Position numbers and translations under genes: made by a program. This document shows, in pieces, positions 1-49,579 of a stretch of 49,579 nt of DNA. The DNA is taken from NCBI GenBank assembly GCA_031266795.1, contig JAISAI010000042.1, forward strand, positions 1 to 49,579. The letters are read 5' to 3'. This stretch comes from Eubacteriales Family XIII. Incertae Sedis bacterium (GTDB taxonomy: Bacteria > Bacillota > Clostridia > Peptostreptococcales > Anaerovoracaceae). Position 1 is the stretch's first letter. Each line of letters starts with the position of its first letter. The notes beneath the pieces were generated by a model. The model worked only from the letters and a program-made list of their open reading frames with translations, made no database searches and had not been told where the DNA came from.

Positions 1-3000
1 CCTCCCACGTGCCGCTTTCCGTCAGCGTGAGCGTCTCGCCCGTGTCCACGCCGTTCACGAAGACCTGATAGAGGTCGCCGCCCACGTTCGTGTCGCCGCG
101 CAGCGTCAGCATGTACGTAGCTTTGTAGCCTCCGACGTCCGCTTCGTCCGAGACGTAGGGCAGGTAATATCTTACGGCGCCGCCCTGCCTCAGCGTGACG
201 GCCGCGTCCGTCAAAGCGGTGTCGTACGTGAGGTCAAACGTGGCGTCGTAGTACGGGACTGTCGCAGAGCGCTGGACTGCGATGCTCATGTCGAGCTCGA
301 ATCCCGTGGGCTCGCCGTTGATATAGACATTCCACTTGTTGGCCGCGCCTGTCGCTTCGTCGAGATAGACGGGCGCCGTGTAATCCATCTTCTCCGGAGC
401 CGCGTTCCACGTGAGCGGAATCGTGGCGGCCGCGCCGCGCAGCGTCACCGCTCCTACGCTCGTGTTTATATTATTTACCTTCGTCGTGACCGTGGCCGTG
501 TAGAAGTTGAGCGTCGTGCTCGTGTTCGGCGCGCCGTTCACGACGATCGTGCGCCCGGTCGCCGCGCCGTCGACGTAGACGTCGTACGTCCCGGCGATGA
601 CGCCGTGGTCGGTGTATCCCGGATGGTTCGTCTGATAATAGTAGTAGCCGCCGGCAGTGTAGTAAGAGAGCGTGTAGCGCGCCGCGCCGCCCTGCCGCAG
701 CGTGACGGCCCTGCCCGCGTAGGCCTTGCCGTCGAGGAGCACCTTCACCTCCACGCGCCAAGGCGTCGGCGTCCACTTCGCGTACAGCGTGGTGTTCGCC
801 GCGAATGCGTGGTTGCTCAGGCCCGCGAGGCTGCCGTTCGCGGGGAGGTACTGCGTCCCCGAGCCGTTCTGGCCCGTGTAATAGCCGCCGAAGTCGTAGT
901 TTGGCCACGTCGGGAGCGCGATCTGGCCGAGGGGCGGGGGCGTCGCGGCCGCGTCGCCGTACCAGCCTGTGTCGTACTTCTCGTAGATGGCCGCCGTACC
1001 GGCCGAGCCCGTCGCGCCGGCCTTGTTCAGCGTGACGGCGAACACGCGCGGCTCCCACTGCGCGTACAGCGTCGCGTCGTCGGGCAGGCACCACGAGCCG
1101 TTCTGCGTCGTGTACGTACCGCCGCCCGCGCTATAGACGAAGCTGCCTTGGTTGTTGATGATCTGGACGCCGTCCGCGGTGTAAAAGCCCATGAAGCTCC
1201 AGCCCGTCAGCGAGGCCGTGAGCGTGGAGGTGTACGGGACGCCGGCGGTGACTTTGATCTCTCCCGGCACGCCCGTGGGGGAGCTCGAGGCCGAGCCCGG
1301 CCGGTTGCCGTCGAATTTGATCGTGTACAGCGAGTTTTTGTCCGTGTCCTTGCCCACGCGGTTCGCCGGCTTGCCGTTGATGTCGCCGGCAGCCGTGAGC
1401 GTCGGGACGGTGGCGGTGGTAGCTACGTTGACCGTGCCGCCCGTGCCGGAGTGGCCGGCGGCGCCGCCGGCGCCGCCGTAGCCGCCGGAGGCAGAGATAC
1501 GACTACTGTGGAAGTATTTGTAACTATTCTGCACGCCGCCGCCGTCCGCGCCATCCGGGGCGCCTTTGCCGCCAGCGCCGCCACCGCCTGAGACGACAAG
1601 GTAGCCACCTGATATCGTAAAACCCATACCAACAATGAGCGAGCCAGCACCGCCGCCGCTTCCGCCTGCTCCACCGCCAGCTCCTCCAGAGCCTACGAAG
1701 GCGCCGGAGCCTCCTCCGCCGGGCGCACCTCCTCCTCCGCCGCCGCCTGCCTGTGTGAAAGGAATCGACGTATCGGCATATTCTCCCGCATTGCCCGCGT
1801 TGCTACTGCCGCCGGCGCCACCCGCTCCCGAGAATCGCGCGTTATCGAGGACAGAGAGTTCGCCCGCGACTGCGGAATTCGCTCCCGCACCGCCCGCCTG
1901 TCCGTTCATTCCTGAACTGCCAAACTCCACACCACTAATAGTCCAACTTCTTGTTATTCTACCCTTGCCTTTGAGTGAACCACCGTCCGCCTGTTCGGCC
2001 ACTCCGGCGCCGCCGTGGGCGCCGTCCGTGCCAACACCGGCGCCTCCTCCTCCGCCGCCGCTCGACGACGCTCCGCCAGCGCCACCAGTTAGCACGTAGG
2101 TTGAGTTATACTGATTGGTACCGGTATTAGCATACGTTCCATTCCCCCCATTTGCATAGCTCGTCCCCGCGACGGAGCCCTTCCCGCCGTAGACGACAAG
2201 CTGGCCGGCGCCGCGCACATAGAGGTAGCTGCCCGAGGGCAGCAGGATGGCGGCCTTGCCGCCGTTCGCGCCTGTGGCATTGCCGCCGCGCACGGTCAGC
2301 GTCAGGCCGTTCGGGATGTAGAGCACGGCGGGGTTCGACGCGTCCGCGTTTGCGGCGACCTTGAGGCCGTTGTTGTTCGCGTCGCCCGTGATGGTCGTGT
2401 TGGCTGTGATCGTGTAGACGTTGTGTCTTTCCAAGGTGTGGTGTTTGTCGCTCGCGTAGAGGGTAGTAGCGGACGTATAGTCGTCCGGACCGAGCACGAC
2501 GTACTTCGAGAAGTGCGTCGTCTGGAAGGTGTAGGCGCGGCTGTCGTCAGAGAGCCTGCCCGGCATTTTCTCGAAGGTTTCGTCGTCCGCGAGGTAGTAG
2601 ACGGAAGCGCCGGACGCGTCCATGCCGCGCGGTACGTCTATGGTCACGGCGACCTCGCCCGAGGGCTGGGCGGCCGCGCCCGAGGCGTCAGCCAGCGAGA
2701 TATCGAGAGGCAGGGCTACGGTGAGGCCGGGCGTGAGGCCTTCGGCTTCGGCGATATGCGTGAGGGTTTCGAGGGAAATAGGGTTGTTTTCTTCAATACC
2801 GTCATTGCGAGGAGCGTCAGCGACGAAGCAATCTTTGCTCGAAGTCAGCCGCATAGATTGCTTCGCTTCGCTCGCAATGACGTTGTTTTGCTTCGGATCT
2901 GCGGGAATGGATTCCGGGACGGAGCCCGGAATGACGTTGTTTTTTTCAGAGTTGTTTAGGCCGGTGTCGCTTGGGCCAGGATCGAGGGTGTTATTTGAAT

Positions 3001-3464
3001 CATTAACAAATTTTGCCCCCCCCCTGAGCATTCATAGAGCCATAAGGTTCATCCGGGGATGTACTGGTTTGCATTTTGGCGGGGGCGATGCCCGCTGTGG
3101 CGGCGTCAGGCAGAGGGGTGTCCTTTATGTCCGCGCTCGCCGTGGCGGCGAGTACCGTCACCTCGTTGTTGTCGCTCGTCAGCATGCCGTACAGGAAGTC
3201 GTCGGACGTCCCGGGCACGGGCTCGATGCCGCGCCCACCGTCGCTGACGGCAGGAGTGGAGGCCTCGGCCACAGCCCCGTCAGGCAGGGCAGCGGCAGTC
3301 ACGGGAGCGATAGAAACGTGCACTTTCGGCGCGGCGTCCGTATCAAGCACGCCGCCAAGCAGCAGAGCAAGCACGACGGCCAACACAGGGAGGACGAAAA
3401 GGGCAACACGAAGCCGCTTCTCCCTATTCGACAAAGATAATACCAACCCGTTCATGATTTTCAT
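1..3464 (-). CDS. Large Gly-rich surface protein with InlB-type repeats; frame broken by a G9 tract; runs off the left edge
   Basis: The minus strand starts at ATG 3464 behind a GGAGAG ribosome site (3469-3474). It encodes a short cytoplasmic start, a hydrophobic segment (about residues 20-42, signal or anchor) and a Pro/Ala/Thr-rich stretch. It then reaches nine Gs (3016-3024), where the frame stops at 3003. Shifting by -1 (or +2) at the tract opens a frame that I read without any stop down to base 1, about 1,150 residues in total. The downstream part holds a palindromic-element segment, a Gly-rich region (roughly 1420-2200), two InlB/Listeria-Bacteroides type repeats ending in LYAQW and LYAKW, and two related modules with the motif VTLRQGG. 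The C terminus lies outside the window. It is probably an exported adhesin-like protein. Phase variation and a sequencing error in the tract are both possible explanations of the break. Confidence 0.75.
2800..2882. repeat. Palindromic repeat element inserted in frame in the surface protein
   Basis: The left arm begins CGTCATTGCGAG and reaches GAAGCAATCT; the right arm begins AGATTGCTTCG and ends CTCGCAATGACG. The arms are near-perfect reverse complements over about 28 bases and give a long hairpin of 83 bp. From memory, this CATTGCGAG/GAAGCAATCT type occurs as dispersed palindromic repeats in several bacteria, including elements inserted inside genes in Rickettsia. Here it is translated without a stop in the surface-protein frame (VIASEAKQS...). 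Confidence 0.75.
2883..2946. repeat. Second short palindromic element (ATTCCGGG type) next to the first
   Basis: ATTCCGGG (2911-2918) pairs with CCCGGAAT (2925-2932), and the block continues to ATGACG. It abuts the 83-bp element. Copies of GTTGTTTT at 2783-2790, 2882-2889 and 2936-2943 bound both elements and encode Asn-Asn each time, as if each insertion duplicated or carried this octamer. Confidence 0.6.
3003..3464 (-). CDS. N-terminal fragment of the surface protein as read in the present tract length
   Basis: This is the 153-residue product expected if the nine-G tract is real and no slippage occurs. It contains the hydrophobic export/anchor segment (REKRLRVALFVLPVLAVVLA) and an Ala/Thr-rich stalk, and ends GGGKIC immediately after the tract. 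It has no domain of its own, so I treat it as the phase-off product of the larger gene rather than an independent protein. Confidence 0.6.
   Translation of the reverse strand: MKIMNGLVLSLSNREKRLRVALFVLPVLAVVLALLLGGVLDTDAAPKVHVSIAPVTAAALPDGAVAEASTPAVSDGGRGIEPVPGTSDDFLYGMLTSDNNEVTVLAATASADIKDTPLPDAATAGIAPAKMQTSTSPDEPYGSMNAQGGGKIC
3016..3024 (-). repeat. Nine-G homopolymer inside the surface-protein coding sequence
   Basis: Nine consecutive C on the plus strand (G on the coding strand) fall in codons CAG-GGG-GGG-GGC. Eight or eleven Gs would join the N-terminal export segment to the long downstream frame; nine gives a stop four codons later. This is the usual geometry of a slipped-strand phase switch. 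Confidence 0.7.
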
Positions 3465-3502
3465 CGTACTCTCCAGTTCCCTATCCCCTCAGTTTTCTCA
3501 TA

Positions 3503-3584
3503 TTACGCCGTGCGGACGGAACGTCCGCGGGGCGATTGCCATCGCCCCCTACGATTTATACGTCATGTTACGCCGTGCGGACGG
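3503..3584. repeat. Intergenic hairpin block with a 17-bp direct repeat
   Basis: The 17-mer TTACGCCGTGCGGACGG occurs at 3503-3519 and 3568-3584. Between the copies lie two tight hairpins: GCGGACG-gaa-CGTCCGC (3512-3528) and GGGGCGAT-tgcc-ATCGCCCC (3529-3548). This looks like a dispersed intergenic repeat in the leader of the surface-protein gene. I see no gene between 3465 and 3763. Confidence 0.6.
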
Positions 3585-3658
3585 CCAAGGACGCCAGCCC
3601 CCACAAAACGCACCAGCCGAACAAGCGCTCAGCGCACCCATTAAGCCATATATAATTT

Positions 3659-3686
3659 ATTATACCCAAAAAGAAGGCAAGTTAAA
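3659..3686 (-). promoter_or_regulatory. Candidate promoter of the surface-protein gene
   Basis: Read on the minus strand, TTTAAC (3681-3686), a 16-bp spacer and TATAAT (3659-3664). The leader would be nearly 200 bases long and would include the hairpin block. Confidence 0.4.
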
Positions 3687-3763
3687 CACATTCATAAAAA
3701 TTTTTCGTTACGGGGCTGTGACAGGCGTCATTTACAAAAAGCGGCTACCACCCATCCATTCGG

Positions 3764-4738
3764 TCACGGCATGCCGCTGATCGCCTCGGCCGTGCCTGCG
3801 TCCGTTACGAGGACGTCGAAGAGTTTTGCGCGCGACGCGCCTCTGATGGACTCCGCCTTGTACGGGCCTCCCGCAACGCCTATGACGAGCGGCGTTCGCC
3901 TCAAATCGTCCGTGCTGATGGAAAGCAGCCTGCCCTCTATGCTGAGGATGCCCGTGTTCCCGTCTTTATCGTAGAATCTCGCGCATACGTTCCCGACGCA
4001 TTTCTTCTCCCTGATCTCATCCACGACCGCGCCGATAGATTTCTCTATCCCTATGGTCGTGCTGTGTTCGACGTCCCCGTCTATCCCGACGATCGCGACA
4101 TCGAGCGCGGACATCTTTTCGAACGATTCCGAAATACCGGGGGCGCGCATCATCGTCACGGCGTCTTTCTTGCTCCGCGCCAATATCGGCGCGTGTATCA
4201 TGGCTATCTTCGAACGGTCATAGTTTGTGGCGATCGTCTCGCAAAGCGAATTCGCGAACAAGGTATAGCTGCTGCTTTCATCCGTACTGAACCCGCCCAT
4301 GAGCGAAACAAATTCCGGCTCTATCACCGACCGGTCCGGGTGCAGGTATTTGGCCATGGCCTGCAGCGTGTTGCCCCAGCCGACGCCGATGCGCATCTTC
4401 GATGAAATGAGGGTTGCAAAATACTTGGCCGCCGCCTCCCCGATGCCCTGATTCACCGCCTCGCCGGGTTTCCCCTTTGTATCGACGATCTTGACGTCTT
4501 TCAGCTCGAGCTTTTTGCAGAGCTCCTGCTCGAGGGATATATAGCGCTCGCTTTGGCGAATGTCATTGATAGAGATCGTAATGATATGTTCCGCGCGCGC
4601 CTCCTGGAGCAGCTTGTTCAGCGTCGGCCTCGATATATTCAGCAGCGCGGCAATGTCGGAAAGGCGCCTGTTCTCCCTATACAGCAGATGGGCCGCCTTC
4701 AGCTTTAGATAGTATCGCTCTTCTTTCGAAATATACAT
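3764..4738 (-). CDS. SorC/DeoR-family sugar-responsive transcriptional regulator (SorC1)
   Basis: The 324-residue protein has an N-terminal helix-turn-helix (about residues 18-45, LSDIAALLNISRPTLNKLL) and a C-terminal SorC-type phosphosugar-binding domain that contains the family's VGWGNTL segment. I start at ATG 4738 (MYISKEERYY), which has GAGG just upstream, rather than ATG 4771, which would overlap the dehydrogenase gene ending at 4749. It is the last gene of the dehydrogenase operon and probably senses a phosphorylated intermediate of this island. Whether it or SorC2 binds the shared CAATTGAC promoters cannot be told from sequence. A LacI-type protein is excluded by the domain order. Confidence 0.88.
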   Translation of the reverse strand: MYISKEERYYLKLKAAHLLYRENRRLSDIAALLNISRPTLNKLLQEARAEHIITISINDIRQSERYISLEQELCKKLELKDVKIVDTKGKPGEAVNQGIGEAAAKYFATLISSKMRIGVGWGNTLQAMAKYLHPDRSVIEPEFVSLMGGFSTDESSSYTLFANSLCETIATNYDRSKIAMIHAPILARSKKDAVTMMRAPGISESFEKMSALDVAIVGIDGDVEHSTTIGIEKSIGAVVDEIREKKCVGNVCARFYDKDGNTGILSIEGRLLSISTDDLRRTPLVIGVAGGPYKAESIRGASRAKLFDVLVTDAGTAEAISGMP

Positions 4739-4748
4739 CTTCGCCTCA

Positions 4749-6533
4749 TTACAGGTGAATAGCTTTGCCATTGACGCCGAGGAAGGCCTCCATCAAGGTC
4801 TCGCTGAGCGTCGGATGCGGATGGATGGTCCCGCCGGCGACGGCCGCCGTGGACTCGAGACTCATCGCCATGACGGCTTCCTCGATAAGGCTTGACGCGT
4901 CGGCCCCTATGATGTGCACCCCGAGTATCTCATCCCAGCGGTCGTCCTTTATCACCTTGACGAAGCCCTCGGTCTTTCCGAGCGTGAGGGCCTTGCCGTT
5001 CGCCGCGTAGGGGAAGCGGTACACGGAATACGGCAGGCCTTTCCCCTTTGCCTGCCCCTCCGTCAAGCCCACGCTCGCTATCTCCATGTCCGCGAATATG
5101 CACGACGGCATGAGGCCCGGGCCGGGGGCGTTCACTCCCGTGAACATATGCTCAACGGCGAGTATCCCCTGCTCTGAGGCGGCGTGGGCGAGCTGATGCC
5201 TCCCGGTAATATCGCCGATGGCGTACACGCCCTCCACGTCCGTCCGCATGTAGGCGTCCGTGACGATATAGCCCTTTTCGTCGAGCGATACGCCGAGCGA
5301 TGAAAACGCCGACTGGTCGGGGCTCCGGCCCACTGCCTCGAGCACAATCCCTGCTTTGACCATCCCGCCGTCCGACAAGGTGATCTCGTATCCCTTGCCC
5401 GTTTTTTTAATATCGTCCGCCGTGACGCCGGCCCTGATGTCTACGCCGTCGCCCTTCATCTTGTACGCCAAGGCCTCGGCGACGTCGCGATCCACGGCCG
5501 GGAGTATGCCCGGCATGAGCTCGATGATCGTCGTCTTGACGCCGAAGGCGTTCAGTATGCCCGCGATCTCGCAGCCGATCACGCCGCCGCCGATGATGGC
5601 GATGGACGCCGGGAGCTTGTCGAGCGAGAGGGCTTCGTCTGTCGTCATGATCGGCGTCTTCGACTTCACAACGGAAGCGGGGACGGCGCCGCTCGCGATG
5701 AGTATGAACGCGGCGCGGTACTCCTTCTTGCCCACTTTTACCTTGTGCGCCTCTGTCACGTGGGCCTTGCCCTTCAGTATATCTATCCCGTTTTTCAACA
5801 GCAGGCTTTCCACGTTGCCGCGCAGCTGCCCTATGACGGCGTCCTTGCGCGCCTTGATTTTCTTCCAGTTGAAGCCCACTTTATCGGCCACTATGCCGAG
5901 CGAAGCGGCGTCCTTGACGTCCTTGTAGCGCTTGGCGCTCGAGTAGAACGCTTTCGTGGGGATGCATCCCCTGTTGAGGCAGGTGCCGCCTATCTCGTTT
6001 TTTTCCACGATGGCCACATGCGCGCCGAGCTGGGCCGCGCGGATAGCCGAGACGTAGCCGCCGGGGCCCGAGCCGATCACGACGAGGTCGTAGTCAAATG
6101 CGCCTTTCGGACGTTCCGCCTTGCTGACGGCTCCGCCGGCCGTGCCGGCGCCGGCGGCGGCGTCAGCGCGCGCCGCGGGGACCATTCTCGGCGGATCGCC
6201 GGCGACGGGCGCGGCAGACGCGGCGCTGGGGCCCGCGGACGCTTCGTCCGCAGTATCCGGGTCGGGCGAGGCAGGAAGCTCCGGCGCTTCCTCTCCTTCC
6301 TCGCCTATGAAGGCGACAGGCTCGTTGACATTGACCCTGTCGCCCTCGAAATGATATATCTTCAGCAGTGTTCCCGACAGCAGCGAGTCGACCTCAAGCG
6401 TGGTCTTGTCCGTCTCCGTTTCAAATATGTAGTCGCCCTTCTCTATGACGTCGCCTTCGCCTACGAGCCATTTTGTGACGACGCCTTCCGTCATGGTCAT
6501 GCCGAGCTTCGGCATCATGATAAAGTCGCCCAT
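4749..6533 (-). CDS. lpdA: Dihydrolipoyl dehydrogenase (E3) with an N-terminal lipoyl domain
   Basis: The 594-residue flavoprotein reoxidises dihydrolipoyl groups of a 2-oxoacid or acetoin dehydrogenase complex with NAD. Residues 1-80 form a lipoyl domain with the lipoylation site ETDKTT (Lys43). An Ala/Pro-rich linker (about 82-140) leads to the E3 body: FAD motif GSGPGG, redox disulfide CLNRGC (Cys185/Cys190), NAD motif GGGVIG and the C-terminal His-Glu dyad in HPHPTLSE. The fused lipoyl domain is known from some clostridial acetoin-dehydrogenase E3 proteins. It matters here because the adjacent E2 has none. Start ATG 6533 follows GGAGAG and lies one base after the E2 stop. Confidence 0.95.
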   Translation of the reverse strand: MGDFIMMPKLGMTMTEGVVTKWLVGEGDVIEKGDYIFETETDKTTLEVDSLLSGTLLKIYHFEGDRVNVNEPVAFIGEEGEEAPELPASPDPDTADEASAGPSAASAAPVAGDPPRMVPAARADAAAGAGTAGGAVSKAERPKGAFDYDLVVIGSGPGGYVSAIRAAQLGAHVAIVEKNEIGGTCLNRGCIPTKAFYSSAKRYKDVKDAASLGIVADKVGFNWKKIKARKDAVIGQLRGNVESLLLKNGIDILKGKAHVTEAHKVKVGKKEYRAAFILIASGAVPASVVKSKTPIMTTDEALSLDKLPASIAIIGGGVIGCEIAGILNAFGVKTTIIELMPGILPAVDRDVAEALAYKMKGDGVDIRAGVTADDIKKTGKGYEITLSDGGMVKAGIVLEAVGRSPDQSAFSSLGVSLDEKGYIVTDAYMRTDVEGVYAIGDITGRHQLAHAASEQGILAVEHMFTGVNAPGPGLMPSCIFADMEIASVGLTEGQAKGKGLPYSVYRFPYAANGKALTLGKTEGFVKVIKDDRWDEILGVHIIGADASSLIEEAVMAMSLESTAAVAGGTIHPHPTLSETLMEAFLGVNGKAIHL

Positions 6534-6534
6534 A

Positions 6535-7488
6535 CTACTCTCCTTCCAACATCGATGGATGTTCGATGTACTCTTTCAGATCCTTCATGAATTTCTCTCC
6601 CGTCGTGCCGTCTATCACGCGGTGGTCGACCGTGAGGCTGAGCCCCGCGATGGGCCTGATGCCTATATTGCCGTCCACGGGGACCACCTTGTCCTCTATG
6701 TTCCCGACGCCGAGGATGGCGGTCTCGGGAAGATTGATGATCGGCGTGAAAAACCGCACGGGGGACACGCCGAGATTGGATATGGTGAACGTCCCTCCCG
6801 AAAACTCGTCCGGCTTCAGGCTCCCGCTCCTCGCCTTCGACACGAGGTCGGCGCGGCGGGCCACGATCCCCTCAAAGTCCAGCGTCTGCACATTCTTGAT
6901 ATTCGGCACGATGAGCCCGTTCTCGCCGAGCGAAACGGCGAGGCCGATATTCACGGCGCCCTTGAGCAGGATATGGTCGCCCATAAAGCTGGAATTGACC
7001 ATGGGGTTTTTCAGGAGGGCCAAGCAGCACGCCCGGATGAATATATCCGAGTACGTGGGCTTGATCCCCGTCGCGGCAAGGCAGCTCTCCGTTTTCTCTT
7101 TGAAATACGCTTTCAAGGACAGGCAGTCCGCCTCCATCATCATCGTGTATTGCGGCGAGGTACTCATGCTTTCGCTCATACGCTCCGCGATGGTGCGGCG
7201 CATGCCGTCAAGCGGCAGCACGCGGTCATTCCCGAGCCGGTCCCTGTAAGCGAGCACGTCGGCCTTCGCGATCACCTCCTTGCCCGCAACATCCGAAATA
7301 TCCACGCCGAGGTACTTCGCCACGGCGCGCGCGAGGTGCGTCGATCTGCCGCCGCGATACGAGCGCACGTCGCTCAGCTGGACGTAGGGCAAGGAAGCAA
7401 AGGCGCCCGAGCCCTTCACGCCGGCTATGTTTATCCCTCTCTCGCCGGCCGCCCTTATCGCGGCCGGAGTCGCTGCCTGTATCGCCAT
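6535..7488 (-). CDS. Dihydrolipoamide acyltransferase (E2) lacking a lipoyl domain
   Basis: The 317-residue protein transfers the acyl group from lipoyl to CoA. It begins directly with a peripheral-subunit-binding motif (ATPAAIRAAGERGINIAGVKGSG, about 6-40), followed by a second similar motif (about 50-80, THLARAVAKYLGVDISDV). The catalytic domain ends with DHRVIDG (His289, Asp293). E2 proteins normally carry one or more N-terminal lipoyl domains; none is present, and the missing swinging arm is on the neighbouring E3. The gene lies in an E1alpha-E1beta-E2-E3 operon and ATG 7488 has a GGAGG site. The family fits acetoin or pyruvate dehydrogenase complexes. Confidence 0.92.
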   Translation of the reverse strand: MAIQAATPAAIRAAGERGINIAGVKGSGAFASLPYVQLSDVRSYRGGRSTHLARAVAKYLGVDISDVAGKEVIAKADVLAYRDRLGNDRVLPLDGMRRTIAERMSESMSTSPQYTMMMEADCLSLKAYFKEKTESCLAATGIKPTYSDIFIRACCLALLKNPMVNSSFMGDHILLKGAVNIGLAVSLGENGLIVPNIKNVQTLDFEGIVARRADLVSKARSGSLKPDEFSGGTFTISNLGVSPVRFFTPIINLPETAILGVGNIEDKVVPVDGNIGIRPIAGLSLTVDHRVIDGTTGEKFMKDLKEYIEHPSMLEGE

Positions 7489-7539
7489 TTGCCCTCCGTT
7501 ACCATTACATTATCCCTCAATTACCACTATGCCTCAACG

Positions 7540-8517
7540 CTACGCGAGCAGCCCCTTGACGCATGCATAGATCGTATCCGGCTGGGGCACGACCTGCATC
7601 TCGAGCTGCGGGGAATACGGGATAGGTATGTCCTCCCCTCCCAGTCTGCGCACAGGCCTGTCGAGATAGAAGAACGCTTCGCTGTCCCCGATGAGCGACG
7701 CGACCTCCGCGCCAACCCCGAATTTCTGGACGCCCTCATGCGTCACAAGCGCCTTTCCCGTCTTCTTCACGGAAGCTATGATGGCGTCCGTGTCAAGGGG
7801 CGACAAGGTGCGCAGATCGAGCACCTCCGCGTCTATGCCGTCTTTCTCGAGCATTTCCGCCGCTTTCAGCGCTTTCAGCGCCGTCAGGGAGTAGCTGATG
7901 ATCGTGACGTCCTTTCCCTCGCGCATGACGTTCGCCTTGCCGATGGGGAGCACGTATTCCTCTTCGGGAACCTCGCCCTTCGTGCTGTACAGCAGCTTGT
8001 GCTCATAGAACAGTATCGCGTTATCCTCGCGGATCGCTGATTTCAGCAAGCCTTTCGCGTCATAGGGCGTCGAGGGCATCACGACCTTGAGCCCGGGTAC
8101 GTGGCAAAACCATGCCTCGAGCGACTGTGAGTGCTGGGCCGCCGCCCCGGTCCCGCTGCCGGCGGGCGTGCGGATAACAAGCGGGATCGTGACCTGGCCC
8201 CCGAGCATGAATCTGGCCTTTGCCGCTTGGTTTGTGATGAGATCCATAGCGCAGGTGACAAAATCCGAAAACATGTACTCCACGACCGGGCGATAGCCGG
8301 CCATCGCCGCGCCGATAGCCACGCCCGTGAAACCGCCCTCCGATATGGGGGTGTCTATGAGGCGTTCATCCCCGAACTCGTCGAGAAACCCGCGCGTCAC
8401 GCCGAAGCAGCCGCCGTACACGCCCATGTCCTCCCCGATCATGAACACCTTCTCGTCGCGCCGCATCTCTTCTTTCAACGCGTCCGAGACCGCCTGTAAA
8501 TAGGTAATTTCACTCAT
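7540..8517 (-). CDS. Thiamine-dependent dehydrogenase complex E1 component, beta subunit
   Basis: The product is the transketolase-like beta subunit of a branched-chain/acetoin-type E1. It has the expected MSEITYLQAVSDALKEEM start, the GEDMGVYGGCFGVTRG segment and a C-terminal transketolase domain ending in EDIPIPYS. I use ATG 8517, nine bases after AGGAGG, rather than the upstream ATG at 8580, whose extra 21 residues are encoded opposite the end of E1alpha and do not resemble the family. It forms the TPP site together with the alpha subunit encoded just upstream. Substrate may be acetoin, pyruvate or a related alpha-hydroxyketone; family membership alone does not decide. Confidence 0.93.
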   Translation of the reverse strand: MSEITYLQAVSDALKEEMRRDEKVFMIGEDMGVYGGCFGVTRGFLDEFGDERLIDTPISEGGFTGVAIGAAMAGYRPVVEYMFSDFVTCAMDLITNQAAKARFMLGGQVTIPLVIRTPAGSGTGAAAQHSQSLEAWFCHVPGLKVVMPSTPYDAKGLLKSAIREDNAILFYEHKLLYSTKGEVPEEEYVLPIGKANVMREGKDVTIISYSLTALKALKAAEMLEKDGIDAEVLDLRTLSPLDTDAIIASVKKTGKALVTHEGVQKFGVGAEVASLIGDSEAFFYLDRPVRRLGGEDIPIPYSPQLEMQVVPQPDTIYACVKGLLA

Positions 8518-8530
8518 TTGCTGTTTCCTC

Positions 8531-9487
8531 CTACGCAAAGACAAGCGATCTTGCTTCGTCAATACTGACGACTTCGGCATTCTGGGCGTAGGTGACCGCG
8601 TCGTCGCATTCTTTATCGATTTCGGCTCTCATCTTCGCGAGATCGCTCGCCTTGAATCCGTTTTTTGTCATATACTCCCCAAAGGATTTGATCGGGTCTT
8701 TCGCCTTCCACTCCGCCTCCTCTTCGCGCGTCCTATACGCGCGCTTATCGCTCTTGGAATGGCCGAGGTAGCGATAGGTCTTCGCCTCTATGAGCGTAGG
8801 CCCGTCGCCCCTCCGCGCCCGTTCGGCTGCCGTGGCGGTGACGTCCATGATCGCCTGTACGTCCGTGCCGTCGACGATCACGCCGGGCATGCCGTAAGCG
8901 GCCGCCCTGTCCGCGATGTTCGGCACGGAAACGCTTTTCTCGACGGAGGTAGACATCCCGTAGAGATTGTTCTCGCACAAATAGATGATCGGGAGCTTCC
9001 ACAGGGCGGCCATATTGAGCGACTCATGAAAAAGCCCCGAATTTGTGGTGCCGTCCCCGAAATAGTTCAGTATGACTTTCCCGCTTTTGTCCTTTTTTAG
9101 CGCGAGGGCAACGCCGGTAGCTATGGGGATGCCCGGGCCTATGACGCCGTTTGCGCCAAAATTGCCGACGGAAATATCCACGATGTGCATAGAGCCGCCC
9201 ACGCCCTTGCAGAACCCGTCCCTCTTGCCGAGCAGCTCACACATCATGCGCTGCAGATCGGCGCCCTTGGCGATACAGTGCGCGTGTCCCCTGTGGGAGC
9301 TCATCATGACGTCGTCGGGCTTCAAGGCGTTTATGGCGCCGGCCGCCGTCGCCTCCTGGCCGACGGCGAGATGCGTAGTCCCGTGGATCAGGCCCTTCAT
9401 GAACATCTCGTTCACCCGCTCCTCAAAAACCCTCGAACGATACATCTGCATGTAGATCGTTTTCATTTTTTCCTTCGACAACTTCAT
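8531..9487 (-). CDS. Thiamine-dependent dehydrogenase complex E1 component, alpha subunit
   Basis: The 318-residue alpha subunit has the thiamine-pyrophosphate motif GDGTTNSG (from residue 144) running to CENN (171-174), plus the HRGHAH and GGSMH segments typical of AcoA/PdhA proteins. It is the first gene of the E1alpha-E1beta-E2-E3-SorC unit; a GGAGG site precedes ATG 9487 by five bases. The alpha/beta split and the E3 with a lipoyl domain favour the acetoin dehydrogenase group over pyruvate dehydrogenase, but specificity is inferred. Its position next to glycyl-radical dehydratases suggests a ketone made by them as substrate. Confidence 0.93.
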   Translation of the reverse strand: MKLSKEKMKTIYMQMYRSRVFEERVNEMFMKGLIHGTTHLAVGQEATAAGAINALKPDDVMMSSHRGHAHCIAKGADLQRMMCELLGKRDGFCKGVGGSMHIVDISVGNFGANGVIGPGIPIATGVALALKKDKSGKVILNYFGDGTTNSGLFHESLNMAALWKLPIIYLCENNLYGMSTSVEKSVSVPNIADRAAAYGMPGVIVDGTDVQAIMDVTATAAERARRGDGPTLIEAKTYRYLGHSKSDKRAYRTREEEAEWKAKDPIKSFGEYMTKNGFKASDLAKMRAEIDKECDDAVTYAQNAEVVSIDEARSLVFA

Positions 9488-9533
9488 CGCGGCCTCCGTT
9501 CCACGTTTGGAATATCGTACGTCCCACTATATT

Positions 9534-9564
9534 TACATTCGTAAACGTAGTATTCGTATGTAAT
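9534..9564. promoter_or_regulatory. Candidate operator in front of the dehydrogenase operon
   Basis: ATTCGTA occurs twice (9538-9544 and 9553-9559), and TTACATTCG (9534-9542) and CGTATGTAA (9556-9564) form an imperfect inverted repeat with a 13-bp gap. It lies 47-77 bp before the E1alpha start. I see no good -35/-10 pair here, which would suit an activated promoter. Confidence 0.4.
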
Positions 9565-9600
9565 TTTCATGTCTATTTTACTCGAAACCCTCTGCGCTTG

Positions 9601-10272
9601 TCAACCGTCCGCCAAGCTCTTGAACCTTCGGACATTCGCCACAATATCATCCCTGAGTATATCGTCCCCCGTAAAAATGCCCGATCCGACGATGAGCACG
9701 TCCGCGCCGCACTCGAGAAGGGCCGCGCCCGTCTCCTCGTTGACGCCGCCGTCTATAAATATCTGGGTGGCTATGCCCTCCCGGTCGACGAAATCCCTCA
9801 CGGCCCTCACCTTTTCGTAGATACACGGATTCATCGCCTGCCCGCCAAATCCCGGTTCGACGCAGAGGAGGACGACGTAGTCCGCGTGCGCGATATAGTA
9901 TTTGATCTGGTCGATCGTGACGGAAGAATTGAAACCTATCCCCGCATTGATCCCTTTCCGCTTGATCGCCTCGAGCGTGCGCAGGACGCAGGCGCTGCTG
10001 TCCGACTGTATCGTGACCATGTCGGGGCCCGCCTCGAAGAAAATATCCAAATAGCACTGCGGATCATACATCTCAAGATGGGCTTCGACCGGCGCTTTGG
10101 ACAGGCGTTTCAGATCGCTCACGGTCTTTGGGCCAAATGAGAAATTGCCGCAGTACGCGCCGTCGACGACATCGATATGGACGAAATCGACTCCCGCGTC
10201 GTTCGCGGCCACAACAGAGTCGCCGAGGTACGCATTATTACATGATAATATAGAAGCTGCTACTTTGTTCAA
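9601..10272 (-). CDS. Ribulose-phosphate 3-epimerase family protein
   Basis: The 223-residue TIM-barrel epimerase has the family's metal and catalytic signatures in order: VHIDVVDG, EAHLEMYD, VEPGFGGQ and IDGGV. It interconverts ketose phosphates at C3; which ketose is not clear, as the first motif (VVDG plus GNFSFG) departs from the usual MDG-FVPN of true Rpe. It uses a TTG start (10272), four bases after the activase stop, so translation is probably coupled. Being in the GRE1 operon, it probably processes a phosphorylated sugar in that pathway, not the housekeeping pentose-phosphate step. A second, AlsE-like epimerase lies at 37365-38054. Confidence 0.87.
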   Translation of the reverse strand: MNKVAASILSCNNAYLGDSVVAANDAGVDFVHIDVVDGAYCGNFSFGPKTVSDLKRLSKAPVEAHLEMYDPQCYLDIFFEAGPDMVTIQSDSSACVLRTLEAIKRKGINAGIGFNSSVTIDQIKYYIAHADYVVLLCVEPGFGGQAMNPCIYEKVRAVRDFVDREGIATQIFIDGGVNEETGAALLECGADVLIVGSGIFTGDDILRDDIVANVRRFKSLADG

Positions 10273-10276
10273 TCCA

Positions 10277-11212
10277 TCACCCGCCTACCGTCGCGTTCAG
10301 CCCTTTCTCCACCATTACATCCCTTATCCCGTTCGCTATAGATTTATCGAGATCCTTCAGGCCCGATAGCGTGTAATCCATCCCCAGGGAATCGTATTTG
10401 TATTTGCCCAATTGATGGAAAGGAAGGACGTCTATATTCTCTATGCCGAGCTCCCGCGCCCACTCGATCAATCTGCCTATGTGCCCGTCGTCGTCGTTGA
10501 GGCCCGGCACGATCGGGCAGCGCATGGTGATATCCTTCCCCTTGGACGCGAGCCCGCGCAGGTTGCCCTTTACCTGATCGAGCGGGGCGTCGGATATAGT
10601 CCTGAATTTCTCCGGATCCGTGTATTTGACGTCGAACAGTATCTGATCGGCGTGCTCCGCCACACTCCAAAGCCGCTCGAACGGAACCGCTCCGGCCGTC
10701 TCGACCGCTACATTGATATGCCTGCGGCGCGCGGCCTTCGCCAATGCCGCGGCATAGCCGGCTTGAACACAGGGCTCGCCGCCGCCGATAGTCAGGCCGC
10801 CCCCGGACATGGCGAAGAACTTCGCGTCCTTCACGACTTCCTCAATCGCCTCATTGACGTTCATCGTTTTGCCGTAGAGCTCCATCGCGTCTTGAAGGCA
10901 GGATGCCACGCACGCGCCACAGGCGACGCATTTTGAGCCGTCGATAGACGGAAATCCGTCGTCGTCCGCGGTTATCGCGTCCCGAGGGCATACGCCGCTG
11001 CGGCATGTACCGCATTTGACGCACAGATTCCGGTGAACGGCTACCTGGAGCTGCAGGCTCTGCGATTCGGGATTGCAGCACCACTGGCACCAGAGATTGC
11101 AGCCCTTCAGAAACACATTTGTGCGGATGCCGCTCCCGTCGTTTACATGGTATTGCTCAATATTGAACACGACGCCTGTCGTGTCGTACTCTTCTTTATT
11201 ATCGAAAAACAT
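10277..11212 (-). CDS. Glycyl-radical enzyme activase 1 (radical SAM)
   Basis: The 311-residue protein installs the glycyl radical on its partner. It has the radical-SAM cluster motif CNLWCQWC near residue 40, a ferredoxin-like insert with two four-cysteine clusters (CVKCGTCRSGVCP and CVACGACVASC), and SGGGLTIGGGEP, the SAM-binding GGE segment. The two extra clusters are typical of activases for GRE dehydratases and lyases, unlike the short pyruvate formate-lyase activase. It starts two bases after the GRE1 stop and is therefore its cognate activase. Confidence 0.93.
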   Translation of the reverse strand: MFFDNKEEYDTTGVVFNIEQYHVNDGSGIRTNVFLKGCNLWCQWCCNPESQSLQLQVAVHRNLCVKCGTCRSGVCPRDAITADDDGFPSIDGSKCVACGACVASCLQDAMELYGKTMNVNEAIEEVVKDAKFFAMSGGGLTIGGGEPCVQAGYAAALAKAARRRHINVAVETAGAVPFERLWSVAEHADQILFDVKYTDPEKFRTISDAPLDQVKGNLRGLASKGKDITMRCPIVPGLNDDDGHIGRLIEWARELGIENIDVLPFHQLGKYKYDSLGMDYTLSGLKDLDKSIANGIRDVMVEKGLNATVGG

Positions 11213-11214
11213 AG

Positions 11215-13689
11215 CTATACCGCGTGTTGGGTCCTTTCGATAATGTCGTCCTGAAGCGCTTTATCGAGCGGAGTGAACAGCGCGCTATAGCCCGCTACGC
11301 GAACCATGAGATCCTTGTACGATCCCGGATCATGCTGGGCGGCCTTGAGCGTCTCGGCGGAAACGCAGTTGAGCTGCACGTGCATACCCTTGAAATCACT
11401 GAAGAATGTCCTCAGCACCTGCAAAAGCTTCGTCGAGTGGAGCCCCGGCTCGAGCGAAACGGGCATGACCTTGACGTTGAGCAGCTGGCCTCCCGAGACT
11501 AAGACCGTAGGCAGTTTGCCGACGGATTTCAATGAGGCGGTGATGCCTTTCGTGTCCGTGCCGTGCATCGGCGACGACGTATCGGCCAAGGCCTCCCCGG
11601 CCTTTCTTCCGTCCGGCGTCGCGCCTACGAATTCGCCCATGGGGACATTTGACGACACGGAGCTCGTCGAAGGCTGCCATGTGCCGCCTATGGGCCCGCG
11701 CCCATACCTCGTCGTATGGTATTTGGCCGTCTCTTCGCACATGAAGCGGAACGAATCGACCATGACGCTGTCGGCGTACTCGTCGTCGTTGCCGTATTTC
11801 GGCGCGTCCTTCATGAGCTTCAGTATTTCCGGGCCGGTGGGCGACGTGGCCTCGTCCCCATAATTCGTCTCAAGGGCGTGAAGCAGCTGCGCCCCCGTGA
11901 TCTTCTTGTCGTCAAACACGACTTTCCTGACCGCCGCGAGCGTATTCCCCACGTTTGCGGCGCCCACGTAGAGCGGCCCGCAATAATCGTAGATGGCGCC
12001 GCCCTGCTTGATCGTCTTGCCCCTCGCGATGCAATCGTTGACGAGCGACGACACATAGGGGTCGGCGATGCCCTCCTCCGTCATGCGGTCAATCGTGTTG
12101 TCGTTGATCACCTGACGCTTGAAGTAATACCGCGTCTGTATCTTGAACGCCTCGTAAAGATCGTCGTAGGACCCGAACGTGGCCAAATCGCCGTTGCCCG
12201 GCTGTAGGCGTCTCCCGGTTTTGGGATCCTTGCCGTTGTAGAGCGCGAGCTCCATGATCTTCGCGAGGTTGATGAAGCCGGCGCCGTTGGGGCGCGTGGA
12301 CTGTTTCCCCTCCACGATGGATTCCACGCAACCGACTATGGAGTAGTTGACCGCGTCCTCCCAGCCGATGCCCCTGTTCATGAGCGCGGGGATGTAGACC
12401 TCGTCGCTGTAGATCGCGGGCTGGCCGCCGCCGATGCGCACGACATCGAGCGCCGCGTACATGACGCGGTCGTCGATCCTGTTGTGGTAGCGCAGCGATA
12501 TAGACGGCGTATTGAGCGAGATGGCCGCCTGCGCGTTCAGGACGAGGAACGTCAACTCATTGGAGCTGTCGGCCCCGTTATGGTCCTGGCCGCCTACCGT
12601 TATGTTCTGGAAAAGCTGATACCCTGCAAACGACTTCGTATTTGCCCAGCAGGTCACTTTGAGGAGCTGGAAGACCTTCAGGAAGAAGCATTCGACGATT
12701 TCGAGCGCGTCCTCATAGCGAATCGTCCCCTGCCTTATGTCATTTTCGTACAGATCGATCAGCGTCTGGTCAAACCTCCCCGTGGAGATCGAATGGCCGT
12801 TGTTCTCAAGCTGCAAGGTCAGATTGATGAACCACATCGCCTGAACGCCTTCGTGGAAATCGCGCGCGGGGTTTTCGGGCACGTTGTTGCAGACATCCGC
12901 TATCTTCTCAAGCTCCAGCTTTCTGACGCGGTCGGACTCAACACCCGCGAGATCAGAGGCGATCTTCGCGTAGCGCTTCGCAAAGCGGATCACCGCTTCG
13001 TTACATATGATAACGGCCCGGAGAAACGGCGCTTGGCTCTCCTGATCCGGGTCGGAACTATCTATCTCGTCAAGGCGCGCCCGGGCCCGCGCGATAACAT
13101 CCTTGAGGCCTTTCCTCACGACGCCCTGAATATCAACCACGAGATGCCCCTCGCCGCCTATCATGAGCCAGTAAGAATCCGTGACGCCCATTTCGCGCAC
13201 GAGGGCCGTCTCCTCAGGCAGCACGGCCAAGCAACGGGACTCATGATCGTTGCCGTGCCAGAACGTATTGATCTCGCGAAGCGCTTTCTCATCCTCCTCG
13301 TCAATGATGTATCGGTCGCCCGGCCTGTCCTCGGGGCGCATTGGCTTGCCGTCGAGCTCCTCGATGAGCCAGTCGGAGCCAAATTCGGGGAATACGGGCG
13401 CCGTGCGGTCTTTCGTGCCGAGCGCGCCGACAATGATTTCCCCGTCGAGTATCGATATTTTCATGTTGTCCAAAATGTGCGCAAACGCCTTGGCGCGCTT
13501 CAGGACGACAGGATCGGAATTGTTGTTTTGGTACGCTTCCGTCAGAAGCTTTGCACGATCAGAGCAGATCTGGGCTTTCGCGTCAATCAAGCGGCCACGC
13601 AAGTTCTCGATTCGCCGGCTGCGAACGACCGGACGTTCCATAAAAATGTGCTTGGACTTCATGCTGTCTGCATATTCGTAGTAATTCAT
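11215..13689 (-). CDS. Glycyl-radical enzyme 1 of the dehydratase/lyase branch, substrate unknown
   Basis: The 824-residue enzyme carries the thiyl cysteine in GCVE (Cys454, Glu456) and the radical glycine in RVAGYSA (Gly800). GEGH (His182) and NNGHSIS (His299-Ser300) match positions that, from memory, bind substrate in B12-independent glycerol dehydratase. Classical pyruvate formate-lyase has two adjacent cysteines, absent here. After GCVE the sequence is SIVEGKQSTRPN. The aspartate that I recall twelve residues beyond the glutamate in glycerol dehydratase is Asn here, so a different substrate is likely. It is expressed from its own promoter with the island's shared motif; AGGAGG precedes ATG 13689. 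Confidence 0.93.
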   Translation of the reverse strand: MNYYEYADSMKSKHIFMERPVVRSRRIENLRGRLIDAKAQICSDRAKLLTEAYQNNNSDPVVLKRAKAFAHILDNMKISILDGEIIVGALGTKDRTAPVFPEFGSDWLIEELDGKPMRPEDRPGDRYIIDEEDEKALREINTFWHGNDHESRCLAVLPEETALVREMGVTDSYWLMIGGEGHLVVDIQGVVRKGLKDVIARARARLDEIDSSDPDQESQAPFLRAVIICNEAVIRFAKRYAKIASDLAGVESDRVRKLELEKIADVCNNVPENPARDFHEGVQAMWFINLTLQLENNGHSISTGRFDQTLIDLYENDIRQGTIRYEDALEIVECFFLKVFQLLKVTCWANTKSFAGYQLFQNITVGGQDHNGADSSNELTFLVLNAQAAISLNTPSISLRYHNRIDDRVMYAALDVVRIGGGQPAIYSDEVYIPALMNRGIGWEDAVNYSIVGCVESIVEGKQSTRPNGAGFINLAKIMELALYNGKDPKTGRRLQPGNGDLATFGSYDDLYEAFKIQTRYYFKRQVINDNTIDRMTEEGIADPYVSSLVNDCIARGKTIKQGGAIYDYCGPLYVGAANVGNTLAAVRKVVFDDKKITGAQLLHALETNYGDEATSPTGPEILKLMKDAPKYGNDDEYADSVMVDSFRFMCEETAKYHTTRYGRGPIGGTWQPSTSSVSSNVPMGEFVGATPDGRKAGEALADTSSPMHGTDTKGITASLKSVGKLPTVLVSGGQLLNVKVMPVSLEPGLHSTKLLQVLRTFFSDFKGMHVQLNCVSAETLKAAQHDPGSYKDLMVRVAGYSALFTPLDKALQDDIIERTQHAV

Positions 13690-13794
13690 TTCTATTGCCC
13701 TCCTTGCGCGTTGTTTTTTTGAAATTTTTATATAATTTTCGTTCTTGTGATGTGGATGAGGCGATAAACAGAACTCGTCTTTTTGATGTATCCC

Positions 13795-13859
13795 AGTGTA
13801 TCATTGTTCGGAAAAGCTGTCAATTGTCTAAAAAAAATTTTTTTGTCGCAACTGACAGC
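13795..13859 (-). promoter_or_regulatory. GRE1 promoter with paired operator half-sites
   Basis: Minus strand: TTGACA (13818-13823), a 17-bp spacer and TACACT (13795-13800), with the preceding TGA giving an extended -10. The -35 is embedded in CAATTGACAGC, whose 11-bp inverted copy (one mismatch) lies at 13849-13859. Between them is an uninterrupted A-run then T-run. This fits a two-site repressor or activator with the A/T tract as bend or UP element. Apart from this, 13690-13902 holds no gene. Confidence 0.7.
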
Positions 13860-13902
13860 CTATTTGCCTCTCCATTTCCATCAGGCTTTCGCGCTTGGCG
13901 CT

Positions 13903-16365
13903 TTAGAGCGCATGCTCTGTTCGGGCTATGATATCATCTTGGACGTCGGGGCAGAGGTCTACAAAATAGCCGCTGTATCCGGCTACCCGCACGATGAGAT
14001 CCGTGTAATCCTTTGGCTTGCGCTTTGCTTCCACAAGCGTACGGGATGAGACGATGTTGAACTGCAGTTGCATAGCGCGTTTCTCGAAGGCACCCTTTAT
14101 GAGCGCGACCCAGTTGTCGATACCCTGCTCCGAATCGACGGCGGAAGGCGCTATCTTGACGTTGAACAGCTGTCCTCCGGGCATCAGCACATTTGGCAAC
14201 TTCGCGTATGAGTTCATAAGGGCGGTCGGCCCCTTTGTTTCCGTGTCATGGAACGCCGATGTCCCCTCCGTGATCGGGGTTCCGGCCTTCCGTCCGTCAG
14301 CCGTCGCGCCGACGATCTGGCCGGTGAGCACATGCGACGCGACCGTAGCCGTCGACGGGATGAATGTGCCGCCTATCGGCCCCTTGCCATACCGCGTATT
14401 CTTGTAGCGCATTTCATGATCCGACAAATACTTCATGATATATGCGGCGATACCGTCCGGCTCGTCATTGTCATTGCCGAATTTGCTGTCGGACTTCAGC
14501 AGGATCTGCCTGATTTCCTCGCCGCTCGGGTCTGTGTCCCTGTCCTCAAAATCCGTATCGAGCGCGTGCTTCAGTTGCTCCGCCGTAATGCGCTTGTCGT
14601 CAAATACGACCTTCTTGATCGTGGCAAGGGAATTCGCCGCCGAGATGATGCCCACGGACTGCCCGCCCGTAAAGTCATACTTCGCGCCGCCCTGCTTGAT
14701 CTCTTTGCCCCGGGATATGCAGTCGTCTATCATCGCGGACAGGAACGGATTGGGCGTACACACGCCCCACGACATATCCACGACATTTCCCGCGACCACA
14801 TGGTGTTTCAGAAAGAAATCGAGCTGCGTCGTGAACGCGTTCATGAGCTCGTCGAAGTCCTTAAACGTCGTTATATCGCCGTCGAGCGGGGCGAGCGTCA
14901 GGCCCGTGCGCGGGTCCTTCCCGCCGTTTACGGCCAGCTCGGCCCACTTCGCGAAATTCGGGAAGCCCGCGCCGTAGCGTCCGCCTATCTGCCCGTGCGG
15001 CGCCGGTTCGACGCAGCCCACCATCGCGTAGTTTATAGCGTCCTCATACGAATACCCTATGTTCAGCATGGACGGGATGATGACCTCGTCGTTGAAGAAG
15101 GCGGGCAGGCTCCCTATTTTCCGGATGACCTTCACGGCTTCCTTCATGAAACGGTCCGACGTGCCCGCATACCACCTCACCGTGAGGGACGGCTGCGTCA
15201 TGCTGAGCTTCTTCGTGCAGGCGAGAGACAGATACGACAACTCATTCACCGCGTCCTGGCCGTTGAGCGTCTGCCCTCCGATCGTGAGGTTTTGGAACAG
15301 CGGATTTCCGACAAAGGCGACCGTATTATCCCAATCGCGCAGCTTCGAGAACTCCGTCACCTTCAGCCAGAGGCAATTCATGATTTCAAACGCGCGCCCA
15401 GCGTCAAGCGCGCCGGAGTCAATATCCCTCACGAAGAACGGATAGAGATACTGGTCTACGCGGCCGAACGAGATAGAATGGCCGTTGCTCTCAAGCTGGA
15501 CCGGTATATTCACGAAGAGGATCGACTGCACGGCCTCGTAGAATGTTTCGGCAGGATGCTCGGGGATGCGGCGGCATATGCGCGCCATTTCGGTGAGCTC
15601 AGCCTTGCGGGCCGTATCGTGTTCGGCCGACGCCATGTCTTCAAGCTTATCCGCGTAGCGGTTTGCGAATGTGACGACCGCTTTCAGCGTGATGACGACC
15701 GACTTCAGGAAGGTGACCTGTTCGAGCTGGGCCGGGTCGGTAATATCAATCCCGTCAAGCCTGTTTTGCGTCTGTTCCAACACGCCCTTTATACCTTCGC
15801 GAATCACGCGGATATAGTTCGGGATCGTGTGGCCGTCGCCGCTCGTCATGACCCAGTTTTCTTCCGTGCCCTTCACCTCCTGGCACGCGAGGCGCGTCTC
15901 CTCGGGGAGCAGGGACCTGACCATGTCCTCGTGCGTATGGCCTCGCCAATACGGGATGATCTCGTCAATGAGATAGCGCTTCGTCTCTTCCGTGACGTCA
16001 TACGCGTCCCCCGGCCTTTCGTCGATAAAATACGGGTCGCCATTCAATTCCTTTTCAATCCAGTCCACGGAAAATTCCGGGAAAATCGGGGCGCCTCTCG
16101 GAATGGACGCGAGATTGCCCGCAAGCAGATCGCCCTCCTTGACGTAGAGCGTCATATGGGACAGGACGTTGTCGAGCGCTTTGGCGCGCCGCAGTATCGT
16201 CGGCTCACCCTCCGTCTCACGAAAAGACTCCGTGAAATATTTGACGCGATCCGTGCAGACCGAAGGGCTCGTAGAAAAAAATATGTCCCTCAGTTTTTTT
16301 ATGCGCGGCGTCAGTTCCACGCTGTCATCGAGATACTTGATATACTCCTTCATTCTTCTTTCCAT
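13903..16365 (-). CDS. Glycyl-radical enzyme 2 of the dehydratase/lyase branch, substrate unknown
   Basis: About 820 residues. Numbered from the first possible Met (16377), it has GDGH (His183), SNGHSIS (His300-Ser301), GCVEPAPHGQIGG (Cys455, Glu457) and RVAGYSG (Gly800). I prefer the second Met (16365), with GAGG six bases upstream; 16377 and 16353 are alternatives. It shares architecture with GRE1 but is clearly diverged, especially after GCVE, where neither the glycerol- nor choline-type sequence that I recall is present. It lies downstream of its own activase, an aldo/keto reductase and ABC transporter 1 in one operon. It probably acts as a dehydratase or C-X lyase on a transported or reduced sugar-like compound. 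Confidence 0.93.
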   Translation of the reverse strand: MERRMKEYIKYLDDSVELTPRIKKLRDIFFSTSPSVCTDRVKYFTESFRETEGEPTILRRAKALDNVLSHMTLYVKEGDLLAGNLASIPRGAPIFPEFSVDWIEKELNGDPYFIDERPGDAYDVTEETKRYLIDEIIPYWRGHTHEDMVRSLLPEETRLACQEVKGTEENWVMTSGDGHTIPNYIRVIREGIKGVLEQTQNRLDGIDITDPAQLEQVTFLKSVVITLKAVVTFANRYADKLEDMASAEHDTARKAELTEMARICRRIPEHPAETFYEAVQSILFVNIPVQLESNGHSISFGRVDQYLYPFFVRDIDSGALDAGRAFEIMNCLWLKVTEFSKLRDWDNTVAFVGNPLFQNLTIGGQTLNGQDAVNELSYLSLACTKKLSMTQPSLTVRWYAGTSDRFMKEAVKVIRKIGSLPAFFNDEVIIPSMLNIGYSYEDAINYAMVGCVEPAPHGQIGGRYGAGFPNFAKWAELAVNGGKDPRTGLTLAPLDGDITTFKDFDELMNAFTTQLDFFLKHHVVAGNVVDMSWGVCTPNPFLSAMIDDCISRGKEIKQGGAKYDFTGGQSVGIISAANSLATIKKVVFDDKRITAEQLKHALDTDFEDRDTDPSGEEIRQILLKSDSKFGNDNDEPDGIAAYIMKYLSDHEMRYKNTRYGKGPIGGTFIPSTATVASHVLTGQIVGATADGRKAGTPITEGTSAFHDTETKGPTALMNSYAKLPNVLMPGGQLFNVKIAPSAVDSEQGIDNWVALIKGAFEKRAMQLQFNIVSSRTLVEAKRKPKDYTDLIVRVAGYSGYFVDLCPDVQDDIIARTEHAL

Positions 16366-16390
16366 GGTTTGCCTCATTTCTGCTTAACGT

Positions 16391-16416
16391 GGCGTGTGAA
16401 AAGCTTTTCACACGCC
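16391..16416. promoter_or_regulatory. Perfect 26-bp palindrome between activase 2 and GRE2
   Basis: The arm GGCGTGTGAAAAG is followed directly by its exact reverse complement. It starts three bases after the activase stop and ends about 26 bases before the GRE2 start codons. Possible roles are an mRNA processing or stabilising hairpin that raises GRE2 above its activase, or a protein-binding operator. There is no T-run, so it is not a standard terminator. Confidence 0.65.
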
Positions 16417-16418
16417 CT

Positions 16419-17309
16419 TCATTCAACGCGGGCTTTGATGTTTTTCTCTGCGCATAGCTCTCTGAACTCGCCTATCTCCTCTTCCGTCGGTTTGCGCCCA
16501 TTGAAAGCGTACTCTCGCCGCAGCATTTTGTATTTATTGTCACCGTACGTGTGGTACGGCAAAATATCCACGCGTCCTATACCTACGTCACCGAGTAGCT
16601 CCGCCGTATGTTCAATGTTTTCCGACGCCGTATTGAATCCCCCTATAAACGGCGCTCTCACGACGATATTATACCCTTCCTCGACTGATTTTCTCAAGTT
16701 ATCTATGATGAGGTCGTTCGTGACGCCCGTGCCCTCTTCATGCATCGCGGGAGACGCGTGCTTCACATCATAGAGCACGAGGTCTACGTGGTCAAACACC
16801 CTTTTGACATCGTCCCAAGCCGCATAGCCCGTCGTCTCGATGGCCAAGCGGTAGCCCATATCGCGCGCCTCACGGGCGAGGGCCTCCGCAAATTCGGGCT
16901 GCATGAGCGGCTCGCCGCCCGATAGCGTGACGCCCCCGCCCGATGCGGAGTAGAATGCCGCGTCCCGTTCGACCTCGTCTATCACCTCGTCCACCGTCAG
17001 CGTCACGCCTTTCAGCTCAAGCGCTTTGGCGGGGCATTCCCGGACGCAATTCCCGCAATACGTACATTTAGCATCCGCCCCCTGCCCTCCTACCGGGATA
17101 TGAAACGGGCATACCTTCACGCATCTGCCGCAGCCGAGACAGGTCTGCTCCCGAAAAAAAATATCCGGCTCACAGCGCTGCGATTCGGGATTGGAACACC
17201 ATTTGCAACGCAGCGGGCAGCCCTTGAAGAAAACGACCGTACGAATCCCCGGGCCGTCGTGCGTGCTGTACCTCTGGATGTCGAATACCCTGCCCACGAG
17301 CCGACTCAT
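16419..17309 (-). CDS. Glycyl-radical enzyme activase 2 (radical SAM)
   Basis: The 296-residue activase has the radical-SAM motif CPLRCKWC near residue 31, two extra iron-sulfur clusters (CLGCGRCVKVCP and CTYCGNCVRECP) and GGGVTLSGGEP. It is predicted to abstract hydrogen from Gly800 of GRE2, encoded next downstream. Its ATG overlaps the aldo/keto reductase stop (ATGA), indicating translational coupling. The activase precedes its enzyme here, whereas in the GRE1 pair it follows, so the two modules were probably acquired separately. Confidence 0.93.
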   Translation of the reverse strand: MSRLVGRVFDIQRYSTHDGPGIRTVVFFKGCPLRCKWCSNPESQRCEPDIFFREQTCLGCGRCVKVCPFHIPVGGQGADAKCTYCGNCVRECPAKALELKGVTLTVDEVIDEVERDAAFYSASGGGVTLSGGEPLMQPEFAEALAREARDMGYRLAIETTGYAAWDDVKRVFDHVDLVLYDVKHASPAMHEEGTGVTNDLIIDNLRKSVEEGYNIVVRAPFIGGFNTASENIEHTAELLGDVGIGRVDILPYHTYGDNKYKMLRREYAFNGRKPTEEEIGEFRELCAEKNIKARVE

Positions 17310-18142
17310 TCATTGCCGTCAAAGGTCATCGCGTCAAAACCAAAGCTACCCTTCCCGTCGAGGCCGTCGATCAAAGCCATATCTTCATCGGAGAGCGTGA
17401 AGTCAAGAATATCGAGATTTGAGATCATCCTCTCCTTCTTTGAGGACTTCGGGATGATAATGTTCCCGTGCCTCACGTGCCAGTGCAGCGTGGCCTGCGC
17501 CGCGCTCACGCCATAGCGCGCGCCGATCTCATCAAGCAGAGGCTCTTCTTTCAGATGCCCGTGGAAAAGAGGCCCCCACGCGGTGACGAGGATATCATGC
17601 TTCTTGCACCACGCCGCGAGTTCCCGCTGTTGACGCCAAGGGTGGAGCTCTATCTGATCGTTCTCCACCGGAACCCCGGTTTTTTGCTCTATGATATTCA
17701 TATGTATCTCATGAAGATTTGAGCCGCCGAGCGCCCTGATCCGGCCTTCCTCCCGCCACGCTATCATCTTTTCCCAGACGTTCAGCATGAGCGCTTCATC
17801 CACGCCGGGCCAATGCAGCATATACATATCGACATAGTCCAAGTGGAGCTTTTTCATGCTGTCGCTGAAGGCTTCGTCGGCCCGGACAAATTCCGTAGGC
17901 CATATCTTCGTCGTGATAAAAATATCCTCCCTCGGCACGTCGCTATCCCTGACGGCGTCGCCGACAGCCTCCTCGTTTCTGTAAAAAGCGGCCGTATCGA
18001 TATGCCGGTATCCGACATCGAGGGCGTTCCTGACCTGCGTGTACGTATCCTGCGCGAACGTGTCGTCCCAAACGCCGTAGCCGACGGCCGGTAGAGCCCC
18101 GCCGCTCCTCAGCGTGTAGGTATCGTGAACGGAATGTATCAT
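17306..18142 (-). CDS. Aldo/keto reductase
   Basis: This NAD(P)H-dependent carbonyl reductase has the complete catalytic tetrad, numbered from the start used here: Asp49 and Tyr54 (HIDTAAFY), Lys79 (TTKI) and His110 (MLHWPG), plus the C-terminal IIIPKSS cofactor motif. I take ATG 18142, nine bases after AAGGAGG; the longer frame to 18187 overlaps the permease gene. It probably reduces an aldehyde or ketose to the alcohol, or the reverse. Its position in the transporter 1-GRE2 operon suggests it prepares the GRE2 substrate or reduces its aldehyde product. Confidence 0.9.
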   Translation of the reverse strand: MIHSVHDTYTLRSGGALPAVGYGVWDDTFAQDTYTQVRNALDVGYRHIDTAAFYRNEEAVGDAVRDSDVPREDIFITTKIWPTEFVRADEAFSDSMKKLHLDYVDMYMLHWPGVDEALMLNVWEKMIAWREEGRIRALGGSNLHEIHMNIIEQKTGVPVENDQIELHPWRQQRELAAWCKKHDILVTAWGPLFHGHLKEEPLLDEIGARYGVSAAQATLHWHVRHGNIIIPKSSKKERMISNLDILDFTLSDEDMALIDGLDGKGSFGFDAMTFDGNE

Positions 18143-18158
18143 GGCGACGCGGACCTCC

Positions 18159-19142
18159 TTACTTGCTCTTCTTGTTGACAATATCAAGCAGCACCGCGGC
18201 GATGATGATGATACCGCTGACGATCTGCTGCCAGAATGAAGATACGCCCATCAGGTCGAGCCCATTGTTCAGCACGCCGATAATGACCGCGCCCACGAGC
18301 GTCCCCCACATAGCGCCTGTGCCGCCGCTCAGGCTCGTACCGCCGATGACGACCGCCGAAATCGCCTGCAACTCGTAGCCGGAGCCGACATTCGGCTGGC
18401 CAACCGTCATGCGGGTCGCCTGCAATATGCCCGCGACGGCTACGAGCCCTCCCGCAAGGACATAGACGGACAGCTTCACCCAGAGCGTCCTGATGCCCGA
18501 GGCCCTCGCCGCCTCCTCGTTGCCGCCGATAGCGTAGAGGTATCTGCCGTATTTTGTCTTGTTCAAAACAATCGCTGTGATGATAAAAGCCACGATCATG
18601 ACGATGACGAGATACGGGAATATGCCCACGCCGTTCTTGCCAAAATCCTTCCACGGGCCCGACATATCGGAAATGGGACGCCCGTTGCTAATGAGAAGCG
18701 CCGTTCCCCTGGCTATCGTCATCGTCCCGAGCGTTACGATGAACGGAGCAAGCTTCAGCACGGAGACAAGTACGCCGTTCAGCGCTCCAAACGTAAGGCC
18801 GATGACGACCGCTATCACAATAGGGATAATGAGCGGATAGATGGGATCGGCCCCGCTCTCCTCCCCCCTTGCGTACATGGCGAACACGACGCCGCACAAA
18901 GCAAGCAACGATCCGCAGGAGAGGTCAATACCTCCCGTTATAATTACAAACGTGGCCGCCATCGCCAGAATAGCTATGACCGAAATCTGTCTGAGAATAT
19001 TGATGAGATTGTCCTGCGTCATAAATTTGTCCGTCATAATACTCAAGACAAGCATAAGAATAATCAGCGCAAGCAAGATGGCGTATTTCCTGAAAACTAC
19101 CCTAAATAATCCACCAATATTATTCCGTTCAATATTGTTCAC
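18159..19142 (-). CDS. Sugar ABC transporter 1, permease (RbsC family)
   Basis: The 327-residue membrane protein has about eight to ten hydrophobic segments and the RbsC-family features GGIDLSCGSLLAL and AVVIGGTSLSGG. It forms the channel for a monosaccharide or polyol with the ATPase encoded upstream. It uses a GTG start (19142), six bases after AGGAGG. No binding-protein gene is in this operon; the lipoprotein at 27706-28734 is the likely partner because its promoter carries the same motif. Confidence 0.93.
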   Translation of the reverse strand: MNNIERNNIGGLFRVVFRKYAILLALIILMLVLSIMTDKFMTQDNLINILRQISVIAILAMAATFVIITGGIDLSCGSLLALCGVVFAMYARGEESGADPIYPLIIPIVIAVVIGLTFGALNGVLVSVLKLAPFIVTLGTMTIARGTALLISNGRPISDMSGPWKDFGKNGVGIFPYLVIVMIVAFIITAIVLNKTKYGRYLYAIGGNEEAARASGIRTLWVKLSVYVLAGGLVAVAGILQATRMTVGQPNVGSGYELQAISAVVIGGTSLSGGTGAMWGTLVGAVIIGVLNNGLDLMGVSSFWQQIVSGIIIIAAVLLDIVNKKSK

Positions 19143-19179
19143 CGTATTCCTCCTCGCTTTCCTTCTCTACTGCGCCTTA

Positions 19180-20676
19180 TCACGCGATCGCAAGCTCCAT
19201 GATTGACTCTTGGCTTATATCGCGTTTCTCCGCTATCACGCCGGTCTGCTCCCCCTCATGCAAGACCACGACCTTATCGCTCAGCCCGACGAGCTCGGGC
19301 AGCTCGGACGATACGAGGATCACCGCGTTCCCCTGCTCCGCCAGATCCACAATAAGTTTGTATATCTCCGATTTGGTCCCTATATCGATGCCGCGCGTCG
19401 GCTCGTCCATTATCAATATCTCGGCGCCTTCGAGCACCGCCTTCCCGATGACGACTTTTTGCTGATTGCCGCCGCTGAGATTGTTCACGCATTGATACCT
19501 GTTCGGCGTTTTGATACGCATCTTTGTGATGATTTCATCAGCGACCGCATTCTCCTGCTTGCCCTTCAGTAAAAACGACTTGAACAGGCGGCTCAGGCTC
19601 GACAGCGTAATATTGTCGCGTACCGAGAGAGGCAGGACAAGGCCCACCCCCTTGCGATCCTCGCTCACGAAGCCGATGCTTCGGCCTATCGCGGATCTGG
19701 GGGAGTCGATGTCGACCTTCTCGCCCTTGATATAGATCTCTCCGGAGTCAGGTTTGTCCATGCCGAACAGGCAGCGCATGATCTCTGTACGCCCAGCGCC
19801 CATCAGGCCCGCAAACCCGACGATCTCGCCGCGGTGCACGGAGAACGATACGTCCTTGAAGTGCGGCACTCGCGAGAAGTTCTCGACTCTGAGCACCTCC
19901 TCGCCCAGCGCGCACTTCTTCTCGGAAAACACATCGACGAGATCGCGTCCAACCATATCCCGAATGATCGTGCCGATGTCTATATCCTTTGCGTCGTAGG
20001 AGTTGACGTTCTTCCCATCGCGAAATACGGTCACGTAGTCCGCAATGCGGAGAATCTCGTCCATCTTGTGTGAAATATAGATAATAGATACGCCCCGGCC
20101 CTTCAAATCCTTTATCATGCCGAAGAGCTGATCGATCTCCCTGTCCGTGATGGCCGACGTGGGCTCATCCATAATGATGATGTTCGCGTCGTAGGAAATA
20201 GCCTTCGCGATCTCGATCATCTGTTGTTCCGAAACCATGAGATCGCTCATCTTGCGCTTCGGATCAAATTTGACATTGAGCTTATCTAAAAGCTCTTCGG
20301 CCCTGCGGTTCATCTCGGCCGTATCGAGTATCCCCAGATGGGAGACCTCGCGGCCGAGGAAGATATTGTCCGCTATCGTAAGCTCGGGAACGTAGCTGAG
20401 CTCCTGATGGATCATGGATATTCCCCTATGGAGCGTCAACAGTTCCGAACGGTGCTTGAACGGCTCGCCCTGATACATGACGTCGCCGGAATCCTCGTGG
20501 TACATTCCCGTCAAAATCTTCATGAGCGTGGACTTGCCCGCGCCATTCTCTCCCATCAGCGCGTGGACCGTGCCCTTCTTTAGAAAAAAATCCACATCCG
20601 ACAGCGCCTGCACTCCCACAAAAGCTTTGGAGATGCTCCTCATTTCGAGTATATACTGATCTTGCCCACTTGCCAT
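19180..20676 (-). CDS. Sugar ABC transporter 1, duplicated ATPase (RbsA family)
   Basis: Two fused ABC domains, about 498 residues, energise sugar uptake. The first has Walker A GENGAGKST (42-50) and IIIMDEPTSAI; the second has the degenerate GLMGAGRTE typical of RbsA/MglA, then LSGGNQQK and LIMDEPTRGID. I start at ATG 20676, six bases after GGGAGG; the extra residues of the upstream frame fall in the promoter. First gene of the operon transporter 1 - aldo/keto reductase - activase 2 - GRE2, divergent from the FGGY kinase. Confidence 0.93.
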   Translation of the reverse strand: MASGQDQYILEMRSISKAFVGVQALSDVDFFLKKGTVHALMGENGAGKSTLMKILTGMYHEDSGDVMYQGEPFKHRSELLTLHRGISMIHQELSYVPELTIADNIFLGREVSHLGILDTAEMNRRAEELLDKLNVKFDPKRKMSDLMVSEQQMIEIAKAISYDANIIIMDEPTSAITDREIDQLFGMIKDLKGRGVSIIYISHKMDEILRIADYVTVFRDGKNVNSYDAKDIDIGTIIRDMVGRDLVDVFSEKKCALGEEVLRVENFSRVPHFKDVSFSVHRGEIVGFAGLMGAGRTEIMRCLFGMDKPDSGEIYIKGEKVDIDSPRSAIGRSIGFVSEDRKGVGLVLPLSVRDNITLSSLSRLFKSFLLKGKQENAVADEIITKMRIKTPNRYQCVNNLSGGNQQKVVIGKAVLEGAEILIMDEPTRGIDIGTKSEIYKLIVDLAEQGNAVILVSSELPELVGLSDKVVVLHEGEQTGVIAEKRDISQESIMELAIA

Positions 20677-20692
20677 AAAGAACCTCCCGAAA

Positions 20693-20722
20693 TTGACAAC
20701 CATCCTTGAATAGACGTATAAT
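20693..20722 (+). promoter_or_regulatory. Near-consensus promoter of the FGGY kinase gene
   Basis: Plus strand: TTGACA (20693-20698), 18 bp, TATAAT (20717-20722). Its -10 overlaps that of the opposing promoter. Confidence 0.7.
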
Positions 20723-20750
20723 ACCACTTGTAAATCGGAATGTCAATTGT
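20718..20750 (-). promoter_or_regulatory. Promoter of transporter 1 - GRE2 operon with CAATTGAC motif
   Basis: Minus strand: TTGACA (20741-20746) within ACAATTGACA, 17 bp, TATTAT (20718-20723) preceded by TGG. An extra TTGACA lies just upstream as a direct repeat. It shares five base pairs of -10 with the plus-strand kinase promoter, so the two polymerases cannot bind together. Confidence 0.7.
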
Positions 20751-20811
20751 CAACCATTATGCATATATTAACAAATGGCAATCTCACAAATGCATCGAAA
20801 GGAATGGTTAT

Positions 20812-22338
20812 ATGCGCTGTTTTCTGGGTATCGACGCGGGCACAAGCGGCGTCAAAGCGGTCGTTATAAATGATTCAGGCCGGATCGTCGGCGACGGATA
20901 CGCGCCGTGCGAGCTCATAACGCCAAAGCCGAACTGGGCGGAGCAGAGCCCGGCCGGATGGTGGGAGGCGTGCGACAAAGCCGTAAGGCAAGCCGTGGCG
21001 CCCGGCGGCTTCGCTAAAGATATTGTCAGCATAGGTTTTTCCGGACAGATGCAGGGGCTCACGCTCTTGGATAAGGATATGAAACCCGTGAACAACTGTA
21101 TCATATGGATGGATCAGCGGGCGTCTGCCGAAGCCGACGAGCTGAACGCGCGCATACCCGAAGACGAGATACTGAAGATCGCCCACAATTTCTGCATACC
21201 CAGCTATTGGGCGGCCAAACTCGTCTGGCTCATGCGCAACAGGCCTGAGGATTACGAACGCACACACATGATATTATTCCCGAAAGACTATCTCCGCTAC
21301 CTTATTACGGGGGAAATCGCGACGGAAGTATCCGACGCCTCCTGCTCATGGCTCATCGATGTGAAAAAGCGGGCTTGGTCGGACAGGATGTTTGACGTCG
21401 TCGGGGTTTCCAAGGACATCATTCCTCAGACCCTCTTGGAAAGCAGTGACGTGGCGGGGTATCTGCTCTCTGACGTCGCCGCGTCGTGGGGCGTGCCGGC
21501 GGGGATACCGGTGGCGGCCGGCGGAGGCGACCAGCCCGTCGGGGGCGTCGGGAGCGGCATCATCGAGAGCGGTATGGTGACGAGCGTCATCGGCACATCC
21601 GGCGTCATATTCGGTTGTTGCGAACCTCCGCTCGCGGATAGGAAAAGAAGGGCCATGTACAGCCTCTGCCATTCGATTCCGGACAAATACGCCTTCCTCG
21701 GCTGCACGCTCGGTGCGGGCGGTTCGTACAAGTGGCTGCGGGATACGCTGTTCAAGGAAGCTGACGACAATTCCTTCGCCTTTATGGATAGCCTCGCGGC
21801 GCGCGCGCCCGTCGGAAGCGAGGGGCTCTGCTTCCTTCCTTATATGTCGGGGGAGGGCACGCCGCATGTGGACTCGAACGCGAGAGGCACGTTCTTCGGG
21901 CTGAGCTATAGGCATGATAGGGGCGCCATATGCCGGAGCGTCATGGAGGGCGTCGCGTTCTCGCTGCGGGACACGATTGAAATACTGAGGGAGTCAACCG
22001 GGCTCGTGGTGGACGAGGTCCGCGCGCTCGGCGGCGGAGGGAAGAGCCCTCTGTGGCGGCAGATACAGGCTGACGTCTACGGGGCTTCCGTGTTGACTAT
22101 GGAGACGGAGGAAGGGCCCGCCGTAGGCGGCGCGATCCTCGGGGCGGTGGCGGCGGGAGCGCACCCGACGGTCGAGGAAGCGTGCTCGGCCCTGTTGAAA
22201 ACGGCGACCGTGACGGAGCCCATCGCGGAAAACGTGAAGATCTATGACGACTACTATGCGACGTACCGGAGCCTTTACCCCGCGCTGAAAGGCATCTTTG
22301 CTTCCCAAGCGGGGATAGTGGCAAGGCATTCCGCGTAG
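20812..22338 (+). CDS. FGGY-family carbohydrate kinase, xylulokinase-like
   Basis: The product phosphorylates a ketose or polyol with ATP. It has the N-terminal nucleotide-fold motif GIDAGTSGVKAV, the SGQMQG segment close to the xylulokinase GQMHG, a GGGDQPVGGVGSG segment with the likely catalytic Asp, and FLPYMSGEGTPHVD. I start at ATG 20812 (MRCFLGIDAG) with AAAGGA upstream; the longer frame from 20740 runs through the promoter. It is the only clear plus-strand gene here. It faces transporter 1 and is presumably co-induced or reciprocally regulated with it. D-xylulose is the closest family guess; other pentuloses, hexuloses or polyols are possible. Confidence 0.9.
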   Translation: MRCFLGIDAGTSGVKAVVINDSGRIVGDGYAPCELITPKPNWAEQSPAGWWEACDKAVRQAVAPGGFAKDIVSIGFSGQMQGLTLLDKDMKPVNNCIIWMDQRASAEADELNARIPEDEILKIAHNFCIPSYWAAKLVWLMRNRPEDYERTHMILFPKDYLRYLITGEIATEVSDASCSWLIDVKKRAWSDRMFDVVGVSKDIIPQTLLESSDVAGYLLSDVAASWGVPAGIPVAAGGGDQPVGGVGSGIIESGMVTSVIGTSGVIFGCCEPPLADRKRRAMYSLCHSIPDKYAFLGCTLGAGGSYKWLRDTLFKEADDNSFAFMDSLAARAPVGSEGLCFLPYMSGEGTPHVDSNARGTFFGLSYRHDRGAICRSVMEGVAFSLRDTIEILRESTGLVVDEVRALGGGGKSPLWRQIQADVYGASVLTMETEEGPAVGGAILGAVAAGAHPTVEEACSALLKTATVTEPIAENVKIYDDYYATYRSLYPALKGIFASQAGIVARHSA

Positions 22339-22368
22339 GCATTCAAGGGATCGTGGGGGGCTGCTCCA

Positions 22369-23913
22369 TCAATTCTCGTGCGTGGTGACCTCGTGCATCC
22401 AGTTCATGGATTCCTCGTATGCCCTTTTGTACATGGCGTGATAAAACCGGTAGGCCTCGTGCGCTTCCGCATCCGGCTCTATCGTCTCCCGTATCGTGAC
22501 CATTTTGTCCGCTGCCTCCGGTATGCCGCTGTAGTAGCCGCACGCGATAGAACCGAGTATCGCCGAGCCGAGGCAAGGCGCTTCCGTCACATCCGGCACA
22601 AAGATCGGAAGGTTGCTGACGTCGGCGTGCATCTGCGTCCAAAACCTGCTCTTCACCGCGCCGCCGGCGATATAGATGCCGTCGGGCGCCATCCCCCCGT
22701 CGCGGAACGACTGCATGATCGTCTCCGTCCCGTAGCAGATCGCCTCGAGCACCGCCCTGTGCATGTGCACCGGGCCATGCTTCAGTGAAAAGCCGTAAAA
22801 CATACCCCTTACGTCGGGATCCACATAGGGCGTCCTATTGCCTTGGAAGTAATCGAGCGCTATGAGCCCTTCGGCGCCTATGGGAAGCTTTGCGGCCTCA
22901 TCGTCGAGATAGGCGAATATCCTTTTGCCCTGCGCCTTGGCGGCCGCCTCAAACCCGGCGCCGAAATTCGTCTTGATCCAGTCCACGATCGCCCCGGTGG
23001 AGGTCTGGCCCCCTTCGATGAGCTGCAGCCCGGGTACCACCGCGTCCGGGTAAGAGCCCCATATCCCTTTTGCGTGCAGCTCCGTGTCCGTCAGGCCGAG
23101 GTGGAGATGCGACGTCCCCGTGATCATCGCGATGCTTCCGGGCCTCACCACGTTCAAGCCCACCATGCCGACGAAAGCGTCCGCCCCGCCTTCGGCTACG
23201 GGGATCCCCTCCGCGAGGCCGAGGCCTGTGGCGGCTTCCTTCGTCAGCGGGCCGACATTCGTACCCATGTCGAGCACGTCTTTCGGAAACCGGTTCAATA
23301 CGTCCCCAAGGCCTACGCTTTCGTACAGGGAGACGGGCCATCCGCCGTTCGGACGGTCGAAATACCATCGCGCGGACGTCGTATCGATACTCGCCGTCAG
23401 CCTTCCGGTCAACTTATAGACCAGCCAGTCCGTGCACTCGAATATGTTCGCGGCCTTGCCGTATATATCCGGCTCGTTTTCCTTGACCCAAAGCACCTTG
23501 GCCGGCATGGATTCCGCCGACACGTTGCCGTAGCCGTTGTACTTGAGCGCGGGATCGTCCGTGGCGGTGATGGCCTTGGCCTGTTTGGACGCCCTCACGT
23601 CCATCCACATGATCGCGGGCCTGAGTATGTTCATATCCTCGTCCGCGAACATGACGGTGCAACAGGTCGTATCGACGCCCATGCCGATGATCTCAGAAGG
23701 ATTAACGCCGGCGTTGTCCACAAGCTCGCGCGTAGCCTTGCAAACCGCGGCCCACCACTCGTCAGGATCCTGCTCGGCCCATCCTGACCTCGGCGTGTAC
23801 AGCGGGTACGCCGCATCCGCGGACGCCACCACCGCGCCGGAGGTATCAAAGACGCCCACCTTCACGCTCGTAGTCCCCATGTCTATACCGAGTACATATT
23901 CAGGCTTACCCAT
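22369..23913 (-). CDS. FGGY-family carbohydrate kinase, ribulokinase-like
   Basis: This second sugar kinase has GIDMGTTSVKVGVFD at the N terminus, EGGADAFVG with the likely catalytic Asp, EGGQTSTGAIVDW and ALDYFQGNRTPYVDPDVRG, the last two resembling ribulokinases. I start at ATG 23913 behind AAGGGAGG; the frame extends to 23928 only through a GTG that is part of that site. It ends convergently with the xylulokinase-like gene, about 30 bases apart. It closes the operon Gfo/Idh - DUF1326 - DUF2182 - kinase. Substrate could be a pentulose, or erythrulose or polyol; not decided. Confidence 0.9.
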   Translation of the reverse strand: MGKPEYVLGIDMGTTSVKVGVFDTSGAVVASADAAYPLYTPRSGWAEQDPDEWWAAVCKATRELVDNAGVNPSEIIGMGVDTTCCTVMFADEDMNILRPAIMWMDVRASKQAKAITATDDPALKYNGYGNVSAESMPAKVLWVKENEPDIYGKAANIFECTDWLVYKLTGRLTASIDTTSARWYFDRPNGGWPVSLYESVGLGDVLNRFPKDVLDMGTNVGPLTKEAATGLGLAEGIPVAEGGADAFVGMVGLNVVRPGSIAMITGTSHLHLGLTDTELHAKGIWGSYPDAVVPGLQLIEGGQTSTGAIVDWIKTNFGAGFEAAAKAQGKRIFAYLDDEAAKLPIGAEGLIALDYFQGNRTPYVDPDVRGMFYGFSLKHGPVHMHRAVLEAICYGTETIMQSFRDGGMAPDGIYIAGGAVKSRFWTQMHADVSNLPIFVPDVTEAPCLGSAILGSIACGYYSGIPEAADKMVTIRETIEPDAEAHEAYRFYHAMYKRAYEESMNWMHEVTTHEN

Positions 23914-23932
23914 AGCGCCTCCCTTCACGCGT

Positions 23933-24733
23933 TCAGGATAGTATCACAGAAGCAATCATCGTACAGCCGGCCGCGATCAATACCCAGCCCGCGATCTTTC
24001 CTATCAACATCCCCTGCGCAACATTCTTTTCCACATACATCAACAAGGTAAACGCCGCCATCCACGCGAGGTTCATCATACCCAAGGCCGTCATCACGGC
24101 CATCAACGCAATGCAACAGCCAACGCAGATGAAGCCGTGAAGGCTTCCCATCATATACGCGCCCTTCAGGCCCGGCCTCCAATGATGAAGGATGAAGCTC
24201 GCGGGATGCCGGCACCCTTTCAAACACGCGTATTTCAAAGGGCTCAACTGATACACGCCCGCCACGGCGAACAGGATCCCAAGCATAGTCATCGGCCCGC
24301 CGGGAGACATGAGCGCCTCGCCGAGAGCCATCCTGCCGCCGTATATCACGGCCCACGCGGCGACCCCGCACACGATCCAGACGACGATATATCCCGCCGT
24401 GAAAGACGCGGGGGGGCTCAGCAATCCACCGCTGTCACCTCTCCTTTCGCTTACCCGCTGCAAGCACATGATCATCGGTATCGCGGTAGGCAGCATCATA
24501 GCGACGCACATGACGGCCCACATGACGACGAACATGCCGAACGGCGGCGCCCCCTGATCCATGCCGCCGTGTCCCGCCATACCCGCGTCCATAGACCCGT
24601 GCCCCGCCATACTGTCCGGCGTATCCGTAGGGGCGCCATGATCCATCACGCCCATATAGACCCACGAAAGCGCCGTGCATATGGCTATAAGCGAAAACAG
24701 CACTATCTGACTTTTTGAATACTTTGCCAGCAT
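23933..24733 (-). CDS. DUF2182 integral membrane protein with a His/Met-rich loop
   Basis: The 266-residue protein has about six membrane segments and DUF2182 signatures: MWAVMCVAMMLPTAIPM, YQLSPLKYACLKGCRHP and GSLHGFICVGCC. Between helix 1 and helix 2 lies a loop rich in His, Met and Asp with tandem MAGHGSMD/MAGHGGMD units, resembling extracytoplasmic copper-binding motifs. The family is usually paired with DUF1326, as here, and has no settled function known to me. Its place in a sugar operon is unusual. A role in metal delivery or membrane redox is a guess. Confidence 0.85.
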   Translation of the reverse strand: MLAKYSKSQIVLFSLIAICTALSWVYMGVMDHGAPTDTPDSMAGHGSMDAGMAGHGGMDQGAPPFGMFVVMWAVMCVAMMLPTAIPMIMCLQRVSERRGDSGGLLSPPASFTAGYIVVWIVCGVAAWAVIYGGRMALGEALMSPGGPMTMLGILFAVAGVYQLSPLKYACLKGCRHPASFILHHWRPGLKGAYMMGSLHGFICVGCCIALMAVMTALGMMNLAWMAAFTLLMYVEKNVAQGMLIGKIAGWVLIAAGCTMIASVILS

Positions 24734-24745
24734 GTCGCCCTCTTA

Positions 24746-25402
24746 TTACGAGGATCTCGTTCCCATAGGAAAATCATCCTGCCAAGCGAAATGCCCGAGA
24801 AATCCATTCATGCCCGTATTGTTGAATGTGAAACCGTAGTCTTCGTAGCGCATCTGGCCCGTGACCCCCTGAATGACATTGCCATCCTCAAGCAGGGGAT
24901 GGATATTCGTGAACATGACGGGCTTTCCGTCCCCGTAGATGCTCGGGAGGTATTTCACGGCCACATCCGCGATACCATCGATCTTTATCGTGTGCTCCTC
25001 GCCCTCAGTCCTGATCTCGATGTTCGCGCGCGTCATCCCGAGCAAATCTTCCCGCACCGCCGCGATGCCCTCCGGGGGCCCGCCGTAATCGCCGGACAGC
25101 AGCTTGCACATCGCCTCAAACTGCTCATCCGTCGCGCGGCCGTCTATATAGTAGCCGACGCTCCAATTGGGGACCTCCATCGTCGGCCCCGGGCTGTACG
25201 TAGCCACGACGTAGTTGAGCCCGTCCAAATCGACAGAGTCAAAACGGCCGTTTGTAATATGGTATCCCACGACGAGGTCGCAGTGGATCCTCGTGGGAGG
25301 GACCTTGTTGTTGCCGATGGAATTCACTAAGCAGGGGCATACGACGTTGCAGTTGCACGTCTCGATATACTCGCCCTCTATCCTCCATTTGATGTCGCTC
25401 AT
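24746..25402 (-). CDS. DUF1326 family protein
   Basis: The 218-residue soluble protein has the DUF1326 N-terminal cysteine cluster CNCNVVCPC (Cys16, 18, 22, 24), which could bind a metal. No signal peptide is visible. It precedes the DUF2182 membrane protein by 12 bases and the two families are typically neighbours, so they probably work together. Function is not known to me. ATG 25402 follows GGAGG by six bases. Confidence 0.85.
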   Translation of the reverse strand: MSDIKWRIEGEYIETCNCNVVCPCLVNSIGNNKVPPTRIHCDLVVGYHITNGRFDSVDLDGLNYVVATYSPGPTMEVPNWSVGYYIDGRATDEQFEAMCKLLSGDYGGPPEGIAAVREDLLGMTRANIEIRTEGEEHTIKIDGIADVAVKYLPSIYGDGKPVMFTNIHPLLEDGNVIQGVTGQMRYEDYGFTFNNTGMNGFLGHFAWQDDFPMGTRSS

Positions 25403-25417
25403 TCGAAACCTCCGGGG

Positions 25418-26581
25418 CTACTTGCCCATCATATACTCAACTTGATCTACCGGCAGGAGCTCCGGCAGGCTGCACGTGCTTTTGACCTCGTAGTACTGCC
25501 CCGATTCGGACGACCTGCTGAGGCCAACCATGATCTCCAAAGCGTGGTACGCCATATCCCCGTTCGCCCTGAACCGGCCGCCTTCGCGTATCGCCCTCGC
25601 CATGTCGGCGAGCCCGACCCCGCGGCTGTTCGTCGCGTAGTCGTAGCATGACGGTATCCCGTCCCACGGGGTCTTCTCGTTTCTCGGGATAGTCGTCGGA
25701 AACCCGTTCCAATCCGCCTTGTCCCTGCGGCGGTATTTCGTGACCCCTTCGAAAATATCGGGGCCGGCGAGAGGATCCGCTTCGTCCATGCTGATAGTCC
25801 CCTCGCTCCCGTATATCTCGAGCCTCGGGAGATTGCTATCCCATATATCGAAACTCGTGATGAGCGTCGCTATCGTGCCGTTCACAAACTCAATCGTACC
25901 GGCCGTATGCGTCGGGACCTCCACATCGATCATCTTGCCCGCCAGAGGCTGACTCGTTATCATCCGCTCCTTGAACGAAATCTTCTCCATGCCGCATACG
26001 CGCTTCGCGGGGCCGAGCAGCGCGATGAGGGCCGTGACGTAATACGGCCCCATGTCGTACAGCGGGCCCGCTCCCTTCTTGTAATAGAATTCGGGGCCGG
26101 GATGCCATACCTCGTGGCCGTGGCAGGTCATGAACCCCGTCGCCGCGATAGGCCGCCCTATCCATCCGTCGTCGATCATCTTGCGCATGGTTTGCGGCCG
26201 GGAACCCAAGAAGGTATCGGGCGCGCAGCCGACGAGAAGCCCTTTGCTCTTCGCAAGCGCTATGATAGCTTCCCCGTCCTCAAGGGTCACGGCCAAAGAT
26301 TTTTCCGAGTAGACGTGTTTGCCCGCGTTCAGCGCGGCCATGCTGACTTCATAGTGAGCGAGCGGGATCGTGAGATTGAGAATCACCTCCACATCGGGAT
26401 CAGCCAACATCCCATCGACTGTAAGCGCCTTACAGCCATACGCATCCGCCTTCGCCTCTGCTCTGCCGACGTCAATATCGGCGCATGCGTATACCTCAAT
26501 GTTATTGAAAAGCGCGATATTCGAAAAATAAATATCTGAAATATTCCCACATCCAACGATGCCAACCTTGACTATGTTCAT
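25418..26581 (-). CDS. Gfo/Idh/MocA-family NAD(P)-dependent oxidoreductase
   Basis: The 387-residue sugar or inositol dehydrogenase-type enzyme has the N-terminal Rossmann motif GIVGCGNIS, the EKSLAVT segment in place of the family's usual EKP (Lys retained), and a C-terminal substrate domain with GPLYDMGPYYVTALIALLG. It oxidises a hydroxyl of a cyclic sugar or polyol, or acts on a sugar derivative; specificity is unknown. First structural gene after SorC2 (60-base gap), with AGGAGG before ATG 26581. It likely shares the SorC2 promoter. Confidence 0.9.
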   Translation of the reverse strand: MNIVKVGIVGCGNISDIYFSNIALFNNIEVYACADIDVGRAEAKADAYGCKALTVDGMLADPDVEVILNLTIPLAHYEVSMAALNAGKHVYSEKSLAVTLEDGEAIIALAKSKGLLVGCAPDTFLGSRPQTMRKMIDDGWIGRPIAATGFMTCHGHEVWHPGPEFYYKKGAGPLYDMGPYYVTALIALLGPAKRVCGMEKISFKERMITSQPLAGKMIDVEVPTHTAGTIEFVNGTIATLITSFDIWDSNLPRLEIYGSEGTISMDEADPLAGPDIFEGVTKYRRRDKADWNGFPTTIPRNEKTPWDGIPSCYDYATNSRGVGLADMARAIREGGRFRANGDMAYHALEIMVGLSRSSESGQYYEVKSTCSLPELLPVDQVEYMMGK

Positions 26582-26641
26582 ATTGACCTCCTGTAAAGAA
26601 AAGAATGATAAAATTGTATCTTCGAAAAGGGGAAGCCGCCC

Positions 26642-27598
26642 TTAGTCCTTGACGCCCCCATTCATAGCATATTTCATAACAGATAGCGCCGTTTTTTCAT
26701 CCGTGACCAAGGTATTGATATACCCGCCGCGAAGCGCGGCTATGATAGGTTTTACTTTATAATTCCCTCCCGCCACGGCAATCACCTCCGGGATGAGTTT
26801 GATGTCCGCAAGCTTGACGCTGATGACGCGGTCGTCCAAGCCCCCGACGCATTCCTTGCCATTCTCATCGAGAGGCCTGCCGCAGATATGGGAAATCACT
26901 CCCCTGTCCCACATGCGGCTCGATTCCTCGGCGAGAATGGAATTGGCCATGACCATCGTGCTGAATTCCTGTTTGTTCGTACCGATGCCGACCAGCGCAA
27001 TATCGCACTGCCGGATGATGTCCATGTGCGCCTTGATGCCTGTTTCCTCCATCAAGCGATCATGAAGCTTTTTGTCTTGGAGTATAAGAGGCGCGTTCAG
27101 AAGCCTCGCGCTCCCCTCTATCCTTTCCGCAAATTCGATGATCAGCTTGACGCCGTATTTGTAGGAATCGCTCCAACTGACCCCGCCCATCATCTGAACG
27201 ATCTCAACTCCGATATTATCGACGGGAGGCAAGTTGCGGATCACATGAAAGACGCTCGAACCCCATGAAACGCCTATTTTCATGTTGTCCTTCATGATGC
27301 CTTCGAGGTACTTTGCCGCGTAGTATCCGATATTCGCGGTATTGATCTCCATTTCGCTGTGGGAAGGCGCGATGACGACATTCTTCAGATTGAACTCTTC
27401 TTTGAGATTCTCCGCTACGCGAAACGCGCGCACCGAAACGTCATTGATCTGGATATTGACGATGCCCATCTCATGCGAGCGCTTGAGAAGGCGGGAGATA
27501 TTTGAGCGCGAGATGCCGAGTTCGTCCGCGATCGCCTGCTGCGACATATTATCGAAGTAATACATCTTTGCTATTCGAACTATCCATTCCCTTTGCAT
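26642..27598 (-). CDS. SorC-family transcriptional regulator (SorC2)
   Basis: The 318-residue protein has an N-terminal helix-turn-helix (about residues 18-40, MSQQAIADELGISRSNISRLLK) and a SorC-type effector domain with IGVSWGSSVF. It is similar in build to SorC1 but clearly separate. Its promoter lies inside a perfect inverted repeat, which suggests autoregulation. It heads the Gfo/Idh - DUF1326 - DUF2182 - kinase operon and sits among the transporters, so it is a good candidate for the regulator of the CAATTGAC promoters. The site before ATG 27598 is weak (GGGGCGG). Confidence 0.9.
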   Translation of the reverse strand: MQREWIVRIAKMYYFDNMSQQAIADELGISRSNISRLLKRSHEMGIVNIQINDVSVRAFRVAENLKEEFNLKNVVIAPSHSEMEINTANIGYYAAKYLEGIMKDNMKIGVSWGSSVFHVIRNLPPVDNIGVEIVQMMGGVSWSDSYKYGVKLIIEFAERIEGSARLLNAPLILQDKKLHDRLMEETGIKAHMDIIRQCDIALVGIGTNKQEFSTMVMANSILAEESSRMWDRGVISHICGRPLDENGKECVGGLDDRVISVKLADIKLIPEVIAVAGGNYKVKPIIAALRGGYINTLVTDEKTALSVMKYAMNGGVKD

Positions 27599-27642
27599 GA
27601 AGAACCGCCCCTTTTCCGCTCAACCGTATTCTTTCCTGCTCC

Positions 27643-27685
27643 ATTATATTGTGATGTGATGTGGAAGTCAAACTTCCACATCACA
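27643..27685 (-). promoter_or_regulatory. SorC2 promoter within a 31-bp inverted repeat
   Basis: Minus strand: TTGACT (27666-27671), 17 bp, TATAAT (27643-27648). The arms TGTGATGTGGAAGT (27655-27668) and ACTTCCACATCACA (27672-27685) are perfect complements with a 3-base loop covering the -35. No T-run follows, so operator is preferred over terminator. Confidence 0.7.
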
Positions 27686-27705
27686 ATCATGTAATTGACT
27701 ACTTG

Positions 27706-28734
27706 TTAATTCTGTTCTTTGTACTCATCTACATTGTCCTTTGTTATGGGCGTCATCTGGAGCAAGGTGACTTTCTCGACCTGCTCGCCGTTCAGAATCT
27801 TCGTCAGCGTCTCAACGATCATCTTACCTTCCGTGTAGGCGTCCTGCCACAGGTCAAGCGTGATCTTGCCGTCGGCAATGTACTGCTCGGAGTCGGGTAC
27901 GAAGTCGATGCCCACCAACGGGATCTTACCGGACAGATCAGCCGCGTCGAGAGCGTTGGCTACGCCAATCGCCATTTCGTCGTTCTGGCAGAGTATGCCG
28001 TTGATCTGATCCCCATGGGCCTGGATCCAGTTTTCCATGAGGGTCTGCGCTTCCGCCCTATCCCAGTTTGCCGTATCTTGGGCAAGGATTTTGACGTCCG
28101 GATAGTCCTTGAGCACCGCATCCATACCGTCTTTTCTGTCGATCTGGGAAGACTGGCCCATGACGCCCTCTATGACCACGATATTGCCCTTGCCGCCGAT
28201 CGCGTCGCAAAGCCCTTTCGTGATAGCGGCGCCGGCTTCGACGTCGTCGGCCATGACAAGCGAGTCGGGCTCAACCGTTGTAGACGTGCAGACTTCAAGC
28301 ATCGGAATACCGGCTTCCTGTACCTTCTCTACGCTCGGCCCCATCGCTTCGCCGTCAGCCGGGGTAAGTATGACCGCATCGACGCCCTGCGCGATGAACT
28401 CGTCAACCTGAGATGCCTGCTTCGCGGGGTCGGCGCCCGCGTCAAGCGCGATGATCTCGTATCCGGCGGCCTCGGCCGCGTCCTTGGTACCATTCTGAAG
28501 ATTGATGAAAAACTCTGTGACCATACTGGGGATCGTGAATCCGATCGTGATCGTATCGTCTCCACTCGCTTCAGTATCAGCCGCCGGGCTTTCCTCCGGT
28601 GTTGATTCTTCGGCTTCAGTCGACGCCGCGGGCTCTTGCTCTTCAGCGCTACCACCGCTGGAGCAACCTGCAAACATCGCCATTACAAGCACGGCAATCA
28701 ATGCAACAATCAATAGTGTCGATCTCTTCTTCAT
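27706..28734 (-). CDS. Sugar-binding lipoprotein 1 (RbsB/periplasmic-binding family)
   Basis: The product is an exported substrate-binding protein: Lys-rich start, hydrophobic signal and lipobox FAGC (Cys24), an acidic Ala/Glu/Ser linker, then a type-1 periplasmic-binding fold (TIGFTIPSMVTEFFINL..., ALDAGADPAKQ, VGIDFVPDSEQ). It captures a monosaccharide or polyol at the membrane. I use ATG 28734 with AAGGAGG upstream; the longer frame covers the leader. It has its own promoter with the island motif. No other binding protein fits transporter 1, so it is its likely partner. Confidence 0.92.
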   Translation of the reverse strand: MKKRSTLLIVALIAVLVMAMFAGCSSGGSAEEQEPAASTEAEESTPEESPAADTEASGDDTITIGFTIPSMVTEFFINLQNGTKDAAEAAGYEIIALDAGADPAKQASQVDEFIAQGVDAVILTPADGEAMGPSVEKVQEAGIPMLEVCTSTTVEPDSLVMADDVEAGAAITKGLCDAIGGKGNIVVIEGVMGQSSQIDRKDGMDAVLKDYPDVKILAQDTANWDRAEAQTLMENWIQAHGDQINGILCQNDEMAIGVANALDAADLSGKIPLVGIDFVPDSEQYIADGKITLDLWQDAYTEGKMIVETLTKILNGEQVEKVTLLQMTPITKDNVDEYKEQN

Positions 28735-28791
28735 ACTCTTTTCCTCCTTCAATTTCAAAAGAAACAACCAATCCATATTTCTACGGATTAC

Positions 28792-28835
28792 ACTATTGTG
28801 GAATAGTATCACCTTACTCACAAAATGTCAATTGC
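28792..28835 (-). promoter_or_regulatory. Promoter of sugar-binding lipoprotein 1 with CAATTGAC motif
   Basis: Minus strand: TTGACA (28826-28831) in GCAATTGACA, 17 bp, TACTAT (28803-28808) preceded by TGA. A small palindrome, ACTATT-gtgg-AATAGT (28792-28807), overlaps the -10. Confidence 0.7.
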
Positions 28836-28855
28836 CAATACAAAGATATTTTTTA

Positions 28856-30055
28856 TCATTTGACAGACTGCCTGAGCACGTACTCATTGCATATGGCCAT
28901 GCCGCCGAACAGCAGCGCGAGCATCGGGAACATGAACACGAGGCTCGTATGTGAAAACAGCAGAGCCGCGACGAGCGAGATAAGAGCGCCGCCCGTATAC
29001 TCCGCGGCCACCTGGTATCCCACAAGCGATTTCGAGAGCTTGCCGCGAAACCTGACCGGCGTTTCGTGAATGAGGCAGGGGAAAACCGGCGCTACCCCCA
29101 GCCCCATGACGACGATGCCGCATTCGACGCCCGCGACGCTGAGCGCGAACGTGGAAATCGCCGCGATCACGCATCCGGCCGCGCCGACCGCGATGCCGAG
29201 CCTTATGATGGTGTTCGTACCGATCTTCGGCGCGAGGACGCCCGCGATCACGCGGCCGCCTGTCATGGACGCGAGAAACACCGTGACGGATATTCCCGCG
29301 ACGGACTCCCCCGTCCCTATGTAATCGAGCAGAAAACTGCTGAGCAGGCTCACGAGGATAAATAACACGCCCGCGTGCAGGAAGAAGAGCAGCAGCGCCG
29401 CTAATACCTTTGCTTTGCTGTTCGCGTGGCCCTCCGTTTCAGACGGACCCTCTTCGCCTTCGCCGCCCGTCTTCCCGTCGTCGCGAATATCGATCCATTT
29501 CTTTTTTATAAGCGTGCCAAAGAGCAGCACCGTGATCCCGGCGCAGAGGGCTGCGATAATAGTCCAACCGCTGCGCCATCCCGAAGCATCCAAGGCTACT
29601 ACCATGATCACGGGGCCGAAGAGCGCCCCGACCCCCCAGAAGAAATGCAGGAAGTTCATGCCACTCGGTGAAAAGATATGCGCTCCGTAGAGATTGGCGC
29701 CCGAATCGATCAAGCCCATCACAAGCCCGAGCGGGAACATGAAAACGGCAAGCGCCGCAAAGCTCCCCGTGTACCCGATCCCAAACTCTACGAGCGTCAG
29801 CGCCAGCAGTGAAAGGCTGAGAGCCAACGCGGCCGGATACCTTGACATGATACGGCCTATCATGACGCTGCCTACCATGGACATGATGAGCATGATCGTC
29901 GTCAAAATGCCGATGGACTCAAGAGGCTGATCCATCTCTTTCCGCATGACCGGCCAAGCGACGCCAAGTATCCCGTTTGGAAGCCCGAGCCCCGCAAAAG
30001 CCGCGAAGAGCGACACCGTCAGAATCGGCCTTGCGGATGGTTTATTCTCCGTCAT
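28856..30055 (-). CDS. Major facilitator superfamily transporter
   Basis: About 399 residues with 12 predicted hydrophobic segments in two halves joined by a charged, acidic cytoplasmic loop (around residues 185-215, GEGEEGPSETEG). The overall pattern resembles FHS/FucP-like or other sugar and metabolite MFS carriers. I start at ATG 30055 (MTENKPSARP) with AGGAG upstream; the longer frame's first 12 residues look untranslated. It lies between the two binding-protein genes of the island, so a sugar, a product or an exported acid are all possible substrates. Confidence 0.85.
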   Translation of the reverse strand: MTENKPSARPILTVSLFAAFAGLGLPNGILGVAWPVMRKEMDQPLESIGILTTIMLIMSMVGSVMIGRIMSRYPAALALSLSLLALTLVEFGIGYTGSFAALAVFMFPLGLVMGLIDSGANLYGAHIFSPSGMNFLHFFWGVGALFGPVIMVVALDASGWRSGWTIIAALCAGITVLLFGTLIKKKWIDIRDDGKTGGEGEEGPSETEGHANSKAKVLAALLLFFLHAGVLFILVSLLSSFLLDYIGTGESVAGISVTVFLASMTGGRVIAGVLAPKIGTNTIIRLGIAVGAAGCVIAAISTFALSVAGVECGIVVMGLGVAPVFPCLIHETPVRFRGKLSKSLVGYQVAAEYTGGALISLVAALLFSHTSLVFMFPMLALLFGGMAICNEYVLRQSVK

Positions 30056-30152
30056 GAGCGCTTTATCTCCTCTCCACCGTACGCATTGCATTCACACCAT
30101 TCTATCAAGAAAAACCCGGGGTGAATATAGTTTCATACCCGCCACAGGCAAG

Positions 30153-30178
30153 AAAAGGACGACATCCGCCGCCCTTTT
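30153..30178. terminator. Bidirectional intrinsic terminator-like hairpin
   Basis: AAAAGGACG (30153-30161) pairs with CGCCCTTTT (30170-30178), one wobble, so either strand ends in a T-run. It separates binding-protein gene 2 from the MFS gene. Confidence 0.55.
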
Positions 30179-30213
30179 CTCTCCGAGTATCGGTGTGCCT
30201 GTAATGATCGGGT

Positions 30214-31266
30214 CTACTCGAACAAGGTACCGTCAAGCGACGCCTGAGCGTTATCCTTCGTCACGAGCTTGCACTCGATCAGGACTTCTTTTTCAATCTC
30301 TTCGCCCGCGAGATGCTTCAGCGCGAGATCGACGCCCTGCGTACCGAATCCCTTAGGATTCTGGGCTACCGTGGCCGACATTTCACCGTCAAGGACAGAT
30401 TGTACCGCTTCGTCCGTGGCGTCGAAACCGATGAGGAGCACCTGACCGGTCAGGTCGCGCGCCGCGATCGCTTCCTTTGCGCCCAAGGCCATCTCATCGT
30501 TCCAGCAGAACACCGCGTTGATCTTGGGATTTGACGTCAGGAAATTTTCCATGAGCGTCATGCCCTTCTCCCTGTTGTAGTCCGCCGGCTGAACGAACTC
30601 GACCTTGATATTGTTCTCATCCATGACTTCGTTGAAACCGACGCCACGCAGCGCGGGGATGGCGCGGCCGATGAGGCCCTGCTCCTCCGCCACGACCCTG
30701 CTATCGTCGGTATTCTCGATCAGGTACTCGGCTGCGACACGGCCGCCCTGCTTGTTGTCAGACGTGATGAAGCAGGTGTAATCCGCCTCGGCGCCCGTGT
30801 CCAAAATGAAGATCGGAACGCCGGCCGCGTTGCACATCTCCGCAATCGTCGTGCCCGTATCCGTTTCGAACGGGCTGAGGAACAGCGCGTCTATATCGCC
30901 CTGCAGCGCGTCCTCAGCCTGGGAAACCTGCTTGGCCGGATCGTCCTGCGCGTCAAACACGGTCACATCGCAACCGTTCGCCTGCGCCTGGGTTTCCACG
31001 CCGCTCGCTACCATCTGCCAGAAAGGGTTGCCGTGGTTTGGCGACAGATACGCGAACTTGTAGGAAGCGCTCGCGGCGGCAGTGTCCGCCGCCGTCTCGT
31101 CGGCCGCGCTCTCGTCCGCGGCGGGTTCTTCCGTCTGCGCCGCACTGTCATCGCTCGTTTCCGCGTCGCCGGAGCCGCCCGAGCACGCGGCGATTGACAG
31201 CGAAAGGACAACAATAAGCATCAGCAGCAGTAACGTCTTCATCCTATTCTTTCTCTTCAACTTCAT
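30214..31266 (-). CDS. Sugar-binding lipoprotein 2 (RbsB/periplasmic-binding family)
   Basis: The product is a signal-peptide lipoprotein with lipobox IAAC (Cys28), an acidic Ala-rich linker and a type-1 periplasmic-binding fold (FAYLSPNHGNPFWQ, FDAQDDPAKQ, LIGFDATDEAV). I use ATG 31266, six bases after AGGAGG; the upstream ATG at 31284 contains that site. It is the third gene of a standard ATPase-permease-binding protein operon, so it belongs to transporter 2. Ribose, allose or a related sugar fits the downstream RbsD/AlsE genes, but specificity is inferred. Confidence 0.92.
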   Translation of the reverse strand: MKLKRKNRMKTLLLLMLIVVLSLSIAACSGGSGDAETSDDSAAQTEEPAADESAADETAADTAAASASYKFAYLSPNHGNPFWQMVASGVETQAQANGCDVTVFDAQDDPAKQVSQAEDALQGDIDALFLSPFETDTGTTIAEMCNAAGVPIFILDTGAEADYTCFITSDNKQGGRVAAEYLIENTDDSRVVAEEQGLIGRAIPALRGVGFNEVMDENNIKVEFVQPADYNREKGMTLMENFLTSNPKINAVFCWNDEMALGAKEAIAARDLTGQVLLIGFDATDEAVQSVLDGEMSATVAQNPKGFGTQGVDLALKHLAGEEIEKEVLIECKLVTKDNAQASLDGTLFE

Positions 31267-31324
31267 TACATTCCTCCTTAACATTCAAACTGGGTCATCC
31301 AAGATTGGATCGATCTCACTCCGA

Positions 31325-32332
31325 TCATTCATCGGTCGCGACTTTAGCCAACTTTTCCTGCATCCCTATGCGGGTCCTGTCGACCAATATCGCTACAATA
31401 ATAACGGCGCCCACGGCGACATCCTGATAGAAAGGATTGATCTGAAGCAGATTCAAACCGTTCTCGATGATGCCGATAATGAGAGCGCCGATGATCGTCC
31501 CGTATATGGTCCCCTCTCCCCCGTTCAAGCTCGTACCGCCTATGACCGCGGCGGCAATCGCGTTGAGCTCGTAGCCCTGGCCCGCGTATGGGTGCGCCGA
31601 ATTGACGCGGCCCGTCAAAATGATGCCGGCGATAGCGCAGCAGACGCCCGCTATGACATAGGTCAAGGTCCGGTAAAAATTGACGTCGATACCGGAGAGC
31701 CGCGTCGCGTTCTCATTGGATCCGATCGCGTATATGTAACGCCCCACCCTCGTCTTTGACAGAATAATGTACGCGACGACCGCTACGATGATCAGTATCA
31801 AAAGCGGCGCCGGCAAAAACCCGATATTGCCGGAGCCGAACCATCGAAAATTCTCAGGAAGTTTACTGATCGGGTATCCGCCCGTAAACAACAGCGTCAT
31901 CCCCCGGAATATGGACATGCCTCCCAAGGTCACGGCAAAGGGCGCGAGATTGAATTTCGTGATCAAAACGCCCTGACAGAGCCCAAAACCGACGCCCGAG
32001 CCAATCGCGATCAAAAGCGCGAGGAGCAGGGAGCCCTGCGTCACCATCGACCCGGCGGCATAGGCGCTCGTCACGGCGAGCAGCGAACCGACCGACAAGT
32101 CAATCCCCGCGCCGATGATGACGAAGGTCACGCCGATACCGAGTATGGCCGTGACCGTGACCTGCCTCGCGACGTTGAGCAGATTGCCCGCCGTCAGAAA
32201 CTGATCGGATACGAGGGAGAGCACGATCATGAGCACCGCAAGGCTCCAAAACACGCCTGTGCGCACGATTACCGCCTTTATCCGCAGATTGTCCTGCCTC
32301 TTTATCCTGTCGCCTCGTACCGTAAATACCAT
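31325..32332 (-). CDS. Sugar ABC transporter 2, permease (RbsC family)
   Basis: The 335-residue polytopic membrane protein has the RbsC-family segments GAGIDLSVGSLLAV and AAVIGGTSLNGGEGTIYG. It forms the channel of transporter 2 with the ATPase encoded 15 bases upstream. ATG 32332 is preceded by AAGGAG with a rather long spacing (11). It resembles permease 1 in the same positions but the two are well diverged, so they are not a recent duplication. Confidence 0.93.
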   Translation of the reverse strand: MVFTVRGDRIKRQDNLRIKAVIVRTGVFWSLAVLMIVLSLVSDQFLTAGNLLNVARQVTVTAILGIGVTFVIIGAGIDLSVGSLLAVTSAYAAGSMVTQGSLLLALLIAIGSGVGFGLCQGVLITKFNLAPFAVTLGGMSIFRGMTLLFTGGYPISKLPENFRWFGSGNIGFLPAPLLILIIVAVVAYIILSKTRVGRYIYAIGSNENATRLSGIDVNFYRTLTYVIAGVCCAIAGIILTGRVNSAHPYAGQGYELNAIAAAVIGGTSLNGGEGTIYGTIIGALIIGIIENGLNLLQINPFYQDVAVGAVIIVAILVDRTRIGMQEKLAKVATDE

Positions 32333-32347
32333 CTTGTTCTCGTCTCC

Positions 32348-33859
32348 TTACATCCTGTGGCCGCGTTGCGCGGCATAACTCATGATAGTGGTTTCCTGAA
32401 TAGCATCGCCGGCAAGCTCGCCCGTGATCCGTCCCTCGCACATGACGAGGATCCGGTCGCACATGCCGATGAGCTCGGGCATCTCGCTTGAGATCATGAT
32501 GATCGAAATCCCGCTTTCGCAAAGCTGGTTCATCAACTTGTAAATCTCGTGCTTCGCGCCGACGTCTATGCCCCTCGTGGGCTCGTCCAAGATCAAGACC
32601 CTGACGTTGCTGACCAACCATCGCGCGAGCACGACCTTCTGCTGATTGCCTCCCGACAGATTGCCCACTTTTTGGGACAATCCCTGCGTCTTGATCTGGA
32701 GTTTTTGTACGATCTCGCTCGACGTGGATTTTTCCAGAGCGGGGCTGACGAACAGCCCTCTCACCATTTTGCGCAGGATGGCGAGCGTGATGTTCTCCGA
32801 CACCTTCATGCTGGCGATAATGCCTTCGTTTTTCCGGTCCTCCGGCAAATACACAAGCCCGGCCTTCACCATCCGCCCGATCTTGGGCCGGGTGAACGTC
32901 TCGCCAAAGAGCTCCACCTCGCCCCCGTCGATCGGTATCTCGCCAAACATCATCTTCATCAGCTCCGTGCGGCCCGCGCCTACGAGCCCCCCAAAACCGA
33001 GGATCTCGCCTCGTTTCAAGTCAAAAGAGATATTCTCCGCGACGCCGTACTTCGTAAATCCGCGCACGGACAGCACGACCTCGTCCTGCGCGTAGTTCTC
33101 ATGCTGGTACATGGAGGATATTTCGCGGCCCACCATGAGGTTGACCAAACGGTTTTCATCGAGGTCGCCCGTACGGTACGTCCCGACCTTCTCGCCGTCG
33201 CGCAACACGGTGATACGCTGTGATACCGTAAAAATCTCGTCCAATTTGTGGGAGATATATATGATGGAAATCCCCTCCTTGCGGAGATCCTCTATGATCC
33301 TGAACAACTGCTGCGTCTCGTTTTTCGTCAAGGTCGCGGTCGGCTCGTCCATGATGATGATGTCGCTGTCGTCGCAGAGGCATTTTACGATTTCCACCAA
33401 CTGCATTTGAGAGACGCTCAGGTAGCACACCTTGCGTTTGATCGGCAGATTGAGCTTGAACTTATCGATAATATCCCCGGTCTTCCGAATGCTCTCCTTC
33501 TCGTCGATAACGCCGCCCGCGGCTTTCTCCTTGCCCAAGAATACGTTTTGCGCTACGGTCAATACCGGGATCAGGTTGAATTCCTGATGCACGATGGATA
33601 TACCGTGCCGTATCGCGTCATGCGTATTGAGCGGATGGTAGTCTTCCCCTTTGCATTTCATCGAACCGGCAGATTTCTCTATGACGCCCGATATGATCTT
33701 CGACAATGTCGACTTGCCCGCGCCGTTCTCCCCAACCAACGCGTGGACTTCGCCCGGATAAAGGTCAAAATCGACAGAGGAAAGCACCGTTACGCCGGAA
33801 TAAATCTTTGTCGCTTTCTTCACTTCGAGAATAGCTTGTGTCGAGTCAGACGTAACCAA
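32348..33859 (-). CDS. Sugar ABC transporter 2, duplicated ATPase (RbsA family)
   Basis: Two ABC domains in 503 residues: Walker A GENGAGKST, IIMDEPTATL, degenerate second-domain GLVGAGRTE, LSGGNQQK and LILDEPTRGID. The start in frame is TTG 33859, nine bases after GGAGG. An ATG eight bases upstream (33867) is in another frame and opens only a different reading, so the weak TTG start may lower expression or be regulated. First gene of transporter 2, with a CAATTGAT promoter. Confidence 0.92.
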   Translation of the reverse strand: MVTSDSTQAILEVKKATKIYSGVTVLSSVDFDLYPGEVHALVGENGAGKSTLSKIISGVIEKSAGSMKCKGEDYHPLNTHDAIRHGISIVHQEFNLIPVLTVAQNVFLGKEKAAGGVIDEKESIRKTGDIIDKFKLNLPIKRKVCYLSVSQMQLVEIVKCLCDDSDIIIMDEPTATLTKNETQQLFRIIEDLRKEGISIIYISHKLDEIFTVSQRITVLRDGEKVGTYRTGDLDENRLVNLMVGREISSMYQHENYAQDEVVLSVRGFTKYGVAENISFDLKRGEILGFGGLVGAGRTELMKMMFGEIPIDGGEVELFGETFTRPKIGRMVKAGLVYLPEDRKNEGIIASMKVSENITLAILRKMVRGLFVSPALEKSTSSEIVQKLQIKTQGLSQKVGNLSGGNQQKVVLARWLVSNVRVLILDEPTRGIDVGAKHEIYKLMNQLCESGISIIMISSEMPELIGMCDRILVMCEGRITGELAGDAIQETTIMSYAAQRGHRM

Positions 33860-33899
33860 AAAACCATACCTCCGCCGGGATCAAAATAAATTTAGGCCA

Positions 33900-33932
33900 A
33901 TTATAACAACTACACAAAAAATAATCAATTGC
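33900..33932 (-). promoter_or_regulatory. Promoter of ABC transporter 2 with CAATTGA motif
   Basis: Minus strand: TTGATT (33923-33928) in GCAATTGATT, 17 bp, TATAAT (33900-33905) preceded by TGT. An A/T-rich run lies just upstream of the -35, a possible UP element. The rest of 33860-34020 shows no gene. Confidence 0.7.
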
Positions 33933-34020
33933 TTATTGGAAAAAATTTTTGCACATTTGACACGGGGTGTATCTATAGCTTATTTGGCGTATTCAGAAAA
34001 CGCTGTGCGCATAAACGTGC

Positions 34021-34968
34021 TCATGAGTGGGCTTCGATAAACCTCATAGTATCCTCAAGGGAGGGGACTGACGGCTGCGCGCCCTTGGACATCGTGGAGA
34101 GCGCCGCGGCCGCGGAAGCAAACAAAAGGGACGCCTCCAGATCATGGCCCTTGGACAAATGTGCGCACAGCGCCCCGGCAAAAATATCGCCGGCGGCGGT
34201 GGAATCGACGGAATCAACCTCGATAGCGGGGATAGGGACCACGCGGCCATCTATCAGCGCTGCGCAGCCGCGTTTGCCCAGCGTGATTATCGGCAGGCGA
34301 AATCCCCTCTCCCTGAGCTTGAACAAGGCGTCTTCCCTGCTTTTTTCATCGTTGATCTCGAAGCCGACAAATGCCGCGGCCTCCGTTTCATTGGGTTTGA
34401 AAATATCCACGCAGCCCGGTATATCGTCGGGAAACGCCACACGCGGCGCCGGCGCGGGATCGAGCACGACAAACATGCCGTTTTCCTTGCCGACCCGGAT
34501 CGCCTCACACATCGTGTCAAAGCGCATCTCGAGCTGCAGCACGAGTATGTCGTCCTTACGGAATATATCAGCGTGCTCGCGTACGTGCCCGGGCATGCAT
34601 TTGCCGTTGGCCCCCGGGGTGAACGTGATGCAATTCTGGCCGCTGTCGTCCACAATGATGAGGGCTATGCCCGCGCTGTCATCCTCGCTGATCAATATAG
34701 AGGAGGTGTCCACCCCTTTGCTTTTCAGATCATCAATGAGCGCCGCGCTCGTGGCGTCGCCTCCGAGCATGCCGAAATGACGCACATCGCCGCCGAGCAG
34801 CGAGGCGGCGACAGAGAGATTGCCGCCCTTGCCGCCCGGAAAATTGCCGAATTTATCCGTGACCACCGTTTCGCCCGGCGCCGGGAAATGATCCGCGTAC
34901 ATGACGAAATCCATATTCACGCCGCCTATGCTCAGGATACCTCTCTTATCAGCCATATGTCGTCCCAT
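34021..34968 (-). CDS. PfkB-family sugar kinase, ribokinase-like
   Basis: The 315-residue kinase has the N-terminal GGxNxD/GGKGGN segment ([18 protein letters not shown]), FKPNETEAA and the C-terminal anion-hole/catalytic motif [13 protein letters not shown], where most members have D-T-x-GAGD. The catalytic Asp is kept, but Ala replaces the first Gly of the GAGD motif. It would phosphorylate a sugar entering through transporter 2. ATG 34968, behind GGAG, lies three bases after the BtpA-like stop, indicating one transcript. Ribose, allulose or fructose-like sugars are all possible. Confidence 0.9.
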
Positions 34969-34971
34969 ACG

Positions 34972-35805
34972 TCAATCTCCTACCTGCACCAATCGGGCTT
35001 CCCGCATGAACGCTCTCGTATTCTCCTCGCTTACGCGGTTTTTCCAATTGCCGTCGTATTTGAACGCGCTGCCTATGATGGCGCCATCCGAACACGACAG
35101 AAGCTCCGCGACATTCGACGCGGTGATCCCGCTCCCGAGCAAGACCGGGAGGGACACGGCCGACGCGAGCTCCCGCACCTTCTCCCTTGTCGGCGGTATG
35201 CCCGTCTCAAAGCCCGTCGCCACAAGGAGGTCGGCGCCCTCGCTCTCGGCGTCATGCGCCTGCTCGGCTATCGACCGATCCGATATGATGAAGTGGCTGC
35301 CATGCTTGACATTGACGTCGCAGAGGTATTTGACTTCGTCGGCCTTCAGGCTGCTGCGGTATCTCGAAAGTTTTGACCCTATACCCTCGATGACGCCCGC
35401 GTGGGATACATACGCGTTGACCCATTCGAAAACACGCACCCACTTCGCCCCGGTCGCCACCGCTACGGCGGTGGCGGCGAAGCCGCCGTTCAGGTGGCAG
35501 TTGACGCCGACCGGTAGAGCGGTCGCCTCCCTCACCTTCGCGGTGATTTCCGTCATCGCGGCGACGGTTTCATAGCCGATGTCGCTCCCCTTGAGATAAG
35601 GGTAGTCCCAGATGTTCTCGACCTGCAGCCCGTCGACTCCCCCGCTTTCAAGGTGGAGCGCGTCTTCAACGGCGATTGCGGCGAGCTGCGGCATACCCGT
35701 ATGAATAGGGTCATAGAGCGGCGACCCGGGCAAGGGCAAGAGATGCACCATCCCAATGACAGGCTTTCTTACCCTGAATGTTTCTTCCAACCATTTGCGA
35801 CTCAT
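34972..35805 (-). CDS. BtpA/SgcQ-family TIM-barrel protein
   Basis: The 277-residue protein shows BtpA/SgcQ features: VIGMVHLLPLPGSPLY at the N terminus, GVDGLQVENIWDYPY and a C-terminal LLGSGITASNVAELL phosphate-binding-like segment. The family was named for photosystem I biogenesis, but in E. coli SgcQ lies in a sugar-phosphate operon together with an epimerase-like protein. The surroundings here (kinase, mutarotase, AlsE-like epimerase) fit that sugar role. The enzymatic reaction is unknown. ATG 35805 follows GGAGG. Confidence 0.88.
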   Translation of the reverse strand: MSRKWLEETFRVRKPVIGMVHLLPLPGSPLYDPIHTGMPQLAAIAVEDALHLESGGVDGLQVENIWDYPYLKGSDIGYETVAAMTEITAKVREATALPVGVNCHLNGGFAATAVAVATGAKWVRVFEWVNAYVSHAGVIEGIGSKLSRYRSSLKADEVKYLCDVNVKHGSHFIISDRSIAEQAHDAESEGADLLVATGFETGIPPTREKVRELASAVSLPVLLGSGITASNVAELLSCSDGAIIGSAFKYDGNWKNRVSEENTRAFMREARLVQVGD

Positions 35806-35878
35806 AAAAACCTCCGTGTGAGTAATGCTATGATCTGCTCTTTCACGATAGCTATGCCCTTTTTGCGCTCAAGCGCTT

Positions 35879-36631
35879 TCATACCATATCGCCGCATATA
35901 TAGCGGGCGACATTGCCGAACAGTACGTCGTATCCGTCCCACGACACGAACTGCGGCGGCGCCCAGTGCGGCGCGATGTCGCTTGCGAATACGAATGAAC
36001 GCCCTTTTCCGACCTCCTTGGCCGCGGCGATAATATCCCCGGACTCCGTACGCACGAGCACATCCGCCGCATCCTTTTCCAACAGCAGGTTGTACCCGAG
36101 CAGCGGCGGCACAGGCGTTTTTACACCCTTGAGTATCCCGTGCTCCCTGACGATCTCTACGGCGACGCCCTGCGGCGCCTCGACCCTGTCGTCTGTTTCC
36201 TTCACGCCCACCGGCAATATACCCTCTATCGGCGTCCCGCTGTACTTGGCCTTGCCCTCGATGCCCGCAAAGGACATATAGCCGCCCATCATCGCAAACC
36301 CGCCGCCATTCCTGACGTAATCGGCAATGGCGGCCAACCTGTTTGGAACCGATTCCGACCGTGAAAACACCTCGTCGCTGAGCAGCAGGGTATTCGAGCC
36401 AATATCGCTCAAGACGACCGCGGCGTACTCGCCGAGCGCCTCAGCGGAGGAGGGGAATTGATTCATCGCGATATGGCAGGGCTGATATTCCACGGCGTAG
36501 CCCGCCTTTTGAAACGCCGCTATCAATGTGGCGCCGCCCTCCTCGTACGTACAGGTATTGAACGTATCGAAGCCTTTCTGATGTATGCTGTGTATAAACC
36601 ATGATTCGCCCGCTAATAGGATTTTTTTCAT
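35879..36631 (-). CDS. GATase1-like protein (putative glutamine-amidotransferase fold)
   Basis: About 250 residues beginning MKKILLAGESW and containing YAAVVLSDIGSNTLLL and a GGGFAMMGGYMSF segment. This is the pattern of the GATase1-like family (ThuA/DUF1355 type), a flavodoxin-like fold without an obvious catalytic Cys-His-Glu triad. I use ATG 36631 after GGAGG; the longer frame to 36724 translates a tandem repeat and is unlikely. Function is unknown. It is often found, as here, with sugar-catabolic genes, so a trehalose- or sugar-utilisation helper role is a reasonable guess. Confidence 0.8.
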   Translation of the reverse strand: MKKILLAGESWFIHSIHQKGFDTFNTCTYEEGGATLIAAFQKAGYAVEYQPCHIAMNQFPSSAEALGEYAAVVLSDIGSNTLLLSDEVFSRSESVPNRLAAIADYVRNGGGFAMMGGYMSFAGIEGKAKYSGTPIEGILPVGVKETDDRVEAPQGVAVEIVREHGILKGVKTPVPPLLGYNLLLEKDAADVLVRTESGDIIAAAKEVGKGRSFVFASDIAPHWAPPQFVSWDGYDVLFGNVARYICGDMV

Positions 36632-36663
36632 CGTGTGCCTCCGTCCCTCATCGTGCTTATGAT

Positions 36664-36716
36664 CTCTGTGCCTCTGAGCTCTGTGCCTCTGAGCTCTGAG
36701 CCTCTGAGCTCTGAGC
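36664..36716. repeat. 15-bp tandem repeat between two operon genes
   Basis: Three copies of CTCTGAGCTCTG[T/A]GC (36672-36686, 36687-36701, 36702-36716) plus a partial copy from 36664. The array fills the gap between the RbsD-like stop and the GATase1-like start, with the ribosome site beyond it, so copy number could alter coupling. Confidence 0.7.
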
Positions 36717-36724
36717 TTTTGCAA

Positions 36725-37195
36725 TTAACTGAAATCGACGCCGGCGACGAGCATGATGTACGCGTAGGGCGAGAACTCGCCCGTCCTGACGACGCCCTTG
36801 ATTTCCCTGCCCCAGGTATCCAAGGCGTCGGGGTTTTCCGGAGCGCCGGTCAGCCAGTAGCTCTTCAGGTCGCGATGGGGTACTTTTTCTATGAATACCT
36901 CCCTGCCCTTTGCCCTTTCCCTCTCTACAAGGCCAGTGAATGTCTTGTAGGCCTCCGGGTTCATCGTTTCCGTTTCCTCAGGCATGATCACGCCCTCTAT
37001 GACCAACTCTTCGAGCACCACCTCGCAAATATCCTTTACGGCCGGCATGTCCTTCTTTATCGATAGATCGAGATTGACCGTATCCTGGCTTTTGGGGAAC
37101 GGGACCCCCCTGTCGCCAATCAACATAATATCCAAATGCCCCATAGAAGCAACCAGATGCGCCAGCCCGGGATTCAGTATGCCTTTCGTTTTCAT
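36725..37195 (-). CDS. RbsD/FucU-family sugar mutarotase
   Basis: The 156-residue protein has the family signature KGILNPGLAHLVASMGHLD with His20, GDRGVPFP (Asp28), and the C-terminal GEFSPYAYIMLVAGV. Family members interconvert pyranose and furanose forms or anomers of ribose, fucose and similar sugars, so a kinase or isomerase gets the correct form. It opens the RbsD - GATase1 - BtpA - PfkB operon; AAAGGAG precedes ATG 37195. The exact sugar is not shown by the sequence. Confidence 0.9.
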   Translation of the reverse strand: MKTKGILNPGLAHLVASMGHLDIMLIGDRGVPFPKSQDTVNLDLSIKKDMPAVKDICEVVLEELVIEGVIMPEETETMNPEAYKTFTGLVERERAKGREVFIEKVPHRDLKSYWLTGAPENPDALDTWGREIKGVVRTGEFSPYAYIMLVAGVDFS

Positions 37196-37266
37196 GTTCG
37201 TGCTCCTTTCGCGTTGCAGTCAACGATTCTCAATACAATAGTGCACATAATGCACATATTGAATAT

Positions 37267-37299
37267 AATCTAACATTTGTTCTTCCCAAAGTCAATTGT
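37267..37299 (-). promoter_or_regulatory. Promoter of the RbsD operon with CAATTGAC motif
   Basis: Minus strand: TTGACT (37290-37295) in ACAATTGACT, 17 bp, TAGATT (37267-37272) preceded by TGT. Near the start of transcription, TGCACATAA and TGCACATAT are repeated in tandem (about 37242-37260), a possible second operator. No gene lies in 37196-37364. Confidence 0.65.
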
Positions 37300-37364
37300 G
37301 GATTCCGGCCGGGAATACCGTGACGCCTTTATTGGCTTTATTCATCCGCCGGATTGGAGTGTTT

Positions 37365-38054
37365 TTATGTAATAGAGGCTGTGGATTCGCGATAGTTTTT
37401 TTGCATAATCGTCCACGCGTCGCCGAGGTCAGGCGATAAGCCGAACAGCCCGGTCGATCCCAAGACGAACGAGTCCGCGCCGGCTGCGGAGAGCGCGCCG
37501 AACGTGTCCGCGCCGCAATTGCCGTCTGCCTCGATGGCGTAGCCGTAGCCCTTCTCTTTGCGCAGACGGTCGAGACGCTGTATCTTCGCCGGGACAGCCC
37601 CTATGAACGACTGTCCGGGGAAGCCCGGATTTACCGTCATGACCGTGATCTTATCGACCCTATCCAAGTAGTGGATGATAGTTTCGACCGGGTCGGCCGG
37701 ATTGAGCACGACGGACATCCCGCATCCCAAGGAATGGACGTCGTCTATCACCTTGAACGCGTTTCTGCTGATCGTGTCGCATTGGATGGATAAAAAGTCC
37801 GCGCCCGCGCGCGCGAAGCTGTCTATATGGTCTTCGGGGCGCTCCACGACGAGATGGACGTCGATCGGTTTCGTCACAACAGGGCGTATCGCCTCCACGA
37901 AATACTGGGAAAGGCAAAACGTCTTCGCGTATGAGCCGTCCACAACGTCGATGTGGTACCTGTCGCACAGAGGGTCTATAATGTCGAGCTGCTCCTTGAC
38001 GCGCAGAAGATCCATGCACATCAGCGATACAGAAAATTTTCCGTGATTCATCAT
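37365..38054 (-). CDS. alsE: D-allulose-6-phosphate 3-epimerase-like protein
   Basis: This 229-residue ketose-phosphate epimerase closely follows my memory of E. coli AlsE: FSVSLMCMDLL, YHIDVVDGSY, HLVVERPEDHI, DKITVMTVNPGFPGQ and EADGNCG, with the metal-binding His/Asp residues kept. AlsE converts D-allulose 6-phosphate to fructose 6-phosphate in allose catabolism. Its proximity to RbsD, PfkB kinase and transporter 2 supports entry of allose or allulose, or a stereochemically related sugar, into glycolysis. ATG 38054 follows GGAGG. It lies 57 bases after lexA on the same strand and may be read through from there. Confidence 0.85.
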   Translation of the reverse strand: MMNHGKFSVSLMCMDLLRVKEQLDIIDPLCDRYHIDVVDGSYAKTFCLSQYFVEAIRPVVTKPIDVHLVVERPEDHIDSFARAGADFLSIQCDTISRNAFKVIDDVHSLGCGMSVVLNPADPVETIIHYLDRVDKITVMTVNPGFPGQSFIGAVPAKIQRLDRLRKEKGYGYAIEADGNCGADTFGALSAAGADSFVLGSTGLFGLSPDLGDAWTIMQKNYRESTASIT

Positions 38055-38110
38055 GCTGTCATTCCTCCAAATTGCCTACCTTAGATGCGTCGCCGTCTAT
38101 TCACCGGTTC

Positions 38111-38749
38111 TCAGTTCAAATACCTGAACACGCCCTTGACTTTGCCGAGTACCGTCACGTCGTTCACCACTATGGGGCTCATCGCGCTGTTTTGCGGCTG
38201 TAGGCGGATGTGGCCTTCCTCTTTGTAGAAGGTCTTGACCGTAGCCTCGCTCTCGAAGCCGTCTATCATCGCCACGACGATGTCCCCGTTGTCGGCCGTC
38301 TGCTGTTGCCGTACAAGAATGAGGTCGCCGTCGAAGATGCCCGCGTCTATCATGCTGTCTCCGTGTACCCTCAGCATGAAGTTCTCACCTTTGACATGCG
38401 AAGCGGGCACGGGGACAAACTCCTCAATATTCTGCTCTGACGTGATCGGCTCCCCCGCGGCTATGCGCCCGACGAGCGGGATGTCGACGATGTCGTGCCG
38501 CTCGGCGCCCACTCCGTCCACGGCGTCGGATCTGGCCTGTTCCGTGATCATGATGGCCCTCGGCTTGGCCGGGTCTTTCTTGATGTATCCTTTGTGCTCG
38601 AGCCGCTCAATATCCTTGTGCGTCGTGGATGTGGACTTGATGCCGAGCTCGGCGTTGATCTCCCTCACCGTCGGCGGATAGCCCTTGCGCGCGATCTGCT
38701 TCTTCATAAATTCAAGAATCTGTCGTTCCCTCGGTTTCAGCTCATCCAT
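38111..38749 (-). CDS. lexA: LexA SOS repressor
   Basis: The 212-residue repressor has a winged helix (residues about 1-70, PPTVREINAELGIKSTSTTHKDIERL) and a self-cleaving S24 domain. The cleavage site is Ala98-Gly99 (RIAAGE), with catalytic Ser132 (GDSMID) and Lys172 (EATVK). I start at ATG 38749 with AAGGAGG eight bases upstream, not at 38770. Upstream there is a promoter and an SOS box, so it is autoregulated. Housekeeping gene between the sugar island and unrelated metabolism. Confidence 0.97.
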   Translation of the reverse strand: MDELKPRERQILEFMKKQIARKGYPPTVREINAELGIKSTSTTHKDIERLEHKGYIKKDPAKPRAIMITEQARSDAVDGVGAERHDIVDIPLVGRIAAGEPITSEQNIEEFVPVPASHVKGENFMLRVHGDSMIDAGIFDGDLILVRQQQTADNGDIVVAMIDGFESEATVKTFYKEEGHIRLQPQNSAMSPIVVNDVTVLGKVKGVFRYLN

Positions 38750-38787
38750 ATCGAACCTCCTTATCGGCAATGATCTCTATGAAAGCT

Positions 38788-38826
38788 ATAATACCATAAC
38801 GCAAAGAAAAAGTAAACGCCTGTTCA
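38788..38826 (-). promoter_or_regulatory. lexA promoter overlapped by an SOS box
   Basis: Minus strand: TTTACT (38811-38816), 17 bp, TATTAT (38788-38793). The 14-mer TGAACAGGCGTTTA (38813-38826) matches the Bacillus consensus CGAACRNRYGTTYC at 12 of 14 positions and covers the -35 box. Confidence 0.7.
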
Positions 38827-38848
38827 AAAAACTTGTACAGGCGTTTAC
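38801..38848 (-). terminator. Intrinsic terminator of the aminotransferase gene
   Basis: Minus strand: GTAAACGCCTGT (38837-38848) pairs perfectly with ACAGGCGTTTAC (38812-38823), 13-base loop, then TTTTTCTTT. The promoter-proximal arm overlaps the lexA SOS box and -35. Confidence 0.88.
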
Positions 38849-38873
38849 GGTGGGATTTAATCGAGACTACCTC

Positions 38874-40181
38874 TCACCACTTGTCGACTTCGTCGAGCAC
38901 CTTGTCAAGTATGGCGATTCCCTCGCGCAGCTCCTTCTCCGTGATGATGAGGGGCGGCGCTACCATGATGCCGTTCAGGTTGTTGTAGGTCGCGAAGCCT
39001 GCCGCCTTGAGCATGCCGACCACCTTGCCCGCGTCCGTGACGGGCAGCGGCTCTTTCGTCGCCCTGTCCTTCACGAGCTCGATCTGCGAGAACAGGCCGA
39101 TGCGCCTCGCCTCGCCTATGCATTCGTGCTTCTCCGTGAGCCTGTCAAGCTCATCCGAGAGCACCTTGCCGACCTTTTTGACATTGCCCGCTATATCGAG
39201 CCGCTCGTACTCCGCTATCGCCGCGACGCAACACGCGCAGCCCATTGGGTGGGCCGAATACGTGAGGCCGTTCCACATCTTATTATTCTCAAAATGCTTC
39301 GCTATATCCTTTTTCATGATGACGCCGCCAAGCGGCACGTAGCCGCAGGTCGAGCCCTTCGCGAACGTGACGATGTCGGGTTTGACGCCAAACTGCTGGA
39401 ACGCGAACTTCGTTCCCGTGCGGTAGAAGCCGGCCATGACCTCGTCGCACACGAGCAGTATCCCGTGCTTCTCGCATATCTTTTTCATGCCGGGCAGATA
39501 GCCCTTTGGCGGCGCGAGCACGCCGTTCGACCCGACGACCGTCTCCACGAACACCGCCGCTATGAGAGAGGGGCCTTCGCGCTCAACGCTCTCTTCGAAG
39601 CGGTCGAGATAATACTTCGTCTGGTCGGCCTCGTCCTTGAACGTGACTTGGGCCGGCGCCCGGTAGGGATACGGGCCGTCAAAGTGATAGAAGCCCGGCA
39701 CGCCCGGCTCGGCGGCCAAGCGCCGCGGCTCGCCCGTCAGCTCAGAAGACCCGAACGTCGAACCGTGGTACGAGTTGTACATGGAGAGGAACTTCCACCT
39801 GCCCGTGTACTGCTTCGCGATCTTCAGCGCGTTCTCGTTCGCCTCAGTGCCGGCGTTCGTGAAAAAGACCTTGCCGCCGTTGAACGCGGGGCCGGCGAAC
39901 TCCACGAGCAGCCTCGCGGCCTCCGATCTCACGTCGACGGCGTACGCGGGGCCGATGAACGGCAGCTTGTCCGCCTGATCCTTTATGGCCTTGATGAGGG
40001 CCTTGTTGCCGTGACCGAGATTGGAGTTGACGAGCTGCGCGCTCATGTCGTAGTATTTGTTGCCGTCCTCGTCCCAGAAAAATATCCCTTGGGCTTTCGT
40101 TATGACGGGAGGCTTCAGCGCTTTCTGCGCCGACCACGAATGAAGATTGTACTTCTTGCTTATAGTGCTTATAACGCTCAT
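38874..40181 (-). CDS. Class III (PLP) aminotransferase
   Basis: The 435-residue fold-type I aminotransferase has FTNAGTEANENALKIAK, YNSYHGSTFG, LLVCDEVMAGFYRTG and the lysine region TFAKGSTCGYVPLGG. These are typical of omega-amino-acid:pyruvate enzymes (taurine, beta-alanine, GABA types). It is followed by a strong terminator and preceded by an acylating aldehyde dehydrogenase, so the aldehyde it forms is probably oxidised to an acyl-CoA. Taurine:pyruvate aminotransferase is one candidate, given the dehydrogenase's resemblance to sulfoacetaldehyde enzymes. Confidence 0.88.
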   Translation of the reverse strand: MSVISTISKKYNLHSWSAQKALKPPVITKAQGIFFWDEDGNKYYDMSAQLVNSNLGHGNKALIKAIKDQADKLPFIGPAYAVDVRSEAARLLVEFAGPAFNGGKVFFTNAGTEANENALKIAKQYTGRWKFLSMYNSYHGSTFGSSELTGEPRRLAAEPGVPGFYHFDGPYPYRAPAQVTFKDEADQTKYYLDRFEESVEREGPSLIAAVFVETVVGSNGVLAPPKGYLPGMKKICEKHGILLVCDEVMAGFYRTGTKFAFQQFGVKPDIVTFAKGSTCGYVPLGGVIMKKDIAKHFENNKMWNGLTYSAHPMGCACCVAAIAEYERLDIAGNVKKVGKVLSDELDRLTEKHECIGEARRIGLFSQIELVKDRATKEPLPVTDAGKVVGMLKAAGFATYNNLNGIMVAPPLIITEKELREGIAILDKVLDEVDKW

Positions 40182-40221
40182 ATTCTACCTACCCTTTCCG
40201 TAAATCTCAACTTGAAAAATT

Positions 40222-41649
40222 TCACGCGAATCTCGCTTTGATCTTTTCGCTGAACAGCTCGTCGTCCGAGGGCTGCCAGTTTGGTATCTCGCGGCTGACG
40301 TACACGAAGTTCAGCAGATCCTTCCACGTCGCGTTGTGGCTGATGCTGTTGTGGCCCCACGTGCCGCAGCCGAGCGTCATGGACACGGGGTAGCCGCAGG
40401 TCCAGCTGCCGCTGTTCACGAGCGACTGCGGCTGGTTCACGACGATCTTGCAGACGGGCACGACCTCGCCCATCTTCGTGACGCGCGCGTCGTCTTTCGT
40501 GTGGATGCTGACGGAATGGCCCTTGCCCTGATAGTCGAGGATGCACAGCATCTTCGCGAGCGCGTCCTCAAAGTCTTTCGCTTTCCTGACGCCCGCGACC
40601 GGCGAGAGCTTCTCCCCCGTGAGCGGGAACTCGTTGCCGTAGCCGCCGTTCTCCTCGACCATGATGAGCCGCGTCCCGTCCGGCGCGCCTATACCCGCAA
40701 GCCGCGCGATCTCGCCCGCGGACTGCGCCACGATGTGACGGTTCAGGTCGTGGTTCTTCGGGGTCTCGGGCCAGAGCGTCTTTACGACTTTCTCCTTATC
40801 GGCGCTGCCCTCTTTCACGAGCACCGCGCCCACTTTCGCCATCTCTTTCTCCCACTCGTCGTAGACGGATTCGAGCACGATGATGTTGTTCTCCGTTGAG
40901 CACGACGTCGCGTTGTCGAACGTCTTGGAGCGGATGAGCATGTCGGCCACCCTCGGCAGCTCGTCCGCGACGGTCTCGTCGACGATGCACACGACATTGC
41001 CCGTGCCGACGCCGATAGCGGGGACGCCCGACGAGTACGCCTGACGCACCATCGGCGTACCGCCCGTGGCGAGGATGAAATCGACCTGCGTCATGAGCTG
41101 CTGGCTGCACTCCACGGACACGTACTCGGGGCCTATCGCCTGCACGAGATCCACGGGCGCGTCGAACCTATGCAGCACGTCGCGGATGGCGTCCGTGACG
41201 GCCACGTTCGTATTGCGGGCTTTCGGGTGCGGCGCGAGGATGACGGCGTTGCGCGTCTTGATCGCCATGAGCGACTTGACGACGGGCGTCGCCTCGCCGT
41301 TCGTCACAGGGATGATAGCGCCTATCACGCCCATCGGCCGCGCGTACGTGTCTATGCCCGTCTCCTTGTTGGAGTCCACGAGCCCGACTGAGGTCTTGCC
41401 CTTCATCTGCGCCCACGTGCCCTTCACCTTGCTGTACATCTTGAGCTGTTTGTCCTTCGCTACGCCCATGCCCGATTCGGCCACGAGCATCTCGCCGAAT
41501 TTCAGCGCCGTCTCCGGCACGGTCAGCGCGTAGGCGATAGCCTCGCACAGCTCGTCGACCCGCTCCTGCGAGTAGCCGTCGATGACATTCTGCGCCTCTC
41601 TCCCTTTCGATACAAGCCCCGCAACATATTCTCCGTAATTGATTTCCAT
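40222..41649 (-). CDS. CoA-acylating aldehyde dehydrogenase
   Basis: About 475 residues of the ALDH superfamily. NATSCSTENN places the catalytic Cys in the context of acylating enzymes (compare FDNGTICASEQ-like motifs), and PVTNGEATPVVKSLMAIKTRNAVILAPHP is the cofactor domain. It oxidises an aldehyde to its CoA thioester with NAD(P). Sulfoacetaldehyde dehydrogenase (acylating) and malonate-semialdehyde-type enzymes are the nearest ideas; I cannot choose. I start at ATG 41649 behind AGGAGG; the upstream frame to 41691 is leader. It is in one operon with the aminotransferase, 40 bases apart. Confidence 0.88.
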   Translation of the reverse strand: MEINYGEYVAGLVSKGREAQNVIDGYSQERVDELCEAIAYALTVPETALKFGEMLVAESGMGVAKDKQLKMYSKVKGTWAQMKGKTSVGLVDSNKETGIDTYARPMGVIGAIIPVTNGEATPVVKSLMAIKTRNAVILAPHPKARNTNVAVTDAIRDVLHRFDAPVDLVQAIGPEYVSVECSQQLMTQVDFILATGGTPMVRQAYSSGVPAIGVGTGNVVCIVDETVADELPRVADMLIRSKTFDNATSCSTENNIIVLESVYDEWEKEMAKVGAVLVKEGSADKEKVVKTLWPETPKNHDLNRHIVAQSAGEIARLAGIGAPDGTRLIMVEENGGYGNEFPLTGEKLSPVAGVRKAKDFEDALAKMLCILDYQGKGHSVSIHTKDDARVTKMGEVVPVCKIVVNQPQSLVNSGSWTCGYPVSMTLGCGTWGHNSISHNATWKDLLNFVYVSREIPNWQPSDDELFSEKIKARFA

Positions 41650-41761
41650 CTGCGCCTCCTGAAACTGGCATATAATATAGTTGATATTCATACAGAACCG
41701 CCGGCCGCGCGAACGATGCTATGTCCGCTGCGCGGGCGCCGATATATTGATGTTCCCTTAT

Positions 41762-41790
41762 ATATTACGCGCGCGCGGCGCCTATTTCAA
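41762..41790 (-). promoter_or_regulatory. Promoter of the aldehyde dehydrogenase operon
   Basis: Minus strand: TTGAAA (41785-41790), 17 bp, TAATAT (41762-41767). The spacer is almost entirely alternating C/G, unusual between AT-rich boxes. The remainder of 41692-41873 shows no gene. Confidence 0.6.
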
Positions 41791-41873
41791 TAGAAAAAGC
41801 CCCGCGCCCAATACACGGAATATTCAAAATTGTCGCGCGCGAGTATTGTAATGTAATTGAGTAGTCCCCAGCG

Positions 41874-43082
41874 TCAGCGCGGAGCGAGCAGTCTGCGTAT
41901 CCCCTTTTCGAGTCCATCGAGCGTCAGCTCGTACATGGGGAATATCTCCGCCACTTTCCCTATCGTGTACTGGCCGTACGTCGCGCCCCAGCCGCGCTCC
42001 CTTATCGGGTTCAGCCAGATGCTGTTCGGGAATTTCTTTCTCAGCCGCTCGAGCCACACGCGGCCGGGCTCGTCGTTCGGCAGCCCTATGACGGCGTTGC
42101 CGCCCCTGCGCTCGAGCTCGCTCGGCGCCATGGCCGCGTCGCCGATGCAGACGAGGCGGTAGTCCCCGTTCAGCTCGTTCATGACGCGCTCCGTATCGAT
42201 CCAACGCCCGCGCCTGATGAGCGGGTCCGTATACAGCTTCTCGTACACACAATTATGGAAATAATAAAACCTCGTGTCCTTGAAGTGGTTCGACCGGCTC
42301 ACGGCGTGGAACAGGCGGCCCGTCAGTTTTGAGTAAGGGAGCATCGAGCCGTCCGAATCGAAGAGCACGAGGAGCTTGATCGTGTTCTTGCGCGGCCTCT
42401 CGTACACGAGTTTCAGGAGGCCCGCGTTCGACGAGGTCTCCTCGATGGTCTCGTCTATGTCGAGCTCCGTCTTCGCGGCGCGCGAACGCGACGAATACTG
42501 CCTCAGCTTGCGGAAAGCCGTCTCGAACTGCCTCGTATCTATGACGGCGTCACGGCGGAAGTCGCGAAATTTCCGCTCTCCCGCGATCTGCACGGCGCGC
42601 CCGAGCCGGCCCTCGCCGTACGCGCGGATACCGGCCTCGGCGTAGCCGCTGTTGCCAAACACGGACGTGCCGCCCGTGCCTATCCAGTAGCTGCCGCCGT
42701 CGTGCCTCTCCTTCTGCTCCAACTTCCTCTCCTCGAACATCCGCCGCAGCTCCTCAAACTCGAGAGCGAGCCGCTCGCGGAAATCTTCTACGCCGCCCTT
42801 ATCCCCCTCGCGCCGCCCGTTCAGCGCTGCGTCGAGCCACGCGCGAAACGCGTCGGGCAGGTCGCCCTCCGCCGCGACGGCTTCAAAGTAATCGGCGAAA
42901 GCCGTGTCGAACGCGTCGAAGTCCGACTCGCTGTTCACGAGCAGGCTACGGCACACGTAGTAAAAATTCGTCAGGCTCGAACCTATGAGCCCCTTGTCAA
43001 GGGCCTCCGTCAGCGCCATCCACTCATTCGCCGACACATTCAGCCCGTACGCGCGCAGGAAGTAAAGGAAGCCTATGAACAT
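41874..43082 (-). CDS. VWA-domain protein (CoxE-like)
   Basis: The 402-residue protein has an alpha-helical N-terminal part with charged helices (about 115-150) and a C-terminal von Willebrand factor A domain. The metal-adhesion site appears as LVLFDSDGSM (D-x-D-G-S), a variant of the common DxSxS. It is encoded 40 bases after a MoxR ATPase, the usual pairing in which the AAA+ protein and VWA protein insert metal or remodel a target enzyme. The target is unknown. ATG 43082 was taken as the family starts near MFIGFLYFLR. Confidence 0.9.
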   Translation of the reverse strand: MFIGFLYFLRAYGLNVSANEWMALTEALDKGLIGSSLTNFYYVCRSLLVNSESDFDAFDTAFADYFEAVAAEGDLPDAFRAWLDAALNGRREGDKGGVEDFRERLALEFEELRRMFEERKLEQKERHDGGSYWIGTGGTSVFGNSGYAEAGIRAYGEGRLGRAVQIAGERKFRDFRRDAVIDTRQFETAFRKLRQYSSRSRAAKTELDIDETIEETSSNAGLLKLVYERPRKNTIKLLVLFDSDGSMLPYSKLTGRLFHAVSRSNHFKDTRFYYFHNCVYEKLYTDPLIRRGRWIDTERVMNELNGDYRLVCIGDAAMAPSELERRGGNAVIGLPNDEPGRVWLERLRKKFPNSIWLNPIRERGWGATYGQYTIGKVAEIFPMYELTLDGLEKGIRRLLAPR

Positions 43083-43122
43083 GCGCCCTCACCGCGGCCG
43101 GCCTTATACGGACACCCCACGC

Positions 43123-44046
43123 TCACCAGTTCACCGTCGTGTAGCCTTTCTTGCCGTATTCGCCGAACGCGTCTACATCTTGGTTTTTCTTCAGCAGCAC
43201 GCCGAGGAAAGGGATCTCACCACCTGACGCCCCAGTCTGATTTTTACTCGAAAATTTACCGCCGGACGCTGCAGCGGGATTATTACTCGAATCCTTACCC
43301 GGAAGCTCGACGCCGGACAGGGCGAGCGCGCGCAGCCAGTCGAGCAGCTCCGACGTGCTCGGCCTCTTCTGCAGATCTTTCATATCGCGGATCTCGTAAA
43401 ATTTGTCCATGGCCCGCGACAAGACGCGCGTCTCTATATCGGGGTAGTGGACGCGCACGATCTCCGCCATCTTCGCGGCGTCGGGGAATTCTATGTAATG
43501 AAAGACGCAGCGCCGGAGGAAGGCGTCGGGGAGCTCTTTCTCCGCGTTGGACGTGATGATCGTGATCGGCCGGTGCAGCGCGCCCACCGTGCGCTTCGTC
43601 TCGGGTATGTAGAACTCCATCTGGTCGAGCTCCCACAGCAGGTCGTTCGGGAACTCGAGGTCGGCCTTGTCTATCTCGTCGATGAGGAGCACGACCTGCT
43701 CCCGCGCCGTGAAAGCCTCGCCGAGCTTGCCGTACTTGAGGTATTTCGAGATGTCGCCGACGTCGCCCTCGCCAAACTGCGAGTCGTAGAGCCGCTGCAC
43801 CGTGTCGTACACATACAGGCCGTCCTGCGCCTTCGTCGTGGATTTGATGTTCCACACGATGAGCTCCTTGCCGAGCGCTTCGGCGATGGACCGCGCGAGC
43901 ATCGTCTTGCCCGTGCCCGGCTCGCCCTTTATGAGCAGCGGCTTTGAGAGCGCTATCGCGACGTTCACCGCACGAGCGAGCTCGGAGGACGCCACGTAGT
44001 CCGCCGAGCCTTTGAACACGTTAAATTTGTTTGCTTCTTTCGTCAC
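43123..44046 (-). CDS. MoxR-family AAA+ ATPase
   Basis: The 307-residue ATPase has Walker A GEPGTGKT (41-48), Walker B VVLLIDEID (118-126) and sensor TSN (about 175). Near the C terminus, between LALSGVEL and GGEIPFLGVLLKK, sits a Ser/Asn/Gly-rich insertion of about 25 residues made of two similar halves. It starts with GTG 44046 after GAGG. Functions with the adjacent VWA protein as a chaperone-like pair. Confidence 0.92.
   Translation of the reverse strand: MTKEANKFNVFKGSADYVASSELARAVNVAIALSKPLLIKGEPGTGKTMLARSIAEALGKELIVWNIKSTTKAQDGLYVYDTVQRLYDSQFGEGDVGDISKYLKYGKLGEAFTAREQVVLLIDEIDKADLEFPNDLLWELDQMEFYIPETKRTVGALHRPITIITSNAEKELPDAFLRRCVFHYIEFPDAAKMAEIVRVHYPDIETRVLSRAMDKFYEIRDMKDLQKRPSTSELLDWLRALALSGVELPGKDSSNNPAAASGGKFSSKNQTGASGGEIPFLGVLLKKNQDVDAFGEYGKKGYTTVNW
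43222..43299. repeat. Degenerate 39-bp tandem duplication inside the MoxR gene
   Basis: Units 43222-43260 and 43261-43299 are identical at 28 of 39 positions, including TTACTCGA and TTACC. They encode the low-complexity insertion of the ATPase and keep the frame. Confidence 0.65.
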
Positions 44047-44153
44047 ATCAACACCTCATACCTACATTCAAGACGACACGAACGCGAACGCGAGAGCGGC
44101 CGCGGCCTTACAGAAAAACAGTCCCGACGCCGGATACGGCGCCACAGGCATTG

Positions 44154-44627
44154 TCACCCCGACATAATACCGAAAAGCCCGCGGAAAATCTCCGGCGCCA
44201 GATACGATAACACCGACATTATCACGCCCGCGCCGACCACGCCCGCCGCGATAGTGGGGAAAGCCCGTTTGATGCGCATATCGAATAGGGCCGCAATGAG
44301 CGATCCCGTCCACGCGCCCGTCCCGGGCAGCGGTATGGCGACGAACAGAAAGAGGCCGAGCGTCTCGTACTTGCCGATCTTCTTCTCGGCTTTCTTCGCC
44401 TTGCCCTCAAGCCACAGCACGAGCTTGGCCGTGTGCCTGTTCTTTTCGAGGACGTTGAATATCTTGCGGAGGAAAAACAGGATGAACGGCACGGGCAGGA
44501 TATTCCCCACGCAACATACGATGAAAGCTTCCCAGAACGGTATGCCGCTCGCGGAAGCGAAAATAAGGCCGCCGCGAAGTTCGACGATCGGAAGCATAGA
44601 CATGAGGAACGCTATGAGTAGATTCAT
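44154..44627 (-). CDS. Small multidrug-export-family membrane protein
   Basis: The 157-residue protein has four or five hydrophobic segments, MLPIVELRGGLIFA at the start and FLFVAIPLPGTGAWTG, which match the family annotated as putative small multidrug exporters (Pfam Sm_multidrug_ex). A Lys-rich cytoplasmic loop lies at about 63-87. Transport function is a family label, not shown. Gene ends 107 bases before the MoxR start; that gap holds nothing I recognise. Confidence 0.82.
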   Translation of the reverse strand: MNLLIAFLMSMLPIVELRGGLIFASASGIPFWEAFIVCCVGNILPVPFILFFLRKIFNVLEKNRHTAKLVLWLEGKAKKAEKKIGKYETLGLFLFVAIPLPGTGAWTGSLIAALFDMRIKRAFPTIAAGVVGAGVIMSVLSYLAPEIFRGLFGIMSG

Positions 44628-44725
44628 GATATATTCCCTTGACCGCTCGTGCGGACATCGTATTTCAAACGGACATCTTCCTATGGATCGTTCTAATTAT
44701 AGCAGAAAATGCGCTTGATTGTTTC

Positions 44726-45835
44726 CTATTGCGCCTTGCGCAGCGTGTATTTGCTGCCTTTGCCGCCTTTGCCCGATCTCACGAGCAACCCTTTCCTTAG
44801 TAGGTCGTTGATGTCGCGGAGCGCGGTATCGTCCGATGTATTCATCATCTTGGCCCACTTCAGCGTCGTCAAATCGCCTCTGAAACCATCCCAGAGCTTT
44901 GCAAGCATTTTTTTCTGGCGCTCGTTAAGGCCTGCCGCATCGGCTTTCTTCCAAAAACTCGCTTTGGCAAATACATCGTCGAGGAGTTCGTCGCTCGCGG
45001 CGATGGCATTATTCAAACATCCCAAAAACCATTCCATCCACTCGCTCAAGTCGCCGTCGCCCTTCGTGACTCTCTCGATCGCCGCATAGTACGCTTTTTT
45101 CTCCGCATTGATCATCGTTGACATACTGTAGTAGCGATTTTTGCTGTCGTCGCTGCGCGCAAGCTGCATATCGGTGATGGCGCGGGCTATCCTGCCGTTG
45201 CCGTCCGAAAACGGATGGATAAGAACGAAGCGTATATGCGCAATGGCCGCCTTCAGCAATGCATCCATCCCATTTTCCGTGTTGAACCATCTGATATACT
45301 CCTCCATCTCGGAGGGAACTCTGCCGGCTTCAGGCGCCGTGTAGTGGATTTTTTCTCTTCCTATCGGCCCCGAAACGACATTCATTGGCGTCGTTCTGTA
45401 GCTTGCGGTTTCAATGCGGTACGGCCCGCTGAACCCTGACGGGAATAACGCGGCGTGCCATCCGAATAGGCGTTCATGCGTCAGTTCAGCCCTAAAGTTT
45501 TGTGTGGCGTCGAGCATCATCTCCACAACGCCGTCAATATATCGGGATGACCCGCCTATTTCTATTCCGGCAGATTCTATTCCGAGCCGCTTTGCTATGA
45601 ATGACCTTATCTGATCCTCGTTAAGTATCTCCCCTTCGATCTCGGATGATTTAACAAGATCAGAAGTCAGGGTAGTCAGTACCGCCTGATCCCGTAGCTC
45701 GAAGCCGAGGCTTTCAAGCCGCCCGAACAACCGCCCTCTCGAATGGTGCGCCTCGCTGAGCAGAGGAAGCAGCATCCCGTTGTCCCATTTGAAATTTGCC
45801 CATTCATCTTTCTCGTGAATAAATCGTATCGCCAT
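44726..45835 (-). CDS. Fic-domain protein with N-terminal inhibitory helix
   Basis: The 369-residue Fic protein has the complete active motif HPFSDGNGRIAR (207-218), so AMPylation or similar NMP transfer is expected. SSEIEGE (63-69) near the N terminus fits the (S/T)xxxE(G/N) autoinhibitory helix of class II Fic proteins. The first 80 residues resemble DUF4172, and the last 100 look like a winged helix. No antitoxin gene is adjacent, as expected for self-inhibited Fic proteins. The promoter is covered by inverted repeats. Confidence 0.95.
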   Translation of the reverse strand: MAIRFIHEKDEWANFKWDNGMLLPLLSEAHHSRGRLFGRLESLGFELRDQAVLTTLTSDLVKSSEIEGEILNEDQIRSFIAKRLGIESAGIEIGGSSRYIDGVVEMMLDATQNFRAELTHERLFGWHAALFPSGFSGPYRIETASYRTTPMNVVSGPIGREKIHYTAPEAGRVPSEMEEYIRWFNTENGMDALLKAAIAHIRFVLIHPFSDGNGRIARAITDMQLARSDDSKNRYYSMSTMINAEKKAYYAAIERVTKGDGDLSEWMEWFLGCLNNAIAASDELLDDVFAKASFWKKADAAGLNERQKKMLAKLWDGFRGDLTTLKWAKMMNTSDDTALRDINDLLRKGLLVRSGKGGKGSKYTLRKAQ

Positions 45836-45838
45836 AGT

Positions 45839-45909
45839 GATTCACCGCCTTTATCATAACCGATAGTGCGGTGAATCGCAACAGATACACCGCATATTTT
45901 GCGGTGTAT
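45839..45909 (-). promoter_or_regulatory. fic promoter with nested inverted repeats
   Basis: Minus strand: TTGCGA (45876-45881), 17 bp, TATGAT (45853-45858). GATTCACCGC (45839-45848) and GCGGTGAATC (45868-45877) flank the -10; ATACACCGC (45885-45893) and GCGGTGTAT (45901-45909) lie upstream. All four half-sites share CACCGC. The upstream hairpin, followed by T-rich sequence on the plus strand, could alternatively be a terminator. Confidence 0.6.
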
Positions 45910-46005
45910 TTTTATAATGGCATATCAGCGGTCACTACCCAGGGGTGATGTCTTCGCTTTATCTTTCAGGCGTTGAGACGCTCACTAAGGTATGTTTAAC
46001 CTTCG

Positions 46006-47697
46006 CTACCGCTTCACCTTGCCGCTCTTCATGGTCTTCGACCACACGCCGTACGCCGTCTTGCCGCCGGACTTCTTCAATGCGCGGATACGCACCTCGT
46101 ATCTCTTGCCGGGTTTCAGCTTTTTGATCGTGAGCGACGTGGCCTTCGCGCCTATCTTCTTCGTCGCCCATTTCTTTCCTACTACGCGGTACTGTACTTC
46201 ATACCCGCTGATCCCCTTCGTGGCCGATTTCTTCCACGTGATTTTGATCTGCTTCTTGCCTGCCTTCGCCTGCGGAGCGGCGAGCTTCTTCGGCGCGGTT
46301 GGCTTCGGTGCGGATGTTACGGTAGGCGAAACCGGCGCTACATAGGACGGGGCAACGTAGGGTGGTGCGACCGCTGTCCATTGGGCGTGGTAGGTGACGT
46401 CCGCAGTGACGGCTGTATCCGCGCTGATCCGCGCGCCGCCCGACGACGCCGTGAACCAGCCCTTGAAGGTGTATCCGGTGCGCACGGGAGTGGGTAATGC
46501 CCCGACTGCCTCGCCTTCGTTGACTGTTTTGCTGCCCGAAGACACAGTGCCGCCGTTCGCGTCGAAGGTGACGGTAAAAATCAGGTCGTATGGAATATCG
46601 TTTTCGATCGCGTAGCTTTGCGCATAGGAATCTGAATGGACTTTGAGCAGTAGATTAATACATTCATAGAAAGCATCACGCCCTATGCTCGTCACGCTAC
46701 TGGGGATATAGACGGATTCCAAGGAAGTACATTCGCCAAAAGCCCCATCCCCTATACTTGTTACGCTATTAGGGATCGTGATAGATTCCAAAGAAGTACA
46801 GTTGCTAAAAGCCCCATCCCCTATACTTGTTACACCATTGGAGATCGTGATAGATTCCAAAGATTTGCAGATGGAAAAAGCCATTTCTCCTATGCTCGTG
46901 ACGCTTTCGGGAATGGTGGCGAACGTGAGGGAACGGCTGTAGTAGAAAGCACAGTCTCCGATGCTCTCAACGCAATCAGGTATTTTATACAACGAGTCCG
47001 TCTTTCCAGCGGGATAGGTAATAAGTTTCGTCTTATCATAGTTGAACAGTACCCCATCCTGACTTGCGTAGTTCGCGTTTTGCCCATCAACGTTAATTGC
47101 TTCTAAAGAATCTATGCAAAAAAAAGCCCATTCCCCAATGGACGTCACTTTATTGTGGATAGTAACGGATTCCAAGAAAGTGCAGTATTCAAAAGCCCTT
47201 TTACCTATGCTTGTCACACTATCAGGTATTGCATATGAACCTGTTTTGCCTGCAGGATAGACAAGGAGTTGTGATTTGTCCTTATTGAACAATATCCCGT
47301 CCACACTAGAATAGGTCTTGTTTTCGGAGTTAACATTGATTGCCGTCAGAGATTCGCGGTACCCGAACGCCTCACCTTCAATGCTCATCACACTTTTCGG
47401 TACACACACAGATGCCAAGGAGCAGTAGTATAAAGCCCTAACTCCTATCGCCGTGACGGGATACTCTTCGTCTCCGAGCGTATCGGGAATTACTACGTCA
47501 CCTCCGATACCGCTGTAATGGGTAATGGTAGCATTGCCCTCTGATACTTCGTATTCATATTCTCCGTCGGTATAGGTCTCCGCGTACGCCTCATCCGCCG
47601 TACCCGTCGCGAGCGGCAGCGTGAACGCCGCCGTCAGCAGCATTATTACCGCTACCGCATAGCACAGCCATTTGTTTCTCTTTGTTGTAATAGCCAT
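46006..47697 (-). CDS. BspA-like leucine-rich-repeat surface protein (LRR-A)
   Basis: The 563-residue exported protein has a signal peptide (about 1-40, [16 protein letters not shown], then ADEAYAE) and a series of LRR_5/BspA repeats of the form SVTSIGxxAFxxCxxLxSVTIP. One InlB-type repeat follows (GYTFKGWF...YHAQW), and the C-terminal module is a basic fibronectin-III-like domain ([16 protein letters not shown]...). No sortase motif is seen; the Lys/Arg-rich end may bind the wall electrostatically. It is the second gene of a two-gene unit with LRR-B. Likely a host- or surface-binding protein. Confidence 0.9.
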
Positions 47698-47710
47698 TTT
47701 TTTCTCCCTT

Positions 47711-48850
47711 CTACCGCTTCACTTTGCCGCTTTTAATTGTTTTCGACCACGCGCCGTACGCTGTCTTGCCGCCGGACTTCTTCAAGGCGCGGACACGCAC
47801 CTCGTATCTCTTGCCGGGCTTCAGCTTTTTGATCGTGAGCGATGTCGCCTTGGCGCCGATTTTCTTCATCGCCCATTTCTTTCCGACGATGCGGTACTGT
47901 ACTTCATACCCGCTGATCCCCTTTGTGGCTGACTTCTTCCACGTGATCTTGATCTGTTTCTTGCCGACTTTGGCCGTCGGCGCGGCTAGCTTCTTCGGCG
48001 CGGCTGGGGCTGCCTTCGGCGCGGGTTGTACGGTAGGCGCGGCCGGCGTTACAACGGGATACACAACCACAGGGGCATCAATCAGGTCATATGGAACACC
48101 GTTTTCGATCGCGTAGCTTTGCGCGTATGAGCCTGAATATACCTTGAGCCGCAGATTCGGGCAGGACAGGAATGCATTCCATGCGATTGAAACCACACTG
48201 TTTGGGATAGTTACGCTAGTCAAGCTGCTGCAATCAACAAATGCTTGCGCCCCGATTGAAGTTACATTGCTTGGGATAGTCATGCTAATCAAACTGCTAC
48301 ATTCTTGGAATGTATAACCTTCGATTGAAGTCACGCCTGTTGGGATGTTTATGCTCTTCAAGCTAATACAAGCATAGAATGCGCACTCCCCAATTGAAGT
48401 CACGCTGTTTGGGATAAATATGTTTATCAAGCTATTACAACCAATGAATGCGAACTCTCCAATTGATGTCACGCTGTCTGGGATGATCACGCTTGCCAAT
48501 TTGCTGCAACTACTAAATGCATAATCCCCGATTGAAGTGACGCTACTTGGGATGGTCACGTTGATCAAGCTATATCTGCTATTGAACGCCGAATCCCCGA
48601 TGGCCTTGACTGGATAGTTATTTTCCCCGATTTGAGAGGGGATATCAATGCTGTCCCTGTCGCCATAGTATCCGGTAATGGTTGCGCTTCCTTCTAATAC
48701 TTCGTACGTATAGTCTCCGTAGATATCGGCATACGCCTCCTCGGCCGTATCCGTCGCAAACGGCAACGTGAACGCAGCCGTGAGCAGCATTGCCACCACT
48801 ACCGCATAGCACAGCCATTTATCTCTCTTTCCCTTGATGAACATTAACAT
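47711..48850 (-). CDS. BspA-like leucine-rich-repeat surface protein (LRR-B)
   Basis: About 379 residues: signal peptide ([16 protein letters not shown]), LRR_5/BspA repeats (SVTSIGxxAFxxCSSL), an Ala/Pro linker and a fibronectin-III-like basic domain almost the same as that of LRR-A. It lacks the InlB repeat. I start at ATG 48850 with AGGAGG five bases upstream; the frame to 48913 is leader. The 13-base gap to LRR-A indicates one transcript and a tandem duplication. Confidence 0.9.
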
Positions 48851-48975
48851 CACTTCCTCCTTCTCGCACACCCGGTGAATGAATCGCCTTTCAATTGAAT
48901 AAACTCTTAACAAAAATTATTCCCGTCATTCCATAACATATTCACTCCCATACTCCCCTGTAGCCCTTTCAACAC

Positions 48976-49004
48976 AAAAAAGCGCGCCTTATCCCAGGCC
49001 GCGC
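48976..49004 (-). terminator. Intrinsic terminator upstream of the LRR genes (minus strand)
   Basis: Minus strand: GCGCGGCCT...AGGCGCGC hairpin with one bulge, then six Ts. It would stop transcription coming from the right edge. Confidence 0.6.
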
Positions 49005-49017
49005 AAACAGCACGCAC

Positions 49018-49047
49018 AAAAAAACGGCGATAAACAAATCCGCCGTT
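49018..49047 (-). terminator. Second intrinsic terminator in tandem
   Basis: Minus strand: AACGGCG (49041-49047), 11-base loop, CGCCGTT (49023-49029), then Ts to 49018. With the preceding hairpin it insulates the LRR operon. The rest of 48914-49327 is A/T-rich with a nine-C run (49094-49102) and no gene that I can support. Confidence 0.65.
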
Positions 49048-49327
49048 CGTTTATATATAGATTGAAGGGATTTACTATGGGTGTATTCTATTACCCCCCC
49101 CCATTGGAGAATATTTCCAGACAAGCGGCCCTATTACCACAGGGTTTCTTACCGTATCAACACCGCATATATACATAAATTCCCGTCCCCTTCGCGTTTA
49201 CCAAACTATTATCATTTAATCACATAATAGAATTAAGCGCAAGCCGATTTTTTATACTATATCCAAATCGCGAGCGAGGGCTGGCTATTCAAAATATTTT
49301 TTTCCGTAGCCACGGTTGTTATCGTAT

Positions 49328-49420
49328 CTATTTGCTACCGTAATGGCCACGGCATTGGATAATCTCAGCGGTATCCTCCGCGAGCCGATACACAAGAAAG
49401 CCAGTTTCATTCCATCGCCC
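49328..49420 (-). pseudogene. C-terminal remnant of a RelE/YoeB-type toxin gene
   Basis: Directly after, and in a different frame from, the antitoxin stop, 29 codons read RWNETGFLVYRLAEDTAEII then QCRGHYGSK. The LVYRL...IIxCRGHY ending is the recognisable C terminus of RelE/YoeB-type RNases. A stop lies one codon upstream of this stretch and there is no start codon, so the catalytic body appears deleted. Gene order (antitoxin then toxin) is the normal one. Confidence 0.6.
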
Positions 49421-49579
49421 TTAGTTCGTCCAATGTTTTGACAATGGTTTTACCCTCGTACAACTCGCGCGCGGATTGCTCCAAGACACGAATATTCGCC
49501 GTGTCGTAAAACGGGTCGACAGACCCGATGATTTCAAATGGGATTTTCCCTTGTTTCAGTGACTGGCGCACAAAGATAT
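49407..49579 (-). CDS. RelB/DinJ-like antitoxin, C-terminal part (cut by window edge)
   Basis: The frame is open from the right edge to TGA at 49407-49409 and encodes 57 residues, including FVRQSLKQGKIPFEI, DPFYDTANIRVLEQS and EGKTIVKTLDELRAME. This resembles the C-terminal half of RelB/DinJ antitoxins, which wrap the toxin. The ribbon-helix-helix DNA-binding half lies outside the window. It may be an orphan, because the toxin gene following it is reduced to a remnant. Confidence 0.7.
   Translation of the reverse strand, partial: IFVRQSLKQGKIPFEIIGSVDPFYDTANIRVLEQSARELYEGKTIVKTLDELRAME

Follow-up and report, generated by a model that had tools for sequence, protein, structure and literature searches.

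The two adjacent, oxygen-sensitive glycyl-radical enzymes (GRE1 and GRE2) described here are very probably polyol or sugar C-O lyases that lie outside the characterised clades of their family. They are encoded in the window, the whole stretch of 49,579 nucleotides that was analysed, among genes for sugar kinases, epimerases and sugar transport. Whether they are two undescribed C-O-cleaving specificities, which with the kinases, an epimerase and a thiamine/lipoyl complex would feed a pathway through 1-deoxyketoses to acetyl-CoA, is judged an even question.

The window is a single contig; it comes from an uncultured, gut-type bacterium of the Bacillota, whose genome is 74% complete. Judged by these genes, its nearest named relative is a Christensenellaceae bacterium. 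GRE1 and GRE2 are the only PFL2-3-family GREs found in this 74%-complete genome. The two enzymes and their activases are located as follows.

10277..11212, minus strand: activase 1, radical SAM with three clusters; TIGR02494 288.6 bits, over the cut-off; 2 bp from GRE1
11215..13689, minus strand: GRE1, YbiW-side superclade, 824 amino acids; Cys454, Glu456 and Gly800; TIGR01774 743.6 bits, over the cut-off
13903..16377, minus strand: GRE2, 824 amino acids; Cys455, Glu457 and Gly800; TIGR01774 766 bits, over the cut-off of this broad model
16419..17309, minus strand: activase 2, radical SAM with three clusters; TIGR02494 341.6 bits, over the cut-off

Both GRE ORFs are intact, and the proteins are 43% identical. 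GRE1 contains a GxGH motif (His182), NGHS (297-300), GCVE (Cys454 and Glu456) and RVAGY (Gly800). GRE2 contains NGHS (298), GCVE (Cys455 and Glu457) and RVAGY (Gly800). The glycyl motif RVAGY lies at 797-801 and GCVE starts at 453/454 in the two proteins, the sequence features that place them in the GRE superfamily. Each activase has a CxxxCxxC radical-SAM motif and two ferredoxin-type clusters. By alignment, Asp447 of Clostridium butyricum glycerol dehydratase (1r8w) corresponds to Gly469 in both GRE1 and GRE2. A preliminary description of this DNA had reported intact GCVE, GH, GHS and RVAGY motifs, one three-cluster activase for each enzyme and the lack of this aspartate, all of which were recovered here. 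Its coordinate of 11215 for GRE1 is correct; 16365, given as the end of GRE2, is a downstream start, and the full ORF reaches 16377.

None of the NCBIfam equivalog cut-offs for CutC, HypD, HpsG, HpfG, the indoleacetate and hydroxyphenylacetate decarboxylases, or PRK09983 was reached by GRE1 or GRE2, with wide margins, which rules out assignment to a known NCBIfam equivalog. IslA was compared by PDB chains (7kq3); the NCBIfam matches had no IslA model. These chains score below YbiW and glycerol dehydratase against the two GREs, as does PDB 9rco (“Glycyl radical protein”), which was left out of the alignment and tree. In the 46-row tree, GRE1 and GRE2 form separate lineages within the YbiW-containing clade (support 99/96) and are not members of the YbiW subclade proper. 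Glycerol dehydratase, propanediol dehydratase and PflD fall on the opposite side. GRE1 and GRE2 share 38-40% identity with YbiW of E. coli and 39-40% with glycerol dehydratase; the values are 37-38% for propanediol dehydratase and 34% for PflD. A RYGRGPIGG-type insert (GRGPIGG) and the Gly replacing Asp447 are common to the YbiW-side proteins, GRE1 and GRE2 included.

YbiW (PDB 8yjn/8id7) thus resembles the window enzymes in superclade, insert, the Gly at the Asp447 position and the GRE catalytic residues. It differs in its low identity and in its partners, which are a PTS and an FSA aldolase instead of FGGY kinases, an epimerase and an E1-E2-E3 complex. Glycerol dehydratase (1r8w) and 1,2-propanediol dehydratase (5i2g) are of the same family and have the active-site His, Ser, Cys and Glu, but unlike them the window GREs lack Asp447, carry the extra insert and lie outside their clade. 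Tree placement and the missing Asp447 rule out an identity as either dehydratase. In PMC12441222, YbiW is described as a ring-opening 1,5-anhydroglucitol-6-phosphate (AG6P) lyase that converts AG6P to 1-deoxyfructose-6-P, and YbiW and PflD, citing Ma et al., as converting 1,5-anhydro-hexitol-6-phosphates to 1-deoxyfructose-6-phosphate. PflD, a 1,5-anhydromannitol-6-phosphate lyase (8yjo), is by that account also a sugar-derived GRE lyase giving 1-deoxyfructose-6-P; it differs from the window GREs in lacking the insert, in its side of the tree and in its 34% identity.

The preliminary description had named clustering with a characterised group as the result that would count against it; no equivalog cut-off is reached, and both proteins lie outside the glycerol/propanediol dehydratase clade. 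It had considered carbohydrate or polyol chemistry not yet described to be plausible, and offered no specific reaction. The setting is supported by FGGY kinases, epimerases and sugar ABC genes linked in other genomes. The novelty has to be narrowed, because YbiW is the nearest characterised clade and sugar-derived GRE chemistry is therefore already partly described.

From 20727 to 3764, the minus strand encodes an ABC ATPase, a permease, an aldo/keto reductase, activase 2, GRE2, GRE1, activase 1, a ribulose-phosphate-3-epimerase (RPE)-family epimerase, E1alpha, E1beta, E2, a lipoyl-domain E3, and a SorC-type regulator. The gene of a xylulokinase-family kinase diverges from the ABC-GRE genes, and a ribulokinase-like FGGY kinase is next to it. 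The sugar genes are located as follows.

9601..10272, minus strand: RPE-family protein; TIGR01163 198 bits, just below the 212.6 cut-off
17306..18187, minus strand: aldo/keto reductase, DkgA-like; PRK11565 252 bits, under the 425 cut-off; adjoins activase 2
18159..19142, minus strand: ribose-type sugar ABC permease (NCBIfam)
19180..20727, minus strand: ribose/xylose-type sugar ABC ATPase (NCBIfam)
20740..22338, plus strand: xylulokinase-family FGGY kinase (XylB), likely start near 20812; TIGR01312 487 bits, over the 380 cut-off
22369..23928, minus strand: ribulokinase-like FGGY kinase; PRK04123 337 bits, under the cut-off
30214-33859: full sugar ABC transporter with binding protein
34021-34968: PfkB kinase
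37365-38054: second RPE-family epimerase

The last three belong to a second sugar cluster (28856-38770) with MFS, ribose-type ABC, PfkB, BtpA-family, PF07090, RbsD/FucU and RPE genes. DUF2182 (PpoB2-like) and DUF1326 genes adjoin the FGGY kinase (23933-25402); in a relative (G377) they lie downstream of the GRE1 cluster (L003, 17528-21399), and their role is not evident. The two sugar transporters, three kinases, two epimerases and aldo/keto reductase noticed earlier were all located around the GREs. Overlooked at that stage was the most informative neighbour, the E1alpha-E1beta-E2-E3 complex with its SorC-type regulator directly downstream (3764-9487), composed as follows.

8531..9487, minus strand: E1 alpha subunit (ThDP) of an acetoin/pyruvate-dehydrogenase-like complex; Pfam E1_dh; closest plasmid homologs in sugar operons
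7540..8580, minus strand: E1 beta subunit, probably starting near 8517; Pfam Transket_pyr/Transketolase_C and E1b tree
6535..7488, minus strand: E2 acyltransferase with E3-binding domain, without lipoyl domain; Pfam PF00198 and PF02817
4749..6533, minus strand: E3 dihydrolipoyl dehydrogenase bearing the lipoyl domain of the complex; Pfam PF00364 and Pyr_redox
3764..4771, minus strand: SorC/DeoR-type sugar-binding regulator (reg1); PF04198; ortholog adjoins XylB in genomes G377 (L204) and G089 (L290)

By Pfam, the parts list of an acetoin dehydrogenase complex (E1alpha, E1beta, E2, E3 and lipoyl domain) is complete. The lipoyl domain is on E3, and none is on E2 (4749-7488). With most sugar-operon E1s, the window E1beta shares 55-61% identity, and with acetoin-type and pyruvate dehydrogenase (PDH) E1s 45-50%. 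In the E1b tree, it does not group with acetoin-type E1; deep nodes are weak. G089, of the same genus as the window, encodes a further, acetoin-type complex that comes with an AcoR-like regulator; the E1beta of that complex is 50% identical to that of the window. No AcoR-type activator accompanies the window complex, and the SorC regulator is in its place. A plain acetoin operon is made unlikely by the SorC regulator, the separate acetoin-type paralog of G089 and the higher identity to sugar-linked E1s, weak as the deep E1 nodes are. PFOR was found in each of the six genomes searched, so pyruvate does not require the complex, which is unlikely to be the main route for it. Compared with acetoin and pyruvate dehydrogenase complexes, the window complex shares ThDP-dependent E1 alpha and beta, E2 and E3. 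It differs in its regulator, in the place of the lipoyl domain and in its 45-50% E1beta identity; it and its relatives differ further in having sugar-kinase and GRE or DXR-II neighbours.

Chemically, 1-deoxyketoses (CH3-CO-CHOH-R) are acyloins, like acetoin, and acetoin dehydrogenase acts on substrates of this type. The pathway proposed here combines the intact catalytic residues, the clade placement and the recurrent gene linkages observed; substrate, regiochemistry, order of phosphorylation and cleavage reaction we infer from gene neighbourhoods. Once Gly800 is activated, the active-site Cys thiyl would abstract a hydrogen from a carbinol carbon of the substrate, either a polyol or a cyclic anhydro-polyol. 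The neighbouring C1-O bond would be eliminated to give a 1-deoxyketose, which the two FGGY kinases (ribulokinase-like and xylulokinase-like) would phosphorylate. The RPE-family epimerase would adjust C3 to yield 1-deoxy-D-xylulose 5-phosphate (DXP) or a close relative. The E1-E2-lipoyl-E3 complex would then carry out an oxidative cleavage of this DXP-type phosphate. Acetyl-CoA, NADH and an aldose phosphate would result, the last being glyceraldehyde-3-phosphate if the substrate is a pentitol. Pentitols would fit the kinase and epimerase types best and are a possible, still doubtful, substrate; anhydro-polyols, or phosphorylation before the radical step, could also apply.

A 1-deoxyketose-phosphate product has precedent in this GRE clade, since YbiW makes 1-deoxyfructose-6-P (PMC12441222). 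PDH is reported to form 1-deoxyxylulose from pyruvate and glyceraldehyde; DXP rises in vivo with mutant AceE (PDH E1), and 1-deoxyxylulose is a substrate that XylB phosphorylates (PMC3424233). The 1-deoxyketose pathway is the simplest account of two GREs, two FGGY kinase types, an epimerase and an acyloin-type complex taken together. In the open-access literature, most subscription journals being outside the search, no paper was found that describes a GRE together with xylitol, and none that describes the catabolism of DXP or methylerythritol.

The same genes recur in other genomes. In a relative, G377, GRE1, GRE2, the two FGGY kinases and the complex are all retained, spread over separate loci, with the E1 genes unlinked from the GREs. 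One locus (L003) contains a GRE1 ortholog (73%), a cupin-like protein, an activase, an FGGY kinase (66%) orthologous to the ribulokinase-like kinase of the window and adjoining the GRE1 ortholog, an RPE-family epimerase (identity only 32%), and a zinc-type alcohol dehydrogenase. A second (L286) contains a GRE2 ortholog (76%) with its own activase, and a third (L204) an E1-E2-E3 operon (86% E1beta) adjoining SorC and XylB (58%) orthologs. In G089, SorC, XylB and a GRE are adjacent (L290), and a sugar ABC-E1-E2-E3 cluster is elsewhere (L205). Two further genomes (G380/G680; L213/L214) have ABC genes, two GREs, an FGGY kinase, a ROK kinase and an RPE; no activase was detected near these GREs. Another locus (L289) has an FGGY kinase, a GRE, an activase and a class II aldolase-like protein. 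An FGGY kinase is thus adjacent or close to a GRE in the window, L003, L213/L214, L289 and L290. Relatives of the complex stand beside XylB-type kinases and SorC regulators in L204, L267, L268 and L274. The complex also occurs without a GRE, because G145 has it (85%) and no GRE match was found in that 86%-complete genome. Matches to the C-terminal half of a split transketolase, and zinc-type dehydrogenases, are near GREs of another clade (L194, L196 and L197).

These neighbourhoods bear on the possibility that GRE1 and GRE2 are YbiW-like anhydro-sugar lyases that open 1,5-anhydro-hexitols or -pentitols, with or without a phosphate, with the E1 complex still cleaving the product, for example to acetyl-CoA and erythrose-4-phosphate. 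The shared superclade and insert, and the action of YbiW on AG6P (PMC12441222), speak for it. An FSA aldolase adjoins the YbiW-type GREs of other Bacillota (L186, L187, L203 and L222), whereas profile searches found neither an FSA aldolase nor a PTS in the window. Open-chain ketoses suit FGGY kinases better, and identity to YbiW is only 38-40%. We consider this reading rather improbable.

Seven alphaproteobacterial plasmid loci, reached from the closest E1alpha/E1beta matches, offer a parallel to the 1-deoxyketose pathway (L261, L262, L277, L278, L280, L281 and L282). A DXR-II-family gene lies immediately upstream of E1alpha in all seven inspected. In six of them a SorC regulator is also present, together with a sorbitol-type PTS or a sugar ABC, in one case with PfkB; the neighbours in L277 are different. 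Some of these DXR-II-E1alpha-E1beta-E2 modules add E3 and lipoyl synthase. The DXR-II protein of L261 matches PDB 3upl/3upy, which we take to be the Brucella DXR-like (DRL) structures, with 696 bits. An eighth alphaproteobacterial plasmid (Phaeobacter) has a different setting without DXR-II, and a Priestia and a C. difficile plasmid carry the complex with a SorC regulator, also without DXR-II. The DXR-II (DRL) modules resemble the window in their related E1alpha (about 50-52%), E1beta (55-57%) and E2, and usually in SorC regulators and sugar transport. They differ in their front end, where DXR-II and a sorbitol-type PTS or ABC take the place of a GRE, and their function is predicted only. DXR-II converts DXP to MEP (PMC3847144). 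The modules possibly serve 2-C-methylerythritol catabolism.

GRE-E1alpha-E1beta clusters recur in at least two lineages of Atribacterota. Three GRE-activase-E1alpha-E1beta clusters (L004, L006 and L235) are mutually orthologous (83-85%), and a fourth locus (L234) has a 49% GRE with an adjacent E1 pair. In L248, the arrangement is looser, with GRE and E1 6 kb apart, and its E1beta groups with acetoin-dehydrogenase-type E1. Among 50 genomes with 39 GREs, four GRE-E1beta pairs within 3 kb were observed where 0.26 would be expected (P about 1.5e-4); when orthologs are counted once, two pairs remain (P about 0.03). This linkage is moderate evidence. Other Atribacterota operons (L240, L241, L243, L245 and L249) combine a GRE, a ROK-like kinase, a CUT1-like sugar ABC and a PF07090 amidotransferase-like protein. 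A PF07090 protein is also in the second sugar cluster of the window (35879-36724).

The recurrence in another phylum weighs against GRE1 and GRE2 being of the ordinary diol-dehydratase type, giving 2-deoxyaldoses or aldehydes that the aldo/keto reductase reduces, beside an unrelated acetoin/pyruvate operon. Known glycerol and propanediol dehydratases do yield aldehydes, the reductase gene adjoins activase 2, and a separate promoter-like site precedes the E1 operon. The presence of PFOR, and an E1beta farther from the acetoin-type protein of G089 (50%) than from most sugar-linked E1s (55-61%), also argue against this reading, which is improbable. It is most improbable that the GREs act on non-carbohydrates (amino-acid, sulfonate or choline type) and lie in a sugar island by chance: diverse as GRE chemistry is, no CutC, HypD, HpsG or HpfG equivalog cut-off was reached, and the sugar neighbours are found again in other genomes.

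Regulatory features of the window are as follows.

9575..9604, minus strand: promoter-like site upstream of E1 alpha, consensus match only
13745..13758, plus strand: near-identical half-site of the reg2 palindrome, in the GRE1 leader; sequence match, suggestive only
13795..13823, minus strand: promoter-like site upstream of GRE1, consensus match only
20693..20746, divergent: overlapping promoter-like sites for XylB (plus) and the ABC-GRE2 genes (minus), 12/12 and 11/12 matches
26642..27598, minus strand: second SorC/DeoR-type regulator (reg2); PF04198; TransRegDeoRBac 239 bits, under the cut-off

The promoter-like sites before XylB/ABC, GRE1 and E1alpha suggest that these may be three neighbouring transcription units and not one operon. 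A palindrome (TTGTGATGTGGAAGT...ACTTCCACATCACAA) lies upstream of reg2 (27654-27686), and its half-site in the GRE1 leader suggests that reg2 may control GRE1. One operator common to all promoters was rejected, the half-site being only at GRE1 and reg2.

Several points count against the 1-deoxyketose pathway. The 1,2-diol dehydratases of the GRE family normally give an aldehyde, not a methyl ketone. The E1 genes have their own promoter-like site, E1 and GREs are unlinked in G377, G145 has the complex without a GRE, and the RPE of L003 is only 32% identical. The Atribacterota linkage falls to P of about 0.03 with orthologs counted once, the E1beta of L248 is acetoin-type, and deep E1 nodes are weak.

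With confidence a little short of even, we propose an undescribed anaerobic route of radical dehydration of pentitols or anhydro-polyols, phosphorylation, and thiamine/lipoyl cleavage to acetyl-CoA and triose (or tetrose) phosphate. DXP would be a catabolic intermediate, and a like complex would serve DXR-II-based 2-C-methylerythritol catabolism in rhizobia. DXP is a known isoprenoid and vitamin precursor; if the proposal is true, it would also be a growth intermediate, and glycyl-radical and thiamine/lipoyl chemistries would be joined in one catabolic route. Several unassigned GRE lineages would gain a role, as would the widespread sugar-linked E1 genes that are named “pyruvate dehydrogenase-like”, perhaps misleadingly. 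More generally, the way in which a 1-deoxyketose is cleaved could then be read from the enzyme that follows the polyol GRE, be it FSA, a class II aldolase, a split transketolase or an E1 complex.
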